From Phytohabitans rumicis (GTDB lineage: Bacteria; Actinomycetota; Actinomycetes; Mycobacteriales; Micromonosporaceae), in the NCBI RefSeq assembly GCF_011764445.1, contig NZ_BLPG01000001.1, positions 7,147,001 to 7,211,000 of the forward strand: a DNA stretch of 64,000 nt, read 5' to 3'. The position numbers were made by a program, and so were the translations under genes. The notes below the pieces were generated by a model, which ran no database searches, was not told the DNA's origin, and saw only the letters and a program-made list of their open reading frames with translations. Below, one piece after another: positions 1 through 64,000 of the stretch. Position 1 is the first letter of the stretch. Each line of letters starts with the position of its first letter.

Positions 1-336
1 TACTACGCCGACCGGGACGGTCGGGAACTGGCCTGGCCACAGCCCTGGTGGGACAACCGCGACGACCCCGACATCGCCGTCGCCAACCGGCTCGCCGCCC
101 AAACCCTGTCCCACGCCGGTCTGCACGACCCCGCCGTCGTCCTCGGGCAGCCGAGGTCGATCACGACCGGCCACTGGCCCAGCGAACGCAACGGCCCCCG
201 ACCCATCGACGCCATCCTGGCCACCCGCCGCATGCTCGACGCCATCCGCCACACCGTCGTCATCGACACATCCATCGCGCGGGCCGCCTCCGACCACCTA
301 CCCGTCGGCGTGCACTACGACCCCGCCGCACCGTGA
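1..336 (+). CDS. Endonuclease/exonuclease/phosphatase family protein, C-terminal part
   Basis: Open at the left edge and read in frame 1 up to TGA at 334-336; about 111 residues remain. The end carries the signature SDHLPVGVHY. In the EEP fold (DNase I-like nucleases and phosphodiesterases) this SDH motif holds the catalytic histidine and a metal-binding aspartate. The asparagine and aspartate further upstream (TGHWPSERNG, RPIDAILATRR) fit the last strands of the domain. The N-terminal catalytic glutamate lies outside the window, so the substrate (DNA, phosphoinositide or other) cannot be told. The family assignment rests on the one motif. Confidence 0.7.
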   Translation, partial: YYADRDGRELAWPQPWWDNRDDPDIAVANRLAAQTLSHAGLHDPAVVLGQPRSITTGHWPSERNGPRPIDAILATRRMLDAIRHTVVIDTSIARAASDHLPVGVHYDPAAP

Positions 337-371
337 CCCGCCCACCCAGCCTGCCCGAGCCTCGGTCAGCC

Positions 372-1703
372 ATGTTAGACCCGGAGGCGGACACCGTGAT
401 TGCCGGCGCAGATCCGACCGGTGCTTTGCGTGCGGCGCCCCGCGACGGCACGGACGAGCTGGCCGCCAGCGGCACGCGCAGCGCCGGCAACGGCCTGGTT
501 GCCAGGGCGCGAGGGATCGCGGGCAGCGTGGTCGACGGTTTCGCCGTCGTCGCCTTCTTGGTGTTCGCCGGGCCTGGCCGGCGGGAGGCGCTGCACGCCG
601 ACGCGGACCGGATAGCCGAGCAGTGGCGAACCGAGTGGGGACCGTCGGCCGCGCAGTCGGTTGCCGTTTGCCAGCCGGATCGGACACAAGCCGTGACCGG
701 CAACGATGTGGGCCGGCGTGCGCCAGCCCAGACGCGGCAACCGTCCGCCACCCGGCCAGGCGCCGGTAGGAGCAGGCGCGGAACCGGTCGCGGTCGGCTT
801 GGCCGCACCGTCCTGATCGGTCTGGCGATCCTGATCCTGGTGAGTGTTGCCGTGGGTGACGCGGCGACGAGCCCGAGTCGCACGGATGGTGCGCTGTCGC
901 CGCAAGACGGCGAGTTTCTCGGGCACGTCCACGGCTACGGCCTTCCCGACGGCTTTCCGCAGCGGATGGCGACATTTGATGCGCGTCGCTTTTGCAGTGA
1001 GCTGACGTTCGAGTACTGGGGGCCGGACGGCGCGTTCTGGCCGGAGGCGGGTCACGCCCACTACTTCGGCCGGTACCGGGACATGCGGGCGATCTGGCTG
1101 GCGGCCACCCGCACCTACTGTCGCCCCTTTCAACGTTCCGTGCACGGGGTCTACGAGGAGCGTGGCAAGCCCGTGTACGGCGGAAGCTTTGACGGCGCGA
1201 GCGGGCAGCCGCTGCCGTACGACTACCCGGAGGGCGGGCTGTGCCTGTCCCGGTACAACAACTGGGCTGATTTCGGCAAGGTGGATGAGCACCACTCCGG
1301 CAACGTCATCGAGCGCCACAGCTCCGATCGAGTAATTCGGATGGGGCAATGGACAACGGGATTGGGATCCACTCGCTCGCGGTTCCCGCATCTGCGGCGG
1401 GTCACCGCGGGTGACCTTCCGGCTGCCGTCCCGCTTCCGCTCCTCGGCGCTGGCGCGCCTGCGGTGCAGATCGGGTTGCCATCGATCGCGGTGGGTGACG
1501 GGGTACGCCGACGAGATGGCCCCCGATCTCGTTGCCAAACGATCATGCGCGTGGTGGCCCGTGCCCCAGTGAACTCGGCGGGAGTGGCGCTCGAAACCGG
1601 TGCCCGCGTGGTGCTCAAACACGTTGCCAAGCACGGATACGGCGACTTCGCCGCCGATCAGGGTCCGAGAACGGCGGTCTACCGTCGGGTGGCTGCCACA
1701 TGA
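372..1703 (+). CDS. Hypothetical single-pass membrane protein
   Basis: About 443 residues from ATG 372. A 48-base gap follows the EEP gene. An N-terminal half of about 145 mostly polar residues precedes one clear transmembrane helix at about residues 146-162 (VLIGLAILILVSVAVG). An aromatic-rich domain with several cysteines follows (FCSELTFEYWGPDGAFW, TYCRPF, GGLCLSRYNNW). The last 130 residues are less protein-like and may contain a sequence error. The stop overlaps the next start as ATGA (1700-1703), so it is co-translated with the NB-ARC gene and may act as its membrane sensor; that role is inference. No known family was recognised. Confidence 0.6.
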   Translation: MLDPEADTVIAGADPTGALRAAPRDGTDELAASGTRSAGNGLVARARGIAGSVVDGFAVVAFLVFAGPGRREALHADADRIAEQWRTEWGPSAAQSVAVCQPDRTQAVTGNDVGRRAPAQTRQPSATRPGAGRSRRGTGRGRLGRTVLIGLAILILVSVAVGDAATSPSRTDGALSPQDGEFLGHVHGYGLPDGFPQRMATFDARRFCSELTFEYWGPDGAFWPEAGHAHYFGRYRDMRAIWLAATRTYCRPFQRSVHGVYEERGKPVYGGSFDGASGQPLPYDYPEGGLCLSRYNNWADFGKVDEHHSGNVIERHSSDRVIRMGQWTTGLGSTRSRFPHLRRVTAGDLPAAVPLPLLGAGAPAVQIGLPSIAVGDGVRRRDGPRSRCQTIMRVVARAPVNSAGVALETGARVVLKHVAKHGYGDFAADQGPRTAVYRRVAAT

Positions 1704-3961
1704 TCGACGAGGCGATGGTCGCCGCGGTTGCTGCCGCGTTGGTGGGTAAGGTCGCCGACGGGCTCACCGAGGCCGGCAGGGCGGCCCTTAAGCGGCTGCG
1801 GCGCCGTACCAGTGACGATCCGGCCTCCGCGGTCGTGCTGAGCCGGGCGCAGGGTCACCCAGACCGCGAGGCGGTCGCCGCGTTGCGCGCCGTCCTGCGG
1901 CGTGCGGCTGTCGCCGATGAGGCGGTGGCCGGCGAGATTGTCGCGCTGTGGCAGCAGATGCCGGCGCCGCGGCAGCTACCGCCCGCACCGGTCTACTGGG
2001 TTGACCGCCTGCGTGAGCTGGCCGCGCTGGAGCAGGTTCTCCGCGACAATGCCCGCCGGCGGGTGGTGCTGCTGACCGGGTTGCCGGGCGTCGGCAAGAC
2101 GGCACTCGCGGTGCGCTGCGCGATGTCCGTGGCCGGGCTGGTGCCGGATGGGCAGCTTCACGTGGAGTTGGGCGGCGCGAGCCCGAATGGTCCGCTGTCG
2201 GCGGGTGACGCGCTGGGCCGGATGTTGCGCTCGCTGGGCGTGCCACCTGAGCGCGTGCCGGCCGCCGTTGAGGAGCAGGCGGGGCTGTGGCGGTCGCTGA
2301 CCGCGGACCGACGGTTGCTGCTCCTGCTGGACAACGCCGTGTCGGTCGCTCAGGTACGCCCGCTGCTGCCGGCCTCGCCCGGCTGCGTCGTGCTGGTCAC
2401 CGCCCGCACCCTGCTTGCCGGTCTGGTCGCGGACGGCGCGCAGGTGCTCACCGTGCGGCCGCTGGACGAGGGGTCCGCGGTCGCCTTTCTCGAACGGGTT
2501 GTCGGCGATCGGCGGGTGGCCGACGACCCGGCCGCCGCCACCGACCTGGTGCGGGCGTGCGGCGGCGTGCCACTCGCGCTGACTGTGACCGCCGCGCGGC
2601 TGGCAATACGTCCACAGTGGCCGATACGTCGGCTGCTCGACGAGTTGGCCCACTGCCGCGGCCGACTGTCCACGTTGTCCATCCGAGCAGACGGAGATGT
2701 TTCTATGACTGCCGCCTTCGAGGCGTCATACACCGGGTTGCCGGCGCTGGCAGCCCGCTGCTACCGGCTCCTGGTGCTGCACCCCGGCCCAGACTTCGGG
2801 CCAGCCGTCGCGGCAGCGGCGCTACAACTGTCGGGCCAGGAAACGGTGCAGGCGTTGACCATCCTGGTGGACGCGCACCTGCTCGACGAGCTACCCGGCG
2901 ACCGGTACACCTACCCGAACGCGGTCCGCGACCACGCCGTCCTGCACGCGTCGGACGACCCTGAGCAGGCCGCGACGATCCTGCGGATCATCCAGTGGTA
3001 CCTGGCCGTCGCGCTGGCCGCGGACCGGATCCTGACCCCGTACCGGCGGCGCACACCGAAGTTCCAGGCCGACCTCCCGCCGGTCCAGGTACAGGGGTTG
3101 GCTGGCTGGGATGAGGCGCTGGACTGGCTGGAGTTGGAGCGTGTCAACCTGGTCGAGGCGACCTCGGCCGCGGCGACGTTCTGGCCGGAACTGGCGTTCC
3201 GGCTGGCCTACGCGATGTGGCCGCTGTTTCATCTGCGCCGCTACCACCGGGACCGTGAGGTCGTCGACCGCATCGCCGTGGACTGTGCGCAGCGGCTCGG
3301 CGACCGCGACTACCAGGCTGCCGCCCTGGCCCGGCACGCGTGGGGTTGCTACGACCGCGGCCGGTTCGACCAGGCGCATCAGCTGTTCGCGCGCAGCCTG
3401 GTCCTGGGCGAGGAACTGGCCGACCCACACCAGCTGGCCGCCGCGCTGAACGGGTTGGGTCAGGTGGCTCTGGCGCAACAGTCGCCGCTGAACGCGGTCG
3501 GCGTGTTCACCCGGGCGCTGCGGCTGTACCAGCAGGCGGGCGACCGCCGACGCACGGGGCTGGTGCTTGTGAACCTTGGCCGGGCCCAGGCCGGCAAAGG
3601 CGAGGTGCAGCGGGCAGTCGACACCCTCACCGAGGCAATCGAGGTGTTCGCCGACCTCGACAGCGCGGACCCGTACAACCACGCCCGTGCCCGCATCGAG
3701 TTGGGCCGCGTGTTGACCCACGCTGGCGAGCACCAGCGCGCCGCCGCCGAACTGGACACGGCGCTCTGTCAGATGACCGAACGCGGATCGCCGCGCGGCC
3801 AAGCCCTCGCCCGCTGGGCGCTCGGCGAACTGGCCCTGAGCCTGGGCCAGTGTGACAGCGCCGCCGCGAACCTCGTCGAGGCGGTGCGCTTGTTCGAGGA
3901 ACTCGGCGACCGGGAGGCCGCCGATGCCCGACAGCTCTTCGAATCGATCGAGCGCCGATGA
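1700..3961 (+). CDS. NB-ARC STAND ATPase with C-terminal TPR repeats
   Basis: 753 residues. A short helical N-terminal region (1-95) precedes an NB-ARC nucleotide-binding module with P-loop GLPGVGKTAL at about 127-136, a Walker B segment RRLLLLLDNA and a GVPLALTV motif typical of the NB-ARC ARC1 helix. The region from about 560 to the end is a run of tetratricopeptide-like repeats (DYQAAALARHAWGCYDRGRF, QLAAALNGLGQVAL, RTGLVLVNLGRAQAGKGEVQ). Such proteins are ATP-driven switches that oligomerise on ligand binding; in actinomycetes they act as signalling regulators or immune sensors. There is no N-terminal DNA-binding or effector domain, so the output probably comes through a partner. ATGA overlaps at both ends place it in the middle of a four-gene operon. 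Confidence 0.85.
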   Translation: MIDEAMVAAVAAALVGKVADGLTEAGRAALKRLRRRTSDDPASAVVLSRAQGHPDREAVAALRAVLRRAAVADEAVAGEIVALWQQMPAPRQLPPAPVYWVDRLRELAALEQVLRDNARRRVVLLTGLPGVGKTALAVRCAMSVAGLVPDGQLHVELGGASPNGPLSAGDALGRMLRSLGVPPERVPAAVEEQAGLWRSLTADRRLLLLLDNAVSVAQVRPLLPASPGCVVLVTARTLLAGLVADGAQVLTVRPLDEGSAVAFLERVVGDRRVADDPAAATDLVRACGGVPLALTVTAARLAIRPQWPIRRLLDELAHCRGRLSTLSIRADGDVSMTAAFEASYTGLPALAARCYRLLVLHPGPDFGPAVAAAALQLSGQETVQALTILVDAHLLDELPGDRYTYPNAVRDHAVLHASDDPEQAATILRIIQWYLAVALAADRILTPYRRRTPKFQADLPPVQVQGLAGWDEALDWLELERVNLVEATSAAATFWPELAFRLAYAMWPLFHLRRYHRDREVVDRIAVDCAQRLGDRDYQAAALARHAWGCYDRGRFDQAHQLFARSLVLGEELADPHQLAAALNGLGQVALAQQSPLNAVGVFTRALRLYQQAGDRRRTGLVLVNLGRAQAGKGEVQRAVDTLTEAIEVFADLDSADPYNHARARIELGRVLTHAGEHQRAAAELDTALCQMTERGSPRGQALARWALGELALSLGQCDSAAANLVEAVRLFEELGDREAADARQLFESIERR

Positions 3962-4901
3962 GCGCCGAGAGTGGCCATGCCGGTGTGGAGCCGGACAGCA
4001 TCGAGCAGACGGCGGCGGCGCTCCTGACGCGGCGCCGTCGGCGGGTCCGCCGGGCGTTCGCCGTCGTGGTGCTTGCCGGGTTGGGGGCCACGCTCGCGGT
4101 CACTGCCATGGTCCAGGAGACGGGCCGCACGATCGGGCATCGGCCGTGTTGGCCCCACAACCGGTCGGCGGGTGGGCTGGCCGGTGGCAGGACCCGCTGA
4201 TCACCGCCGGGCACGACCAACCGGCGCGCGAGCCGCTGCTTGCGTTGGCAGGGACAATCCGCGCCTCGACCATCGACCAGCAACAGGCCGGCTTCGAGTA
4301 CGCCCATGCACTGCAGTGGGCTGCCGCGGACGGGGTTGCACAGGTGACTCGACGCTCGCTGTGGCGGGCCCCGGATGATTCCGGCCTGCTGGTCGAGCTC
4401 GTCGGTCCCGCAGCCGCTCAGCTGACGGCAGAGGCCGACCATTCGCTGCAGAAGGTCACCAGCCGGTTTGCTGCCGGCGGCATGTTCACCGTGGTCGCCG
4501 GTGACCTTTCAACGGACCCCGAGCGGTTGTGTGCGCAGCTCGACGCGACCGACGGCGGCCACGCGGCGCAGCGGCTCCACGCAGTCGGGTCGCTGGCCTT
4601 CTGGCATCCGCACCTGCTGGCCTCGATCGACGTGCGCCAGGCCCTGTTGACCTGCCTGGCCCGCAGCGGGCTGCTATTCCGCGGCGCTGCCACCGACCGG
4701 GCCGGACGAGCCGCGGTCGCTGTCACCGCACAGCACCAAAGCAGCCGGATGACCGCGCTGTTCGATCCCCGCACCGGCCACGTCCTGGCCTTCGAGGACG
4801 TCGCCCTGCCCGGAGCCGACCCGACGGACCGGGCCGCGAGTGTCGCCAGCTACTTGCTGATCATCGAACAGGGACGCCGTACCCGCACCCCCGACCTCTG
4901 A
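3958..4901 (+). CDS. Membrane-anchored anti-sigma-like protein, frameshifted near 4136
   Basis: Translation starts at ATG 3958 (ATGA overlap with the NB-ARC gene). It gives a basic cytoplasmic tail (RRRRRVRR) and a transmembrane helix AFAVVVLAGLGATLAVTAMV, then runs into a stop at 4200. The natural continuation, from APQPVGGWAGRWQDPL to the stop at 4901, is in the -1 frame. Adding one G to the GGG run at 4135-4137 joins the two. The product would be about 314 residues: short inside segment, one helix, then an external domain ending in FDPRTGHVLAFEDVALPG. The build matches the next gene and the CU044_5270-type family of actinomycetes, but similarity was judged by eye only. Probably a sequencing deletion rather than a dead gene. 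Confidence 0.6.
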
Positions 4902-4976
4902 CCCGCCCGCGGCAGATCCGGCCCGCGAAGTTCGCAGCGGCTGCCCGCAAACGCACAGCAGACCTGGAGAGTGTTC

Positions 4977-5957
4977 GTGAACCACGACGAGGCGTTGACA
5001 CCACCACCTATCGACCGCGGACGCCGACGGACGGTGGCCATAGCGGTGTCGGTGGCCGCGATCTGTGCTGCCGCCGCGGTCGTGGCCGCGGCAGCCTACC
5101 TGCCCGGGCCGGCCCGGCCTGAGGTTCGGTACACCGTCCCGCCAACCGGGCACCCGCAGCAGTCCACCCCCGCCGCGCCGGCACCGGCGTCCGTGGACGC
5201 GTGGGCGTCGCGGTCGCCCGCCGGGATGCTGTCGGCTCCAACCCCTACTGTGGACCGGCGGGTGCGCCGGGAACTGCGCTCATTCGCCGACCGGGTCGCC
5301 GCCCGCGGGCAGGACGCACCCGGCAGATACGCCTACCTGCAGGTCCGGCAGGACTCCCACGACCCGGACATCCTGCCGGGACACACCGGACCGCTGGGCC
5401 GGCACGTGGTGCGCACCCACCGGTGGCGTGGCCCCGGCGGCGAAGGCAGGCAAGTCAGCTTCGAGCTGACCGCCGGCTGCCGGCAGATCAACGCCGACAC
5501 CAGGTGGAACCGCGACATGCCCGGCTGGGTCGACGAACCACTCGCCGACGACCCGGCCATGCTGCGGCGGCAGCTACCCGGCAGGGCAGGCACGCCCACC
5601 GACGTGATCGCCGACCTGGCCGCCCTGCTCGAAAACCACTACGCGAGCACGCCGGTCCGGGCCACGGTCCTGCGGCTGCTGGCCGAAACCCCCGGCCTCC
5701 TTCTCGCCCCGACCACGTCAGGTGGCCGCACCACGGTGGCCGTCAGCGCAATGGACGTTGACCTGCCGCAGCCGGACCGCACCGTCCGCTACACCCTGAC
5801 CTTCGACGCCCGGACCGGACAACCGGTCGCCTACCAAACAGCCTTCCTCGACCCGGGCAGCGTGCCCGCGTACGAGCGGGCCACCACCGAACTCACCCAC
5901 ACCTGGCAGCAGGTCACCCGCACCACATCCACCACCACACCAGCCGTCGGCTGCTAG
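4977..5957 (+). CDS. CU044_5270-like membrane-anchored protein
   Basis: 326 residues from GTG 4977, chosen because GGAGA at 4966-4970 is correctly spaced for it; the GTG at 4971 is too close. Topology: 24 cytoplasmic residues ending RGRRRTVAIAV, one transmembrane helix (AVSVAAICAAAAVVAAAAYL), a Pro/Ala linker, then an external domain. The pattern YAYLQVRQDS, a WRGPGGEGRQ-type strand and a late YTLTFDARTGQPVAYQTAFL recalls the CU044_5270 family, often encoded beside ECF sigma factors. No sigma factor is present here; the operon partner is the NB-ARC ATPase, so this and its upstream homologue may be its membrane sensors (inference). Confidence 0.65.
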   Translation: MNHDEALTPPPIDRGRRRTVAIAVSVAAICAAAAVVAAAAYLPGPARPEVRYTVPPTGHPQQSTPAAPAPASVDAWASRSPAGMLSAPTPTVDRRVRRELRSFADRVAARGQDAPGRYAYLQVRQDSHDPDILPGHTGPLGRHVVRTHRWRGPGGEGRQVSFELTAGCRQINADTRWNRDMPGWVDEPLADDPAMLRRQLPGRAGTPTDVIADLAALLENHYASTPVRATVLRLLAETPGLLLAPTTSGGRTTVAVSAMDVDLPQPDRTVRYTLTFDARTGQPVAYQTAFLDPGSVPAYERATTELTHTWQQVTRTTSTTTPAVGC

Positions 5958-5989
5958 CCACCTCACCACCAAGAGGGGAACCAACTCCC

Positions 5990-6115
5990 GTGAGCCACCG
6001 ACACCGGCCCAGGCACCCCCGGCGCCAACCAGCCGCACACCGCGCCGTCGAACTATTAGAGATGGGAGCCGCCGCCGGGTTGGTCCCGTCTGGTGTGCTC
6101 ACCGTCCCCAGGTGA
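5990..6115 (+). CDS. Small hypothetical protein (41 aa)
   Basis: GTG at 5990 lies 11 bases after a good ribosome-binding site (AAGAGGGG, 5971-5978). It encodes a basic N-terminus followed by a helical stretch (RAVELLEMGAAAGLVPSGVL). Its stop overlaps GTG 6112, which opens a further 32-residue ORF to 6210 (VRPLSVAVATTGPQDMTARH...). The two could be one small gene broken by a frameshift or two coupled peptides. No family recognised; kept because of the ribosome-binding site and position 33 bases after the operon. Confidence 0.3.
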   Translation: MSHRHRPRHPRRQPAAHRAVELLEMGAAAGLVPSGVLTVPR

Positions 6116-6351
6116 GGCCGCTGTCGGTGGCCGTGGCGACGACCGGCCCCCAGGACATGACCGCCCGCCATCTGACCGGCGGCCTCCTGGCCGGCATCGA
6201 GCCGCGGTGAGCGTCAACACGGCGGGCCGCGCGCCTGCCAGACCCGCGCGGGCCGCTCGCACCCGTCCAGCAGGCAATTGGACCCTGCGCACGCCATCGT
6301 CCGACTTTCCGACGCCCTTCCGCACCCTGACAGACCACGGAGATGCGCCCC

Positions 6352-7149
6352 ATGACAGGTAGCCAGCCACACCCAAACTTTGATGCGCTTGTGCCGCACT
6401 CGGCACGATTGTGGAACTACTGGCTCGGCGGCAAGGACAACTTCGCATCAGACCGCGTCGCCGGAGACGAGATCGCCAGGCGCTTTCCGTCCATCATCGA
6501 CCTTGCCAAAGCCGACCGGGCCTTCCTGCAACGCGTCGTCCGCTACTTCGTCGCCGACCAGGGCATCCGGCAGATCCTCGACATCGGGACCGGCCTGCCC
6601 ACCGCCGACAACACCCACGAGGTCGCCCAGTCGATCGCCCCCGAGTCCCGGATCGTGTACGTCGACAACGACCCGCTCGTACTCGTGCACGCCCGCGCCC
6701 TGCTCACCAGCAACCCCGCAGGCGCCACCGACTACATCGAAGCCGACCTACACAACCCGGACACGATCCTGCGCGACGCGCGCCGCACCCTCGACTTCGA
6801 CAAACCCATCGCGATCACCCTGCTGGGCGTCGTGCATTTCATCCTCGACGAGGAGGAAGCACAACAAGTGGTGCGACAACTCGCCGCCGCCGTGCCGCCC
6901 GGCAGCTACCTGGCCATCGCGCACGGATGCCACGACATCAGGAAAGCCGAGGCGGACGACATCGTCACGTTCTGGAACGAACGCGGCAGGCCGAAGATCG
7001 TCTACCGCAGCTCCGCCGAGATCCGACGGTTCTTTGACGGATTGGAACTGCTGCAGCCAGGCGTCGTGCCCTGCACGCGCTGGTGCCCAGGGCCGAAGGA
7101 TCCCGACATCGACGTCAACCAGTACTGCGGTGTCGTCCGAAAGCCGTAA
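6352..7149 (+). CDS. SAM-dependent methyltransferase, DUF574/Methyltransf_19 family
   Basis: 265 residues. ATG 6352 is preferred over ATG 6343 because GGAG at 6339-6342 is 9 bases before it. The start PHSARLWNYWLGGKDNF and the SAM-binding motif ILDIGTGLPTADNTHEVAQ are hallmarks of the actinobacterial DUF574 methyltransferases, with an acidic second motif VYVDNDPLVLVHA and VVHFILDEEE. These enzymes are very abundant in actinomycetes, but their substrate is unknown. A homologue lies at 9888-10721, and the 3' end of this gene (7108-7170) is repeated at 9545-9607. Confidence 0.9.
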   Translation: MTGSQPHPNFDALVPHSARLWNYWLGGKDNFASDRVAGDEIARRFPSIIDLAKADRAFLQRVVRYFVADQGIRQILDIGTGLPTADNTHEVAQSIAPESRIVYVDNDPLVLVHARALLTSNPAGATDYIEADLHNPDTILRDARRTLDFDKPIAITLLGVVHFILDEEEAQQVVRQLAAAVPPGSYLAIAHGCHDIRKAEADDIVTFWNERGRPKIVYRSSAEIRRFFDGLELLQPGVVPCTRWCPGPKDPDIDVNQYCGVVRKP

Positions 7150-7243
7150 CCCCCCACCGTCAGGCCGGGTCTTGGCGCGTCTAACTGCCCCGACTTCCGC
7201 CGCCGTCCCGGAACACCACGAGCCAAGATAGGACACCATCGCG

Positions 7244-7525
7244 ATGTTTGATTGGTTTTTCAACCTCATCGACCGCCGCGCCACGCGGGAACTGCTCGAG
7301 ACCTGGCAGCCGCTGGCTGCCGCCAGCGCGCGCCGCTGGCAACCAGACCCAGCGGTCAAAGAGGCGATTCTGCGCCAGATCCTCGCCACACCCGGCGACG
7401 GCGACACCGCAGCGCACCCCGACCCTGCCGAGCGGGCCGAACCCGCGCCCGGCCGGCCGAAGCGACTTTTCGCGGGCCGGCCCAGCCTGAGCCGTCGCGC
7501 ACATCAAGGAAGGCAAGGCAGTTGA
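7244..7525 (+). CDS. Hypothetical protein (93 aa)
   Basis: ATG 7244 begins MFDWFFNLIDRRATRELLETW, an amphipathic aromatic helix, followed by a Pro/Asp-rich tail and a basic end. The stop overlaps the next start (TGATG, 7523-7527), so it is translationally coupled to the helical-repeat protein. No family recognised. Confidence 0.45.
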   Translation: MFDWFFNLIDRRATRELLETWQPLAAASARRWQPDPAVKEAILRQILATPGDGDTAAHPDPAERAEPAPGRPKRLFAGRPSLSRRAHQGRQGS

Positions 7526-8277
7526 TGGTATTCGAGGTCGACGCCGGCGCGGTCGATTACGCCGCCGTGCTCATCGACGCCGGTCAGAGCGCCGCGGCCA
7601 AGGCCGTCTTGGCCGAGGCGCTGCCGCCGAAGCCGCCGGCCGTGCAGGACTCGAACCCGGTCGTGATGCGCGCGGCTGCGCTGTACGCGGTCGTGCTCGG
7701 CCGTGACCCAGCTGCGGAGCGGTGGGCCACCCACGCGTTCGAGGTCAGCCAGCGCCTGCCCGAACCGGATGCCCTGCCCGCCCTGGCCGCGCGTGGCGCA
7801 CTCGCTGGTGTGTTGTATCGCGCCGGCCAACTCGACCGCTGCATCCAGCTTTTCCAAGGCCTGGTCGAAGGACTGCAGCGCCGGGTCGGTCCCGACGGCA
7901 GCGCGGCGCTCATCGCCCGCGCCGACCTGGCCCTCGCCCAGCACGTCAACGGCCGATGCGCGGCCGCGCGGACCGAGATGTCCACCGTCCTTGCCGCCTA
8001 CCGCCGCCATCACCCACACGATCACCGCACCCACGTGCGGATGCTACTGACCCTCGCGCAGATGCAGCGCCGCTGCCAGGCAGACCCCGACGCGGTGCAG
8101 AGCTTTGTCGCCGCCGTCACCTTGGCCCACCAGCACCTGCCCACCGGCGACCCGCTGATCCGACAAGCGACGCGCCTGGCCCGCACACCAGGCGGCCCAC
8201 CGTGCCGGCAATGCCGCGATGGCGCGACCGCCGGCTCATACCTGTACGGCGACGCGGACGGGGGCGTCACCCGATGA
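7525..8277 (+). CDS. TPR-like helical repeat protein
   Basis: 250 residues from ATG 7525, preceded by AAGGAAGG (7506-7513). The chain is almost entirely paired helices of tetratricopeptide type (ARGALAGVLYRAGQLDRCIQ, IARADLALAQHVNGRCAAAR, RMLLTLAQMQRRCQADP). The last 30 residues hold a CRQC pair. It overlaps the downstream XRE regulator gene as ATGA. In this setting it is probably a protein-interaction partner of that regulator or of the methyltransferase; no enzymatic motif is visible. Confidence 0.6.
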   Translation: MVFEVDAGAVDYAAVLIDAGQSAAAKAVLAEALPPKPPAVQDSNPVVMRAAALYAVVLGRDPAAERWATHAFEVSQRLPEPDALPALAARGALAGVLYRAGQLDRCIQLFQGLVEGLQRRVGPDGSAALIARADLALAQHVNGRCAAARTEMSTVLAAYRRHHPHDHRTHVRMLLTLAQMQRRCQADPDAVQSFVAAVTLAHQHLPTGDPLIRQATRLARTPGGPPCRQCRDGATAGSYLYGDADGGVTR

Positions 8278-9260
8278 CCCCCGGCAGCCGCGAGCCCCAG
8301 CGCAGCCTCAACTCTTCCGTTTCACGCACATCGTCAACCCCATGTTCCGTGCCAGGCACTCCCCGACCACCCGTGGACGACGAGCAACTACACCCCATCC
8401 TGGCCCGGCGCCGGTTGTCCGCAGCGATACGGCAGCTACGCGAGGCCGCGCAGCTGACCCAGGCCGCGGTAGCGGCGCTGCTCGGCTGGTCGGAAACAAA
8501 AGTGATCCGGATGGAGACCGGTCACGTCGGCGTGTCGAAGTCCGACCTGACGGTGCTTGCCCACACGTACGGCGTGACCAACCGCGGACAGATCGACGCG
8601 CTGGCGGCGTTGGCGGTACGCGGAACCCGGCAGCCGTGGGCCAGCTACCGCGACGTGTACGACGCCGACACGCTGCTGCGCCTCGCCCACGAGGACGCCG
8701 CCGGCACCATCCGCCAGTTCGACCACGCCCTGATCCCCGCCATCCTGCGCACCGAGGCGTACGCCCGCGCGGTGCAGTACCGCTTCGCCCCACCAGGTAC
8801 CCCACCGCATCGGACCGAGCGTCGAATCCAGGCGTGCCTGCGCCAGCAAGCCCTGCACGAACGTCCACACCCGCCAACCATGTCGTACGTGCTGGACCAG
8901 GCCGTCATCGACCGGCCGGTCGGCGCCACGCCCGCCGACCTGGACATCACCCTGGCCCAGCTGGAGCACCTCAAACAGATGGCAGCCCACCCACACATCA
9001 ACGTTCGGATCCTGCCGTACAGCCACGGCCTGCATCTCGGCCTGAGCAGCCCGTACGTCATCTTCGGGTTCGCCGACGACGGTGAGGTCCTGTTCGTCCG
9101 CGACGGCCGGCGCCGCCGAACCGACACCGACTCCTGCGAAACCGAGCAGTATCTAGCCGACTTCGTCGCGTTGGAGGCGGCCACCGACCCGTATGACCTC
9201 CGCCCCATCGACGCCGCCATAGCCCGGCTGACCACAGCGGCGCACTTGCAGCCCAGCTGA
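8274..9260 (+). CDS. XRE-family regulator with DUF5753 domain
   Basis: 328 residues. After a 45-residue Ser/Pro-rich leader, an XRE helix-turn-helix (residues about 48-110; LREAAQLTQAAVAALLGWSETKVIRME) is followed by the DUF5753/Scr1-type domain (ASYRDVYDADTLLRLAHEDA, FDHALIPAILRTEAYARAV, ILPYSHGLHLGLSSPYVIF). This is the WhiJ-like class that in Streptomyces usually sits beside a small DUF397 protein and controls development; no DUF397 gene is found here. It closes the methyltransferase operon by an ATGA overlap and may regulate it. Confidence 0.88.
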   Translation: MTPGSREPQRSLNSSVSRTSSTPCSVPGTPRPPVDDEQLHPILARRRLSAAIRQLREAAQLTQAAVAALLGWSETKVIRMETGHVGVSKSDLTVLAHTYGVTNRGQIDALAALAVRGTRQPWASYRDVYDADTLLRLAHEDAAGTIRQFDHALIPAILRTEAYARAVQYRFAPPGTPPHRTERRIQACLRQQALHERPHPPTMSYVLDQAVIDRPVGATPADLDITLAQLEHLKQMAAHPHINVRILPYSHGLHLGLSSPYVIFGFADDGEVLFVRDGRRRRTDTDSCETEQYLADFVALEAATDPYDLRPIDAAIARLTTAAHLQPS

Positions 9261-9544
9261 CCAAGCCCGGATACCGCGCACGGGCCGCGCCTGCCGGGCC
9301 CATCCCATCAGCCACTGCCCGACGCCACACCAGCCGCAGCGTGCCGAGCGACCGCCAATACCCGCCCGCCCCATCGCCATCGCCGTTGTGCTTGAGGCCC
9401 CTCAGCGGCGTCCGGTTCGGTCGGTTACACCCGCCGGTCCGCAGACTCCGAGCCGCCCAGCGAGATGGTGGCCTGGTGCCGGATCATCGACCCGCGCGGG
9501 CTCAAACCGATCGGCGACACGACACGGCATGGCCGGCCGCGCTC

Positions 9545-9607
9545 ATCGACGTCAATCAGTACTGCGGTGTTGGTTGAAAGCCGTAGCTCGCCACTAGCAG
9601 GCCGGGC
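9545..9607 (+). repeat. Duplicated 3' tail of the DUF574 methyltransferase gene
   Basis: About 62 bases here repeat positions 7108-7170 with few changes: both read ATCGACGTCAAYCAGTACTG and continue through the old stop region (GAAAGCCGTA) to CAGGCCGGG. In frame it still encodes IDVNQYCGV before a TGA. It is the scar of a second, deleted methyltransferase copy or of recombination between copies. The rest of 9261-9544 shows no convincing gene. Confidence 0.7.
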
Positions 9608-9669
9608 ATCGGGCTGGTGTCCGGCGGCGCTCGCGCGGCCCTCGTAGTCCCTTGCGCGTCGGCCCTCAG

Positions 9670-9848
9670 CCCATGTTTCATAGCTGGGTCGATGCCACTC
9701 GTTGATCGCGACGACGTGGACTGTGGCGAGGTAGCACGTGGTTACCTTGTCGAATCTGGTGGCGACGACGCGGTGGCGTTTGAGGCGGTTGCTGGCTCAT
9801 CTAGCGGCGTGACGCTGCCTGTATTGCTCGGGGTCGAAGATCGGTGGC
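9670..9848 (-). pseudogene. IS5-family transposase C-terminal remnant
   Basis: Reading the minus strand gives FDPEQYRQRHAAR, a stop, then SNRLKRHRVVATRFDK and YLATVHVVAINEWHRPSYET. These are the conserved end of IS5-type (DDE) transposases, in which RQRHAVERGINRLKR..R.VATRYDK holds the catalytic glutamate region. The internal TGA and the absence of the N-terminal two thirds show a dead remnant. It lies between the methyltransferase scar and the second methyltransferase gene. Confidence 0.7.
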
Positions 9849-9887
9849 TGGACAACGGGCTCAGGACTGACGAAGGGGGAGGCCGTC

Positions 9888-10721
9888 ATGCAGGGTTGGG
9901 CAAGAGGCGTCGACACCACGCGTGGATCCGTGGCACGCCTGTATGACTACTATCTGGGCGGAACGCACAATTTCGAAGTCGATCGCGAAATCGCCGCGCA
10001 GATCCTTACGCTGCAACCTCTCGCCCCACTGATCGCCAGGGCCAACCGGGCCTGGCTCGGACGAGCGGTGAGCTACCTCGCCCAGCAGGGGATCCGTCAG
10101 TTTCTGGACATCGGATCAGGCATCCCAACGAAGGGCAACGTCCATGAGATTGCCCAGGCCGTTGCCGCAGACTCCCGGGTGCTCTATGTGGACACCGATC
10201 CGGTGGCCGTCATGCACGGCCACCAGATACTGGACGGCAACGACCTCGCCGACGCCGTCCAAGGCGACCTCCGGGACCCCGGCGAGCTACTCCACCGGAT
10301 AGACACGGACGACGCTCTGTCCTCGATCATCGACCTGAGCATGCCGACGGCTATCATCCTCGCCTCGGTGGTCCAGTTCGTACAGGACGATACAGCGGCC
10401 GCCGCGGCGGTGCGGGCGGTGCGCGAACGCATGGCGCCTGGTAGCTACCTGGCCATGTCTCACCCGACACCTGAAGTCGGTGGTAGCGCTGCCAGCGCTG
10501 CAGAGGGCGCGAAGGAATACCGCGAGCGGACCGACTCCGGCTTCCGGCTCCGGCAGCCCGACGAAATCCTTGGGTACTTCGATGGGTTCACGCTCGTGCC
10601 GCCTGGGCTGGTGTGGGTGCCCGAATGGCGTCCCGATCACACGGACACGGATCTAGGCCCCTTTGTCGATCACCCATCTCGCTCCGGCATCGTGGCTGGC
10701 GTCGGATACAAGGATCTATAG
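9888..10721 (+). CDS. SAM-dependent methyltransferase, DUF574 family (second copy)
   Basis: 277 residues from ATG 9888, with GGGGGAGG just upstream. Same family as 6352-7149: SVARLYDYYLGGTHNFEVDR, then the SAM motif FLDIGSGIPTKGNVHEIAQ and VLYVDTDPVAVMHG. Overall identity to the first copy is modest, so this is an older paralogue and not a recent duplicate. It stands alone, following the IS5 remnant. Substrate unknown. Confidence 0.88.
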   Translation: MQGWARGVDTTRGSVARLYDYYLGGTHNFEVDREIAAQILTLQPLAPLIARANRAWLGRAVSYLAQQGIRQFLDIGSGIPTKGNVHEIAQAVAADSRVLYVDTDPVAVMHGHQILDGNDLADAVQGDLRDPGELLHRIDTDDALSSIIDLSMPTAIILASVVQFVQDDTAAAAAVRAVRERMAPGSYLAMSHPTPEVGGSAASAAEGAKEYRERTDSGFRLRQPDEILGYFDGFTLVPPGLVWVPEWRPDHTDTDLGPFVDHPSRSGIVAGVGYKDL

Positions 10722-10847
10722 ACCGCCAGGGCAACGGGTTTGGAACTGAAGAGGGCCACGCCACTGCGTAGAGCGGCTCGTCGATCGCGCCCACCGTGCC
10801 GTCCGGGCGCCAGTGCGGGACCGTCAACTGCTGTGGCCAGTTCCCCG

Positions 10848-11284
10848 TCAGCAATCACAAACGCGGGCAACAGCCTCGCCGACCCCCCAGAGTCGCTCCA
10901 CGATGGTCCCCCACCACCTCGGCAGCCTCCACCGGGCTGTAACCGCGACGTAGCAAGGTCAAGATGCGGTTGCGGGTCTTGGCCGGCAGCGGCCCTTTGG
11001 GGTCGGCATACACCGCGGTGCGGCGGCGACGCGCGGGCCGGCTTCGGCGGCGTGTTCGGGTCCGGTCGCGGACCACTTGGGCGCATGACCACCCGGGCGG
11101 CACGCAGCCACCGCCGCACCGTCGACTCGACGTCGAGCGCCACGCCAACGTGGCGGGTAGTGGCGCCGCCGCGGTAGAGCTCGACGGCCTGGTCCTGCGA
11201 CGCAATGGGGGCGGTCGGGTCCGACCGGCGCTGGCGCGGGGTGGAGGCGGGCCGGGCTGGACGGCGTTGGGTAGCGCGGGGCAT
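10848..11284 (-). pseudogene. HTH protein gene broken by two frameshifts
   Basis: The minus-strand ATG at 11284 has an excellent ribosome-binding site (GGAGGATCCGA). It encodes a basic N-terminus and a helix-turn-helix-like segment (QDQAVELYRGGATTRHVGVA, then ALDVESTVRRWLRAARVV). The reading then moves to a second frame (AVYADPKGPLPAKTRNRILT, LLRRGYSPVEAAEVV) and to a third (TIVERLWGVGEAVARVCDC) before TGA at 10848. The combined product would be about 145 residues with two HTH-like units. Both shifts are of the insertion type, unlike the others in this window, so real decay is likely. The 410 bases between it and the IS110 gene hold no gene. Confidence 0.5.
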
Positions 11285-11694
11285 TCGGATCCTCCTGCAA
11301 ACCTTCTCGTCCAACGTAAACCGCGTTCGGCTGCGCTCTCATCGCACCGGACCCTATTGCGGTGCGACGGACCAGCCTGGTGGCCTCCGTGCGGGGTGGC
11401 GATGGGTCCGCCTCTGTGAGTAACATGTGCGGCATCCCGATGCTCCCCACCTTTGTGGGGGTGGCTCATCGGCGGCAGTCCTGTCGGGATGACTGGCCGC
11501 TTGGTCCCTGCCATCGCAGGGTTTGCGCGGGTCATTCGCGCCCTGTGTCCATGCTTGCCCTTGGTTTGCCCTGTGTCCGGACGTCGGCGAGATCGTTGGT
11601 CGGCCTCGCGTCACCGAGCGACTGCGGTTTCGTCGACACAGGCCGGGCGCCCGCGTCCCTGATGGCAGGTATTCGACCGAGAGGGCCACCACCT

Positions 11695-12947
11695 ATGGAA
11701 CGGGCGCCAAGGTTTGTAGCCGGGATCGACTGGTCTCACGGCCTGAACGACGTCGCGGTCATCGACCAGGGTGGTTCGACCATCGCGCACGCGCGTTTCG
11801 CCGCCACGCCTGCAGGCGTGCGGGAGCTATGCGCGCTGCTGGCCGGCCTGCGGGCCAGCCACACCCACAGCCGCCGGCATGTGCCGGTCGCGATCGAGAC
11901 GTGTGAGGGCCTATTGGTACATGCACTACGCGAGAAGGGACAGCAGGTTTACCAGATTCCGCCGAATGTCGTGGCGGCGTACCGGCGGCGCGTGTCCCCG
12001 GCTCCGCGGAAATCGGACCGGTCCGACGCGGAGTTGCTTGCGCTGATCCTGCGTGAGGGTGGGGGTGGCTGCGTCCGCTGCCCGATGTCAGCTCTGCTGC
12101 TGCGTCGATCCGCATCCTGGCCCAGGCTCAACTGCGTGCCCAGGTTGCCCGCGAACGCGTGCAGGCCAGGCTGCGCGCGCTGCTGTGCCAGGCGCACCCG
12201 GCGGCGGTCGACGTATGGGCCGGGCTTGACTACGGTCTGCGGCGCCGGGAGGCGCGGGCAGTGCTGGCCGCCGGACCCACTGCCGCGACCGCGCAGCGGC
12301 TGACCCCGTATCGCCTCTCGAAGATCCTCGCGGCGGCCGGCCGGACCCGTCTGATCGACGCCGAGGCGTACCGGTTGGCTGAGGCGTTCGCAGTTCCCGT
12401 GCTGCGGCTTCCGGCGCCTGTCGAGCAGGCCATGGCCGTCGAGGTACGCACCGTGCTGGACCTGTTCGAGCAAGCCTGCCGGGCCAGCGACCACCTCACT
12501 ACCCAGCTGACTGACGCGTTCCTCGACCATGGCACGGCTAAGATCTACACCTCTCTTCCCGGGTGCGGGCTCCTGACCGGCGCCAGACTCCTTGCCGAGA
12601 TCGGCGATGACCCCGCACGATTCGCCACCTCGAAAGGGCTGCGGGCATACGCCGGCGTCGCACCACTGACCTGGGAAAGCGGCTCCAGCCGCCTGGTCAC
12701 CCATCGGCGGATCTGCGACCGCAGACTCAAGCGAACGGCCATCTTGTGGGCCTTCACGTCGCTGACCCGCTCCCCAGGATGCCGGACGTTGTACGACCGA
12801 CGGCGCACAGCCGGCGACACCTACGCCGGCGCCCTTCGCCGCGTCGCCGGACGCCTGCTCAGCTGCCTGCACCACTGTCTGGCCACAGGCCAGCAATACG
12901 ACGAGGCAGCCGCGTTCTCAACGTCCACTGTGGTTCCTGGCGACTGA
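11695..12947 (+). CDS. IS110-family transposase, frameshifted at 12061
   Basis: From ATG 11695 the DEDD catalytic domain is clear: VAGIDWSHGLNDVAVID (first Asp), VAIETCEG (Glu) and KSDRSDAELLALIL (Asp pair). The frame breaks in the G run at 12061-12065. One added G continues it as WLRPLPDVSSAAASIRILAQ, through the C-terminal Tnp_20 domain with the invariant serine region (LPGCGLLTGARLLAEIGD, GLRAYAGVAPLTWESGSSR), to TGA 12947. About 417 residues, the usual size. IS110 enzymes insert DNA guided by a bridge RNA encoded in the non-coding end of the element, with no target duplication. Confidence 0.85.
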
Positions 12948-13041
12948 ATGCGGGTTGAAGGCCGGCCGGTACGCCTGAGTCAATCCCGAGCCTCGAGCTC
13001 CAACGTGGGAGCGGTGCCCGGCCGGCCCTCCATCCGCATTC
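12946..13041 (+). other. Large imperfect hairpin after the IS110 gene
   Basis: GAATGCGG (12946-12953) pairs with CCGCATTC (13034-13041), and inside it GGCCGGCC at 12960-12967 pairs with GGCCGGCC at 13020-13027. The gene stop lies in the left arm. This may be the non-coding end of the IS110 element, where bridge RNAs are encoded in part of the family, or simply a transcription terminator. The remaining 13042-13309 shows no gene. Confidence 0.35.
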
Positions 13042-13309
13042 AGCACGCTGTGACCCGGATCCACGCGCACCTGGTGACCGTGGCCGGCGCCGCCTCGTGA
13101 CCGGGCACGCCACCTGCACCGGCCACGGGTGGTGGACAGCGAGTCCGGCAGGGACCGCGAAGAGCCGGGCAACAGCCGGGCCGGTACATGGGATGCGCCC
13201 TGTCACGCGTCGCCCGCCAACTGCGGGCCCGGCAAACAGCCGGTCACCCGAACTGGTGAACCCGCCCGGCCGATGGATGCGCCGGTAACCGGCCAGGTAC
13301 CGTCCGCGA

Positions 13310-13972
13310 ATGGATCACCTGTTCACGACCGGCACCAGCGTGATCGGCCTGGCCAACGCGGCGATGATGTGGCCCATGCTCACGCTGCGCGTGGCGGCAA
13401 GTAGGTGGATCATCGGGCCGTTGCTCCTGCTCACCGCAGCGACGGCGGGTCTCTTCGCCGCCACGATCGTCTACCGCGACTTGTGGACCATGTTCCCAGC
13501 TGCGGCGCTCATGCTCATGATCGCGGTTCACTGGGACAACCGCCTCAGCGCCCGGCGCGGATGGACCGGCGGGCGGCTCGGCCTGCACCTCGCGGGCCGG
13601 CGGATCCGGCGCGGCAAGGTCCGCTTCATTACGTCGTCCGGCCGCAGGATGCACACGCTGGATGAGATCCGGGCGGAGTACGCGCAGACCATCCTCGACA
13701 ACGCTGCGCACGATCAGGACCTGGACCAGCTACTCAACGAGACCGCAGACGACATCGAGGCGCTGCTGCGACAGCCGGACGACGACGGCACGCCCAGGTC
13801 GTTGGACGCCATCACGGTGGCCTCATTCGCCAACCGTGTCCTCGACCAGTTCAGCGACCCCGACCGGCGACCACCAGCTGCCCCGTATCGCGGCTACTCC
13901 CGAGACATGCTCACGATCGCCGCGCTGTGCCGGCTCGGTGGCCGGCTGCCCACGGTCGTTCCCCGGACCTAA
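13310..13972 (+). CDS. Hypothetical protein with two membrane helices
   Basis: 220 residues from ATG 13310. Two hydrophobic helices lie near the N-terminus (about residues 34-52, WIIGPLLLLTAATAGLFAA, and 56-72, DLWTMFPAAALMLMIAV). A soluble acidic domain with coiled-coil character follows (TILDNAAHDQDLDQLLNETA). The C-terminus ends LCRLGGRLPTVVPRT. No family recognised. It stands alone between the IS110 element and the imuA-like gene. Confidence 0.5.
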   Translation: MDHLFTTGTSVIGLANAAMMWPMLTLRVAASRWIIGPLLLLTAATAGLFAATIVYRDLWTMFPAAALMLMIAVHWDNRLSARRGWTGGRLGLHLAGRRIRRGKVRFITSSGRRMHTLDEIRAEYAQTILDNAAHDQDLDQLLNETADDIEALLRQPDDDGTPRSLDAITVASFANRVLDQFSDPDRRPPAAPYRGYSRDMLTIAALCRLGGRLPTVVPRT

Positions 13973-14095
13973 TCGGGAATCTCGGTCTACGGTGCCTGCC
14001 GCCACCCTGCTTGACGGAGGTACCCATGGCATCGCGTGCCCCCACCCCAACACGACCGTCGGCCTGGTGAAGATGCGCCTGTTCCCCCTAACGAG

Positions 14096-14111
14096 TCGAA
14101 CGAGTGTTCGA
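14096..14111 (+). promoter_or_regulatory. LexA (SOS) box
   Basis: TCGAACGAGTGTTCGA is a perfect actinobacterial/Bacillus-type SOS box (TCGAAC-N4-GTTCGA). It ends six bases before the proposed GTG start of the imuA-like gene. LexA bound here would cover the promoter and block transcription until DNA damage activates RecA. Confidence 0.85.
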
Positions 14112-14117
14112 TACCGT

Positions 14118-14933
14118 GTGGAGGTGGCACCGCAACGACTTGGACTTACACCCCTCCCGGGCGGGGCGACGGCGTGGCCCGGTCGCGTCGGCGATCCAGC
14201 GGAGGTTGAACAGGTCCTCGCCGGCGTCACCACCCGGGCGGCCCAGCGTGCGGCCACCGCTGCTGTGCTGCGGCCGGTCGAGCAGGCCGACGACCTAAAC
14301 ACCGACAAACGCCGACATCATTTGCTGCCCGTCCACCCGTCCCTCAAGCCGCTGTTCCCTGCGGGCGGCCCTCGGCACGGCTCGGTCGTGGTCGCCGCCG
14401 GGACGACGTCGCTCATCCTCGCCTTGCTGGCCACCCCGACTGCGGCCGGCCGATACGCCGCTGTGGTGAACATGCCGCGGCTCGGCGCCCTTGCGGCCGA
14501 CGAGTACGGGGTACGCCTTGAGCGGCTGGCGCTGGTGCCGGACCCGGGCCCGAACTGGGCAGCGATCACCGCGATCCTGCTCGATGGCCTCGCCATGGTG
14601 GTGACCGGCGTCGACGGCGAGGTGAACGCCGAGACCGCGCAGCGGCTGGCCGCGCGAGCTCGCCGTAGCGGCGCCGTCCTCGTCCCCGCTGGGCCGGCAG
14701 TTGTGTGGCCCGGCGCCGACGTGGTCCTGGTCGCTGATCCGCCCGCGTGGGAGGGCCTCGGCGCAGGCCGTGGCCGGTTACGCCGCGCCGTGATGACCGT
14801 GACTTCTACCGGCCGCGGCGCAGGGGCCCGCTCCCGCGAGCTGGTGGTGCCGATCCCGCTACCCGATCCCGCCGACATGGCGCCGCGCCGGGCCGCGCGG
14901 GACGAGACAGGTCCGGTGGCGCTAAGCGCGTAA
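14118..14933 (+). CDS. ImuA-like RecA-fold protein, SOS-regulated
   Basis: About 271 residues if started at GTG 14118, directly after the LexA box; starts further up (ATG 14073) would put the operator inside the gene. The protein resembles actinobacterial ImuA-type RecA-fold proteins: LLPVHPSLKPLFPAGGPRHG, then SVVVAAGTTSLILALLA (Walker A replaced by AAGTTS), YAAVVNMPRLGALAADEYGV and LDGLAMVVTGVDG. ImuA works with ImuB and DnaE2 in error-prone lesion bypass. Neither partner lies next to it; they must be elsewhere or absent. A ribosome-binding site with a 14-codon ORF (GGAGG, ATG 14025) lies upstream and its role is unclear. Start position is uncertain. Confidence 0.7.
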   Translation: MEVAPQRLGLTPLPGGATAWPGRVGDPAEVEQVLAGVTTRAAQRAATAAVLRPVEQADDLNTDKRRHHLLPVHPSLKPLFPAGGPRHGSVVVAAGTTSLILALLATPTAAGRYAAVVNMPRLGALAADEYGVRLERLALVPDPGPNWAAITAILLDGLAMVVTGVDGEVNAETAQRLAARARRSGAVLVPAGPAVVWPGADVVLVADPPAWEGLGAGRGRLRRAVMTVTSTGRGAGARSRELVVPIPLPDPADMAPRRAARDETGPVALSA

Positions 14934-15031
14934 CTCCGCCCGGGCGGCCGGTATCCCTGCTAGTCGTTCTGCGTCTGCGCGCCGAGGGTCTTCACGGGCT
15001 TGTACGGCTGGCCGTCACCACGGTTGCGGGG

Positions 15032-15075
15032 GTCTACTGGTGGACTGCACCTATTCCGACCGTGCGGTATTCCTT
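15032..15075 (+). repeat. 43-44 bp direct repeat R, copy 1
   Basis: Begins TCTACTGGTGGACTGCACCT, then TATTCCGACCGTGCGGTATT and CCTT. It matches copies 2 (17967) and 3 (25004), with a handful of substitutions and no gaps. Two small inverted repeats occur inside (GGTG-N5-CACC and ACCG-TG-CGGT), and TATTCC occurs twice 16 bases apart. It lies before the 40-residue membrane ORF and the STAND gene, outside coding sequence. Confidence 0.85.
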
Positions 15076-15144
15076 CCTGGGACCGAACGTGCGCGGGCCC
15101 GACCACGGCTGGTCAGGCCCGCAGCAGTGGAGGGTGAGTATGGA

Positions 15145-15267
15145 TCAGGGCATTAGATCTAGCGCCCAACTGAGCAGTGCCCTGACGGCGCCCGCGGCCG
15201 CGCCGGTGATGGCGGCCAGGGTGATCTTCTTGCGCCAGGTGCGCTTCTCGTCGTGTTCGCCGTTCAT
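15145..15267 (-). CDS. Small membrane protein (40 aa)
   Basis: Minus-strand ATG 15267 follows GGGAGCGC. The peptide has a charged first third (MNGEHDEKRTWRKK) and one membrane-spanning segment (ITLAAITGAAAGAVRALLSW) ending DLMP. It is divergent from the STAND gene and lies between repeat copy 1 and that gene. Such short single-helix proteins next to STAND or toxin genes may be membrane effectors or antidotes; here this is only a suggestion. Confidence 0.5.
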   Translation of the reverse strand: MNGEHDEKRTWRKKITLAAITGAAAGAVRALLSWALDLMP

Positions 15268-15493
15268 GTTGCGCTCCCGGTTCCGTTGGCGGAGCGGGAG
15301 GGTCCGGCCGGTCTCCCTAGATGACCGTTCGAGCAGACCCGGGGTGTACGGGGTCCGGCATCGGGTTGGGAGGAAGCCGAACGATCGGGTCAAGCACCCA
15401 GTTGGGTGACCTGCGCAAACCGCGAACTTGTCGTGGTGCCTAGGCTGGGCTTCTCAGGGTTCGATCGATCTCGCCGAACGGGCAGGAGTAGGC

Positions 15494-17914
15494 ATGCGCG
15501 CTGATCAAGAACCAGCAGATGGCAGTCGCCCCCTCGACCCTGGCAGGTTGCACACGCTTCCTGAGTTGAAGGCAGGATTGAAGCGGCTGCGTGGGGCTCG
15601 CTCATACGCTGCGTTAGACCGGGCGACGAGCGGAGCATTGCCGAAGTCGACGATCAGCAACCTGCTCAGCGGCGGCACCGTGCCAACACGGAACAGGATG
15701 GTGACCTTCCTGACGGCCTGCGGCCTCGACGAGGAATCGCGGACGCCCTGGCTGGCGGCGTGGGAGCGGGTGGCCACCGCCCATCTACGGCGCCCGGCGG
15801 GGGCCGTGCGGATACGGGAGGCGCGCGCGCGATTGCTCGGGGTGCACGATTCTATCCAGGCCGATGCGGCAACCAGGGAACTACCGGTGTATGTGCCGCG
15901 CGACCTGGATCCGGATCTGCGGACCGCTATTACCGCTGCAGCCGAGATGGGCGGGTTCGTCCTGCTGGTTGGCGGCTCATCGGTCGGGAAGAGTCGGGCG
16001 CTGTACGAGGCCGTGCAGGCGGCGCTGCCGGAGTGGTGGTTGATTCACCCCGAGGATGTCGCAGCTATCCGGGCCTTCGCGGCGTGCCCTTCGCCAAGAA
16101 CGGTGGTCTGGCTGGACGAATTACAGCGACTTCTCAGCTTGGAGAACCGACTGACAGCCGGATTAGCCCGCGAGCTGATCCGTGCAGGCGCCGTGTTGGT
16201 AGCCACGCTGTGGCCGCACGAGTACCACGAGCGGAGCGCCACGCGAATCCCGGGTATGCCGGACCTGAACGCCGGTGACCGAGAGCTGCTCGACATCGCT
16301 GACCTGATTGATGTCCCGGATCGGTTCAGCGCATCCGAGCGGCGCCGCGCCGAGGCCCTGTCCGGCATCGACTCGCGGATTAGAGTAGCCCTCGACAGCG
16401 AGGACGGCGGATTCACGCAGGTCCTGGCGGCCGGTCCGGACCTTGTCCGACGGTGGGAGCATGCCCACGATCCGTACGGCAAGGCGGTGTTGACTGCGGC
16501 TCTAGACGCCCGCCGTGTCGGTGTTCAAACGCCGCTGACACGAACCTTGCTTGTGGCAGCGGCAGCGGCTTACCTGATGCCGGCAGACCAGGCCGCCGCC
16601 CCACCTGACTGGGCCCATCAGGCGCTGTCCTACGCCACCGCCAAACTGCGGGGCGCTACCGCCGCCCTAACACCAGTCTCTAATGAAATTGGTCGTCCAA
16701 CTGGTTACGTCGTGGCGGACTTTCTGTACCAACATGCTCGCCAAGTGCGCCGTGAGGTGCCTCTACCCGAGCTGGCCTGGCAGGCGTTGGTCGAGCACCA
16801 CCAAGACCGAGATTTCGACGAGTTGGTCGCCGGGGCTGCCCGGCGTGGCCGATCTGGCCACCTTGAGGCCCTCTATCGACGCGGAGCGGAAACCGGCAAC
16901 CGAGACGCGGCACGCCAACTGGTTGATCTCCTCGTGACGCAAGGGCGTGCCGACGAGGCTTCTGCGGTACTGATCCGACACGATGACCAGGTTGGAGACT
17001 GGATCACTGCGTTGAGCGTCGGCGATCCACTTCTCCAGCAGGGCCGCGTCGACGAAGCAATCAGAGTGCTCGGGCCATACCTTCTCGGCAACTACCGAGA
17101 TTCTGGGATCACATGGGGGACCAGGGAGGTAATCGACCGATTCGTAAAATACGGCTACGCCGACGAGGCCGCCGCCCTATTACGCCCTCACGCTGATGCG
17201 GGCAACCGAGATGCGTCTATAAGCCTTGCGCGGGTGCTTGGCGCATCGGGAAGAGTAGAGGAGCTGCGTCTCCGCGCTGATGCTGGCGACCAAACGGCCG
17301 CGCTTAGTTTGGTCGACCTCCTTGTGAGGATGGGCGACACGGATGGGCTCCGGCAGCGTGCCGACATGGGCGACCTCCACGCTGCAGGCAAGCTGGCCAG
17401 TCTATTCGTAGAGCAGCACAAACTCGGAGACGCTATCGCCGTGCTGCGCCAGGCCGCCGACGCGGGCGAGGGCGACGCCTCGCGCCGGCTCGCAGTCCTG
17501 CTCTTAAAGGAGGGAAACCTCGAAGAGTTACGCGAGCGTGCGAGCGCTGGTGATCAGCCCGCCACACGTCGACTCGCCGATCGACTTCGTGCGGAGCGCC
17601 GCTTCGAGGAAGCCATTGACGTGCTACGGCCGGCGGCCAACTCCGGTGATCGCCTCGCGGCAGACCAACTTGTCGATCTGTACATGGCACGAGGTGAGGT
17701 GGAGGACGCGATCGGTGTGCTGCGCCAGCACGCAGACGCGGGCTACGGCGATGCAGCGGTTCGGCTAGTCGCGCTGCTTGCCCGCGACGGACGCCTCGAC
17801 GATCTGCAGGCCGAGGTTAATGCAGGCACGTTCGGCGCTGCCGAGCAGCTTGCCGCAATTACACGTAGTTCAACGCGCGATAACGACGACGCAGCGGGTC
17901 GACTTAAGCTCTGA
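15494..17914 (+). CDS. HTH-STAND P-loop NTPase with TPR/Sel1-like repeats
   Basis: 806 residues from ATG 15494 (CAGGAG 6 bases upstream). Domain order: an XRE-like helix-turn-helix at about 20-100 (ALPKSTISNLLSGGTVPTRN), a P-loop NTPase with Walker A VGGSSVGKSRAL at about 159-170 and Walker B-like TVVWLDELQRLL, a helical region to about 450, then a long array of short alpha-alpha repeats to the end. The repeats recur as GNRDAARQLVDLL, DQTAALSLVDLLV, GDRLAADQLVDLYMARG. This is a STAND-type sensor in which the repeats bind the trigger. An HTH plus repeats is seen in actinomycete regulators and in some defence proteins. Repeat copies 1 and 2 flank it. Confidence 0.8.
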   Translation: MRADQEPADGSRPLDPGRLHTLPELKAGLKRLRGARSYAALDRATSGALPKSTISNLLSGGTVPTRNRMVTFLTACGLDEESRTPWLAAWERVATAHLRRPAGAVRIREARARLLGVHDSIQADAATRELPVYVPRDLDPDLRTAITAAAEMGGFVLLVGGSSVGKSRALYEAVQAALPEWWLIHPEDVAAIRAFAACPSPRTVVWLDELQRLLSLENRLTAGLARELIRAGAVLVATLWPHEYHERSATRIPGMPDLNAGDRELLDIADLIDVPDRFSASERRRAEALSGIDSRIRVALDSEDGGFTQVLAAGPDLVRRWEHAHDPYGKAVLTAALDARRVGVQTPLTRTLLVAAAAAYLMPADQAAAPPDWAHQALSYATAKLRGATAALTPVSNEIGRPTGYVVADFLYQHARQVRREVPLPELAWQALVEHHQDRDFDELVAGAARRGRSGHLEALYRRGAETGNRDAARQLVDLLVTQGRADEASAVLIRHDDQVGDWITALSVGDPLLQQGRVDEAIRVLGPYLLGNYRDSGITWGTREVIDRFVKYGYADEAAALLRPHADAGNRDASISLARVLGASGRVEELRLRADAGDQTAALSLVDLLVRMGDTDGLRQRADMGDLHAAGKLASLFVEQHKLGDAIAVLRQAADAGEGDASRRLAVLLLKEGNLEELRERASAGDQPATRRLADRLRAERRFEEAIDVLRPAANSGDRLAADQLVDLYMARGEVEDAIGVLRQHADAGYGDAAVRLVALLARDGRLDDLQAEVNAGTFGAAEQLAAITRSSTRDNDDAAGRLKL

Positions 17915-17966
17915 GTTCATATCAAAGGGGGCCCAAGCGAGAGGGGTGGTTGGCGCGTTTTACTGG

Positions 17967-18010
17967 TTTTACTGGTGGAGTGCACCTATTCCAACCATGC
18001 GGTATTCCTC
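17967..18010 (+). repeat. 43-44 bp direct repeat R, copy 2
   Basis: TTTTACTGGTGGAGTGCACC, then TATTCCAACCATGCGGTATT and CCTC. Preceded by an extra TTTTACTGG, so its first nine bases are doubled. It lies 52 bases after the STAND gene stop and 100 bases before the end of the convergent minus-strand membrane gene, exactly between the two modules. Confidence 0.85.
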
Positions 18011-18110
18011 GGAGCGGGCTTGGGCGGCCTCAGCGGTCTGTACCTTGGACTGGCTAGCCTGTCGGTCAACCACAACGTGTCGTGCCAGGTTGCGCACCAA
18101 GATGGTTCCT

Positions 18111-18584
18111 CTACCGCGTGGTCTTCAACGCAGCCCACAGCGCGTCGTCAAACGCTGCCTTCGCAGCCTCTCGCTCGGTTTGTTTCGACGTTCGGTGATC
18201 CTCCTGATCGCAGAGGTCAAGGTAGTCACGCGCCGCCTTGCTGGTTGCCGGCAAGAGAAGGTCGATCACCGCGAACACGGCTTCTGCTTTGCGGAACGCA
18301 TCACCCCGCGCCTCGGCTGCCTCACTCCACCGCTCTCGGTGTGCCTGGATAGATTCCTCGTTCCGGTTGCCCTCCGCGTTCGACAGCATGTGGTTCGCCA
18401 CATCGGCGCTGGACGCGGTACGCCAGAGGCGGTCGGCCGCCGTGCGAAACTCGATCGCAGCGTCGAGCTCCCGGTCGAGAACGCGCATGCTGCGCTCGTG
18501 GGCGTGGCGACGGCGGTCGCTTAGCCGGCTCGTAAGGCCAGCCCCGACGAGACCGACCACCACGCCAACCAGTGTCAACGCTCC
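18111..18584 (-). pseudogene. Membrane-anchored helical protein, C-terminal part cut by IS21 element
   Basis: Minus-strand reading from the IS edge (18584) to the stop at 18111: GALTLVGVVVGLVGAGLTSR finishes a transmembrane helix. A charged, mostly helical domain follows (ERSMRVLDRELDAAIEFRTA, EAVFAVIDLLLPATSKAARD). The first residues lie beyond the insertion at 20771-20816. Together they give about 173 residues: a membrane anchor plus a cytoplasmic helical region with possible coiled coil. The gene was probably the second component of the module bounded by repeat copies 2 and 3. Function unknown. Confidence 0.6.
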
Positions 18585-18636
18585 GAAAATTTTGACCCTC
18601 TAGCGCTCCGGGAAAATTGACCCCCGTGCGGTTTGG

Positions 18637-19452
18637 TCAGTCGCGGCTGGCGCGGTTTTCCTTGGCCAGGAGTTCGCGGCGTTGGCGGGTGCGGTAGGAG
18701 TCGCCGGTGAGGGTGAGGACCTCGGCGTGGTGGACGAGTCGGTCGATCATGGCTGCGGCGACGACGTCGTCGGAGAAGGTCTCGCCCCAGCGGCCGAAGG
18801 GCAGGTTCGAGGTGACCATGATCGAGCCTTGTTCGTAGCGGGAGGCGACGAGTTGGAAGAACAGGTTGGCGGCGTCCTGGTCGAACGGGATGTAGCCGAC
18901 CTCATCGATGATGATCAGCTTGTAGCGGCGGATCTTCTTCAGCTCGGCCTCGAGGCGGTTGCCGCGGTGCGCCTCGGCGAGGCGGGTGATCCAGTTGCTG
19001 GCGGTGTCGAACAGCACCGAGTAGCCGGCCTGGGTGGCCTTGACGCCGAGTCCGATGGCCAGGTGGGTCTTGCCCAACCCGGGCGGCCCCAACAGGATCA
19101 CGTTCTCGGCTTTGGCGACGAAGGTGCTGGTGGCCAGGTGCGCGAGCAGGTCCCGGCGCAGTGAGGGCAGGTGGTCGAGGTTGAAGTCCTCCAGGGTCTT
19201 CACGGCCGGGAAGTGGGCGGTGCGGATGCGCATGACGGTGCCTTTGGACTCCCGGTCGGCGACCTGGCGTTGCAGCAGCGCGGCCAGGTATTCCTCGTGC
19301 GACCAGTTCTCGTCGCGGGCCTGGGCGGCGAGCTCTTCCCAGAACGCGCCGATGGTGGGCGTCTTGAGCACCCGGGTCAGGTAGGCGATCATCGACGGCA
19401 TCCCGTCCTTCGGCGGGGTGGCCGGGGGTTTGGCCTTGATGGCTGTGCTCAC
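18637..19452 (-). CDS. istB: IS21-family helper ATPase IstB (element A)
   Basis: 271 residues. An N-terminal domain (SMIAYLTRVLKTPTIGAFW) precedes an AAA+ ATPase: Walker A LLGPPGLGKTHLAIGLG, Walker B KLIIIDEVGYIPFDQDAANL, sensor MVTSNLPFGRWGE and arginine finger region AAMIDRLVHHAEVL. IstB assembles on target DNA, bends it and recruits the IstA transposase. The start overlaps the istA stop as ATGA (19449-19452). It ends about 50 bases from the IS edge. Confidence 0.92.
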   Translation of the reverse strand: MSTAIKAKPPATPPKDGMPSMIAYLTRVLKTPTIGAFWEELAAQARDENWSHEEYLAALLQRQVADRESKGTVMRIRTAHFPAVKTLEDFNLDHLPSLRRDLLAHLATSTFVAKAENVILLGPPGLGKTHLAIGLGVKATQAGYSVLFDTASNWITRLAEAHRGNRLEAELKKIRRYKLIIIDEVGYIPFDQDAANLFFQLVASRYEQGSIMVTSNLPFGRWGETFSDDVVAAAMIDRLVHHAEVLTLTGDSYRTRQRRELLAKENRASRD

Positions 19453-20717
19453 GCGTCACTCGCTTCCGTTGCTGGTGTGGTGGATGGGTTGAAGTCGACG
19501 CCGAACAGGGCGTCGTAGTCCGGCAGCGCCCGCAGCACGACGGCGTGGCCGTCGGCGTGGCGGCGGGTGGCTGCCTGACGGCTTTGCCGTTGCAGCGCCA
19601 GGGCTTGGCGCATCTGGGCGGCCAGGGCCCGGTGGGCCGGGTCGGTGACCAGGTCCTGCTTGGCCCACGAGCGCTGGTGCCGGGCGATCGTCTGCCCGTC
19701 GCAGACCACGCTCACCTCACCAGCGGTGGCGGTGACGTCGACGAGCTTGCCGATCATGCGTGGGTCGACCGAGTAGTCCACTGTGTCCACTCGCAGGTGG
19801 TAGTCGCGGCCGAGCCGGGTGCGGTAGGTCAGCCCGACCTGCGGGGCCAGCGGCGGCAGCGCCAGCATGGACCGGTAGTCGACCTCCAGCAGGTCCACCG
19901 GGCGGCCCTGGATCGACCGGACAGTGCGGGTGTTGGCCTTGGTCAGCCACTGGGCCAACTGGGCGTTGAAATCGTGCGGGGAGGCGAAGCTGCGCCCGGG
20001 CAGGAACGAGGTCTCCAGATAGCCGTTGGCCCGCTCCACCATGCCCTTGAACTCCGGATCCCGCGGCGGAGCCAACCTGATCTGCGTGGCCAGGGTGCCG
20101 GCGAACGCCGCCGCCGGCGTGCTGACCCGGCCGGTGCCGCCGATCGCCGACTCCCGGTCCCACAACAGCGTCCGGGTCACCCGGCCGACCCCACAGATCA
20201 GCGTCCACATCCCGGCCAGGATGTCCCCGGCCTGCCGGGACGGGATCATCGTCGCGGTCATGAACCGGGAGAACGCCAACGTCATCACCAGCACCGGCAG
20301 CACCCGCTCCTGCCCGGCGGCCACCGGGATCCGCGGCTCCGGGAACCACAGATCGCACTGCGTCAGCTGCCCCGGCTGGTAGATCACCCGATCCACCGGA
20401 TCGATCCCCACGTACTCCGGCCGGATCACCGCCAACCGCTTCCGCAACGGCGCCATCGAGTGCGGCCACCCGATCCGCTCCGCGATCACCGGCCCCGGCA
20501 TCTTCGGCCACTCGGCCAACAGCACCCGGATCCGCGGCTCATACGCATCCACAATCGACCCCCGCGAGACCCGCTCGTATGACGGCGGCCGGTCGCAGGA
20601 CAACGCCGCCCGGACCGTGTTCCGAGCCACCCCCAACCGCCGAGCGATCTCCTTGATAGGCACACCCTCCGCCCGATGCAGACGGCGGATCTCAGCCCAG
20701 TCCTCCACCTTGATCAC
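19449..20717 (-). CDS. istA: IS21-family transposase IstA (element A)
   Basis: 422 residues. N-terminal HTH (IKEIARRLGVARNTVRAAL), then a DDE integrase core with QLTQCDLWFPEPRIPV (first Asp), TLLWDRESAIGG (second Asp) and APPRDPEFKGMVERANGYLE (Glu). The C-terminal beta-barrel region includes YHLRVDTVDYSVDPRMIGK. Catalyses strand transfer of the element with IstB. Intact; no frameshift. Confidence 0.92.
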   Translation of the reverse strand: MIKVEDWAEIRRLHRAEGVPIKEIARRLGVARNTVRAALSCDRPPSYERVSRGSIVDAYEPRIRVLLAEWPKMPGPVIAERIGWPHSMAPLRKRLAVIRPEYVGIDPVDRVIYQPGQLTQCDLWFPEPRIPVAAGQERVLPVLVMTLAFSRFMTATMIPSRQAGDILAGMWTLICGVGRVTRTLLWDRESAIGGTGRVSTPAAAFAGTLATQIRLAPPRDPEFKGMVERANGYLETSFLPGRSFASPHDFNAQLAQWLTKANTRTVRSIQGRPVDLLEVDYRSMLALPPLAPQVGLTYRTRLGRDYHLRVDTVDYSVDPRMIGKLVDVTATAGEVSVVCDGQTIARHQRSWAKQDLVTDPAHRALAAQMRQALALQRQSRQAATRRHADGHAVVLRALPDYDALFGVDFNPSTTPATEASDA

Positions 20718-20770
20718 CCTCCAAGGCTCAGAGGGGTCAATTTTCAGAGATCACTGGGGGGTCATTTTTC

Positions 20771-20816
20771 AGAAAGCGGCGACAACCAGTCCGACCAGCC
20801 AGGAAGCACCACCCAC
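20771..20816 (-). pseudogene. N-terminal fragment of the IS-interrupted membrane protein gene
   Basis: Minus-strand GTG 20816 encodes VGGASWLVGLVVAAF before the IS21 A edge. The reading continues in frame with GALTLVGVVVGL at 18584, forming one long hydrophobic helix. A leaderless start is likely: TACGAT (-10) lies six bases upstream and CCGACA (-35) 18 bases before it. IS21 B sits in that -35 area. Confidence 0.45.
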
Positions 20817-21004
20817 GACGCGATCGTAGGTGAAAGTCTGACCAGATGTCGGCGATCTTGTAATTCCTCCATCTGACTGGGTTTCGATCACGTAATTCCC
20901 CCACCGTTCACGTAATTCCCCCAGGGGAGCACGTGCGTGGCGTCGGGGTCTGGTCCTCGCAGGAGATCAGTCTGCCTCCGTTCCCGGGTGGGGTGGAGGC
21001 GCCG

Positions 21005-22597
21005 ATGGCGAGGAGAAGCTTCTACGTGATCGACATAGTCGAGATCTTGGTCCACTGGCATGCGGGTCGGTCGCAGCACGAGCTGGCGGCCAGCCTCGCT
21101 GTGGATCGCAAGACGATCCGTAAGTACACGGCGCCGGCGATCGCGGCCGGGGTGGTGCCGGGTGGGCCGGCGCGATCGCAGGATGAGTGGGCGCAGCTGG
21201 TGCGGGGCTGGTTCCCGGAGTTGGTGGATACCCGGTTGCGGCAGGTGACCTGGCCGGCGATCGAGGTGCACCGGGACTATGTCGCCGGGCAACTTCAGGC
21301 GGGCGTGACCGCGGCGACGATCCATCAGCGGCTGCGTGACGAGCACGGGCTGGAGGCGTCGGTGGCCTCGTTTCGTCGGTGGGTGCGGGCGAACCTGCCG
21401 GAGGAGACCCGGCGGGCGCTGGTGCGGGTGCTGGGCGAGACCCCGCCTGCGGGGCATGAGGCGCAGGTCGACTACGGCCGGTTGGGGATGTGGACCGACC
21501 CGGGCACCGGTAAGCGGGTCACGGTGTGGGCGTTCGTGATGGTGCTGGCGCACTCGAGGCACATGTTCGTGCGTCCGGTGCTGCGGATGGACCAACGCGC
21601 GTGGACCGAGTCGCATGTGGAGGCGTTCCGGTTTTTCGGCGGTGTCCCGGAACGGATCGTGCCGGACAACCTGGCCACCGGGGTGGAGCGCGCGGATCTG
21701 TATGACCCGAAGCTGAACCGCTCGTATGCGGAGCTGGCCGAGCACTACGGCACCCTGATCGACCCGGCTCGGGCCCGAAAGCCCCGTGATAAGCCGAGGG
21801 TGGAACGGCCTATGCCGTATGTCCGCGACTCGCTGTGGCGTGGCCGGCAGTTCGACACGGTCGGGCAGATGCAGGCCGCGGCGGTGGACTGGTGCCTGAA
21901 GGTGGCCGGTCAGCGGGCCAGCCGACCCTTGGACGGGGCCGCGCCGGTGGCCGTGTTTCAAGCGGTCGAGGCGTCGGCGCTGGGGCCGTTGCCGGCGCGC
22001 CCGTTCGTGTTGGCGACGTGGTCGACCGGCAAGGTCGGCCCGGACATCCACGTCAAGGTCGGTAAGGCGTTGTACTCGGTGCCGTGGCGGCTGATCGGGC
22101 AGCGCCTGGATGCCCGCGAAACGTGGACCACCGTCCAGATGTTCCACAATGGACAATTGGTGGCCACGCACGGCCGTGCCAGCAAGGGCAAGCGCACCGA
22201 CACCTCGCACTACCCGCCGGAGAAGATCGCGTTCGCGATGCGGACCCCGACCTGGTGCCGGCGCCGAGCCGCCGAGATCGGACCCGCCTGCACCACGGTC
22301 ATCGCCTGCCTGCTGGAGGTCGGGGCGCTCTACCGGCTGCGCTCCGCCCAAGGTGTGCTCGGCCTAGCCGACAAGCACGGCCCCGGACGACTGGAAGCGG
22401 CGTGCGGCAAGGCGGTCGTGGCCGGTGACCCGTCCTACCGCACGATCAAAGGCATCCTGGCCGCCGGTGTGGAGACCGACCCGCCACCGCCACCAACCGG
22501 GGACGGCGGCGCCGCCGCGCACCTGCACGGCCCGGCCGCGCTGTTCGACAACGTCTACCCCCTGCCGGCCCGTGACGGCGACGAGGGAGCGGCCTGA
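21005..22597 (+). CDS. istA: IS21-family transposase IstA (element B)
   Basis: 530 residues from ATG 21005, with GGAGG nearby. HTH at the start (GRSQHELAASLAVDRKTIRK), then the DDE core: GHEAQVDYGRLGMWTDPGTG (Asp), GGVPERIVPDNLATGV (Asp) and ARKPRDKPRVERPMPYVRDS (Glu). Longer than IstA of element A and clearly a different IS21 subgroup. Stop overlaps the next ORF as ATGA-type (22597). Confidence 0.92.
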   Translation: MARRSFYVIDIVEILVHWHAGRSQHELAASLAVDRKTIRKYTAPAIAAGVVPGGPARSQDEWAQLVRGWFPELVDTRLRQVTWPAIEVHRDYVAGQLQAGVTAATIHQRLRDEHGLEASVASFRRWVRANLPEETRRALVRVLGETPPAGHEAQVDYGRLGMWTDPGTGKRVTVWAFVMVLAHSRHMFVRPVLRMDQRAWTESHVEAFRFFGGVPERIVPDNLATGVERADLYDPKLNRSYAELAEHYGTLIDPARARKPRDKPRVERPMPYVRDSLWRGRQFDTVGQMQAAAVDWCLKVAGQRASRPLDGAAPVAVFQAVEASALGPLPARPFVLATWSTGKVGPDIHVKVGKALYSVPWRLIGQRLDARETWTTVQMFHNGQLVATHGRASKGKRTDTSHYPPEKIAFAMRTPTWCRRRAAEIGPACTTVIACLLEVGALYRLRSAQGVLGLADKHGPGRLEAACGKAVVAGDPSYRTIKGILAAGVETDPPPPPTGDGGAAAHLHGPAALFDNVYPLPARDGDEGAA

Positions 22598-22788
22598 TGA
22601 GCTCTGATCTGGCCGCCTACCCGATCAGCCAACCCGGCACCGGCATCGACAGCCGGTTCACCATCGGCCTCGCCCTCGACGTCGCCGACGTCCTGGCCCA
22701 ACACGGCTACCCACCGATCACCACCGGCACCGATCTGCTGCGCGTGCAGCAGGCCCTGTTCACCCTCATCTACCAGGAGAACCGTTGA
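22597..22788 (+). CDS. Small accessory ORF between istA and istB (63 aa)
   Basis: ATG 22597 overlaps the istA stop, and the stop overlaps the TTG start of istB (TTGA). The peptide MSSDLAAYPISQPGTGIDS continues with a helical segment ALDVADVLAQHGYPPITTG and LLRVQQALFTLIYQENR. Codon use fits its neighbours, so it is probably translated. Its coupling position suggests a regulator of the IstA:IstB ratio or a small subunit; no family recognised. Confidence 0.65.
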   Translation: MSSDLAAYPISQPGTGIDSRFTIGLALDVADVLAQHGYPPITTGTDLLRVQQALFTLIYQENR

Positions 22789-23561
22789 CCGTCATCGACA
22801 CCGCCCTGCACGCCAGCCTCCGCGCGCTGAAACTGTCCGGCATGCTGGAAACCCTCGACGCCCGCCTGGTCCAAGCCCAAGCCGGCGAACTCGGGCACCT
22901 GGACTTCCTGCAGGTCCTCTGCCAAGACGAGATCACCCGCCGGGAGACCATGTCCATGCACCGCCGGCTGCGCCGCGCCCACTTCGACGAACAGGCCACC
23001 CTGGAAGGCTTCGACTTCGCAGCCAGCCCCAAGCTGCCCGCCGCGCAGATCCGCGACCTCGCGGCCCTCCGCTGGCTCCACAGCGGAGAATCAGTCCTCC
23101 TGCACGGCCCCGTCGGTATCGGGAAAACCCATGTCGCACAAGCCCTCGGACACCTGGCCATCCGCCAAGGCGCCGAGGTCCGCTTCTACAAGACCAGCCG
23201 CGTCCTGGCCCACCTCGCCGACGGCCACGCCGACCGCACCTGGCCCAAACGCCTCGGCGAACTCGCCCGACCCCACGTGCTGATCCTCGACGACTTCGCG
23301 ATGCGCGAGTACACCCCACAGCAAGCCGACGACCTCTACGAGCTCATCAGCGAACGAGCCCAAGCCGGCCGGTCGCTGATCACGACCTCCAACCGCAACC
23401 CGCCGGACTGGTATCCACTGTTCCCGAACCCCGTCGTCGCCGAGTCCCTACTCGACCGGCTCATCAACACCAGCCACCAGGTCTTCATGAACGGCCCCAG
23501 CTACCGGCCCAACAAACGCCCCGGACGCGCCGTCCCCCAGTCCACCACGAACGCGAAGTAA
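22785..23561 (+). CDS. istB: IS21-family helper ATPase IstB (element B)
   Basis: 258 residues from TTG 22785 (AGGAGA at 22775-22780). AAA+ ATPase with Walker A LLHGPVGIGKTHVAQALG, Walker B HVLILDDFAMREYTPQQADD, sensor LITTSNRNPPDWYPLF and arginine region ESLLDRLINTSHQV. Partner of the upstream IstA. Confidence 0.92.
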   Translation: MTVIDTALHASLRALKLSGMLETLDARLVQAQAGELGHLDFLQVLCQDEITRRETMSMHRRLRRAHFDEQATLEGFDFAASPKLPAAQIRDLAALRWLHSGESVLLHGPVGIGKTHVAQALGHLAIRQGAEVRFYKTSRVLAHLADGHADRTWPKRLGELARPHVLILDDFAMREYTPQQADDLYELISERAQAGRSLITTSNRNPPDWYPLFPNPVVAESLLDRLINTSHQVFMNGPSYRPNKRPGRAVPQSTTNAK

Positions 23562-23845
23562 CATCAGCTACGGGCCAGCCCTGGAGGAATTGCGTGACCG
23601 CAACCCCGGGGGAATTACTCGATCGCCCACAACCAGAGACGGTCGCATGCTCCAAGCGCGGTATCCGGAGAGTCTTGGATCGATCTCGCAGCCCTGGACG
23701 TCGACCCGAACGTGCCGTCCGAGAGACGTCATCGGAGACCTGTTTGTCGCCTGGCTGACATATGCGCCTCTTCGTCCAGGGCATGACGCTACCGTGGCCG
23801 TGGCCGTGTTGCGTGCCGGCCAAGTGGTCATCGGGAGGGCCGCAG

Positions 23846-24943
23846 TTGAGAAAGCGGCAGCGCTTACTGTTTGAACTGACAGCATCAATATTGAGCGGTG
23901 CGATCTTGGCGGCTGCAGCGGCAGTGGCGGCAACCTTGTCCCGTGCACGATGGCTGGAGGCGCCTGTCCCGCTGTGGTCTGTCGTTCTCGGCTCGACCAC
24001 TGCCGTAGTTCTCGCTATCTTCCTCATTCGGCTACGAGAACAGCGACCCAAGCGCATCCTCATCATGATACCGGCATTTGCTCAGAAACACTGGTTTGCC
24101 GAATTTCTCCAACGCGGTGTTCAGGCTCTCGAAAGCCAAGCTTACGACGCCGTCCTAAAACTTCCGCTTCACGATTTCAGCGGACAGGGGCAATTGCTGC
24201 AGTTGACCGCTGTTGCTCGCCGTCCCCGGGACTTCGTCGGTGCCTTTATCATAGCAGCCGAGCCCGACAGCATTAGTGGCGAGCTGCGTAGGCTTTGCTC
24301 CCGGGCCGGTTTTCCGGTAATCTTTGTCGACGTCATGCCTTTCGCTCGACCAGAAGATCTTCCTGCATGGTCCTGCTACGTCGGATCGGACCAGAATGAA
24401 ATCGGCGTAGCAGCAGCCCGCTATGTCGCAGACCAGATGGCCCAGCGCCAAAAAAGGCGACCGCGCGTGTTAGTGATCGGCAGCGCGGCGCAGGCAGAGA
24501 GGCAGAGGACGTTTGTCGCAGCGCTCAAGGACAAGCTTCCAGGTGCGGTAGTTGAGGTCAACGACCATGGAGCGTTCGTTCGAGACAGGTCACGCGAGAT
24601 AGCTGGCAGGTACTTGCGCAGCGCCCGACAGGAAGGGCGTCTGCTTGATGCGATCTTCTGTACGAACGACGAGATGGCTCTAGGTGCGCTCGATGCGCTA
24701 CACGAGGATGCCGTTTCAGAGGGCGTGCACTCCGATCTTATTGTGGTCGGCGTGGATGGGACTGATGAGGCGATGTCCGTCATCCGATCTGGCGGGACGC
24801 AATTCCGGGCGACCGTAGTCCAGGATTCCAGGCGGATTGCCGAGACTGCTACTGCCGTCCTCCTGCGGGCTCTCGAAGGCGAACGGCCCCAACCACGAAT
24901 CATCGTGCCCGTGAGTATCTATCCTCCCGGCCACAACGCATGA
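23846..24943 (+). CDS. Membrane-anchored periplasmic-binding-protein-fold sensor
   Basis: 365 residues from TTG 23846 (GGGAGG 7 bases upstream; in-frame upstream starts are unlikely). Two membrane helices near the N-terminus (about 8-28, LFELTASILSGAILAAAAAV, and 41-60, VPLWSVVLGSTTAVVLAIFL) are followed by a type I sugar-binding/LacI-core domain: RILIMIPAFAQKHWFAEFLQ, PVIFVDVMPFARPEDLPAW, DAIFCTNDEMALGALDAL, SDLIVVGVDGTDEAM. There is no HTH and no lipobox. With two helices the binding domain would face the cytoplasm, unlike transport-linked binding proteins. It reads divergently from the IS-broken gene in the same module. Confidence 0.7.
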   Translation: MRKRQRLLFELTASILSGAILAAAAAVAATLSRARWLEAPVPLWSVVLGSTTAVVLAIFLIRLREQRPKRILIMIPAFAQKHWFAEFLQRGVQALESQAYDAVLKLPLHDFSGQGQLLQLTAVARRPRDFVGAFIIAAEPDSISGELRRLCSRAGFPVIFVDVMPFARPEDLPAWSCYVGSDQNEIGVAAARYVADQMAQRQKRRPRVLVIGSAAQAERQRTFVAALKDKLPGAVVEVNDHGAFVRDRSREIAGRYLRSARQEGRLLDAIFCTNDEMALGALDALHEDAVSEGVHSDLIVVGVDGTDEAMSVIRSGGTQFRATVVQDSRRIAETATAVLLRALEGERPQPRIIVPVSIYPPGHNA

Positions 24944-25003
24944 CTGCGCATTCCGGCGAAATCCAGTGCTGCAAAGGCATTGACTCGATGAGGACCGCGC
25001 CGG

Positions 25004-25047
25004 TTTTTACTGGTGGAGTGCACCTATTTCGACCATGCGCTATTCCT
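25004..25047 (+). repeat. 43-44 bp direct repeat R, copy 3
   Basis: TTTTACTGGTGGAGTGCACC, then TATTTCGACCATGCGCTATT and CCTC. It lies 60 bases after the binding-protein-fold gene and overlaps the stop of a minus-strand C-terminal gene remnant. Same orientation as copies 1 and 2. Confidence 0.85.
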
Positions 25048-25255
25048 CCCACTGGCTTCGGTCGACCGTTAGGTGCTGGTTCAAGTCCGCAGCCGGCTGC
25101 CTGATCCGCGTCACGAACACGCGGGCGCCCTGGCCACGCTGGAGATCATGAGCCAACGGGGCGACCGTCGGAACTCCTGTTGCCGTGCCCTGCGGCTCCA
25201 CGCCCTGCAGGACCTGGGCCGGAGGCCCCAGCCCTGCCCGGGCCGGAGGCCGCTT
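25040..25255 (-). pseudogene. C-terminal remnant of an unknown gene, ending in repeat R
   Basis: A minus-strand reading just downstream of the EspR-like gene gives protein-like sequence (GTATGVPTVAPLAHDLQRGQ, then GARVFVTRIRQPAADLNQHL, TVDRSQWEE) and a TAG supplied by repeat copy 3. No start with a ribosome-binding site is visible. It may be the tail of the gene that once followed the regulator. Weak evidence. Confidence 0.25.
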
Positions 25256-25259
25256 TGGG

Positions 25260-25751
25260 CTACGGACCCGTGGCCTGTCGGCGGCTCTTGGTTGGGGGTG
25301 GCTTGCCCTCCAGCTGCTGGACTTGGTCGAGCATCGTGAGGACGAGCTTGAGGTGGGGCTCGGACAGCTCGCGGGCTCGTAAGGCGAGAGTGCGGATGTT
25401 GGGATCGCTGAGGGCCTCTTGAACATCTCGGGCGGTACGCAGGCGTTGGAGTTCCTCGGTGACCTTGGCGGTGTCGCCGTCGCCCAGCAAGTAGCCGGGG
25501 GGCACGCCGAAGAAGTCGGCGAGGGCGGTGACGGCCTTGATCGTGGGGTTGTCTCGGACGCCGGTCCTGAGGTGATTGATGTACTGGGCGGTGATGTGCC
25601 CGCCGGCGGCCTCGACCGCGTCCGCGACCTCTTGGAGCGTGTAGGGCCCGCGGTCCGCGGGGTGGATCGTGCGGAACAGGTAGTTCAGCCGGTCGGCGAG
25701 GGTGTTGAGGGCGGGTTCGCCGTCGTTGGTCGCGGGCCCGGTTGTGGCCAT
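25260..25751 (-). CDS. EspR-like XRE-family transcriptional regulator
   Basis: 163 residues from ATG 25751 (AGGGAG upstream). The order of motifs matches mycobacterial EspR and relatives: LADRLNYLFRTIHPADRGPY, LQEVADAVEAAGGHITAQYI, NHLRTGVRDNPTIKAVTALA, DFFGVPPGYLL, then a dimerisation region (LRTARDVQEALSDPNIRTLA, LRARELSEPHLKLVLTMLDQ). These are XRE proteins that bind DNA as dimers of dimers and bridge distant sites. Two perfect palindromes upstream (25768 and 25849) are likely its operators, so it probably represses itself and the Tad operon starting at 25947. Confidence 0.8.
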   Translation of the reverse strand: MATTGPATNDGEPALNTLADRLNYLFRTIHPADRGPYTLQEVADAVEAAGGHITAQYINHLRTGVRDNPTIKAVTALADFFGVPPGYLLGDGDTAKVTEELQRLRTARDVQEALSDPNIRTLALRARELSEPHLKLVLTMLDQVQQLEGKPPPTKSRRQATGP

Positions 25752-25767
25752 GCCGGCACTCCCTACG

Positions 25768-25782
25768 TCTACTGCTAGTAGA
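25768..25782. promoter_or_regulatory. Operator O1 of the EspR-like regulator
   Basis: TCTACTGCTAGTAGA, a perfect 6-3-6 inverted repeat, 17 bases upstream of the regulator start. The surrounding TACG...TA is also shared with O2. Confidence 0.7.
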
Positions 25783-25809
25783 TAACCATATCTGATCTTG
25801 GATAGCTAG

Positions 25810-25839
25810 TTGACAGCATGCAGTGGTTTGTGTTTATCT
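25810..25839 (+). promoter_or_regulatory. Promoter of the Tad-type operon
   Basis: TTGACA at 25810-25815, an 18-base spacer and TTATCT at 25834-25839. Transcription would begin about 25846, right at operator O2, as expected for a repressed promoter. Confidence 0.5.
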
Positions 25840-25848
25840 TCCCATACG

Positions 25849-25863
25849 TCTACTGGTAGTAGA
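25849..25863. promoter_or_regulatory. Operator O2 of the EspR-like regulator
   Basis: TCTACTGGTAGTAGA, the same perfect 6-3-6 palindrome as O1, 81 bases away (centre to centre), just downstream of the plus-strand promoter. The two sites could be bridged by the tetrameric regulator. Confidence 0.7.
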
Positions 25864-25946
25864 TAGGGGCGCGGCGCAGAGGCATCCGGTTGATTTCCGG
25901 TGGGCCTGCCGCGCGATCCGCACCTTGTGTGGCGGGAGGTTTGATC

Positions 25947-26166
25947 ATGACGTATCAATCTGCGAGCGCTCGTCGACACGAGCCCTCGTACGGCGCGGCC
26001 GGCCGCGCTGCGGCGGCCCGTGGCAGGGCTGGTGGCTATGCCCGGCACCGCCACGGCCGAGGCGGCGCTCCAGAACTGCCGAACGGACGGCTGGGACTGC
26101 ATGGTCGGCACCTGCAACCGGGGGCGAGGACCATGCGGGGACGGGTTTGGCGGGTGGTGGCAGTAG
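25947..26166 (+). CDS. Possible small secreted protein, reading frame uncertain
   Basis: ATG 25947 has an excellent ribosome-binding site (GGGAGG, 25934-25939), so a gene starts here. Read straight on, the frame becomes arginine-rich and runs through to 26681. A shift near 25960 would give a more natural product with a short hydrophobic segment (RRPVAGLVAMPGTATAEAAL) and four cysteines (NCRTDGWDCMVGTCNRGRGP) ending at TAG 26164. First gene of the Tad operon; identity unknown. Confidence 0.3.
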
Positions 26167-26681
26167 TGAGCGTGTTGGCGCTGGCCGCGGCCGGTTGCAG
26201 CGACACCACGTCGCCCGCGAGCGATGACCCGGCGAGCGCGCCTAGCCTATCCGCGCCGCCGCAGAGCATGCGCAGTGCCGCCGAGGCGCAAGCGTTGGCC
26301 GCCTGGCAAGGGATGTGGCAGGCATACGCCCGGGCCGGGTTGACTGCGAATTCGGCCGATCCGGACCTGGCCCGATACGCACGTGACCGCGCCCTGGCGA
26401 CTCTGACCGCCGGCCTGAAGTCCTATAAGGACAAAGGACAGGTTCTGAAGGGTGAGATTGTCACCGATCCACGCGTATCGAACGCGACACCGGACGTGGA
26501 CCCGACAACCGTGACGATCACTGACTGCGTCGACGACAGCCGGTTCCTGGTCTACAAGGCTTCTGGCGAGCTGTTGAACGACATTCCGGGTGGGCGCCGC
26601 TCGGCCTTGGCCACCGTGACGAAAAGCAACGGTGGCTGGAAGGTGTCGAGCTTTGGAGTACAGGACCCTGACACATGTTGA
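26133..26681 (+). CDS. Tad-operon lipoprotein
   Basis: 182 residues from ATG 26133 (GCGAGGA just before it). Lipoprotein signal peptide MRGRVWRVVAVVSVLALAAA with lipobox LAAAGC, so it is lipid-anchored on the outer face of the membrane. The mature part begins with a Ser/Pro linker, then a compact domain (AEAQALAAWQGMWQAYARAG, YARDRALATLTAGLKSYKDK) ending in KVSSFGVQDPDTC. Position at the head of the pilus operon suggests an assembly or anchoring role. Stop overlaps the next start. Confidence 0.75.
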   Translation: MRGRVWRVVAVVSVLALAAAGCSDTTSPASDDPASAPSLSAPPQSMRSAAEAQALAAWQGMWQAYARAGLTANSADPDLARYARDRALATLTAGLKSYKDKGQVLKGEIVTDPRVSNATPDVDPTTVTITDCVDDSRFLVYKASGELLNDIPGGRRSALATVTKSNGGWKVSSFGVQDPDTC

Positions 26682-27516
26682 TGCTGAAGACGACTTTTCT
26701 GCCCGCGCTGGCCGGCCTGGTCCTGGCTGGTGTCGTCGCTGCCGCCGCTCCCGCGCATGCCGACGGGGAATCGGCGGCGTCGATTGTTCGGAGAACAGCA
26801 CCACCGCCGAGTGTGGCCTACATGCCGGCACGCCCGCCCAGGCGGGCAGCCCCAACGACAACGGCTCAGGCAACCAGTCGGGCGGCTCTGGCGAGCCGAC
26901 ACGATGCCGCTACGAGCGGGTGCAGCCGCAGTTGCCGCCGCCGGCGGGCGCGGGACCGGGCGCCTGGTACGTGCGCGCCTGCGAACGAGAGGCCGGCGGA
27001 GTGTCACAGACCCAGCCGATGTGGCTGACCGACCCACCGGCCCCGGATCCGTCGGTCCTTGCCCAGGATGCGGTGTCCCGGCTGCACCTGCCCGCCCCGG
27101 GCATCCACACCAATCCGGACGCGGCGCAGGCCGACGTGTTGGTGTGGGTACCGGTGTGGTTGTGGGTCGACGGTTTGTCGTGGGCGTCGCGGTCGGCGAC
27201 GGCTGCGGTGCCGGGGATGAGCGTTACCGCGACGGCCACTGCGAAGAAGGCGGTGTGGCGGCTCGGGGACGGCGCGGTGCAGGCGTGCGGTCAGGGCAGC
27301 GTGTGGCGGCCCGGAACGGATCCGCGTGCCGCGTCGCCGACATGTGGGTACACCTACGACCGCGCTGGCGTGATGACGGTGACGGTGACCGTCACCTGGG
27401 CGGTGGCGTGGCGCGGCGGCGGCCAGGCCGGCACCGTGCCGGACCTGACTACCACGGCGAACCTGCCCTTGCGGGTTGTGGAGGCGCCGGCGTTGAACAC
27501 GGCCGGCGGGCGGTGA
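26675..27516 (+). CDS. Secreted protein, frameshifted at 26765-26768
   Basis: ATG 26675 begins a good Sec signal peptide (LPALAGLVLAGVVAAAAPAHA). Right after the cleavage site the frame fails in GGGG at 26765-26768. One added G joins it to GIGGVDCSENSTTAECGLHA and onward to the stop at 27516, about 280 residues. The mature protein has paired cysteines, repeated WVPVWLWVDGLSW-type strands and VTVTVTWAVAWRGGG, suggesting an extracellular beta-rich domain. Exported component of the Tad locus; family not recognised. Confidence 0.6.
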
Positions 27517-27519
27517 GCG

Positions 27520-28200
27520 GTGGTGTCATCGACGCAGACTCTGACCACCCCATCCGGCGGATCCGCCGGCTACCCGGCGGGGTTGGCGGCCGGTTCGCCG
27601 GGCCTGCGGCGCCGGGTCAGTCCGGTGCGGGTGCTGTTGGCGGTGGCGCTGATTCTCGGGTTCGGGCTGGCCGGCGCCGTGGTGGCTGGTCAGCTCGACG
27701 CTCGCCAGCCCGTCCTGGTTGCGGCACGTCCGGTCAGCGCCGGGCAGGTCATCGCCGACGCCGACATCACAGTCGTCCGCGTCGGTGCCGACTCGGGCGT
27801 GGCGACGATTGCCGGTAGCGCGCGTGCGCGCGTGGTGGGCAGCCGGGCGGTGCTGCCGCTGGCGGCCGGCACGCTGCTGTCACCGGCCCATGTTGGCGCT
27901 CCGGCGTGGCCTCCGCCGGGTCAGGCGGTGACCGCGGCGCTGGTCAAGGCGGGCCGTATGCCGTCCGGTGTCATCGCCGGCAGCCGGGTGACGGTGCTGG
28001 CCCTGCCCGCCGCGAACCCGGCCAGCGGCGTCACGAGCGGCCAGGTGGTGCGGGCCGAGGCGACGGTGGTGTCGGTGCAACCGGTCGGTGACCTGGCCTC
28101 AGATGTGGCGGTGTCGCTGCTGCTGGCCGAGGGGGACGCGACCCGGGTGGCGTCCGCAGCCGGCGAGGTGACGTTGGTCCAACTCGGCGCAGGGCAGTGA
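27520..28200 (+). CDS. CpaB/RcpC-like SAF-domain protein
   Basis: 226 residues from GTG 27520. One N-terminal membrane helix (VRVLLAVALILGFGLAGAVV), then an SAF domain (VLVAARPVSAGQVIADADIT, RAVLPLAAGTLLSPAHVG) and a second beta domain (GVIAGSRVTVLALPAANPAS). CpaB/RcpC proteins act in the cell envelope as channel or alignment factors of Tad pili. GTGA overlap with the next gene. Confidence 0.8.
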   Translation: MVSSTQTLTTPSGGSAGYPAGLAAGSPGLRRRVSPVRVLLAVALILGFGLAGAVVAGQLDARQPVLVAARPVSAGQVIADADITVVRVGADSGVATIAGSARARVVGSRAVLPLAAGTLLSPAHVGAPAWPPPGQAVTAALVKAGRMPSGVIAGSRVTVLALPAANPASGVTSGQVVRAEATVVSVQPVGDLASDVAVSLLLAEGDATRVASAAGEVTLVQLGAGQ

Positions 28201-29006
28201 GTCGAATGTTGGTCGCGGTCGCGTCGGTGAAAGGCGCGCCCGGGGTGACCACCCTGGCCGTGGGTCTGGCGGCGCTGTGGCCACGGCCGGGCGCGGTGCT
28301 GGTCGAGGGTGACCCGGCCGGCGGGGACCTGTGGGCCCGGTTCGGGCATCACCCCAGCCCTGGGTTGGCGGGGCTGGCCGCCGCCACCGTGCACCCGGCG
28401 GCGGGGCAGGATCTGCGCGCACACCTGCAACGGCTGCCGGTGGGCGTGGACGCGGTATTGGCCCCACCGGGTGACGGCGCCGCGGCCTCGGTGCGCATGC
28501 TGGCCGACCGCGGAACGGGCATACTGCGGCGGGCGGCCGGGTCGTCGACAGTGGTGCTGGACCTCGGCCGCCTCGAGCCGGGCGGTCCGAATCTTGCGTT
28601 GGCCGGTGCGGCCGACCAGGTGTTGCTGCTGGCCCGCCCGGAACTGGCGGAGCTGAACCAGGTCGGGGCGCGGCTGCCGTGGCTGCTGCCGCGCCTGGCG
28701 GGCCGGTTGTGGCTGGTCCCCGCCGGATCCGGCCGGGTGCCGACCGGGCAGATCACCCGGGCTCTGGGGGTTTCGGTCATCGGCGCTGTGCCGCACAGCC
28801 GGTGGGGTGCGCCCGCGTTGGCCGGGCAACTGCAGGTGCCGAACTGGCGGCGGCTGGCATGGGGTCGGGCTGTCGCCCGCATCGCCGAGGCGTTGGCAGC
28901 GACCGAACCGGCGCCTGCCCTGGGCACGCCGCTGCTGCCGCCGGCGGTCTCCCCGGTCCTGCACGCCCCGCAACCCCACGCCGAGCCGGTGCGGGCACCG
29001 CGATGA
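28197..29006 (+). CDS. tadZ: TadZ/CpaE-like MinD-family ATPase
   Basis: 269 residues. Deviant Walker A region VASVKGAPGVTTLAVGLAAL at the N-terminus, VLVEGDPAGGDLWARFG, and STVVLDLGRLEPGG as Walker B-like strand: the ParA/MinD fold used by TadZ/CpaE to place the pilus machine. The usual lysines of Walker A are replaced (GAPGVTT), as in many TadZ proteins. GTGA overlap with cpaB upstream and ATGA overlap with tadA downstream. Confidence 0.8.
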   Translation: MSRMLVAVASVKGAPGVTTLAVGLAALWPRPGAVLVEGDPAGGDLWARFGHHPSPGLAGLAAATVHPAAGQDLRAHLQRLPVGVDAVLAPPGDGAAASVRMLADRGTGILRRAAGSSTVVLDLGRLEPGGPNLALAGAADQVLLLARPELAELNQVGARLPWLLPRLAGRLWLVPAGSGRVPTGQITRALGVSVIGAVPHSRWGAPALAGQLQVPNWRRLAWGRAVARIAEALAATEPAPALGTPLLPPAVSPVLHAPQPHAEPVRAPR

Positions 29007-30309
29007 CCAGGCCGCCGGGTGTGCTCGTCGATGGGTGGCGGCGGTCGCCGCATCAGGACGCAATCGATCAGCTACGCCGCCAGGTCTCGGACGGGTTGGC
29101 CGCGGCCGATCCGCTGCTGTCCGGTCCGGACCGGGACCGGCTGGTGCACGAGCTGGTCGGGAAGGCGCTGAACGCGCACGCGGCGGCGCGGCTCGCAGTC
29201 GGGCAGATGCCTCTTGACCCGCCGGTCGAGGCGCAGGTCGCCGCCGCGCTGCGGGACGCGTTCTCCGGCCTGGGTCCGCTGGAGCCGTGGCTGGCCGACC
29301 AGGCGGTGACGAACCTCTTCCTCAACGGTCCGGTGGTCTGGGTCACCTACGCCGACGGTCGAAAGGAGCGGGTGCCGCCGCTGTTCGCGTCCCGGGACGA
29401 GCTGGTCGACCTGGTGCGGTCCATCGCGGCCCGCGCCGGGGCGGACGAGCGCCGGTTCGACCGGGGGTGCCCCGGGTCTCCGTGAGATTGCCGGACGGGT
29501 CCCGGCTGTTCGCGACCTTGCTGTCGCGGGAGCCGTCGGTGTCGATCCGCCGCCACACCCTGCTCGACGTCGACCTGGACCAACTGGCCGCACGGTACGG
29601 GGTGATGGACCGGGTGCTGCGGGACCTGCTGGCGGCGATGGTCCGCGCCCGAAAGAACATCATCATCTGCGGTGGTCCGGCCACCGGGAAGACCACGTTC
29701 CTGCGCGCCTGCGCGAAAGCGATCCCCTCGTCGGAGCGGTTGGTGACCATCGAGGACACCGACGAGCTCGCCCTCGATTTGGATCCGGCTCACCCGGACT
29801 GTGTGGCGATGCAGGCGCGGGAGCCGAACGTGGAGGGCGAAGGTGGGGTCGACCTGGCCGAGCTGGTGCGGTGGGGGCTGCGGATGTCACCGGACCGGGT
29901 CATCCTCGGCGAGGCCCGCGGCGGCGAGGTGGTGCCGGTCCTGAACTGCATGTCCCAGGGCAACGACGGCAGCATGGCCACGATCCACACCTCCACGTCG
30001 AAGCAGGCGTTCACCAAGCTGATGACGTACGCCGCACAAAGTGAGCAGCGGCTGCCGTTCGAAGCGACCGCGCCGCTGATCGGCGCCGCCGTGCACTTCG
30101 TCGTGCACCTGGCCTGGTCCGCCGACGGGGTACGGGTGGTCTCCTCGATCCGAGAAGTGGTCGGCGCGCAGGGCACCGAGGTCATCTCCAACGAAGTCTT
30201 CACGCCCGGCGCCGACCGCCGCGCCCTGCCGGGGGCACCGCTGCGGGCCGCCACGCTGGACGAGCTGGCCGCCGCGGGGTTCAACCCCGACCTGCTGCAG
30301 GGCTGGTGA
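29003..30309 (+). CDS. tadA: TadA/CpaF pilus assembly ATPase, frameshifted at 29463-29467
   Basis: About 435 residues after adding one G to GGGGG at 29463-29467; as written it stops early. N-terminal segment DGLAAADPLLSGPDRDRLVH and LGPLEPWLADQAVTNLFLNG are typical of TadA. The second part holds Walker A CGGPATGKTTFLRACAKAIP, the Asp box VTIEDTDELALD, Walker B RMSPDRVILGEARGGEV and the His box GSMATIHTSTSKQAFTKLM. It is the hexameric motor that drives Flp pilus assembly at the inner face of the membrane. Every catalytic motif is intact, which argues for a sequencing deletion. Confidence 0.88.
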
Positions 30310-31171
30310 CCATGGTCGCCTTGTTCGCCCTGTTCGGCGCCGGGATCGGCGGCGCCGTCGTACTGCTGGCCTTCGGCCTGCGACCACCGGCGCGGCCAAC
30401 CCGACGCGCGAGCCGTGGCATGCCGGCCAAAGGCTCCATGGTTCGGGTAGCCGGCGTCCTCACGGTCGCGGCGGTCGTGGGGGCGGCCACCCGGTGGCCG
30501 GTCGCGGCGATCCTGGCCGGCCTGGCCGCGTGGTCGCTGCCCGCCGTGCTGGGACCGGACCGCGCGCACCGGCAGATGCTGGCCCGGGTCGAGGCGATCG
30601 CCGCCTGGGCTGAAGACCTGGCCGGCACGCTGCGTTCGGCCGCCGGGCTGGAACAAGCCATCGTGCAGACCGCGCAGGTCGCCCCAGCGCAGATCCGTGC
30701 CGAGCTGATGGCGCTGGCGGCCGCGCCGCGGGCCGGGATCAAGCTCCCGGACGCGTTACGTCAGTTCGCGACGTCGATGGCCGACCCGACCGCGGACCTG
30801 GTCACCAACGTGCTGCTGCAAGCCTCGCAACACCAGGCCAGGGACATCGCGGCCAGCCTGGCCGGGGTCGGACGCGCGGCCCGTCAGCACGCGGCGGCGC
30901 GGCTGCGGATCGCGACCGGCCGGGCCCGAACCCGCACCGCCACCCGCATCATCATCGCCGTCGTGCTGGGCTGCGCTGCCGGGCTGACGCTGTTCGCCCA
31001 CGACTTCCTGGCCCCCTACGGCAGCCCCGCCGGCCAACTGATCCTGGCCGTGATCGGCGCCATGTTCGCCGGCTGCCTGCTCTGGCTGGTCCGCACCGGC
31101 CGGGTACCCGACCTGCCCAGAATCCTGACAAACCTCGACAACCCGGCAGCAACCCAAGGGGCGACCGGTGA
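30306..31171 (+). CDS. tadB: TadB-like membrane protein (T2SSF), frameshifted at 31158-31161
   Basis: Starts at GTG 30306 (overlapping the tadA stop) or ATG 30312. Membrane helices at the N-terminus, then the cytoplasmic T2SSF core (RVEAIAAWAEDLAGTLRSAA, GLEQAIVQTAQVAP, GIKLPDALRQFATSMADPTA) and two C-terminal helices (IIIAVVLGCAAGLTLFAHDF, LILAVIGAMFAGCLLWLV). As written, the frame does not stop but runs on into tadC in an arginine-rich shadow. Adding one G to GGGG at 31158-31161 ends it at TGA 31169-31171, a GTGA overlap with tadC. Inner-membrane platform protein. Confidence 0.82.
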
Positions 31172-32034
31172 ACGCACTCATCGTGATCGGCGCTGGCCTC
31201 GGCGCCGCCGTCGCCGCGCTGGTCGCCGCGCTCGCACCGGCCCGCACCACCCTGGCCCAGACCCTTGCGGCGCTGCATGGACCACCCCTACAACCCTCGA
31301 CGGGTCGACAACGCTTTCGGCGAAGCCTGACCGCCCCGTTGACCCGGGCCGGGCTGCCCCGCCCGCAGACCCTCCGCGACCTGGCGGTCCTCGACCGCGA
31401 CCCACACGCGTTTCTGGCCGGCCAACTCGGCCTGGCCGGGCTCGGCCTGCTCGCACCCACGGCGACCGTCGCCGTGGTCAACCTGATGGGTGCGGGGATC
31501 GGTTGGAGCGTCCCGATATGGCTCGGTCTAGTCGTTGCCGCCGGCGGTTACCTGCTCAGCGAGGTATCCGTCCACGAGGAGGCCGAACAGCGGCGCCGGC
31601 TGATCCGCCACACCCTGGCCGCGCTGCTGGACATCGTCCCACCCGCCTTGGCCGCCGGCGCCGGCATCGAGCAAGCCCTCACCGATACCTCCGAGATCGC
31701 CTCCGGCTGGGCCGCCCGCCGGATCCGACGCACCCTCGCCACGGCGCGGCTGACCCGCCAGCCGATCTGGCAGGCCCTTGGCCAGCTCGGCCAGGACACC
31801 GGCGTCATCGAACTGGAGCAGCTGGCCGGCACCCTGCAACTGGCCTCCGACGAGGGCACCCGGATCCGCGAGGCGCTCACCGCCCGCGGCCAGGCCCTGT
31901 CGCAGCGGCTGGCCGCCGAACTGGAAGCCCAAGCCGAAGCCGCCACCGAACGCATGTCCATCCCGCTGATGGCGTTGACCAGCGTGTTCCTGCTGTTCCT
32001 CGTCTACCCAGCGATGGCAGCACTCCAACCATAA
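31168..32034 (+). CDS. tadC: TadC-like membrane protein (T2SSF)
   Basis: 288 residues from GTG 31168. Membrane helices MNALIVIGAGLGAAVAALVA, LGLAGLGLLAPTATVAVVNL and IPLMALTSVFLLFLVYPAMA surround the T2SSF cytoplasmic domain (HTLAALLDIVPPALAAGAGI, EQALTDTSEIASGW, GTLQLASDEGTRIREALTAR). Works with TadB as the pilus platform. Confidence 0.87.
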   Translation: MNALIVIGAGLGAAVAALVAALAPARTTLAQTLAALHGPPLQPSTGRQRFRRSLTAPLTRAGLPRPQTLRDLAVLDRDPHAFLAGQLGLAGLGLLAPTATVAVVNLMGAGIGWSVPIWLGLVVAAGGYLLSEVSVHEEAEQRRRLIRHTLAALLDIVPPALAAGAGIEQALTDTSEIASGWAARRIRRTLATARLTRQPIWQALGQLGQDTGVIELEQLAGTLQLASDEGTRIREALTARGQALSQRLAAELEAQAEAATERMSIPLMALTSVFLLFLVYPAMAALQP

Positions 32035-32070
32035 AAGATGATCATGAAATTCGGCGAGAGGAGATCGACA

Positions 32071-32277
32071 ATGCGCACCGTGATCAGGGCCGTCGTGGCC
32101 CGACTGAACACCGCCATCCAGGGACGCATCGCGCAGGCGAGGCGGGAACCAGACCGGGGCAGCCACGCCGTGGAGTACGCGATCGGCATCGCCGCCGGCG
32201 CCGGCGTGATCATCGGCCTGTACGCCTCCTACAAGTCAGGCGTCGCCGGTGTCGTCCAGGGCTGGGTGCTCAAGTAA
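32071..32277 (+). CDS. Flp-type pilin-like protein (68 aa)
   Basis: ATG 32071 is chosen for GAGAGGAG seven bases upstream. After a basic leader ending REPDRG there is a class IV prepilin junction, G then SHAVEYAIGIAAGAGVIIGL, with the conserved Glu at +5 of the mature protein, followed by YASYKSGVAGVVQGWVLK. This is the expected major pilin or pseudopilin of the Tad machine; a prepilin peptidase is not encoded in the window. Confidence 0.8.
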   Translation: MRTVIRAVVARLNTAIQGRIAQARREPDRGSHAVEYAIGIAAGAGVIIGLYASYKSGVAGVVQGWVLK

Positions 32278-32337
32278 CCCCGCACCAGGGACAGCAAAGC
32301 GGTCCGCCGGCATTCCAGCAGGACAGGAGGGACAAAA

Positions 32338-32754
32338 TTGCCAGCACGGCATATCGACGGTCGGCGTGCGACGGCACGACCGCGTCGCCGGTCAGGACGG
32401 GGCGACCGTGGCTCCACCGCGGTCGAGCTCGCGGTCGGCTTTCCCATCCTGATCGGTCTGGTGCTGCTGTTCGGACAGGCATTCGTCTGGGGCGTGGGCT
32501 GGCTGGCCGCGCAGGCGGCGGCCGACCACGCCGCACAAACCGCCCGCGTCGTCGACGGCAGCGAGGCCGCGGGAAACGCTGACGCCCACGACCTGCTGGC
32601 CCAACTCGGCGGCCGGTTCCTGGACGACCCAACCGTCCACATCCAGCGGGGGCCGTGGACTACGACGGTCACCATCGCCGGGACCGCCCATGGGCTGCCG
32701 CTTCCGATCACCGTGACCGTTCACGCCCCGACCGAAAGCGTCGTGCCGCGATGA
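32338..32754 (+). CDS. TadE-like minor pseudopilin 1
   Basis: 138 residues from TTG 32338, fixed by AGGAGGG upstream. Leader ends GRGDRG, then STAVELAVGFPILIGLVLLF with Glu at +5, the TadE prepilin-like signature. The external part has WTTTVTIAGTAHG and ends in a beta segment. ATGA overlap with the next gene. Confidence 0.8.
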   Translation: MPARHIDGRRATARPRRRSGRGDRGSTAVELAVGFPILIGLVLLFGQAFVWGVGWLAAQAAADHAAQTARVVDGSEAAGNADAHDLLAQLGGRFLDDPTVHIQRGPWTTTVTIAGTAHGLPLPITVTVHAPTESVVPR

Positions 32755-33248
32755 GTCGAGGCAGCAACGGCAGCCCGCGCACACCGGGTAGGCCACACCC
32801 GGCCGCTCGGACACGCGGCGACCGCGGCGCGGTCGCGGTCGAGTTCGCGATCGGCCTGCCGATGCTGGTGCTGGCCGGGCTTCTGATCGCCGGCTCCATC
32901 GTGATGGCCCGCACCAACCTGGACGTCAATACCGCCGCGGCGGCCGCCGCTCGGGCGGCGTCGCAGTCGCGGGACGCCGCCACGGCACGGGCCGCGGCCA
33001 ACGACGCCGCCCAGAGCAATCTCGCCGGCCGCTGTACGACCCTGTCCGTGCAGGTCGACACGAGCGGGTTCCGCCGCGGTGGACTGGTTACGGTCACCGT
33101 GGAGTGCATCGCTGCCGTCCGGCGGCTCACTGGCTTGGGTTTGCCAGGCACGATGGCCTTCACCGCGACGGCCGCCAGTCCGGTAGACGTCTTTCGCGGT
33201 GTGCCGATCCACCTGGTGCGACCGCAGCCGGGAGGCCGGAATGTGTGA
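32751..33248 (+). CDS. TadE-like minor pseudopilin 2
   Basis: 165 residues from ATG 32751. Leader ends TRGDRG, then AVAVEFAIGLPMLVLAGLLI (Glu at +5). A following alanine-rich helix (TNLDVNTAAAAAARAASQSR) and a VTVTVEC strand match the TadE family. Overlaps the next gene by 8 bases. Confidence 0.8.
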   Translation: MSRGSNGSPRTPGRPHPAARTRGDRGAVAVEFAIGLPMLVLAGLLIAGSIVMARTNLDVNTAAAAAARAASQSRDAATARAAANDAAQSNLAGRCTTLSVQVDTSGFRRGGLVTVTVECIAAVRRLTGLGLPGTMAFTATAASPVDVFRGVPIHLVRPQPGGRNV

Positions 33249-33702
33249 CCGGCGCCGCCGTGCGGTCCCCGACCCCGCCGCGATGCGACTGCGTTGGCGG
33301 CCGGACGACCACGGCGCGGCTACCATCCAAATCCTCTACATCGTCCTCATTGGACTGATGTTTGCCGCGGCGATCATCGGAGGCGGGAGCGTGCTGGCCG
33401 CCCGGTCCCAGGGCTACAGCCTGGCCCAGTCCGCTGCCCGGGCCGGCGCGCAACAGATCGACCTCGCCGCCTACCGGGCCACCGGGCAATTACGCCTGGA
33501 CCCGGCTCGGGCGGCGCAAGCCGCCTTGCAGTTCCTTGCCGCGGCCGGTGCGACCGGCAGCGTCGACGGGGTCACCGCCGCCACGATTACCGTGACCGTC
33601 ACCAGCAGGCAAGCCACGCCCGCCCTGCGCACCTTCGGCCATCCCACGGTGACGGTGACGTCGACCGCGTCAGCCACCGCCACGCCGGTAGAGCCGGCCT
33701 GA
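33241..33702 (+). CDS. TadE/TadG-like minor pseudopilin 3
   Basis: 153 residues from ATG 33241 (GGGAGG upstream). Leader with DDHG, then AATIQILYIVLIGLMFAAAI: the hydrophobic helix of a pseudopilin, with Gln in place of the usual Glu at +5. A helix GYSLAQSAARAGAQQIDLAA and ATITVTVTSRQ strands follow. The altered +5 residue suggests a distinct role at the tip or base. Confidence 0.7.
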   Translation: MCDRRRRAVPDPAAMRLRWRPDDHGAATIQILYIVLIGLMFAAAIIGGGSVLAARSQGYSLAQSAARAGAQQIDLAAYRATGQLRLDPARAAQAALQFLAAAGATGSVDGVTAATITVTVTSRQATPALRTFGHPTVTVTSTASATATPVEPA

Positions 33703-33733
33703 CCAGATGCCACCGAGGCGAGGGGAGGTGTCG

Positions 33734-36700
33734 ATGGTGCTGATGCACTGGATCGGCCGGCTCGTGGTGCGGTCGGCCAGCGCCGTCGCGGTGCTCGTCG
33801 TGGTCGCCGGTGTGCCGGCCGGCCTGGCGTACTTCGTCGGCTGGCCCCTGCCCGACCGGCTTCCGGGCAGCGTGGCAGACGTCGCGGCGCTGCTGGCCCG
33901 GGACTTCGACGACGCCGCCGTGGTCAAGGTGCTGGCGGTCGCGCTGTGGCTGGTGTGGGCGGCGTTCTGCCGCGCCCTCGCGGTGGAGGTGCAGGCGGCG
34001 CGCCGAGGCCGGGCCAGCCGGCGCCTGCGGCTGATCTCCCCGATGCAGGCCCTCGCGGCCATGCTTGTCGCCGGCCTCGCCGCCGGTCCCGGCGCCACCT
34101 TCACGGCGGCGGCCGCCACGCCCGGTGCCGTGGTCTCGGCCACGGCCGTGACAACATCCCATGCGTCGTTTGCCGCCCCGCAGCCGATGGCGACCTGGTC
34201 TGAAGTACCGACCGGTACGGCGGCTCGCACCAGCCTGCCTGCCGGCCCGGCCGCGCCGAGCAAGGCACGCCCGGCCACAGCCGGCGTGCAGGACTTGCCC
34301 CGGTTCGCCGTGGTCGCCGCCGACGGGCCGATCACTGTCGCGACCGCGGGTCGCCAGTACACCGCCACCGTCCAACGTGGAGATACTCTGTGGGAGATCG
34401 CGCAGGTGTGGCTGGGAAACCCGCACCGATGGGTGGAGATCTACGACCTCAACAAGGCCCGCTACGACCGGCACGGCCGAATGCGCGGCGGCCACCACAT
34501 CGAACCAACCTGGATACTGACCCTGCCCGACGACGCCCACCCACCCGCCGGCGCTCAACCGGCCGCGCCCACCCATCCGAAACCACCACCGGCACCGCGC
34601 ACGACGCCTCCACCGCCGCCCACGTCAGCGGCGCCAAGCCAGCCCGGGGACCGGCAGGAGCCCGACGGCGTCGTCGAACCCCACCAACCGCCGGCCACTT
34701 CGCCGCCGTCCGACCAGACCACCGCCAGCCCGGCGGAGCCATCGACAGCGGCCGAACGCCCGCAGCACAGTTCCAGCGACGACACCGGCGTCGCGATCCG
34801 GAACGGCTGGGTCACCATCGGGCTCGCTGCCGCGCTTGCCGCCGCCGCGGCCGTGGTGTGGTTACGTCGCCGGCACCGCTACAACCCACGCACCGCGCCG
34901 GATCCAGCAACCGATCCCACCCTGCAACCGCTGCCGGCCACGGTCACTCGGCTGCGCCGCGAAGTCCGCCGTCAGGCCCCGCACCTGCTGGAGCCGCCGA
35001 ACCCTGGCCCCACCGTGCGCGAGTACGCCCAGATGGATCCTAAACCACCGCTGCCCGAGCCCGGCCCGCACGGACCGGAACTGGCTGGCTGGGGGCCGCT
35101 TCCCGCGGGCGGATTGGGTCTGACCGGGCCCGGTGCCGCGGGGGCCGCCCGCGCGATGCTCGTGGCGACCCTGTCGGCTGGGCACGCGTTCGACCCGGAC
35201 GCCGAGGCCACCGTGGTGGTGCCGGCCAGTGTGCTGGCCGACCTGGTCGGCGGGCACGCCGTCGTAGACCTGGTCGGATCGATCCCACGGCTGATCGTCA
35301 CCCCCGGCCTGAGCGAGGCGGTCACCCATCTGCACCGGGAGAACCTGGACCGCGCCTGGATCCTGGACCAGCACGACGCGCAAGACCTGACCGAACTACA
35401 CACCCGGTTCCCCGACCACGAACCGTTGCCACCCATGCTGCTGATCGCGGACACACCCGAGCCGGCCAAACGCCACCGCCTGTCGGGCGTTCTGGAACTG
35501 TCCCACGGCATGAGCATCGGCGCGGTCCTGCTCGGCGACTGGCCCGCCGGGACCACCGTGCACGTCGAGCCGGACGGCAGCACCACCGGCGGCGACGGAC
35601 AGCGCCTGTCCACCCTGGACCAGAGAGCCACGATGGACGGCGTCGCCGTGCTGCGCGAGGCACATACCGGCGAGCCACCCGAGCCGGCCGCCGCCGTATA
35701 CCCACCGACGTCTGCGGCCATCGGCGGCTCTGGAACGCCGGCCCCGCCGGCACCCGCAGCGGCACAAGCGCCGCAGGGCCAGGCCGGTACCACCGACCAG
35801 CCGCGCGGCGACCTCGATGACCCCGCCGCTGCCAACGACGCCCCAGACACCGGCGATCAGGACCAAACCACCGATCCGTCGAACGCCGGCTCACCCCCGC
35901 CGCCCGACAGTTCCGGCCGCCGCCCCGACGTGCCGGCCGGTGCCGTCGTCCCGGCCCGGGTGCGGGTCCTCGGACGCGTGGCCATCCTCAAACCGGATGG
36001 CACCGCTGTCGCCGGGCTGCGCCGCAAAGCGGCCGAACTGCTGCTCTACCTCGCCGCGCACCGCGGCGGGGCGGCCATCGACGACATCAAAGAAGCGTTG
36101 TGGCCGGACGCCCCGATGAGCCGGGCCAAGGAACGCCTCGCCACCGACGTGGCCAACCTGCGGGCCAGCCTGCGCTCCGGCGCGCGCATCACCGCGCAGC
36201 AGGCTGAGCCAGACGCCGCGGCGGCACGTAGGCCGCGCGGTGGGAAGAAGCCCGTCGGGCCGGAGTTCGTGCTCAACCCGGGCGGCCGGTACATCTTGGC
36301 CCCCGACCTGGTCGACGTCGACTGGTGGCGGGTAGGCGACGCGGTCGCCGAGGCGAGCACCGCCGCCGACACCCCGGCTCGACAGGCTGCGCTCGAGCGG
36401 GCCGTGGCCGCGTTCGGCGGTCTGCTGTACGACGAGGACGGCACCTACGAGTGGGCCAACGTCGAGGTGGAGGTCAGCCGCCGCCACGGCGTCACCGCAC
36501 ATACCCAACTCGCCGAACTGGTCGGCCCGGACCACCCAGAGCAGGCCGCCGGCTACCTGCAGACCGCGGCAGACCTTGACCCGATCAACGAGGACCTGGC
36601 GGTCGCCGCGATGCGCGCGCACGCCGCCGCCGCAGACATCGACGCCATCCGGGCCCGGTTCAGCCGGCTGTCGCGTGCCCTGCTGGACACCGGCCAGGAA

Positions 36701-36811
36701 CCGGCCGAGGAAACAGCCGCGCTGGCCACACAACTATGCCGCGACGTGGCCGCCCGCGGACCACGGTCGCGCCCCGGTGACATGCCACGCTCCGACAAGC
36801 CGCATCCCTGA
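33734..36811 (+). CDS. LysM and BTAD domain membrane protein
   Basis: 1025 residues from ATG 33734 (AGGGGAGG upstream). Three N-terminal membrane helices (to about residue 120), then a LysM peptidoglycan-binding motif at about 205-260 (TVQRGDTLWEIAQVWLGNPH), a long Pro-rich linker, and one more helix (VTIGLAAALAAAAAVVWLRR). The C-terminal cytoplasmic part ends with a winged-helix plus bacterial transcriptional activator domain (KAAELLLYLAAHRGGAAIDD, then YLQTAADLDPINEDLAVAAM). It thus links cell-wall binding outside to a SARP-type helical domain inside. Such proteins close many actinomycete Tad loci and may report assembly state. Last gene of the operon. Confidence 0.85.
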   Translation: MVLMHWIGRLVVRSASAVAVLVVVAGVPAGLAYFVGWPLPDRLPGSVADVAALLARDFDDAAVVKVLAVALWLVWAAFCRALAVEVQAARRGRASRRLRLISPMQALAAMLVAGLAAGPGATFTAAAATPGAVVSATAVTTSHASFAAPQPMATWSEVPTGTAARTSLPAGPAAPSKARPATAGVQDLPRFAVVAADGPITVATAGRQYTATVQRGDTLWEIAQVWLGNPHRWVEIYDLNKARYDRHGRMRGGHHIEPTWILTLPDDAHPPAGAQPAAPTHPKPPPAPRTTPPPPPTSAAPSQPGDRQEPDGVVEPHQPPATSPPSDQTTASPAEPSTAAERPQHSSSDDTGVAIRNGWVTIGLAAALAAAAAVVWLRRRHRYNPRTAPDPATDPTLQPLPATVTRLRREVRRQAPHLLEPPNPGPTVREYAQMDPKPPLPEPGPHGPELAGWGPLPAGGLGLTGPGAAGAARAMLVATLSAGHAFDPDAEATVVVPASVLADLVGGHAVVDLVGSIPRLIVTPGLSEAVTHLHRENLDRAWILDQHDAQDLTELHTRFPDHEPLPPMLLIADTPEPAKRHRLSGVLELSHGMSIGAVLLGDWPAGTTVHVEPDGSTTGGDGQRLSTLDQRATMDGVAVLREAHTGEPPEPAAAVYPPTSAAIGGSGTPAPPAPAAAQAPQGQAGTTDQPRGDLDDPAAANDAPDTGDQDQTTDPSNAGSPPPPDSSGRRPDVPAGAVVPARVRVLGRVAILKPDGTAVAGLRRKAAELLLYLAAHRGGAAIDDIKEALWPDAPMSRAKERLATDVANLRASLRSGARITAQQAEPDAAAARRPRGGKKPVGPEFVLNPGGRYILAPDLVDVDWWRVGDAVAEASTAADTPARQAALERAVAAFGGLLYDEDGTYEWANVEVEVSRRHGVTAHTQLAELVGPDHPEQAAGYLQTAADLDPINEDLAVAAMRAHAAAADIDAIRARFSRLSRALLDTGQEPAEETAALATQLCRDVAARGPRSRPGDMPRSDKPHP

Positions 36812-36904
36812 AACCTCCTGCCCGGCCGCGAAACCAACCATGGCCGGCGATCTCTCCCACCAACCTCAGCACTCCAAAAGCACTCATATGGGACGAGGGT
36901 AGAC

Positions 36905-36955
36905 AAAAAAGGGGTGGGTGGCCGCTTCAGGGCTGGGCCGCCCTGCCACACCCGG
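36905..36955 (-). terminator. Rho-independent terminator for the minus-strand genes
   Basis: On the minus strand CAGGGC-N6-GCCCTG (36929-36946), extended by GGGTG/CACCC, is followed by CCCCTTTTTTGTC (T run at 36906-36911). It ends transcription coming from the GHKL gene before it reaches the Tad operon. Confidence 0.65.
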
Positions 36956-36964
36956 CATCACAGA

Positions 36965-37028
36965 CCCGCGCCCGTCAACGGTGGACCTACGCAGCCTTGC
37001 GAGGGCGAACACCGTTGACGGGCGCGGG
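36965..37028. repeat. 19-bp perfect inverted repeat between convergent operons
   Basis: CCCGCGCCCGTCAACGGTG (36965-36983) and its exact complement (37010-37028) are separated by 26 bases. There is no T run on either side. It may be a bidirectional terminator, a protein-binding site or an oriT-like structure. Confidence 0.75.
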
Positions 37029-37100
37029 ACCTGGACCCGGCGGGAATGGCCGGAGCATCAAAATACTGACCGCAGCACGAGCATCCGAGGACGCAGATCG

Positions 37101-39293
37101 TTAGGCCGTGCCGGCGTCGAGGCGCAGTCGCTGGCGTTCCAGAGCGATCAGGACGCGGGCCGGTTCCTGCCAGCTGTCGTCGCCAAGGACAGCGCCGGTC
37201 TGCCCGTTGATCAGGGCGTGCAGGGCCGGGATCTGTGCGGCGTAGGCGCCGCCGAGCGTTTGCAGGTCGGCGCAGGCACGCATGGTCGCCTCGCGCATCT
37301 TCTTGGTCCAGGGGCCGGGCCGGTTCCAGTGTTGGCGTTGGCGGCCGTAGATGGGTCCTTCGCACAGGTTGTAGCCGAGCCAGACGACCGGTGCGGCGAC
37401 CCCGGCGGCTTCGGCGAGCAGGGCGACCTTGTCGTAGTCCCAGGCCCGCCCGCCGGCGCCCCACCTGCGTCGGTAGCCGGCCGGCCGTGGTCTGGTCAGG
37501 GTGCGCCAGACGTCGGGGTGCACGGCGGTGGCGTCGATGAGATCCTTTTCGCTGGTGAATCCCTTGTCGGATAGGGCGTGCGGGAGCCGGTCGCGCAACA
37601 GGTGGGCTAGGTCCCGGCGACTGACCGGGGCGGCGGCGTCTGCGACGGCGCGACGATCCTCGCGGGAGGTCGCGGCTGGTGGCTCGGCCAGGTCTGGGAG
37701 TCTGCCGGCGTCGGCGAGGTAGCTGAGCAGGAGCCCGGCGAACTCGCTGAGCAGGTTCTCGAATCCGCGTGAGCGGTCCCCGTAGTCGAGGATGGGTGCC
37801 CAGCGGCCGCCGCCGCGGTGCCCGACCCGGTGGGCGGCTTCGTGGATCAGTGTGGTCAGCGTCTGGTGGCGGTCGGCGAGGGCGTCGACGTGGATGGCCA
37901 CGTCGCCGTTGCGCGGGGAATAGAACCCGTGCGAGCACGGGGATTCCTCGCTGGCCGAGTACACCCGGACCCGGTCCAAAGCGAACGCGCCAATCGCTGC
38001 CCGGACCAGCTGCCGCGACTGCTGCAACAGGGTGCGTTGGTCGGGGGTGAGGTCACGGTCGGCGACCCAGGTGGTCTTGCCCCGGGTCTTCTCGTAGTGA
38101 CGTTGTCGGCTCGTTCGGGCGATTTCGACACCGAGCAGGTCCATGAAGGCCCGCTGCCGGTGGGCGGGCAACCCGCGGGCGGTGACTTCGGTGAAGCCTT
38201 TGTCGCGCAGGTCGAGGGCGGCTTCTTCGTGGCCGGCACCGGCGTAGAAGGCCTTGTCCGGCAGGTGGGTGCGGGCCCAGGTCCGCCACGCGGCCCGTAC
38301 CCGGGGACCGGTGACGTCGGCGAAGAACTCTTCCGGTTCGCGCAGGCCGTGCCCGTCCAGCACATGTCGGGCGAACCGGTCGATCACCGTGGCGTCCTGG
38401 CAGGCGGCGAGGATGCCGCGGACCGCGCCGCGTAGGCTGCCCGCGTCGATGACGGTCCGGTCCCGGTTCTGCATGTCCTTGTTCGTCAGTGGCAGGTCGT
38501 AGGAGGCGATCAGGCCGGGCACGGTGTTGACGAGCACGCCACCGATCCAGACCCGGCCGGGTTCCCCGGTCAGCACGCAGGCCCCCGGTTCTGCGGGTGG
38601 GGTGTAGTCCGGCTCGGTCAAGGCCCGGAACCGGCCGGTGGCCTCGGTAGCGAGGTCGCGTGGGCATTCGATGGTGACCGTGGTGCCCCGGGCGCGGGTG
38701 TTGCCGTACACCCGGTAGACGAGCTTTTCCGCGCCCTGCTGCGTGCGGGACGGGAGCCGGCCGTCGAGCAGCCGTCCACGCTGGACAGAGGGGACGAGTT
38801 GGTAGCCGACGGTGTCGATCCGTATCGCTCCGATGCCGGGGCTGCGGGCCAGGACCAGGCAGGCGACCTTCTTGCCTTCGCCGAACTGCCCGATCTGCCG
38901 CTCGGTCTTGTCCGATTCGCCGAGGATGAGTCCTTCCTCGGGGATTCCGGGACCGTGGTCGGCGATGGTCAGTACCCCATCGGCCCAGGCGACGTGTGGG
39001 TGCGGGTCTTCGTCGAGCGCGTTGGCGATGAGCTCCGCGATGGCGCGTACCGCCGTCCACGACTTCACATAGCTGGGCGAGATGAGGTAGGTGAGCTCGC
39101 CCAGGGCGGGCGTCGCTGATCCGGGCTCGAGCTCCCTCGTGATCGCGTGCGCGGGTTCCGGGTCGTCGACGATGCGGCTGGCGTGGCACAGTGCCGGGCA
39201 GCCGTCCTCGTCGCCAGCGTTGGGTGGCGCCGGCTGCCCGGAGTGGGGACACCAGTCGCCGATGTCGTTGGAGTGTTCGTTGTAGACAAGCAT
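37101..39293 (-). CDS. GHKL ATPase fused to an HExxH metallopeptidase-like domain
   Basis: 730 residues. The first 50 residues contain several Cys/His (WCPHSGQPAPP, CPALCHA) that could bind zinc. A GHKL (Hsp90/MutL-type) ATPase follows: N box AIAELIANALDED, G1 box DHGPGIP and glycine lid GQFGEGKK (about residues 83-142). A middle region resembles GHKL transducer domains (LTNKDMQNRDRTVIDAGSLR). At about 480-530 lies a zincin signature LTTLIHEAAHRVGH, with a downstream SEFAG supplying a possible third ligand. The end is a helical domain. An ATP clamp joined to a protease-like domain is unusual. No similar named family was recognised. Confidence 0.7.
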   Translation of the reverse strand: MLVYNEHSNDIGDWCPHSGQPAPPNAGDEDGCPALCHASRIVDDPEPAHAITRELEPGSATPALGELTYLISPSYVKSWTAVRAIAELIANALDEDPHPHVAWADGVLTIADHGPGIPEEGLILGESDKTERQIGQFGEGKKVACLVLARSPGIGAIRIDTVGYQLVPSVQRGRLLDGRLPSRTQQGAEKLVYRVYGNTRARGTTVTIECPRDLATEATGRFRALTEPDYTPPAEPGACVLTGEPGRVWIGGVLVNTVPGLIASYDLPLTNKDMQNRDRTVIDAGSLRGAVRGILAACQDATVIDRFARHVLDGHGLREPEEFFADVTGPRVRAAWRTWARTHLPDKAFYAGAGHEEAALDLRDKGFTEVTARGLPAHRQRAFMDLLGVEIARTSRQRHYEKTRGKTTWVADRDLTPDQRTLLQQSRQLVRAAIGAFALDRVRVYSASEESPCSHGFYSPRNGDVAIHVDALADRHQTLTTLIHEAAHRVGHRGGGRWAPILDYGDRSRGFENLLSEFAGLLLSYLADAGRLPDLAEPPAATSREDRRAVADAAAPVSRRDLAHLLRDRLPHALSDKGFTSEKDLIDATAVHPDVWRTLTRPRPAGYRRRWGAGGRAWDYDKVALLAEAAGVAAPVVWLGYNLCEGPIYGRQRQHWNRPGPWTKKMREATMRACADLQTLGGAYAAQIPALHALINGQTGAVLGDDSWQEPARVLIALERQRLRLDAGTA

Positions 39294-39402
39294 GGTCGGT
39301 CCCTTCTGCTGGGGCGCGGTAGAAGCGGGGCGCTGGCGGGATCGCTCCCGGTAAGCGCGCGCAGGACGTCGAATGTGTCCAGACGGTGGTGAGGCAGAGT
39401 GG

Positions 39403-39479
39403 CCCGGGCACGGCCGATTCGGCCGTGCCCGGGCGGCGCCGCAGCGGTGCCGGCGCGGCTGGTGGCCGGGCGACGGCCA
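39403..39479. repeat. Triple-hairpin intergenic element T, copy 1
   Basis: Three stems in a row: a perfect 14-bp stem with 3-base loop (CCCGGGCACGGCCG, 39403-39433), a middle stem GCGCCG/CGGCGC, and TGGCCG-GGCGA-CGGCCA (39463-39479). The same order occurs at 44390 and 60730. It lies in the 324-base gap upstream of the GHKL gene, where no other feature is visible. Confidence 0.75.
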
Positions 39480-39617
39480 TCAGGTGGTGAAGTGGAGATA
39501 GATCGGGCATCGTCGGGCGTTTCGCCCGGCCGTTGTCTGTCGCGGGTCAGACGGGTGAGCCCGGTGGGCCGTGTAGCCGGCCGATGCTCGGGGCGCGCGG
39601 CGTGCCCGTCGGTACGG

Positions 39618-39788
39618 TTAGTGCAGCAACGTGGTGAGCAGAGGCAGCTTTTCCGCGACTCCGAGGATCCCGAGCGCTACGACGTGCAAGGTGATGAGGG
39701 TGATGACGTGGGTTGCTGGGTGCAGCGCGCGCTGTGCCGCGCGCCGGGACAACGACCGCTTGGTCTCGGGTACTTCGTGCTTGCCCAT
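39618..39788 (-). CDS. Small membrane protein (56 aa)
   Basis: Minus-strand ATG 39788 follows AGGAAAGGAAG. A basic start (MGKHEVPETKRSLSRRAAQR) precedes one hydrophobic helix (THVITLITLHVVALGILGVA) and the end EKLPLLTTLLH. Unknown family, typical of the small proteins of this region. Confidence 0.5.
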   Translation of the reverse strand: MGKHEVPETKRSLSRRAAQRALHPATHVITLITLHVVALGILGVAEKLPLLTTLLH

Positions 39789-39876
39789 CGGGCTTCCTTT
39801 CCTCGTACGTCTGGGCCGCCGGCGTCGCCGACGGCACGCCTTATCGCCTGTCCTTCGTGGACAGTGGTGCCGCGAG

Positions 39877-40941
39877 CTAGCTGGGCTCGGCCCGGTCGGG
39901 AAGGTCGCTGGTGTCCGGCGTGTCGTCGGCCGGTGGCTGGTCCGGCGGCCAGATGAGCGTGGCCGGGGAGAGCCCGGCGGCGAGCACCTGGTCGATGAGC
40001 GTGGCCAACCGGTTGCCGGGATCGGCGTCGAGGGCGCGTCGGGCAGCGAGGTTGGCCAGGACGCCGTCGCCGCGCCGCCACGCTGTGAACGCAAGCAGGG
40101 CGGCGGCGTGGGCGACCAGGTCCAGCAGGGCGCGACGTGTCGTATCGCGCCACAGCTGCTCGTGCCAGGACCGGTCATCGGTGAGCAGCCAGGCGTGTTC
40201 GCGTACCTCGGGGTTGATGAGCTGGACGGTGAGCCAGCCCATCTCGTTGTCGTCGAGCCGGCCACCTGCGGCGTATCGGTCGAACGCCTCGGTGACGGCG
40301 TGCTTGCCGGCGCGTATCGCGGCGGCGGTGCCGTCGGTGGCGATCAGCATGTTGAGGCGTTCGGCCGCGGCGATGGTGGCGCGGGTCATCGCCTGCTGTT
40401 CCGGTCCATCGACGGCTTCGATGGTGCGGGCCAGGCTGTCGCGGTCGGGGAAGGCGACCTGTCCGGCTGCGATGGCGTAGGCGGCCAGGATGTTGCTGCC
40501 GACCTCGAACGGCACGCCTTCGTCCGGGCCGGGTGACCGGAGGGAGAAGTACCGGTCGCTGGTGACCCGCACCAGGTCGATGACCTCCAACCCAGCGTCG
40601 GCAAAGCCATCGGCGGCGGCCCGCAGCACCGGCTCGACCAGGTCCGGTGATCCGTAGCCGAACAGGTGCACGGTGGTGCATCTGCTGTTGGTGACCAGCC
40701 TGGTCATCTGCCCGATCAGAAGGTCGACCGCGTTGGCCGGGTCGTCTTGTGTGGGCAAGTCCCCGCGGGTGGCGACGACCAGTTCGTCGTCGGTGAAGCC
40801 GAGCGCCACCAGGGACTGGTGAGGGTGGAAACCCAGCAGGTAGGGGACGAGGGCGAGCAGGTCGGCTGGTGAGGTAGCTACGACGCGAATGCGACGCGGT
40901 GGGGGAGGCTGATGTGTGATGGGGTTTTCGTGGTTGCTCAC
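39877..40941 (-). CDS. DUF4192 family protein
   Basis: 354 residues from GTG 40941 (AGGAG nearby). Conserved opening of the family: RVVATSPADLLALVPYLLGF then HPHQSLVALGFTDDELVVAT. Further family features are RCTTVHLFGYGSPD and the helical C-terminal half (DDNEMGWLTVQLINPEVREH, FTAWRRGDGVLANLAARRAL). DUF4192 proteins are common on actinomycete plasmids and integrative elements; their function is not known. Confidence 0.88.
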   Translation of the reverse strand: MSNHENPITHQPPPPRRIRVVATSPADLLALVPYLLGFHPHQSLVALGFTDDELVVATRGDLPTQDDPANAVDLLIGQMTRLVTNSRCTTVHLFGYGSPDLVEPVLRAAADGFADAGLEVIDLVRVTSDRYFSLRSPGPDEGVPFEVGSNILAAYAIAAGQVAFPDRDSLARTIEAVDGPEQQAMTRATIAAAERLNMLIATDGTAAAIRAGKHAVTEAFDRYAAGGRLDDNEMGWLTVQLINPEVREHAWLLTDDRSWHEQLWRDTTRRALLDLVAHAAALLAFTAWRRGDGVLANLAARRALDADPGNRLATLIDQVLAAGLSPATLIWPPDQPPADDTPDTSDLPDRAEPS

Positions 40942-41064
40942 GGATGAGCTCCTTTCGGACGATGGGGTGGGCATGCCGGTGTCCGGTTCGGGGACCGCCA
41001 ACAAGGACGCATCGGCTTGCGGCACCGCCCAGCAACGGACGGCGTCGACAGCAGCCGTTCGTGG

Positions 41065-41568
41065 TCAGCTGGGCTGCTCTGGACCGGATTCGAAGAGGAC
41101 CTCGATGAGCGGCTCGCCGAACAGCAGCGGGTCATCGAGGGCCCCGGTCGCGACGAACGCGACAGCGGCGGCCGGCATGGCGTAGCAGCCCGGCTCTGGC
41201 CGGGTGCGCAGCCAGCCGAAGCGGGCGAGCCGGCGCAGCGAGGCCGCGGCGGCGTCGTGCGGGATGGCGGCTAGTACGGCCACGTCGGCAGCGGTGACCG
41301 GTTTCCCGGGTGCGCAGTCGGCGTGGTGGGCGGCGGCGAGAAACACCAGCCGTTGCGTCGCGGTGAACACGGCCGGATCCACCGGGCGGCGGGCCCGGCC
41401 GCCGGCCAGGGTCCAGAACGCGAACGCGGTGTAGGTGCGCAGCCGCTGCGTAGGCTCGACCAGCCGCCCCAGCTGCCGGAGTATGGCCCGTCGCGTACGG
41501 GTGCTGTCACGGGCGACGCCCGAAGCGACGGGTTCCCGGCCGGATGTGCGGCCGCGGTCGCTGCTCAT
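41065..41568 (-). CDS. Winged-helix-like hypothetical protein
   Basis: 167 residues from ATG 41568 (ATGA overlap with GGDEF-1). A helical region (RAILRQLGRLVEPTQRLRTY) is followed by a winged-helix-like pattern (TAADVAVLAAIPHDAAAASL, RRLARFGWLRTRPEPGCYAM). The C-terminus is acidic. Coupling to a diguanylate-cyclase-like gene suggests a regulatory partner, but no family was recognised. Confidence 0.5.
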   Translation of the reverse strand: MSSDRGRTSGREPVASGVARDSTRTRRAILRQLGRLVEPTQRLRTYTAFAFWTLAGGRARRPVDPAVFTATQRLVFLAAAHHADCAPGKPVTAADVAVLAAIPHDAAAASLRRLARFGWLRTRPEPGCYAMPAAAVAFVATGALDDPLLFGEPLIEVLFESGPEQPS

Positions 41569-42552
41569 TGCCGGTCCGGGTTGAGGATGGGGGCGATGCG
41601 GGCGGCCAGGTCGGCGTACTGGGCCATGTGCTCCTGGGCTGTCTGCGCAGTCGGGGTGGGCGGCTGCGCGCCGGTGCCGGTGCTGGTGGCTTCCAGGACC
41701 AGGGCCCACCAGTCGTGGGCGGTCCGCACGGCGCGCAGGATGGTGGCCATGTCAGTCTCGGAGCAGACCAGCCCGGCCTGCACGGCGGCGGTGGCCGGCG
41801 TCGAGGCCAAGGGGTCGGTGCCGGACCGCTGGTCGCGGCGGCGCAGCGGGGGGCGGCTGCCGTCACGGTTCGGGATGCCGTCCCGTTCGGGTGCGTAGAC
41901 CAGCACCGGGTGACCGGACCGCTTGGCGGTGTGCAGAGCGGCGTCGGCCTGAGCCAGGGTGTAGCGGGCGTCGCCGCTGCCGGCGGCGACACCGACGCTG
42001 GCCTGGGGTAGCAGTTCGCCGATCGGTATGCCCGGTTCGGCGAGGGTGGCGGTGATGGCGGCGGCCAGCTCGTTCGGGCCGGTGTCGGGGCGAGGATGAC
42101 GAACTCGTCGCCGCCGAGCCGGGCGAGCAGGGCAGTCGATGGGGTGGCGGCTGCGAGGCGGGCGGCGATGCCGTGCAGGTAGGCATCCCGGCGGCATGGC
42201 CGGCCACCTCGTTGACGACTTTGAGGTCGTCGGCGTCCGCCAACGCGATCGTGACGGCAGCACCGGTGGCGGCGTTGAGGGCCTGTTCGACGACGGCGCG
42301 GGTGGGCAGGCCGGTCAACGGGTCGCGGTGCGCGGCAGCCCAGACCGCGCTGGCCCGCCGCCGCTCGCCGTGCTGACACACCAGCAACGTGGCCGTGGCG
42401 GCGGCGAACACGCCGAGGAACGTGGCGGCCGCGGTGGTGTGCACGAAATGTTCGAGGGCCATCGTGGTGGTCGCCGCCGCTGCGGCGGATCCGATGACGC
42501 TGCCCACGCGGAGCAGGCGGCGTGGCGGATCAGGGGTGAAGCCGGTAGACAT
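41565..42552 (-). CDS. GGDEF protein 1, two frameshifts
   Basis: ATG 42552 (AAGGAG upstream) starts a protein with two membrane helices (to about residue 60). A GGDEF domain follows: HRDPLTGLPTRAVVEQ, TIALADADDLKVVNEVAGHA, LLARLGGDEFVILAP and SVGVAAGSGDARYTLAQADA. It needs one base added at CCC 42187-42189 and one at GGGG 42087-42090, after which it runs about 329 residues to 41565. The active-site loop is canonical, so c-di-GMP (or a related dinucleotide) synthesis is possible. It shares with the second copy (57233) a C-terminal extension starting ERDGIPNRDG, not seen in ordinary diguanylate cyclases. Confidence 0.8.
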
Positions 42553-42913
42553 GAACGTGCTCCTTCCATACAGGAGCACCGGGGCGGGCCATAGCTGTCA
42601 GGCATTGGTGGCCCGTCCCCGGGCTGTGAATGGTTCGGCTCGGCCTCATGGGCCGCCAAAATGCAGGTGCGGGATCGCCGACGTTCAGCGGCAGTCCGCC
42701 ACGGTCGTTGGCGCCCACAATGCAGGTGTCGTGTCTTGGGGGACGTCGGCGTCGTTCTGCGCTCGGGCGGCCGAGATGACCGCACGCATGACGGCTACGG
42801 CCGTCAGCTACCGGCCGCACAGCGACGTCGTCCGGCAGCTATTGTGGACAGAGGAATGTAGATGCGCAGGCGCGACTGGGTGCGCCGTGGTGGTCGTCCT
42901 GTGAGCCACCGCT
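42553..42913 (-). promoter_or_regulatory. Regulatory gap upstream of GGDEF-1
   Basis: 361 bases without a convincing gene. It contains two direct copies of AATGCAGGTG (42660-42669 and 42719-42728, 59 bases apart) in a region that should hold the GGDEF-1 promoter. No -10/-35 pair stands out. Confidence 0.25.
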
Positions 42914-43225
42914 TCAGCGGCGCGGCCGGTTCGGGCAGCCGGCGTGGGCTCGGGTGCACCAGTGCTGGCCGGCGAAGGTGACGCCGCCGGGTAGGTCGGC
43001 CATCAGCGCCAGAGCGCGGGCCAGGGCGTTGAACGCGGCGGCGGTATGCCGGCCGCTGAACAGCAGGTCGTCGCCGTGGGCGGCGATCACGCCGACCGCG
43101 TGGCGGGCCGCCGCGTTGCGCTGCGTCGGGGTCCACCGGCGGATCCGTGCGATGTGCAGCGGCACCGCCGCGTGCAACGCGACCAGCAGCAACTCGCAAC
43201 CGGCCCGGTCGCCTTCCGGCGTCAT
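42914..43225 (-). CDS. Hypothetical protein (103 aa)
   Basis: ATG 43225 overlaps the stop of the FAD gene (TGATG). Mostly helical: CELLLVALHAAVPLHIARIR, RNAAARHAVGVIAAHGDDLL, AFNALARALALMADLPGG, ending in a basic tail. Unknown family; co-transcribed with the flavoprotein gene. Confidence 0.5.
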   Translation of the reverse strand: MTPEGDRAGCELLLVALHAAVPLHIARIRRWTPTQRNAAARHAVGVIAAHGDDLLFSGRHTAAAFNALARALALMADLPGGVTFAGQHWCTRAHAGCPNRPRR

Positions 43226-44364
43226 CACGCCACCCCTACGAGGTGGTTCGCCGCTGTGCCCAGACCCAACTTGGCGCCGATCGCCGGGCCGAGCCGGACA
43301 GCGGCCTGCGCCGTCGGCAGATGCCGGCGTTGCCACCCGTGCAGAGCGCCGCCGAGGTCCGCGCCGTACTTGCGGTGCTGGTGCAACACCGCACACAAGC
43401 CGGCGGCCTGCTCGATACCGTTGTTCGCGCCGCGGGCCGTGTGCGGGCGCACCGGCGCCAGGGCGTCGCCGAGCAGGACCGCGTGGCCGTCACCGACCGG
43501 CCACACCATCTGCCCCGGTACGTCGATATCGGCGACCGGCACCGCCATCCGGATCGTGGTGGCCTGCACGATGGCCGCGTACTGCACGGGCAGCAGCGCT
43601 TGTGCGTGGGCGTCGATGTCGACGCGGGCCAGATCGCTGACCTGGTCCGGGACAACGAACGGCCGCTGGTCTGGATCGGCGCCGAAGTACTGGGCGTACC
43701 GGCTGCTGGTGGCGTTCAGATAGAACGTCCAGTCCAGCCCGCCCGGGACCGGTGCGATGTTGAGCTGCGCGCCCGGGCATGGTTCCAGGCGCAGGAAGTC
43801 GTACTGCTGCGGTGCGTGCGGCGGCGCCATGCCGCGGTGGGCGACGTAGCCGGCGTACCGGAGCCGTCGGTCTGGGTCCAGGATGCGCCGGCCGAGGGAG
43901 GCACGGCCGTCGGCGAAGACCACCAGATCCGCGCAGGCGTTTTGGCCGGCGGCGAAGTGCAGCAGCGGGAATCCGCAGTCCTCGCTCAACCCGACTACAC
44001 GATGTCCGGTGTGGACGGTCCCGTCCGGTAGCCGACTGGTCAGGGCGTGGTGCAGCTGGGTCCATGTGGTGTGCCGGCCCGGGTAGACGCGGGTGACGGC
44101 CCTATCGGGAACCCGGTTCCGCACGCTCATCTGCACCAGACGTTCGGATGGATACGTGACCAGTTCGCCCTGGTCGACTCCGAGCCGGTCCAGGATGTCC
44201 AGCGACGAATGTTCCAGGCTGATCAGGCCACCACCCGACTGTCGGGTTGGTGGCATCTGCTCGTACACGGTGACGTGGTCGAAGCCGCCGCGAAGCAGAA
44301 GCAACGCGGTGACCGGTCCGGTGATCGAACCGCCCACCACGGCGATCCGCAGATCAGATTTCAT
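43225..44364 (-). CDS. FAD-dependent monooxygenase-like protein
   Basis: 379 residues. N-terminal dinucleotide fold RIAVVGGSITGPVTALLLLR with the FAD-binding glycines and an acidic end strand (VTVYEQ), and later the GD motif AVLLGDALAPVRPHTARG with NNGIEQAAGLCAVL, as in group A flavin monooxygenases. The DG motif is ADLVVFADGRASLGRR. Substrate unknown. It is unusual among plasmid maintenance genes; element T copy 2 lies just upstream. Confidence 0.8.
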   Translation of the reverse strand: MKSDLRIAVVGGSITGPVTALLLLRGGFDHVTVYEQMPPTRQSGGGLISLEHSSLDILDRLGVDQGELVTYPSERLVQMSVRNRVPDRAVTRVYPGRHTTWTQLHHALTSRLPDGTVHTGHRVVGLSEDCGFPLLHFAAGQNACADLVVFADGRASLGRRILDPDRRLRYAGYVAHRGMAPPHAPQQYDFLRLEPCPGAQLNIAPVPGGLDWTFYLNATSSRYAQYFGADPDQRPFVVPDQVSDLARVDIDAHAQALLPVQYAAIVQATTIRMAVPVADIDVPGQMVWPVGDGHAVLLGDALAPVRPHTARGANNGIEQAAGLCAVLHQHRKYGADLGGALHGWQRRHLPTAQAAVRLGPAIGAKLGLGTAANHLVGVA

Positions 44365-44389
44365 CGGTTCCCTTTCAGCAGACGGGGAA

Positions 44390-44459
44390 CCCGGGCACGG
44401 CCGACCGGCCGCGCCCGGGGTGCGCGCGGACAGCGCGCAACTGGCCGGGCAACGGCCAG
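44390..44459. repeat. Triple-hairpin intergenic element T, copy 2
   Basis: CCCGGGCACGGCCG/CGGCCGCGCCCGGG (44390-44419, one mismatch), TGCGCGC-GGACA-GCGCGCA (44421-44439), then CTGGCCG-GGCAA-CGGCCAG (44441-44459). Same order and nearly the same first and third stems as copies 1 and 3. Upstream of the FAD gene. Confidence 0.75.
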
Positions 44460-44472
44460 AAATGAGGTGTGC

Positions 44473-44676
44473 CTATGAAGGCGGTGTCAGAGGCAGCCCG
44501 ACCGGTGTGCAGGGCGACCGCTTCACCGAGTCGTCGCGGTTGGGCTGGTCTCGGCCGTCGATGTCCTCGATGGTCCAGACCAGCCGCAGAACGTTCGCGG
44601 CCCCGCGCGCAGTCACGACGCCGGCGTCCACCGCGGCGGCCAACGGTGACAGTGCGGTGCGCCGCAGCCGGGTCAT
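44473..44676 (-). CDS. ComM/YifB C-terminal domain-like small protein (67 aa)
   Basis: ATG 44676. The core LSPLAAAVDAGVVTARGAAN then VLRLVWTIEDIDGRDQPNRD resembles the helical lid at the end of the Mg-chelatase-like ComM/YifB ATPase. The P-loop part is missing, so it is a stand-alone domain or a truncated copy. It lies in the same run as a DprA-like gene, which is the usual chromosomal neighbour of comM. Confidence 0.4.
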   Translation of the reverse strand: MTRLRRTALSPLAAAVDAGVVTARGAANVLRLVWTIEDIDGRDQPNRDDSVKRSPCTPVGLPLTPPS

Positions 44677-44880
44677 GCTGGCCTGCTTCGCAGCCCCGGA
44701 AGGGTAAAACGTGTGGGCACCGGGGGCTTGGCGGTCGCCAAGCCCTCCGTGGATTGAGGGACCGTGGCCCGGCCGGACGGACGCTCGCACCTCCGGCGGG
44801 CCGGGCATGGGCCGGTTGGAACCGGGTTCAGGTGAAAAGGGAACGCGCCGCAACGAGGTCGACGCGCCCTGACGGTGGCC

Positions 44881-45399
44881 TTAGGCGGCGATCGGCAGCC
44901 GCCGGATGCGCAGCGGCGGGATCCGCCACCATGAGGCGGCGACGGTGTTGGGCTGCGCGGGGTGGGCGATGACCTCGTAGTCCCGGATCCAGACCGCGTA
45001 CCAGTCCTCGGCCGGTGCTCCCATCCGCAACTGTTGGTCGGCGCTGACCGGGATGCCGGCCAGGGCCGGGTGTTCGCTTGCCCGGTGCCGGTCGCGGCGC
45101 CCGGCCAGCATCGGGCAGGCCCGGGCGCTGTAAGCGGCGCAGGGTGGGCATACCGCCGGCTCGGCGGTGCACTGGTAGGCGAAGTCAGAGCTCCGGGCGA
45201 ACAGCACGGCCCGCGGGCCGAGCGGTTGCCCGCAGACCTGGCAGGTGCGGCTGTGCAGGAAGCGGTACTGCGCCAGCTCGGAGATCTTGCCGAACAGCGG
45301 CACGCCGGTGCGCGTGATCGGGGTGATCCGGGGCACCACCAGTCCGCCCGAGCAAGGCAATCCGCCCAGATGGACCGGGATGTCAGGCGTCCGTGTCAT
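44881..45399 (-). CDS. Cys-rich zinc-ribbon-like protein
   Basis: 172 residues from ATG 45399, 17 bases inside the end of the DprA-like gene. Two CxxC units, SRTCQVCGQPLG and AVCPPCAAYSARACPML, suggest a zinc site. The remainder contains PRITPITRTGVPLFGKISEL and YAVWIRDYEVIAHPAQPN. No family known; co-translated with dprA-like. Confidence 0.5.
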   Translation of the reverse strand: MTRTPDIPVHLGGLPCSGGLVVPRITPITRTGVPLFGKISELAQYRFLHSRTCQVCGQPLGPRAVLFARSSDFAYQCTAEPAVCPPCAAYSARACPMLAGRRDRHRASEHPALAGIPVSADQQLRMGAPAEDWYAVWIRDYEVIAHPAQPNTVAASWWRIPPLRIRRLPIAA

Positions 45400-46336
45400 C
45401 GGAGCCTCCCACCGGCGGGCTGCTGCTTGGCCAGGGGATGCGGCGCAGGTCGGCGACAACGTCGTCGACGCCCGTGACCAGGCGAGTCTGCGGCTGCGTA
45501 CGTAGCAGTTCGTGGCAGCCGGCAGAAGTCGCCGACGTGATCGGGCCGGGCACGACCATGCCGACCCGGCCCGCCGTGAGGGCATGCCGGGCCACGCCTA
45601 ACGCGTGGCTGCGCCAGGATGCTTCGACCACGACGGTGCCGGCGGACAGCGCCGCCAGCATGGCCAGGTTGGTTTTGACCCGTTCCCGGGTTGGTTGGGC
45701 TCCGGCGGGCCAGGCGCTCAGCAGCAAACCCTGGTCGGCGAGCTGGCTGAGCAGGTTTCGGTGTTGGGGCGGGTGGATCTGGTCCAGGCCGTGCGGCAGG
45801 ACCGCGACGGCACCGCCATTACCGGTGCTTGTGCCGGCGGCGAGGGCGGCGCGCATTGCAGCGCCGTCGACGCCGAGCGCCGGCGTGGACACCACCGTCC
45901 ACTGCCGGTCGACGAGTTGGAAGGCGAGATCGGAGGCCACGTTTAGGCCGTAGCTGGTGGCGGCCCGCGACCCGACGATGCTGACTGACGTCGCGGGCTG
46001 CGGGATGCGGCCGGGCCCGTGCGCCCACAGGCACACTGGCTGCCAACCGTTCAAGTCGGGGAGGCCGGCCGGCCAGTCCTCGTCCTGTGGGATGAGCACC
46101 TTCCAGCCGGCGCGCTGCGCGTCGGCGAGCACGGCCCTTGCGTTGGCCCACAGCCGGGATTGGGTCAGGTTCCGCAGCCCGGCCCGGACCGCGAGCGGCA
46201 CCTGCCCGGAGGACAGCATGTCTACCGTCTCGGCCGCGCCGTGTGCGGGCAGGAACTGCTGCACGAACGGGTTGCCCGGTTCACATAGCCAGCCGAGCGT
46301 GGCCCGCGCGGTCCGTTCGTCGTGGAATTCGTCCAT
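45383..46336 (-). CDS. DprA/Smf-like DNA-processing protein
   Basis: 317 residues from ATG 46336 (TGATG overlap with the upstream gene). The Rossmann-like DprA core is recognisable: ATSVSIVGSRAATSYGLNVA, VAVLPHGLDQIHPPQHRNLL, ERVKTNLAMLAALSAGTVVV, EASWRSHALGVARHALTAGR and GMVVPGPITSATSAGCHELL. The usual SGGARGID loop is changed to STPALGVDGAA. DprA loads RecA on single-stranded DNA in transformation; plasmid copies like this may protect or process incoming DNA. Confidence 0.8.
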   Translation of the reverse strand: MDEFHDERTARATLGWLCEPGNPFVQQFLPAHGAAETVDMLSSGQVPLAVRAGLRNLTQSRLWANARAVLADAQRAGWKVLIPQDEDWPAGLPDLNGWQPVCLWAHGPGRIPQPATSVSIVGSRAATSYGLNVASDLAFQLVDRQWTVVSTPALGVDGAAMRAALAAGTSTGNGGAVAVLPHGLDQIHPPQHRNLLSQLADQGLLLSAWPAGAQPTRERVKTNLAMLAALSAGTVVVEASWRSHALGVARHALTAGRVGMVVPGPITSATSAGCHELLRTQPQTRLVTGVDDVVADLRRIPWPSSSPPVGGSDDTDA

Positions 46337-46794
46337 CAGGCCACCTCCGCAGTGAGATCTCCCGGGCTGGCGGTAGCGGCCGCGGTCAGGTCCGGGTCGG
46401 CCGGGTCGCCGGCCGTGTGGTCGGCGGTCGGATCCAGTTCGTCGGGTGGGGTCAGGTCGGTCAGGATGTGCCTGGCCACGCGCAGGACCGTTTCGGCGCT
46501 TTGCTTGATCAGGTCGAGGTTGCCGTCGGCCCAGCCGAACACGTAGGCGTCGCTGTAGGCCGCGCTGTCCAACCCCACGGCTCGCAGCACGATGTGCGCG
46601 ACATTTTCCGCCTCGGTCTCGAACCGGCCACGGTGCAGGTCCTGGCCGGAGGCGTCGTCGAGGTGCCCGCAGCGGATGTGCGCAAGTTCTTTTCTGCACC
46701 GCGTGGGCGGGTCTGTTGGCCAGGCTGGTGGTCGTCGGGAGATCAAGGGCGGGGGCACGGCCGTATCGCCGTGCCTAATGCAGAGCGTTCGCAT
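46336..46794 (-). CDS. ArdC C-terminal zincin-like protein
   Basis: 152 residues from ATG 46794 (AAGGAG upstream). The core KELAHIRCGHL then FETEAENVAHIVLRAVGLDS and YSDAYVFGWADGNLDLIKQS is the pattern of the metallopeptidase half of ArdC/LtrC-type antirestriction proteins. The first zinc ligand of HELAH is Lys here. The N-terminal single-strand DNA-binding half is absent but occurs at 50.7-51.3 kb. The first 20 residues overlap a hairpin (GGCACGGC/GCCGTGCC, 46754-46775). An AAAA run just before the motif could hide a frameshift. Confidence 0.6.
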   Translation of the reverse strand: MRTLCIRHGDTAVPPPLISRRPPAWPTDPPTRCRKELAHIRCGHLDDASGQDLHRGRFETEAENVAHIVLRAVGLDSAAYSDAYVFGWADGNLDLIKQSAETVLRVARHILTDLTPPDELDPTADHTAGDPADPDLTAAATASPGDLTAEVA

Positions 46795-46802
46795 GGTTCT
46801 CC

Positions 46803-48023
46803 TTAGCGACGGACCAGGGTGAGCAGTCGCCGGTGGGCGCGGCTCTTGAGGTCGTCGTTGCTGCCTTCCAGTACGGCGGTGGCGCGAGCGGCCAGGTTGT
46901 TGCCGCGCAGCGACCCCGTCGGACGGACTACCTGCTTCCAGTCGGCGTACTCGGTGAGCGCGCGTTCGGCGGCGTAGGCCGTGTTCCCCAGCTGTGCGGC
47001 GTTGGTGGTGTAGAGGTCGACCAGTTCGTCGGTCCGTCGCCGGTGGCTGTTCTTGGCGCGGGTGGAGGTGTCGTCGGCCGGTGGTTGCCACAGGTCGTCA
47101 ACGACGCGACGGAATTCAGCCAACGCCAGGTCGGTGCGGGCCAGGGCCTCTTCCTCGGCGGCGAACTGGTCGAAGTATGTGACGGAGAGGCCGAGCGTGC
47201 GGCGGGCTTCGTCGATCCGGTCGCGGGCGTTGCGGGTGTGCCGCACGCCCCAGCGGGTGACGGCGTCGCGTAGCGCGAACCGTTCGGTGTTGCGGCATAC
47301 GGGCCGCCATGGGGTGACGACCACGTGGAACAGGCTGGAGCCGTCGTGGCTGTTGAGTGCCACGATGAACGGGACTATCTGATCGGCCACGCCTGCCGCG
47401 TCGATGGTGACGGTGTGGGGCAGGCGCATGCAGATGAACACTCGCCGCCCGTCGCGGACCGCGCCGGCGGACTCCCAGATGACGTCGTGACGGTCGACGA
47501 GGTCTTGCAGGAATGCGAATGCGTCGTGGTTTTGCAGCACTTCGTACTTGGTTCCGACGACGCCGAGTCCGGCGCCGGTGTCTTCGCGGACGGTGACGAA
47601 GTGCTCCGCCAGTACGCGGTGCGGGCCGTTGAGGCTGTTGCGGAACTCGACTGGTCGGCGGGCCACGTCGAAGTCGATGCCGCCGAGCTTGAGGACGTCC
47701 TCGACGTCGGTGGTGCCGCCGGGCACGACGTTGCCTAGCTGGTGCCAGGCGGGCACGCTGCTGTAGAGGGCGACGTGGCCGCGGCTGGTGTCCAGGCCGT
47801 GCTGCGGCAGGATCTGTCCATCCTGTTGCTGGATCAGGACTTCGCCGTTGTCCCAGCTGCCGGGGTCGTTGACCCGGAACCGGCCGTTGCCGAGTGGGAT
47901 GAGCTTGCCGTTGGCGACGCGGGCGTCGAAGTCAGCCTGCCTGGCGGCAGCGGCTTGGATCTGGTCGGCGCGTTCGGCGGCGAACGCCGCGTTGACGTCG
48001 CTTGCCTGTGCGGTGCTGGACAT
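46803..48023 (-). CDS. DUF932 phage/plasmid-like protein
   Basis: 406 residues from ATG 48023 (GGAAGGAGC upstream). Family features: ALYSSVPAWHQLGNVVPGGT, the central VGTKYEVLQNHDAFAFLQDL, and VFICMRLPHTVTIDAAGVAD, NSHDGSSLFHVVVTPWRPVC, RNTERFALRDAVTRWGVRHT. DUF932 proteins are frequent on plasmids and phages and are linked to DNA mobility; biochemical role unknown. Confidence 0.88.
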   Translation of the reverse strand: MSSTAQASDVNAAFAAERADQIQAAAARQADFDARVANGKLIPLGNGRFRVNDPGSWDNGEVLIQQQDGQILPQHGLDTSRGHVALYSSVPAWHQLGNVVPGGTTDVEDVLKLGGIDFDVARRPVEFRNSLNGPHRVLAEHFVTVREDTGAGLGVVGTKYEVLQNHDAFAFLQDLVDRHDVIWESAGAVRDGRRVFICMRLPHTVTIDAAGVADQIVPFIVALNSHDGSSLFHVVVTPWRPVCRNTERFALRDAVTRWGVRHTRNARDRIDEARRTLGLSVTYFDQFAAEEEALARTDLALAEFRRVVDDLWQPPADDTSTRAKNSHRRRTDELVDLYTTNAAQLGNTAYAAERALTEYADWKQVVRPTGSLRGNNLAARATAVLEGSNDDLKSRAHRRLLTLVRR

Positions 48024-48205
48024 GGGGTGGTGCTCCTTCCGGGTATGTGGACCCGGGCGCCTGACGGCGTCCCGGGTGTGGTGCCGAACCGGAACGCCGT
48101 CGGGCGTGACGTGCTATGGGCAGACCAGCTGTGGCGGCGCCGGATCAGGGCGACGCCTGTGGAGTTGGCCGGACAGTTGTTGGGGGTCAGGGTCAGCGAG
48201 CTAGG

Positions 48206-49345
48206 TCACGGCTGGCGCTGCCCACGTCGATGGCCTAGCGAACACGGAGAGTCACTGAAGGGACGCCGTCGGCGAACCAGCCCTTGTTTCTTTTTGGGCA
48301 TGACGGGAAGGCCGAGGTTGACGGCTGTCCGTCGCATGTGGACGAGCTTCTGTTCGGCCGCGGCCAGACTGGTCTGTAGCCCCTCGACCTCACCGAGCCA
48401 GCTACGTTCGTGTGCTTCGGTGATGCGTTCGCGGAGGCTGGCGATGATGGCTTCGAGGCGCTGTTGTTGGGCAGGGTCCGGGCGCAGCATCGGGCAGCGG
48501 ATGCAGGAGAATTCGTGCTGGCAGCTGGTGCCGTAGGCGCGCCTGCAGGTGCCGAGTTCAATTTTGCGTTTGGCGAAGTGCCCGAGAAACTCGTCCCATT
48601 CGCTGTCGGTGGGTTCGCGGTACTCCTCGCTCGGGCGCAGCTTGCGCCGGCGCGCGATGAACGCGCGGTGATGGCCGATGACGTCCTGGTCGTAGACGGC
48701 GACGTAGGTCTGGGTCGTAGCGATCGAGTCGTGGCCTAGGATCTTTGCGGCGATGTGCACGGGCAGGCCGGATGCGACCGCTTCGGTGGCGAAGAAAGCG
48801 CCGGAAGTCGTGTGGGCTGAAGGCGGCCGGGGTGCCGTCCGGGTTGGTGATTGCGGCTGCGGCGACGAGCTCGTCGAGGAGGTCCTTGACCCGGGTGTGC
48901 GTGATCGCGATGGTGTTCAATCCCCACCGACGCTGGAACAGGAACGGCAGTGGCGGGCTGTGAAGCCGTTCGGCGTGGTCGTACCGGGTGACCAGCGGCA
49001 CGCGTTCGTTGCCGCCACGGACACGGTGGATGACCTGGGCGAACACGTTGGCCAGCTCCGGGCCTATAACCGGCAGTCGTTCCTTGTCAGTCTTGGACGG
49101 GGTGATCTGCAGCATCGGGATCACCTCGCCCGTGGTGGGCAGGGTGTAGGAGACGAAGGAGCGGTGGGTGATCTCCAACATCTCCCCGATCCGCACGCCT
49201 GTGTGCCGGAAGACCTCGACGCAGGCCCAGGCCCAGAACGCCCGCTCGTCCTCACGGAGCAGGTTCCGACGCAGCCGGGTTCCGTCCGGGGCGGTGCCGT
49301 AGATGACACCTGGCCGTCCTCCGCCGCCGAGCTGGGGGTCGGTGG
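48206..49345 (-). pseudogene. Tyrosine integrase, C-terminal catalytic part with frameshifts
   Basis: Continues the integrase of the chimeric ORF in other frames. From about 49345: GVIYGTAPDGTRLRRNLLRE, then EVFRHTGVRIGEMLEITHRS (catalytic Arg), and HDFRR. After another shift near 48797: FATEAVASGLPVHIAAKILG, HDSIATTQTYVAVYDQDVIG (His and catalytic Tyr), and a Cys-containing tail (CQHEFSCIRCPML) with a coiled coil. All catalytic residues remain, but two shifts of the same non-deletion type separate them, so it is a genuine pseudogene or a badly damaged one. Confidence 0.7.
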
Positions 49346-51336
49346 GCCAGGGCGGTGCGGCGCAGCGTTTGCCCGGCGGCGGTGAACAGCTCGCCCGGCG
49401 CGACCTGGCGGGCCGCCGACAGTAGCGCGGCGGCGTTCGAGCGATGCTCCGAGGCGGTGTCCACGATGCGTGGCAGCAGCGGTGCGAGTTCGCGGATGCG
49501 TTGGTGGATCCGGGATTGGCGATGCTTGGCGGCCTTGGTCATGCCGGCCAGGTCACGGGAGTCAACAGGGGACGGTGCGGCCCACTGCGCCCACCGGGCA
49601 GGATCCTCAAGCGCCCAGTGGCTCAGGTCGGCGTAGAACGCGCGGACCGCCATCAGAATCGAGTAAGGGTCCTGGCGTTCTTGGCCGAGATTGTGGTTGC
49701 CGTAGCGGACGTGACGCAGCCGTTTCTTCCACGGCCGCGAGATCGCCTCGTCCAGGTGCAGTGAGTCGATGCCGGGATGGTGGAGTTCGAGGTCCTTCCA
49801 GAACAACAGGACCAGCTTGGTGGCCAGGCTGCGGATCGTCTTGTAGTCCAGACCGGGTTGCCGCTTGTGCAGGTAGTCGACGAACATGTCCCGCACTGGG
49901 CGGCAGACAACGTTGTAGCCGTCGACGATCTCCTCGATCGACAGCTGCCCGCGGCGGCTCGCGGCGAAGATAGTGGGCGGCGCATCGGCCGGCAGGATGC
50001 CCTCCTTGCGCAGCAGCGCGTACCACAGCGAGTGCTGCCGGGCGTTCGCGTAGCCGGTCTGCGCGCGGTATGCCTCGGCGCAGTCCACGACCGTGATATC
50101 GGCCAGGAGCCCGCCGTTGTGCATGAGCATCCGCGCCAGCTGGGTGAACGCGCTGCGGCGATCCAGGACGGTCAGCGCCCTGTTCGCATCGCATCGCGCA
50201 GTCAGGACGGCGAAGCCGGAAGGGTCGCGCAGCTGCTCGAACCGCTGGTAGAGGGTGTTCGACGGCGCCGAATACAGCCAGATGTAGCTCGGCCGGATCA
50301 CGTCGAGCAGGATCAGCCTGCCAGCCGCCCCGGTCATCTGAGCCCGCCAGGCCCGACGGTCACTGGCCACACCATGCGCATCGGGCAAGTCGGTCCACGC
50401 CTTGCCGGCCGTATCAGCGCCAGAGGCGAGCCACCGCTGCTGCCAGGCCTCGCCCGGAAAGCCGGCCAACCAGCCCAGCAGCTGCCGAACCCCCAGGACG
50501 CGCCGCGACCGCTCCTTGCGCACGACGCCCGCCTCGAACGCCTCCGTTGCGGCCAGGATCTCCTCGACGCTGCGCTGCGAGGAGGTCCAGACGGTGGGCC
50601 GGGCGACCGCTGGGGTGGGCAAGGACGGCGTGACGAAGTCGTGCTCACCGGACTTGCGGCGGGACGGACGCGCGCCGCGCAGCAGCGTCGCGACGGTGAG
50701 CTCGAACGTGTAACCCTGATCCTTGATCAGAGCGATGAGGTCGTCGAACACACCGGTCGGATCGTCCCCGGTCAACAGCTGCGGCCCGTCGCCGCGCTGG
50801 AGGATGCGGCGGCGCACGATCGCGGTCGGTGGCTCGAACGGCTCCCCGTCGGTCTGCGACGGGTCAAAGGTGTTGGCCAGGCCGAAGCCCACCACCTGTA
50901 CGGCCGGGCGGCCGGACGGTTCCCGCGCAACCTTGCGGCCGGCGGCTTCCCACTCGGAGGCCTGTTCCTCGGTTGGCCGCCGCCGGATCGGCGCCCAGAT
51001 CTTGAACGCCTTCTCCCCGGCGCGCACATACCGGCTGTGGGCCTTCCACCCGGTCGAGCCGTCCCTCTTGCCGTACGGCAGGAAGTAGCGCGGTTCGATG
51101 CCGCGCTCCTCGGCCTGGACCAGCAGCAGGATCTGGTTGCCGAGGCTGTAGCGGGCACCGAACGTGGCGACGCGGTCGATGAACTCGACCCACCGCGCCG
51201 GCTCGGCGGCCATCGCTGCCAGCCGGGCGTCGAAATCGGCCTTGATCTTCGCCAGCAACTCGGCGCGATCCTCCGCGCCTATAGCTGTCTTGCTGGCCTT
51301 CCTGTTCCGCCCAGCCTTGATGGCTGTGCATTTCAT
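49252..51336 (-). CDS. Chimeric ORF: ArdC N-terminal domain joined to integrase N-terminal part
   Basis: 694 residues from ATG 51336. Residues 1 to about 213 are the ArdC single-strand DNA-binding domain: VEFIDRVATFGARYSLGNQI, LFLPYGK-type strand, SRYVRAGEKAFKIWAPIRRR and VQVVGFGLANTFDPSQTDGE. At ELTV (about 50697) the match ends, and residues 220-690 are the N-terminal and core-binding part of a large site-specific integrase (QRSVEEILAATEAFEAGVVR, LLADITVVDCAEAYRAQTGY, DYKTIRSLATKLVLLFWKDL). The fusion probably arose when an integrase-bearing element inserted into ardC. Confidence 0.65.
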   Translation of the reverse strand: MKCTAIKAGRNRKASKTAIGAEDRAELLAKIKADFDARLAAMAAEPARWVEFIDRVATFGARYSLGNQILLLVQAEERGIEPRYFLPYGKRDGSTGWKAHSRYVRAGEKAFKIWAPIRRRPTEEQASEWEAAGRKVAREPSGRPAVQVVGFGLANTFDPSQTDGEPFEPPTAIVRRRILQRGDGPQLLTGDDPTGVFDDLIALIKDQGYTFELTVATLLRGARPSRRKSGEHDFVTPSLPTPAVARPTVWTSSQRSVEEILAATEAFEAGVVRKERSRRVLGVRQLLGWLAGFPGEAWQQRWLASGADTAGKAWTDLPDAHGVASDRRAWRAQMTGAAGRLILLDVIRPSYIWLYSAPSNTLYQRFEQLRDPSGFAVLTARCDANRALTVLDRRSAFTQLARMLMHNGGLLADITVVDCAEAYRAQTGYANARQHSLWYALLRKEGILPADAPPTIFAASRRGQLSIEEIVDGYNVVCRPVRDMFVDYLHKRQPGLDYKTIRSLATKLVLLFWKDLELHHPGIDSLHLDEAISRPWKKRLRHVRYGNHNLGQERQDPYSILMAVRAFYADLSHWALEDPARWAQWAAPSPVDSRDLAGMTKAAKHRQSRIHQRIRELAPLLPRIVDTASEHRSNAAALLSAARQVAPGELFTAAGQTLRRTALAHRPPARRRRTARCHLRHRPGRNPAASEPAP

Positions 51337-51427
51337 AGGCCGGATCGTGAGCCCGCGCGGCGACGGTTCGCGATGGCCAGCGGCCCGCACGGCCGCTCGT
51401 CTCAGTGGCCGATGCCGGTTCGATGGG

Positions 51428-52051
51428 CTACTTGGCGCGGTCGTAGAACTCCCGCAGCGTGGCCAGTTGGAAGTCGTTGCTGTGGTGGCCGTACCGGCTG
51501 GGATCGGCGCGCCGGGCCACACGCCACAATTTGGCGTCGGTGGGGCGCAGCCAGCCACGCCGTTGCACCCGGGTGCGCAGGTCCCGAAGGGAACGCTCCA
51601 CTGCGGACACATACACCGAGTCCGACGACGACGGTTCGGGTTGGCCCGCCAGCTCCTGCTCGACGTCCTGGTAACAGACCCGGCAGCACAGGATCCACTC
51701 GCAGTAGGTGGGGGTGGCCTGGCAACACAGGGTCAGATACGTGAGGCCGCCGGAGTTGGCCGTGTAGGGCCAACCCCGCTGGTCCACCAGCGGCGGCGAC
51801 TGGATCCAGTAAGAGGCGAGGCCGATGACCAGCCGCTGCCGCTGCGGCTGTGGCAGCGCCACGATCTGGTGGAGCAGACCGTTGAGCGCCGCGCGCCGCA
51901 TCCGGCCCGCACGCACCCAGCCCCAGCCGTTTGCGACAGCCGGATCAACGCCGGTGTCGGCGATGACACGGCGGTCGGTCTTGTCGTCGATATCTAACCG
52001 GGCGGCGATGTACGCCTGCAAACCGGGTGTCTGGTCGGGTAGACCCAGCAT
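51428..52051 (-). CDS. Hypothetical protein (207 aa)
   Basis: ATG 52051 follows AAGGAGTCAC. It begins LGLPDQTPGLQAYIAARLDI and has a Cys-rich middle (YLTLCCQATPTYCEWILCCR, VCYQDVEQEL) and a basic end (RYGHHSNDFQLATLREFYDR). The cysteines may bind a metal. Unknown family; upstream of the ardC piece in the same direction. Confidence 0.55.
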   Translation of the reverse strand: MLGLPDQTPGLQAYIAARLDIDDKTDRRVIADTGVDPAVANGWGWVRAGRMRRAALNGLLHQIVALPQPQRQRLVIGLASYWIQSPPLVDQRGWPYTANSGGLTYLTLCCQATPTYCEWILCCRVCYQDVEQELAGQPEPSSSDSVYVSAVERSLRDLRTRVQRRGWLRPTDAKLWRVARRADPSRYGHHSNDFQLATLREFYDRAK

Positions 52052-52059
52052 GTGACTCC

Positions 52060-52281
52060 TTAACAGGTGTAGTGGGTGATAGCGGCGGCGAGGTCGGCGA
52101 TCTTGTCGCGAGTCCGGGTCGATCGCTTGGGTGGCCATTCATCCACGCTGCCGGAGAGGACCTCCGCGACCGTGGCTGCCGCGGATTTCGACGGCGGTTG
52201 TAGGCAAGACGCGGCAACTGCCGCGAGAAGCTGCAACGTGCGAGATCAGGTGCGGATCGTCGATTCAGGTACCGATGGCAT
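52060..52281 (-). pseudogene. Small ORF with an early stop
   Basis: ATG 52281 after AGGGG gives MPSVPESTIRT, a TGA, then in the same frame RTLQLLAAVAASCLQPPSKS and AAATVAEVLSGSVDEWPPKR, DKIADLAAAITHYTC to TAA 52060. Either a small gene with a nonsense change or a shorter ORF starting at TTG 52236. Codon use looks real. Confidence 0.35.
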
Positions 52282-52431
52282 GGCCCCTGCAGACATCGGG
52301 GCTTTGCCGCAGGCGACTCCCCAACTTGTCGGCGCTCCTGGCGCCGGTGCTCAGGACGGCTATGATGGGCAGCGAGCAGGGGAATGCCTGCGCCGATATG
52401 AAGGCGAGAACCTGAGATCCTTCATGAAGGT

Positions 52432-53508
52432 TTAGCCAGGTTGACCTAACGGTGCACCATGTTGGGCCATGAATGGCTCCGGCGGAACTGCACCGTCCGA
52501 TGTGGAATCTGAGTTGACATGCACCTCGAAGTGGAGGTGTGGTCCGCTGGAATGGCCGGTGCTGCCGACCACTCCGATCGGGGCACCGACGGGTACCGCG
52601 TCTCCTACGTGGACGGTTGGCTGGCGGCCGAGGTGGCAGTATCTGGTTATTATTCCGCCTTCGTGGGCCAGGTCGATGTACCAGCCACAGCCGCGGGTCA
52701 GGTCCTTGTCGCCGTCGCGGTGGCAACCCCAGTCACTGTCGTCGCGGACGTCGATGGCGTTGCAGCGAACGCGGACGACCTGTCCGGCTGCCGCGGCCCG
52801 GACGATGGTGCCGCGGGGTGCGCCGAGGTCCACGCCGTCGTGGGTCGGACGTTCGGCTGTCCGGAAGCCGGAGGTGACCGGTGCCTGGACGGGCTGGGTC
52901 CAGCCGTTGGGGGCGCAGCTGGCCAGGCCCAAGGTCTCGCTGATCGTGGTGACTAGCTTGGCGGCGTGCTCCGCCCACTTCTGGTAGGCGTTCGGGCGCG
53001 CCGATTTCTGTACCGCTTGTGCGGCCTCGGCCAGAGGCATCGTCTGCCAGCCGTCGACGGTGGCGAGTTTGCGGTAGAACGCTTGGGATGCGTAGACGGG
53101 GTCGGTGAGCTCCTGCGGTGTGCCCCAGCCTTGGCTGGGGCGTTGTTGGAACAGGCCGAGGCTGTCGTGGTCGACCGGGGTGGTGAGGTTGTAGAGGCTG
53201 GATTCGGTGATAGCGGTGGCGACGGCGATTACCCAGGCCTGGCTGGGTAGGCCGGTGTCGGCGCCGACCTGGATGATGGTGACGGCGTTGCCGACCTGTT
53301 CGGAGTTGAATGGCTCGATCGGTGACCATTGCTTGGGCGGCCCGGACGTTGTTGCGGGGGCGGCGCCGGTGCTGTGTGTTGCGGTGGGGCTGGCGGTGGT
53401 GGTGCAGGCGGATGCGGTGCCGCCGGTGAGCACGGCGGTGCCGGCGCCGCAGACGAGGACGATGCCAAGGCCGGCGGCGACGATGGTGGCGATCGCGCGG
53501 CTGCTCAT
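52432..53508 (-). CDS. Secreted M23 peptidase with transglycosylase-like N-terminal domain
   Basis: 358 residues from ATG 53508. Signal/anchor helix AIATIVAAGLGIVLVCGAGT, a Thr/Pro linker, a lysozyme-like domain (ITESSLYNLTTPVDHDSLGL, FQQRPSQGWGTPQELTD), then an M23/LytM peptidase: RPTHDGVDLGAPRGTIVRAA, RYCHLGRQPTVHVGDAVPVG and SSGPHLHFEVHV with the zinc His/Asp set. Such two-domain wall hydrolases open the peptidoglycan for conjugation machinery. Translation is coupled to an 11-codon leader. Confidence 0.9.
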   Translation of the reverse strand: MSSRAIATIVAAGLGIVLVCGAGTAVLTGGTASACTTTASPTATHSTGAAPATTSGPPKQWSPIEPFNSEQVGNAVTIIQVGADTGLPSQAWVIAVATAITESSLYNLTTPVDHDSLGLFQQRPSQGWGTPQELTDPVYASQAFYRKLATVDGWQTMPLAEAAQAVQKSARPNAYQKWAEHAAKLVTTISETLGLASCAPNGWTQPVQAPVTSGFRTAERPTHDGVDLGAPRGTIVRAAAAGQVVRVRCNAIDVRDDSDWGCHRDGDKDLTRGCGWYIDLAHEGGIITRYCHLGRQPTVHVGDAVPVGAPIGVVGSTGHSSGPHLHFEVHVNSDSTSDGAVPPEPFMAQHGAPLGQPG

Positions 53509-53540
53509 GGGTGATTCTGCCGTGGTGGTGGGCTGGGCAT
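53505..53540 (-). CDS. Leader peptide of the M23 gene (11 aa)
   Basis: MPSPPPRQNHP, preceded by GGAGG (53546-53550); its TGA overlaps the ATG of the peptidase (ATGA). The peptidase start lacks its own good ribosome-binding site, so translation probably passes through this leader. Confidence 0.45.
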   Translation of the reverse strand: MPSPPPRQNHP

Positions 53541-53680
53541 GGTTACCTCCGGGACGTGGGGTTGGGCGACGGGCACGCAAGCTGCTAGGCGACGGGCATG
53601 AGGGTGTGCTGGCCGGCCTTTGCGACAGGGCGACGGGTGGAGCGCGACGGCGTGGAGGAAGGCGCGGTCGACCGGCCGGC

Positions 53681-55011
53681 TCACGTCGGCGGTGTGCCGC
53701 CGTTGTCTGCCATCGGTGGCACCCCGCCACGGGAGGTGGATCCATTGGCGGCGTCGTCTGGCGTGGTCGGCGGTGGCTGCTGGGCGCCCGGGGTGAGGGG
53801 CGGACCGGTCAGGTGGCCGTCGGCGAGCATCGAGGCCATCAGCCGGGCGGGCGGGATGGGCCAGTTGAGCAGGCCGAACTCGCCAGCTCGGCGGATCCGT
53901 TCGACCTGCCGGCGGCTGATCCTGTGGCGGGCCCCGATCGTGTCCAGAGGCTCGTCGGGGTGCGTGCTCAGGTCGGCCCAGACGGTCTGCCACGTCTGGT
54001 ACTGCTCCTGCTGGATGGGGATCTGGCGCATCAGATCCACCGGTGGCTGCCGGCTGTCAGAGGTCTCGTCCTCGGCGAGATCTGGCCGATCCGCATCGCC
54101 GCCGGTCGCCGAGCCGGCCGGGCTACCGCCATTCTTCGGCCAGCTGGCCCGCTGCTCGATCTGTGCTGCTGGTAGTGCGGTGATGGCGGGGGCCAGCCGA
54201 GCCGTCCACGTGGTGTAGTCGATCTGGTCGGCGAGGTCGGCGGCGAGCCGGTCCATGTCGATGGTGCGGACGGCGATCTCGGCCATGAGTGGGTCGGCCT
54301 GGTCGGCGCGGACGACCTGTTCGACGGCCTTGGCGATGGCTGGGCGTCGCTTGTCGGCCCGGATGGCACGTTGGGCGGCTTCCAGCGACTCGTGCAGGCC
54401 CAGCGGCCGCCACCTTCCGTGGGGTCGTGGGTTCCGGTGCGGGCGAGTTCGGCGGCGCGGGCGGTCGATAGCGGGTAGCGCAGGCGTCGCCAGAGCCCGT
54501 AGTCGGGGGCGGTGTCGGCGAGCTTGCCGGTGGCGCGTAGGGCGTCCCGGCGGCGGGCGGCGGCGTGCAGCAGCCATAGCAGGTACGCCGCTGCGGACAG
54601 CAGGCCGAACCCGGCGGACCAGTACAGGTGCGGCCAGTGACCGGCGATCAGGATCCCGACCGCGACCGCGGCGACCGTCGTGGAGAAGACGCGAAATCCG
54701 TAGGCGCGTTCGCCGAGCCGCATCCGTTGGTCGGCCATCGCGGCCAGGGCCATGGCGAGCATTTCCAGGCAGAGCGCGAACGGTAGCACCGCTGCCACCC
54801 GCGCGGCGGTGGGTAGGGACGAGTTCCAGGGGATGTGGGTGACCGCGACCCAGGTTTGGCCGATGACCGCGCCGGCGGCGGCGACGGTGTAGAACCAGTA
54901 GGCCAGCCGCGCTGGCGACCACCGTGGCGGCGGCAACACCGCTGGAGTCCCGCCTGCGGCCGGTGTGGGCGCGGTCGGCCAGGCCGGTTCGGGTAGGTCG
55001 GTCATCGGCAT
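53681..55011 (-). CDS. SpdB/DUF2637-like membrane protein, frameshifted at 54413
   Basis: About 443 residues after one base is added at CC 54413-54414. The N-terminal half is a DUF2637 region with four membrane helices (LAYWFYTVAAAGAVIGQTWV, VAAVLPFALCLEMLAMALAA, VFSTTVAAVAVGILIAGHW, WSAGFGLLSAAAYLLWLLHA), as in SpdB spread proteins of actinomycete conjugative elements. The C-terminal half is soluble with a sigma-region-4-like HTH (EPLDTIGARHRISRRQVERI) and a Pro-rich tail. SpdB proteins aid spreading of the transferred DNA between hyphal compartments. Start uncertain (ATG 55011 or 55005, no clear ribosome-binding site). Confidence 0.75.
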
Positions 55012-55435
55012 GGCGGCCACCACCGTGCCGCGCGGTCCGCGGCCAGCGGATGAGGCGGCGCCTTCGAGGGGCCGGACGGTCGATGCGGACGATCGCTACT
55101 GCTGCGGCGGTCGACGCCGATGACGGTCGGCGAGCGGTCCGGCGGCGCCAGCCGGCCGGCCGGGCCGCGCTCGGGGTGGTGTGCGTCGGGTGTCGTTGGT
55201 GGGTGTGCGCCGCTGGCCGGAGTCGGCCGGTGCGCTGGCGGTGGATCACGGCAACGCTCCCTTCCACGAATGAAGGGCGCGGTGTGCCGAGGCCCTCGCG
55301 TGGGGCGTCGGCACACACACGCGAGGGGTTGGGTTGGTGGGATCTCGACACTGGTCGCCGAGAGTGGGACGGGGTAGGTGGCTGGTCGTGCGACCTACCA
55401 GCCGCGGGGCCGGTGACAGGGGATCTGGACCTGGG
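55012..55435 (-). other. Gap between SpdB-like and ParB-like genes
   Basis: A GTG near 55247 with GGGAG upstream opens a basic, GC3-rich frame (HRQRTGRLRPAAHTHQRH), but it has no clear end. A strong stem GTGTGCCGA/TCGGCACAC (55281-55316) lies downstream of the ParB-like gene and may act as a terminator. Nothing else is supported. Confidence 0.25.
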
Positions 55436-56089
55436 TCAGAGCGCGGTCGCGGGTCCTGATGCGCTGGTGTACCGGACGGCGTGGCGGGTGGCTGTCCGGA
55501 TGGCGCGGTGGTCGGCGACCAGGTGCCGGACGGCGTCGCGGACCGGGGCCTTGGCGATGCCCAGGACCCGGGCTAGTTCGCCGATGGTGAAGCCTTGCCC
55601 GGGGTGGCTGTCCAGGTGCGCGGCGACCAGGTCCCGTACGGCGCCGTCGGGAAGCCGCCCGGACGGGGTGTTGGCCCGGATCTGGTCTGCCGGTCGGGGT
55701 ACGGCCGCTGCGGGTGCGGGGCGCGCGAGTGGGTGCCAGCCGGGGATCTGGGTGCGGATCTGGTCGCCTTCGGCGTCGGTCAACGCGACCGCCGGCAGGT
55801 ACTCAACCTGCTTACGAAGAGCGTGGTAGATGCGGTGCCAGCCGTCGATGGGCAGGTTTCCGCCGGCGCCGGGCAGTGGGGCAAGGATCAGCGGCTGGGT
55901 CAGGTCGGTGCTCATCGCGTGGTCCGCATCGACGCGGATCAGGCCGATGGCCAGGTAGCTGTGCAGCGGCCCCACCGCGATCAGCTGGTGGGGGCGTCCG
56001 GCGACGATGGCGCGGGCGGCGGTGATGTCCCACACCCAGCGGGCGAACGTGAACGTTTCCCGCGCCTGCTCGTTGGGGTGGCCGGTCAC
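55436..56089 (-). CDS. ParB/Srx-fold protein with C-terminal winged helix
   Basis: 217 residues from GTG 56089. A ParB-like N-terminal domain is suggested by ETFTFARWVWDITAARAIVA, LIAVGPLHSYLAIGLIRVDA and the DGWHRI signature in GGNLPIDGWHRIYHALRKQV. The C-terminus is a winged helix (GFTIGELARVLGIAKAPVRD, AVRHLVADHRAIRTA). It could bind the 3 x 21 bp repeat lying upstream and serve in partition or regulation. No ParA lies nearby. Confidence 0.6.
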   Translation of the reverse strand: MTGHPNEQARETFTFARWVWDITAARAIVAGRPHQLIAVGPLHSYLAIGLIRVDADHAMSTDLTQPLILAPLPGAGGNLPIDGWHRIYHALRKQVEYLPAVALTDAEGDQIRTQIPGWHPLARPAPAAAVPRPADQIRANTPSGRLPDGAVRDLVAAHLDSHPGQGFTIGELARVLGIAKAPVRDAVRHLVADHRAIRTATRHAVRYTSASGPATAL

Positions 56090-56160
56090 CGCTGGTTCGC
56101 GGCCGGTGATGGCCGTCGCGACGGACCGGCGGTGTGTCGCGCGGCGAGGACAGGGACCAT
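56086..56160 (-). CDS. Leader ORF of the ParB-like gene (24 aa)
   Basis: ATG 56160 after AAAGGA; ends RPSPAANQR with TGA overlapping the GTG start of the ParB-like gene (GTGA). Either a coupled leader or the true N-terminus with a frameshift. Confidence 0.35.
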   Translation of the reverse strand: MVPVLAARHTAGPSRRPSPAANQR

Positions 56161-56265
56161 GATCAATCCTTTCTGGTCGAGGATGGATGTGGGCGCCCCG
56201 CGACAGACCGGCACCGTCTGGGTACCCGGTCGGTGCAGCCGGCCCCAGGGATGTCGACGGATCGG

Positions 56266-56328
56266 CCTGTCGCGACAGGCCGTGGTCCCGTCGCGACCGG
56301 CGTCGCTCCTGTCGCGACTGAGGGCTTG
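56266..56328. repeat. Three tandem 21-bp repeats (iteron-like)
   Basis: Units start at 56266, 56287 and 56308. Each has the core TCGCGAC at the same place (56270, 56291, 56312), inside CCTGTCGCGACAGG or close variants; the first core is palindromic (CTGTCGCGACAG). Two helical turns per unit put all cores on one face of the DNA. It lies 106-168 bases upstream of the ParB-like leader. Confidence 0.7.
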
Positions 56329-56470
56329 TGGAGCTCGGCCGCGGGCGGTGACTCATCGGCCGTGGCATGGGCGCCATGCCTGGTCCGTCGGTGTGGACCA
56401 GGCTGTGGTTGTTGGCGCAGTCGCGGGCATCGCGGGCGTCCCGGCAGCACCTGGTCGACGACACGCGGTG

Positions 56471-56947
56471 TCATCGACGGCGACGGCGATGGGGGCGCGG
56501 GCCTGGGCTGGGGTCGGGCAGGGTGAACTGGAACAGGTCCGCGTCTTCGTTCGCTGCCGGGTAGCAGTCGCCGCGGTACCAGTCCCAGGCCGCGGCGAGC
56601 ATGTCGGTGACGAGCGTTTCGTCGGGCCACTCGTCGTCGAGGTCGACGTGCCATAGCCGTCGCCCCGCCCGGTCGTAGGCGGCGACCAGCGCGGCGGACG
56701 AGCCAGTGACGTCTTCGTCCATGCTGAACACCAGCCGCGCCACCTGAGGGCGGGTGCGGCGGGCCGCGACTGCGGCCTCGGCGGCCAACAGGTCGGCGTA
56801 GCCGGCATCAGCGTGTTCGGCCGCCTGCCGGGCCGTGCCCAGCACCGTTTCGCGTTCACGGTCCGGCAAGCTCATGTACCGGCCGGCGACAGGTAGGGGC
56901 GCGAGCCGGCAATGGTGCAGCCGGATCGGGAACCGGCGGCGGGTCAT
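56471..56947 (-). CDS. Hypothetical protein (158 aa)
   Basis: ATG 56947, coupled to a 9-codon leader. Sequence includes DRERETVLGTARQAAEHADA, VARLVFSMDEDVTGSSAALV, RRLWHVDLDDEWPDETLVTD and MLAAAWDWYRGDCYPAANED, ending in a basic tail. A small alpha/beta protein of unknown family, probably specific to this element type. Confidence 0.5.
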   Translation of the reverse strand: MTRRRFPIRLHHCRLAPLPVAGRYMSLPDRERETVLGTARQAAEHADAGYADLLAAEAAVAARRTRPQVARLVFSMDEDVTGSSAALVAAYDRAGRRLWHVDLDDEWPDETLVTDMLAAAWDWYRGDCYPAANEDADLFQFTLPDPSPGPRPHRRRRR

Positions 56948-56973
56948 GGCCGGCTGTGCTGGATGTCGAGCAT
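56944..56973 (-). CDS. Leader peptide (9 aa)
   Basis: MLDIQHSRP with GGAGGG (56981-56986) seven bases upstream; its TGA overlaps the ATG at 56947. The downstream gene has no good site of its own. Confidence 0.4.
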   Translation of the reverse strand: MLDIQHSRP

Positions 56974-57232
56974 GCGCTTGCCCTCCAAAAGCAGGTGTGG
57001 TGCGGAAACCGCAAGGCAGTCGCCGGTCTGGTCGCCACAACGAAATGGTCCGGACGTCCCCAATGGACGAACGGTTTTCCTGGCCCGGACGCTGAGCAGC
57101 CAGTAGGTCGGGGGCATCGGCCAGGCGCTGGTGTGTCCGGCCGTCGGGCCAGCGGGTCGGGCTCGTGCCGGCTGCTTTGGTCCACCCTGGGTCCGGCGTG
57201 GGGTAACCAGGGCGCTGCGAGGCGGTCAGTGG

Positions 57233-58279
57233 TCAGGCCAGGACGTCGGCGGTGGTGATGACGTGCTGGACCCGCTGCGCGAGTGCGCCGTAGCGGTCGG
57301 CCTCGGTCTGGCTGATGCGGCTGATGCCGGCCCGCCACGTCGCACTGGCCGAGACGTCGGCCAAGCCGGGCGGCGCGGGTGGGGCTGTGCCGCTCGGGTC
57401 GAGGGCGGTGGCCTCGGGTGTCCGGGTGACCTGGGCCCATCGGTCGTGCAGGGTCCGTAACGCGTGGTGCACGCCGCGGGCTTCGGCGGCGGTGAGGTAG
57501 AGGCGCAGCAGCCGGTCTGGTCGCGCGGCCACCGTCTGCGGTGCGAACAGTGGTTCGGGCCGACGCAGTTGGGGGAGCAGGCCGTCGTGTCGGGGGATGC
57601 CGTCGCGGTCGGGGTCGTAGACCGCGCTGCGGTGGCCGCCGGCCGTCTTGACCGTCTGCATGGCAGCGTCCGCGCAGGCCAGCACCTGCTCGGGGTGGCC
57701 GGCGTGGGTGCTGGCGATCCCGACGCTGACCCGTGGCCGCATCCGGGTCGCCGCGACCACGGTCGGCTGGGCCAGACAGGCGTCGACCGCGGCGCGGAGC
57801 TGTTCGGGCGACAGGCTCGTGGACAGGATGCCGAACTCGTCCCCGCCGAGCCGTACCACCGTGCCGTGGGCGCCGGCCGCGGCACGCAGCCGCCGGGCGA
57901 TCGTGGTCAGGTAGCGGTCGCCTTCGGCGTGCCCGACGGTGTTGATTTCGTTGAGGTTGTCCACGTCGGCAACCGCGACCGTCAACGCGACGCCGGACCG
58001 GTCGGCTTCGCGCAGCAGGTGGTCGGCGACCGCGCGGGTGGCCAGGCCGGTGACCGGGTCGGTGTAGGCGGCGCCGAGCAGGTCACGGGTGCCGGTCGTC
58101 CCAGTGTGGAGGCCGGCCAGAAACGCCAAGCTGCTAGCGATGAACACCGCGGCGACCATCCAGGCGTGGCCGGTGAGCAGGTAGAGACAGCTGCCGGCCA
58201 GCACGGTGGCTGCGGCGAAGGCCAGCAACCGGTCGCGGTAGCGGCGCCAGCTGGTCAATGAGTGCAGAAAGGAAGCCAT
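57233..58279 (-). CDS. GGDEF protein 2
   Basis: 348 residues, intact. Two membrane helices near the N-terminus (FAAATVLAGSCLYLLTG, MVAAVFIASSLAFLAG), then a GGDEF domain: AYTDPVTGLATRAVADHLLR, VAVADVDNLNEINTVGHAEG, VVRLGGDEFGILSTSLSPEQ and RVSVGIASTHAGHPEQVLAC. The signature RLGGDEF is complete. The C-terminal extension (DRDGIPRHDGLLPQLRRPEP, LHDRWAQVTRTPEATALDPS) matches that of GGDEF-1. Probably makes c-di-GMP or a related dinucleotide at the membrane; no EAL/HD-GYP protein is in the window. Confidence 0.88.
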   Translation of the reverse strand: MASFLHSLTSWRRYRDRLLAFAAATVLAGSCLYLLTGHAWMVAAVFIASSLAFLAGLHTGTTGTRDLLGAAYTDPVTGLATRAVADHLLREADRSGVALTVAVADVDNLNEINTVGHAEGDRYLTTIARRLRAAAGAHGTVVRLGGDEFGILSTSLSPEQLRAAVDACLAQPTVVAATRMRPRVSVGIASTHAGHPEQVLACADAAMQTVKTAGGHRSAVYDPDRDGIPRHDGLLPQLRRPEPLFAPQTVAARPDRLLRLYLTAAEARGVHHALRTLHDRWAQVTRTPEATALDPSGTAPPAPPGLADVSASATWRAGISRISQTEADRYGALAQRVQHVITTADVLA

Positions 58280-58356
58280 CAGGGCACGCCCTTCATCGGT
58301 GGGTCAGCGCCGGGGCGACGGGTCTGTGACCCGTGCACAGGGTTTGGGCGCGCCGG

Positions 58357-58722
58357 TTAGAAGCTGACGATCCAGGGCCATAGCGGGCCGGCGATGCGGT
58401 AGAGGCCGTCCGCGTCCGGTGGCAGGGGTTCGACGGGGGTGTCGCGGTCGCCGAAGCGGGCCAGGATGTGCACGGCGCCGTCGTGCACGGTGATGACAGG
58501 CAGCAGCCGGCCGGGTTCGGGGTCGGTGTGCCAGCGGTCGATGGTGTCGCCGGCGAGCCGCTGGAGCACCGGCAGGCTGACCCGGGCGATCGGGTTGGTG
58601 TGTCGGCGGCGGCGGGTGGCCACCAGCGCCGGGTACGGGGCGGGCAGGTCGGGCAGCCCGATCCAGGCGGGTGTCCATCGTGGACGCTGGGAGGTGTCGA
58701 CGGTGTATGCCGTGGGTGGCAT
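58357..58722 (-). CDS. Hypothetical protein (121 aa)
   Basis: ATG 58722 after AAGGAG. Contains RPRWTPAWIGLPDLPAPYPA, SLPVLQRLAGDTIDRWHTDP and PVITVHDGAVHILARFGDRD. The VHDGAVHI strand recurs in the 60304-60699 protein (VAYDGAIHVICAPPW), suggesting a shared small beta fold. Unknown function. Confidence 0.5.
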   Translation of the reverse strand: MPPTAYTVDTSQRPRWTPAWIGLPDLPAPYPALVATRRRRHTNPIARVSLPVLQRLAGDTIDRWHTDPEPGRLLPVITVHDGAVHILARFGDRDTPVEPLPPDADGLYRIAGPLWPWIVSF

Positions 58723-58869
58723 GGCGCGCTCCTTCGCAGATGGGGGTGCGCGCGTCGCCGCCTGCGTCGCCGCAGGCGGGTGCAAGCGGCGACGCGGTTT
58801 CCAGGTGCAAACGGGTTGCGTTGTCCGGGGCCGCCCGTGCAGGGGCGCTGCGGCCAGCGGATTGCGGGG

Positions 58870-59673
58870 TTAGGAGTTTTCGCTGCCTTGCAGGGTGACG
58901 GACAGCAGCACGGTCCTGGGCTCGCATTCGGCCAGGTGTGCGGCGGTGAGCTGGTGGTAGGCCTGCCGGTGTGGCCAGGTGTGCGAGGTGCATGGCAGCA
59001 GCTGCCCGGTCGACGTGATCGGGCGGCCGTCGACGCCGATCAGCATGTCGCCGTAGAGCAGAACACCGGCACGGTGGTCGCCGTATGCGGCGGGCCCGTC
59101 GTCGTGGGCGGCAAGGCCCGGTCCGTAGTCGTCGAGCGCGAACCGGTCGTCCGGATCGGTGGTGAACTCGTCGTGGGCGATCATGGTCGCGATCCGGGGT
59201 TGCGCGGTGAACTCGCAGACCGCGGTGGCATACGGGTAGTGGTCGGGGTCGGCCTCGGTGCGGTCGGCGAACTGCGACCACGGCGCCGCCGGCGGTGTCC
59301 CGGCGACAATGGTTTGGTGCCGCTGCCACAGCTGCCTGGCCGCGTCGGCGGCGACGATGTCGCGGGTGGCCGGCAGGTCCAGCAGGCCGAGCGGTCCGCC
59401 CGCGCAGCCAGTTCGCCCGTCCACGGTACGGGCGAAGATCAGCTGCCGGTGTTCCGGCTCGGACAGACCGGCCCGGGCCAGGTAGGCCGTCTCGCTCAGG
59501 CGTAGGTCGATCTGCGGATGAAACAGCGCCGGCAGCCGGGTCTGGAGTGCGGTGGTCGCGGCGGCCTGGTTGTCGCAACTGCCAGGCGGCAGGCACACCA
59601 CGACCCTCAGGCCCGACACAAGCGGGTGTTCGCCGTGGCCCTCGGGTGAGCTGAGAAGGTCGAAGATTGTCAT
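58870..59673 (-). CDS. Hypothetical protein, paralogue of 63251-63945
   Basis: 267 residues from ATG 59673. VSGLRVVVC LPPG-type start, CAGGPLGLLDLPATRDIVAA, ARQLWQRHQTIVAGTPPAAP and WSQFADRTEADPDHYPYATA, then a domain with DDYGPGLAAHDDGPAAYGDH. The last-named gene of the window carries the same order (FGGPICQLDLAGMRHAAAAH, LWQLWQHVVAKTPPARPYWT, FEDRHHEDPDRWPLARAEQA). Family not known; two copies within 5 kb. Confidence 0.55.
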   Translation of the reverse strand: MTIFDLLSSPEGHGEHPLVSGLRVVVCLPPGSCDNQAAATTALQTRLPALFHPQIDLRLSETAYLARAGLSEPEHRQLIFARTVDGRTGCAGGPLGLLDLPATRDIVAADAARQLWQRHQTIVAGTPPAAPWSQFADRTEADPDHYPYATAVCEFTAQPRIATMIAHDEFTTDPDDRFALDDYGPGLAAHDDGPAAYGDHRAGVLLYGDMLIGVDGRPITSTGQLLPCTSHTWPHRQAYHQLTAAHLAECEPRTVLLSVTLQGSENS

Positions 59674-59765
59674 GCGGATGAGAACCCCTCTTTCTGGGAC
59701 GGCCGCCGCTGGCGGCGCGGCCGGGTCGTGGTGACGGCGGCAGGCCGCGCCGGATGGCGGCGGGC

Positions 59766-60311
59766 CTATTCGGCGATTTCGCAGCGCAGGGCCGTGATGG
59801 CCGCAGCGGCCGCGTCCAGCACGGTGGAGTAGGTAGCGGCGTGGGCGCCGCCAGCGGTGTAGAGCGGGAAGCCGACGCCTTGTGTGCGGTTGTGGATCCG
59901 CACGCTCCAACCGCCCTCACCGTCGCACGCGGGTGGGGATAGGTATGCGCTGACATCGACGGCGCCGACCGGTGGTGAGATCGCGATGGTGTGGGTCGCC
60001 CCGCTGATCGCCTGTGACGTGGCGGCCGACCAGCCGTCCGGCAGCAAGCTGCGGACCTCGGGCAGGTGCGCGGCAGCCAGTCGGGCGGAGACGGCGACGA
60101 CCCGCCGATTGTGGGCCATGCGCTGGCGATGGTCGAGCTCGGCGTGGCTGACCCATCCGCTGGAGTCGACATCAAGGATCAGGTAGCTGCCGCACGACGG
60201 GCACCACCACCGACCACGTGGCGCCGTGGTTGGGGTGCCGCCGCAGCGTGCGCAACGTATCCGTGCCGTCGCCGGCTGCGGGGCACAGCCCGATTCGGCT
60301 GCCTCAGGCAT
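59766..60311 (-). CDS. Zinc-ribbon hypothetical protein
   Basis: 181 residues from ATG 60311 (GTG 60320 also possible), overlapping the end of the upstream gene by eight bases. An N-terminal zinc ribbon with two CxxC pairs (RIRCARCGGTP, WWCPSCGSYLILDVDSSG), then a helical region (HLPEVRSLLPDGWSAATSQA) and a beta region (WSVRIHNRTQGVGFPLYTAG). Possibly nucleic-acid binding. No family recognised. Confidence 0.5.
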   Translation of the reverse strand: MPEAAESGCAPQPATARIRCARCGGTPTTAPRGRWWCPSCGSYLILDVDSSGWVSHAELDHRQRMAHNRRVVAVSARLAAAHLPEVRSLLPDGWSAATSQAISGATHTIAISPPVGAVDVSAYLSPPACDGEGGWSVRIHNRTQGVGFPLYTAGGAHAATYSTVLDAAAAAITALRCEIAE

Positions 60312-60699
60312 CGTCGCCACCGGGGTCGGTCAGTCGCAGGACGGCGCGGGGCGGCAGGACGGCGGTTTCGCCGTTGTCGAGGGTGATGACCCACCAGCCG
60401 TCGCGGCCCTGCCAAGGTGGGGCGCAGATGACGTGGATGGCGCCGTCGTAGGCGACTACCTGATCGCTGACAGCGAGCAGGTGGACTGGTTGCAGGCGTA
60501 TCCCGGCGGCGGGGCGGATCAGCCACGGCGCGACCAGCGGCGTGAGCGGTGTCGCGATGTGGTAGTGGACCCCGACGCGGACCGGGGCGATCGAGGTGAT
60601 GGTGGCGGGTAGCCAGCTGGCGCGGGCGTTGACGTGCACCTGCTGGCCCAGACGCAGCGTCGGGCTCTGGACGGTTGGGGTGTGTGTTGGGTGGCTCAC
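60304..60699 (-). CDS. Hypothetical small beta-rich protein (131 aa)
   Basis: GTG 60699 after AAAGGAG. Alternating strands (LGQQVHVNARASWLPATITS, GRDGWWVITLDNGETAVLPP) suggest an SH3-like or KOW-like barrel. Element T copy 3 lies just upstream. Overlaps the zinc-ribbon gene. Confidence 0.5.
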   Translation of the reverse strand: MSHPTHTPTVQSPTLRLGQQVHVNARASWLPATITSIAPVRVGVHYHIATPLTPLVAPWLIRPAAGIRLQPVHLLAVSDQVVAYDGAIHVICAPPWQGRDGWWVITLDNGETAVLPPRAVLRLTDPGGDDA

Positions 60700-60729
60700 G
60701 ATCCGGGTCTCCTTTGTGGACAGACGGAG

Positions 60730-60803
60730 TCCGGGCGCGGCCGGTGTGGCCGTGCCCGGACGTGCGCGTGCGCGCGGGCGGGTCAGTGGCCGGGCAACGG
60801 CCG
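60730..60803. repeat. Triple-hairpin intergenic element T, copy 3
   Basis: TCCGGGCGCGGCC/GGCCGTGCCCGGA (60730-60760, one mismatch), a GTGCGCG-rich middle, then GGCCG-GGCAA-CGGCC (60788-60802). Same order as copies at 39403 and 44390. It lies in a 344-base gap that shows nothing else. Confidence 0.75.
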
Positions 60804-61043
60804 CGGAGAAGCGGTGGATGGTCTACAGCAGGGCTGCGCTGTGTCGCGGCGCCGCGTTGGGCATGCGCTGGCGCGGGCGCCGCGCTATTGCTGTGTTTGG
60901 GTCAGCACCGGGCGGGCCGCCCCGACGAGGTGGGCCTATGGGCTGCAACGCTGGGTCGAGGCGGCGGATCGGACGGTCGCTGAGGCGGTGGATCACCCGG
61001 CAGCGCCGCCGTGACTGGGCTGTCTACCCCAACACGGCCACGG

Positions 61044-61487
61044 TCAGTCGACAGCGGCCGTGGTGATCGGCTCGCAGGCGGCGCAGGTCGCCGCCGTAGC
61101 GTCGACCTCGATGAGGGGGTGCGGGGCGAGACGGCCGAAAATGGTTGCCAGGGCGAGCACCGGAGCAGTCAGGTGGTCGTCCGCGGCGATGTCGATGTGC
61201 CCGGCCACGCTTACCGGTACCCGCCACAGCCGCCGCGGTTCGCCATCAACGTCGGGTTCGGTGCCCGCGGCGCCGATCGGGCGGGCGGCCTGCGGGTCGA
61301 CGTTGAGGTCAACGAACAGGCCGGCGTGCGGAGCCAGTACGGCGGCGACGGTGGCCATGGCGAGCAAGCGTGCGTGGCTGGTGTGGTTGGCAAGGACGGT
61401 GACGGTCACCGGCAGCGTGCCGGTCACCCGGTACTGCGGACCGGCCGGATCGTCGGTACCGGCCAGGATGTTGGTGGACTCGGTCAT
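61044..61487 (-). CDS. Hypothetical protein (147 aa)
   Basis: ATG 61487 after AGGAG. Contains YRVTGTLPVTVTVLANHTSH, ARLLAMATVAAVLAPHAGLF and RRLWRVPVSVAGHIDIAADD, ending CAACEPITTAAVD. Beta-rich first half; unknown. The 302-base gap upstream holds a 16-base perfect palindrome AGCGCCGATCGGCGCT (61582-61597). Confidence 0.5.
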   Translation of the reverse strand: MTESTNILAGTDDPAGPQYRVTGTLPVTVTVLANHTSHARLLAMATVAAVLAPHAGLFVDLNVDPQAARPIGAAGTEPDVDGEPRRLWRVPVSVAGHIDIAADDHLTAPVLALATIFGRLAPHPLIEVDATAATCAACEPITTAAVD

Positions 61488-61789
61488 CGTGGTCTCCTGT
61501 GCGTGGGTGGGCTCCGGGTGGCATAGGCCACCGAGCGGAGCGACGGAACAAGGAATCGCGGCGCGATTTGCAACGGCGTGGAGCGCCGATCGGCGCTGCG
61601 GCTCATCGGCGTGCGGGATCCGGCCAGCGCAAAGGCGATTGCAGGCTGGAAGCTGGATAGGACAGCAAGGTGGTCGGTCGACCGGCCCGCCGCGCTGCTG
61701 TGTCAAGTGGTGCCTGGCGGACGGGTCGGGGTCGATCGGCCGTCAGCGCCAGGTGCTTGCGCGCCTGCAGTAGGCCCAGGCGAACGTGT

Positions 61790-62410
61790 TCAGTCGAGAT
61801 CGTCTGGGTTGAGGCTGCCGTTGGCTTCGGCGCCGTCGTGTCGCATACCGCTGGTGTAGATGTCGACGACGGATCCGACCAGGTCGTCGCGGACGGCTTC
61901 TTCGGCTTGCTCGTATGCGTCGTCCTCGTCGCGGGCGTAGACGGTGACCGCGACCGGGACCAGGAGGTTGACCCGGTATTGCTCGGTCAGCTCGTCGACG
62001 CCGAACTGGTCGAGGGTGCGGTTGGTGCCGGAGAGGCAGATCTGACCGTCCGCCACGGCATGCGCGGCGCGGCGGCGTACGTCGGCGTGGAAGTCATCCA
62101 GTTCCTGCTGCGCCCGGTCGGCTGTTGCGTGCGCGGCGTCGGCGGCGCTGTCGGTGTCGTCGGCGAACCCGACCAGCCAGCGGTGCAGGCCGGCGACGGT
62201 GTCCAGGCCCGGGATCGGGCCACAGTCGGCGACCAGCCGGGCGGCGACCTGGTGCAGCCATGCCGGTGGCGCGACGGGTTGGCCGTCGATGGCGAACCAC
62301 GAGTGGGCCAGGATCAGCTCGACGGCGGTGAGCTGCTCGGCGACGCCGAGTTCGACGAGGTTCGCCGGTGTGGTGTCGGTGGTGGCGGTCTGGATCGTGG
62401 AGTCGGTCAC
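61790..62410 (-). CDS. Hypothetical protein (206 aa)
   Basis: ATG 62410. Helical middle (AADAAHATADRAQQELDDFH), then a segment VNLLVPVAVTVYARDEDDAY and EQAEEAVRDDLVGSVVDIYT. A related VPIVVHVDAAGDEEARNRAT pattern occurs in the neighbouring 62518 gene and VPVSVAGHID in 61044, so these three may share a small alpha/beta domain. Unknown function. Confidence 0.5.
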   Translation of the reverse strand: MTDSTIQTATTDTTPANLVELGVAEQLTAVELILAHSWFAIDGQPVAPPAWLHQVAARLVADCGPIPGLDTVAGLHRWLVGFADDTDSAADAAHATADRAQQELDDFHADVRRRAAHAVADGQICLSGTNRTLDQFGVDELTEQYRVNLLVPVAVTVYARDEDDAYEQAEEAVRDDLVGSVVDIYTSGMRHDGAEANGSLNPDDLD

Positions 62411-62517
62411 GGCCGGGTGTCTCCTATCGCGAGTGGGTGGATACGAAGAACGCCACCTGCGGCGGATGCCGAGGTGGCGTGGGCAAACGGGTGCGGTACG
62501 GGGGTGCGGCAGGTGCT

Positions 62518-63102
62518 TTACTCGCCGGTGAGGTCGGTGCAGACCGCCTCGCTGATGTCGATGTCCATCCCGTACGGCGGGTGGAGCTCGTCGCGGAGCC
62601 GGTCGGTCGCCCGGTTCCTGGCTTCCTCGTCACCGGCCGCGTCGACGTGGACGACGATCGGGACCTGCAAGGTGACCGTGTGCGGGGTGGGGATCGGTGG
62701 CATACCCCAGTCCTGCAACGCCGACGCCAGAGACTGCGCCAGGCGCGGCTGGGTGGCCAGCGCGTCGAGAGCGGCCGTCCGGATGTCTGCCTGCAGTCGG
62801 TGCAGTGCCCGGCGGTGCCGGTCGGTGCCGGCCTGGGCAGCGGCCCGCCGTTGCAGGTTCGCGCGGGCGTCCTCAACGAGCCGGGCGACGCAGCCGCAGA
62901 GCTCGTCGTCGGAGTGGTTATGCCTGGCCGGGTCGGGCTCCGGTCCGATGGCCCGGTGTGCGGCGGCCGCGGCGGCTGACAGGAATGACTGGACGATCGG
63001 GTCAGCGGCCGGCCCGGAGCCATGCTCGGCCCAGGCGCGGGTCAGTACAGCGCGGACCCGTTCGTCGTCGAGCAGACCGCTCGGCTGGTTAGCGATGCTC
63101 AT
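62518..63102 (-). CDS. Hypothetical protein (194 aa)
   Basis: ATG 63102 with GGAGAACCAC upstream. An alpha-helical first part (SFLSAAAAAAHRAIGPEPDP, LQADIRTAALDALATQPRLA) and a terminal domain TVTLQVPIVVHVDAAGDEEA followed by RNRATDRLRDELH, similar to the end of the 61790 protein. The 148-base gap upstream contains an 11-bp perfect stem (GCGGTCCCGCC, near 63179). Confidence 0.5.
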   Translation of the reverse strand: MSIANQPSGLLDDERVRAVLTRAWAEHGSGPAADPIVQSFLSAAAAAAHRAIGPEPDPARHNHSDDELCGCVARLVEDARANLQRRAAAQAGTDRHRRALHRLQADIRTAALDALATQPRLAQSLASALQDWGMPPIPTPHTVTLQVPIVVHVDAAGDEEARNRATDRLRDELHPPYGMDIDISEAVCTDLTGE

Positions 63103-63250
63103 GTGGTTCTCCTGTGAGGTGAGAGCTCGGCGCGCACCAAGGCGCCGAGCGGTGTTGACAGGCACATATGCGACGTCGCGGTCCCGCCGCGGTGTCGGCG
63201 GGACCGCAGAAGCGTGCCCGGACGGGTCGTGCGGGCCGCTCAGCTTGCGG

Positions 63251-63945
63251 TCAGCGCCGCCAGCCGCACGTTCGGGGCAGGCTGTCCAGCAGCCGGTTGG
63301 CGAGCCTCAGGTACTCCACCAGGTCGTTCAGGCGTGCGGAGGTGGGCGTGAACCAGCCCGGCGGCCCGGAAGCGACCGCGACCGCGTCCGCCGGCACGGT
63401 GGCGACCGCGTCGGCGGGGACGGCCGCGAGGGCGGCGAGCCGGGTGTAGGCGTCGGCGCCGGCTTGGAATGCTTCGAGATGCTCAGTGGAAAGCTGGTGC
63501 GCCGGGTGCACGGCGGCGTTGTAGACGGCCATCGCCTGGTAGCGGGGCTGGCTGGTGTAAGCCTGCTCGGCGCGGGCCAACGGCCACCGATCGGGGTCCT
63601 CGTGGTGCCGGTCCTCGAAAGTCCAGTACGGACGCGCCGGCGGGGTCTTGGCGACCACATGCTGCCACAGCTGCCAGAGGTCGGCGGCGTGCGCGGCGGC
63701 GGCGTGGCGCATGCCGGCCAGGTCGAGCTGGCAGATCGGCCCGCCGAACGTCAGGGCCGGTGCCGGGCGGCGCTGCCGACGGATGAACCGGCGCGGAGCA
63801 GGCCCGGGCTGGGTGACGAAATGGTCCACGGGCCGACCGGGGTCAGGCCGAGCGCGGCCAGCCGGGCGCCGGCCACATCGGCCAGGTCGTCCACCGCGGT
63901 GGCGGCGGGCACGCAGACCACGACGGTGCGCGAATCGATGAACAC
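63251..63945 (-). CDS. Hypothetical protein, paralogue of 58870-59673, frameshifted at 63830
   Basis: GTG 63945 after AGGAGG. As written it stops early; adding one base to GGG at 63830-63832 joins FIDSRTVVVCVPAATAVDDL ... TPVGP to VDHFVTQPGPAPRRFIRRQR, and the frame runs to 63251, about 231 residues. Shared with the 58870 protein: a VVVC start, a GGPICQLDLAGMR segment, LWQLWQHVVAKTPPARPYWT and DPDRWPLARAEQAYTSQPRY. Unknown function. Confidence 0.5.
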
Positions 63946-63959
63946 GGGGAAACCTCCTC

Positions 63960-64000
63960 TTACTCGGCACGGGTGAAAGGGGCCGCGGCCAGTGCGGTAG
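63960..64000 (-). CDS. C-terminal end of a further minus-strand gene
   Basis: The last 12 codons of a frame open at the right edge read TALAAAPFTRAE and end at TAA (63960-63962), 15 bases before the start of the next gene. Only its presence can be stated. Confidence 0.4.
   Translation of the reverse strand, partial: TALAAAPFTRAE

Follow-up and report, generated by a model that had tools for sequence, protein, structure and literature searches.

A direct repeat in Phytohabitans rumicis as the probable left end of actinobacterial mobile elements

Introduction

The mobility module of gamma-mobile-trio (GMT) islands consists of three genes, among them that of a recombinase, and the cargo of these islands varies. 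Integron gene cassettes are small modules in direct arrays; each has a single conserved site and none a recombinase of its own. In Tn554-related pairs of Actinobacteria, according to the available part of their description (Van Houdt et al. 2012, PMC3414803), a tyrosine recombinase of ~350 aa adjoins a partner of 611-828 aa on plasmids and chromosomes, and the long partners are classed as recombinases. SEs, as far as the accessible text on them goes, belong to Gammaproteobacteria, carry two recombinases together with tfp and srap, leave a 6-bp footprint and use few targets. RIT elements have three adjacent tyrosine recombinases.

Here we describe a repeat in P. rumicis that is, as judged from sequence comparison, most probably the left end (LE) of a group of mobile elements in soil actinobacteria; the window, that is, the whole stretch of 64,000 bp analysed (NZ_BLPG01000001.1, 7,147,001-7,211,000), would hold three stacked LEs of non-autonomous or decayed cassettes. 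Relatives of these cassettes carry an operon of one recombinase (PF00589), a small HTH protein and a long CxxC-rich protein. The Tn554-related pairs are alike in the sizes of the recombinase and the long partner and in their place on actinobacterial plasmids and chromosomes, and insertion without target duplication was also found here (three common bases in one case). In contrast to those pairs, the long protein has no detectable recombinase domain and the HTH gene lies between the two. The small protein is an HTH_26 protein, which may or may not correspond to the TnpC-type third protein of Tn554-related elements. The available text of PMC3414803 defines no element ends, arrays or recombinase-less cassettes. 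With SEs, in the part of their description at hand, our elements have in common that a short operon, which includes a tyrosine recombinase gene, occupies one end, that the two ends match imperfectly or are unlike, and that no target duplication arises; they differ in gene set (the operon lacks the set intA-tfp-intB-srap) and in their varied targets. A variable footprint was not seen in four copies, which may have a common donor. Three adjacent recombinases, as in RIT, were not found.

GMT islands resemble our elements in the three-gene mobility module, the recombinase and the varied cargo, but against GmtX, GmtY and GmtZ only a sub-threshold GmtZ match of the recombinase was obtained (14.5 bits, cut-off 600), and no NCBIfam model matched the long protein or the HTH protein. 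Integron cassettes are alike in their direct arrays of small single-site modules without a recombinase; here, in contrast, there is no attC-like fold, units are ~3-4 kb, arrays have 2-3 members and the two ends differ. Operons of this type may already have been noted by others. In the literature searched, mostly papers outside subscription, such LE/RE ends, recombinase-less cassettes and arrays were not found described, and the Tn554-related pairs and SEs came nearest. The circular element of PMC12169178, as far as the available text describes it, was set aside as unrelated.

Results

The window contains three direct copies of the repeat, all on the + strand (Table 1), with 2935 bp and 7038 bp between consecutive copies. 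The 39-bp cores are identical at 36, 36 and 35 of 39 positions in pairwise comparison. The initial annotation had reported three copies in one orientation from 15032, 17967 and 25004, and these are real, the starts including a few less conserved bases before the cores. A 17-base word (≤3 mismatches) occurs three times in the window; in 100 shuffles the mean was 0.17, the largest number 2, and none reached 3. The rough consensus is ACTGGYGGAGYR-nnn-TATTC-n(5-8)-TGCGSTATTC, in which two similar boxes, TGCACCTATTC and TGCGGTATTC, can be recognised. Single-strand foldback of the LE was not special (z-score -1.28). At the start of copy 2 (17960-17985), TTTTACTGG stands twice in tandem, as though insertion had duplicated part of the left end.

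A genome-wide search, also proposed in the annotation, found the repeat not randomly scattered: in the 10,714,690 bases (three contigs) of the P. rumicis genome, a degenerate 27-mer with ≤3 mismatches matched exactly the three window copies, and neither the other strand nor a reversed-pattern control gave a match. A dispersed chromosomal repeat was thus ruled out, since the genome has three copies only, all in one 10-kb stretch. No tRNA gene was found near the copies, and a tRNA-type attachment site was rejected for that reason.

Table 1. Features of the repeat array in the window
Feature	Position	Strand	Evidence
Repeat copy 1 (LE 1)	15035..15073	+	sequence; among the R1 source copies
Module 1, ~40-aa membrane protein	15145..15267	-	sequence, hydrophobic stretch; divergent from 828-aa gene; kept beside homologues in 4 other genomes
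Module 1, 828-aa protein	15428..17914	+	HTH-like N-terminus, P-loop, C-terminal TPR; Pfam TPR_19 1.1e-12
Repeat copy 2 (LE 2)	17970..18008	+	55 bp past stop of 828-aa gene
Module 2, 155-aa membrane/helical ORF	18111..18578	-	sequence; 5' part abuts first IS21
IS21-type insertion 1 (istB, istA)	18593..20764	-	between imperfect inverted arms
IS21-type insertion 2, genes	20933..23561	+	sequence
Module 2, 393-aa protein	23762..24943	+	two N-terminal hydrophobic stretches; Peripla_BP_4, Pfam 6.7e-25
Repeat copy 3 (LE 3)	25008..25046	+	sequence match

The contents of the two intervals are as originally annotated: a small membrane ORF and an HTH gene in the first, a divergent pair and two IS21 gene pairs in the second. 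The 828-aa protein has an HTH-like start and a P-loop; the "STAND" in its label "HTH-STAND" was the annotator's own term, and Pfam gives only TPR. The start codon of this gene may be 15497 or another. Both IS21-type gene pairs (18637-19452 with 19449-20717, and 20933-22597 with 22785-23561) sit within the second repeat interval. The 155-aa ORF had no Pfam match. Module 2 is a membrane-anchored, binding-protein-like sensor with a partner. None of the three larger module proteins in the window matched a PADLOC model at E≤0.01, and downstream of copy 3 no element was recognised.

Module 1 is a conserved divergent pair. Homologues of the 828-aa protein were found in 127 of 354 Micromonosporaceae genomes (E≤1e-20), and the ~40-aa protein adjoins such a homologue in Actinoplanes subtropicus, G112, G196 and G138, with scores of 68-100 (13 of 30 loci could be scored); among the eight other loci with a score the maximum was 37, and the best random stretch apart from one self-match gave the same value. 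In G196 and G138 the repeat was not recognised beside the pair, as would be expected of cargo. No plasmid relatives of the module 1 DNA were found. The 393-aa sensor is rare compared with the module 1 family, with homologues in 4 of the 354 genomes, its own included (E≤1e-25), and no repeat was recognised near its three relatives.

We then searched the family for further copies. The degenerate pattern (≤3 mismatches) matched 6 of 354 genomes, four of them outside the genus. A match in G245, to the first half of the motif only, was set aside as chance, as was a locus with six mismatches (L087). A strict scan of a genome collection gave no match, a wider scan two species, and the pattern was absent from viral contigs. 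A sequence-only profile, R1, was built from eight copies: the three of the window and those of G002, A. subtropicus, Micromonospora sicca and G293, together with one of G112, which had been found among the homologues of the module 1 gene. On the 354 genomes R1 gave matches at E≤0.1 in 48 and at E≤0.001 in 20; of the latter, 14 lay outside the six source genomes, where ~0.35 would be expected from the E-value. A second profile, R2, was built from 33 copies. Apart from the copies of P. rumicis itself, 51 other loci yielded matches on one operon-bearing Rhodococcus plasmid, in G340 and in G245 (E=0.004). The match in G340 (E=0.008) adjoins a module 1 homologue.

Two groups of loci (L124-L127 and L129-L131) had one-sided homology. 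G088, G141, G138 and G090 have the repeat and its right side in common but unrelated left flanks, and the same holds for G301, G187 and G217, where the common part runs ~260 bp rightward of the repeat. In the first group the common stretch is ~12.1 kb long and 97-99% identical; in G088 ~1 kb is missing and 11.1 kb remain. It begins at AGCTGG, the repeat start, and at all four sites, which are unrelated, it closes with ...TTGCATCGGAAGCAACTCCGCTCGTAT; the final bases next to the right flank are identical in the four copies, for which a common donor is possible. For the G138 insertion site an uninterrupted counterpart is present in G088, another genus (96% identity over 600 bp), relative to which no base was deleted or duplicated. 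The one-sided homology, the constant termini and this empty site together indicate that the repeat is the left terminus of a mobile element. The right terminus (RE) differs from LE in sequence and is an inverted repeat, like TTGCATCnnATGCAA, with a short tail of ~12-18 bases. The bare RE pattern is weak, its 13 matches being near the 9 of a reversed control, and evidence for RE was taken only from matches at junctions. The left flank of the G002 copy is similar to a second G002 locus as far as 28 bp short of the repeat, but an adjoining right-hand match was not found at that locus and no element length could therefore be obtained.

Beside the RE of the 12.1-kb element lie three minus-strand genes, which encode a tyrosine recombinase (377 aa, PF00589 2.7e-20), an HTH_26 protein and a long protein of 763 aa with many CxxC pairs, zinc-ribbon-like. 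A by-eye reading of the C-terminal half of the long protein as a tyrosine recombinase was dropped, as Pfam, a PDB profile and hhalign gave no sign of such a domain. The eight ORFs of the element that were scanned included no conjugation or replication family. Homologues of the operon lie to the right of the repeat in 13 of the 20 newly found loci (L124-L143), on the minus strand in all 13; the four copies of the 12.1-kb element are among these, as are two short fragments (L129, L139). The operon was not found in any of the six profile-building loci, the window included; one of them lies on a contig of just 3.9 kb. In G097 and G092, overlapping self-similar matches ~126 bp apart, 50-1060 bp right of the repeat, mark an internal tandem repeat in the cargo. 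To the right of the G002 copy there are an HNH-type ORF and an HTH/ATPase gene, the latter followed by a large ORF (7354-8097 and 9080-13185 of locus L013), a neighbourhood that looks defence-like.

We also asked the question in reverse, starting from the recombinase. Homologues at E≤1e-40 were present in 43 of 354 genomes (49 places listed), and 33 of the 49 loci, reaching up to ~15 kb beyond the recombinase, were taken. All 33 match all three operon genes, in the order recombinase, HTH, long protein in 32; in the other (L238) the strongest HTH match is on the far side of the long gene. R1 matched 5 of the 33 loci and R2 matched 8. Seven R2 matches lie beyond the operon, all seven on the predicted strand, although two are weak (E ~0.1) and one is the 12.1-kb element again; the eighth, in a locus that is itself an R2 source (L254), is on the other side of the operon. 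Beyond the operon no repeat was recognised in 26 of the 33 loci. In 24 of the 25 loci without any R2 match the recombinase is ≤56% identical to the query, so that ends and enzyme may have co-diverged. The P. rumicis genome has only distant recombinase matches, 36-37% identical over about half the protein.

Stacked copies were found in other genomes as well. In G112 two direct repeat copies are separated by 3.9 kb. A homologue of the module 1 gene comes after each of them, and an RE (TTGCATCTGATGCAATAATTCCCGTTCT) stands immediately in front of the second copy; in G114 an RE-like sequence directly precedes the LE. In A. subtropicus the module 1 homologue has the repeat in front and a degenerate second copy behind (score 13; true copies 61-70), and in G340 a weak repeat (E=0.002) follows the module 1 homologue; both second copies sit where the window has copy 2.

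On plasmids, homologues of the long protein were found in 252 of 72,556 records, all at <60% identity and mostly in Streptomyces and Rhodococcus. Eight plasmid regions were examined, and each has recombinase, HTH and long protein in the same order; in several, annotation covers only part of the long gene, and its product is called hypothetical or an XRE regulator. R2 gave six matches in five of the eight loci, two of them partial, all beyond the operon on the opposite strand and on the predicted side. In Rhodococcus sp. 008 pR8C1 (NZ_CP015204.1; 14215-24059 of locus L262), the region that directly adjoins the recombinase operon on its far side encodes helicases, an AAA ATPase and a DNA methyltransferase; this cargo looks like a restriction or defence system.

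The near-identical Rhodococcus plasmids pDJL1 and pYLC1, the latter from the soil isolate Rhodococcus sp. YL-1, carry the operon at 95% identity, with the adjoining flank at 97%; pYLC1 has a second operon copy in the other orientation. pYLC1 carries one extra stretch of ~3.95 kb that is exactly absent in pDJL1, so that a module cleanly missing with one repeat left, which the initial annotation had proposed to look for, was found in a relative. The module starts with the repeat (ACTGGCGGATGTGCAGTATTCG...) and closes with ...TGTTGCATCTGTATCGAATAAAGGCACATT, a half-preserved RE. GAC, three bases, is common to both module junctions and the uninterrupted sequence. Five genes are annotated in the module, none of them a recombinase, in a gene table that may be incomplete. 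The repeat of the neighbouring element is kept in both plasmids, ~70 bp from the module.

Discussion

Comparison of the genomes establishes, at the level of sequence, the positions of LE and RE in the 12.1-kb element, the variety of its sites, a recombinase-less member and head-to-tail stacking, and likewise insertion without target duplication, with at most three common bases in the pYLC1 case. From this we infer that the elements move. Autonomous members would carry the operon of tyrosine recombinase, small HTH protein and ~760-aa CxxC-rich protein near the end opposite LE; LE and RE may be the substrates of the operon proteins, which would insert the element with little preference for a target; autonomous elements may move recombinase-less cassettes in trans, and insertion next to existing ends may give rise to arrays. 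By analogy, the mode of action would be that of Tn554, SEs and further tyrosine-recombinase elements whose insertion leaves no target duplication. Two cargo modules in the window would lie among three stacked LEs, and two IS21-type elements would have inserted there later. Several results speak against this reading: the operon was not found in the six profile-building loci, most recombinase loci had no recognised repeat beyond it, the module 1 pairs of G196 and G138 and the three relatives of the module 2 sensor likewise had none nearby, and the long protein has no detectable recombinase domain.

The suggestion that the repeat is a recombination site or cassette border agrees with what was found for the family as a whole, namely boundaries at the repeat, exact ends, the G138 empty site, the arrays and the pYLC1 module. 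It needs correction in that the repeat marks one particular end of an element, the one distant from the recombinase genes, and the other end differs. The window modules themselves may or may not be mobile: neither an RE nor the operon was recognised there, and six genomes of the genus gave no empty site, only short synteny matches that included an HTH gene and a relic. A tblastx comparison gave mostly composition noise and was set aside. The window array is most likely non-autonomous or decayed, since it has no close recombinase homologue and no recognised RE.

Regulatory sites of co-regulated modules (operators, promoters or terminators), bound for example by the HTH protein of module 1, would also account for a motif with two similar boxes that lies near genes, though outside them, and terminator-like hairpins were seen by eye downstream of the repeat in several loci. 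In relatives, however, the copies are the exact boundary of homology and of insertions, what adjoins them is unrelated in content, and the G293 copy overlaps the end of an ORF (by eye); we consider a regulatory function very unlikely. It is hardly credible that an integrative conjugative element with one attachment core accounts for the repeats as its attL/attR-type direct repeats. The M. sicca and G293 copies do lie, by eye, among GGDEF and other plasmid-like genes, but the copies have no tRNA gene near them, the two ends of the 12.1-kb element differ, the scan of eight of its ORFs was negative for conjugation and replication families, and the same motif was never seen at both ends.

A reading that we take seriously, while leaning against it, is that the window array is a fossil, in which remnants of older, larger elements were shaped into modules by recombination among ends and IS elements and not by cassette movement. 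The missing right ends and close recombinase homologue, the two IS21-type insertions and, in A. subtropicus, the degenerate second copy behind module 1 are in its favour, whereas module 1 preceded by the repeat recurs in A. subtropicus and twice in G112, and the window copies are close to each other. Such a history is compatible with the repeat as LE, as the later fate of the window array.

With the repeat as LE, an unexplained sequence becomes a boundary marker. Since LE is defined, and RE in part, searches of actinobacterial genomes can delimit the elements together with their cargo, and the Rhodococcus plasmid pair offers a direct bench system. We guess that the cargo serves in sensing or defence. 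A wider picture, which attracts us but which we stop just short of favouring, is an integron-like cassette economy in actinobacteria, in which autonomous elements with recombinase, HTH and long protein would mobilise in trans many recombinase-less cassettes that have a common ~40-bp LE, stack into arrays and spread sensor/NTPase modules, candidates for new defence systems, across orders.

Some minor features flank the array. The C-terminal part (14141-14933) of the ORF at 13662-14933 resembles genes elsewhere in the genus at 38-53% identity and is presumably a relic of an ImuA'-like gene. Further out, at 11362-12947, lies an IS110-type transposase split across two overlapping ORFs. On the other side, just upstream of the HTH gene at 25260-25751, two near-identical 24-bp direct repeats (25761-25784 and 25842-25865), each with a palindrome-like TCTACTnnTAGTAGA, are possible autoregulatory operators.
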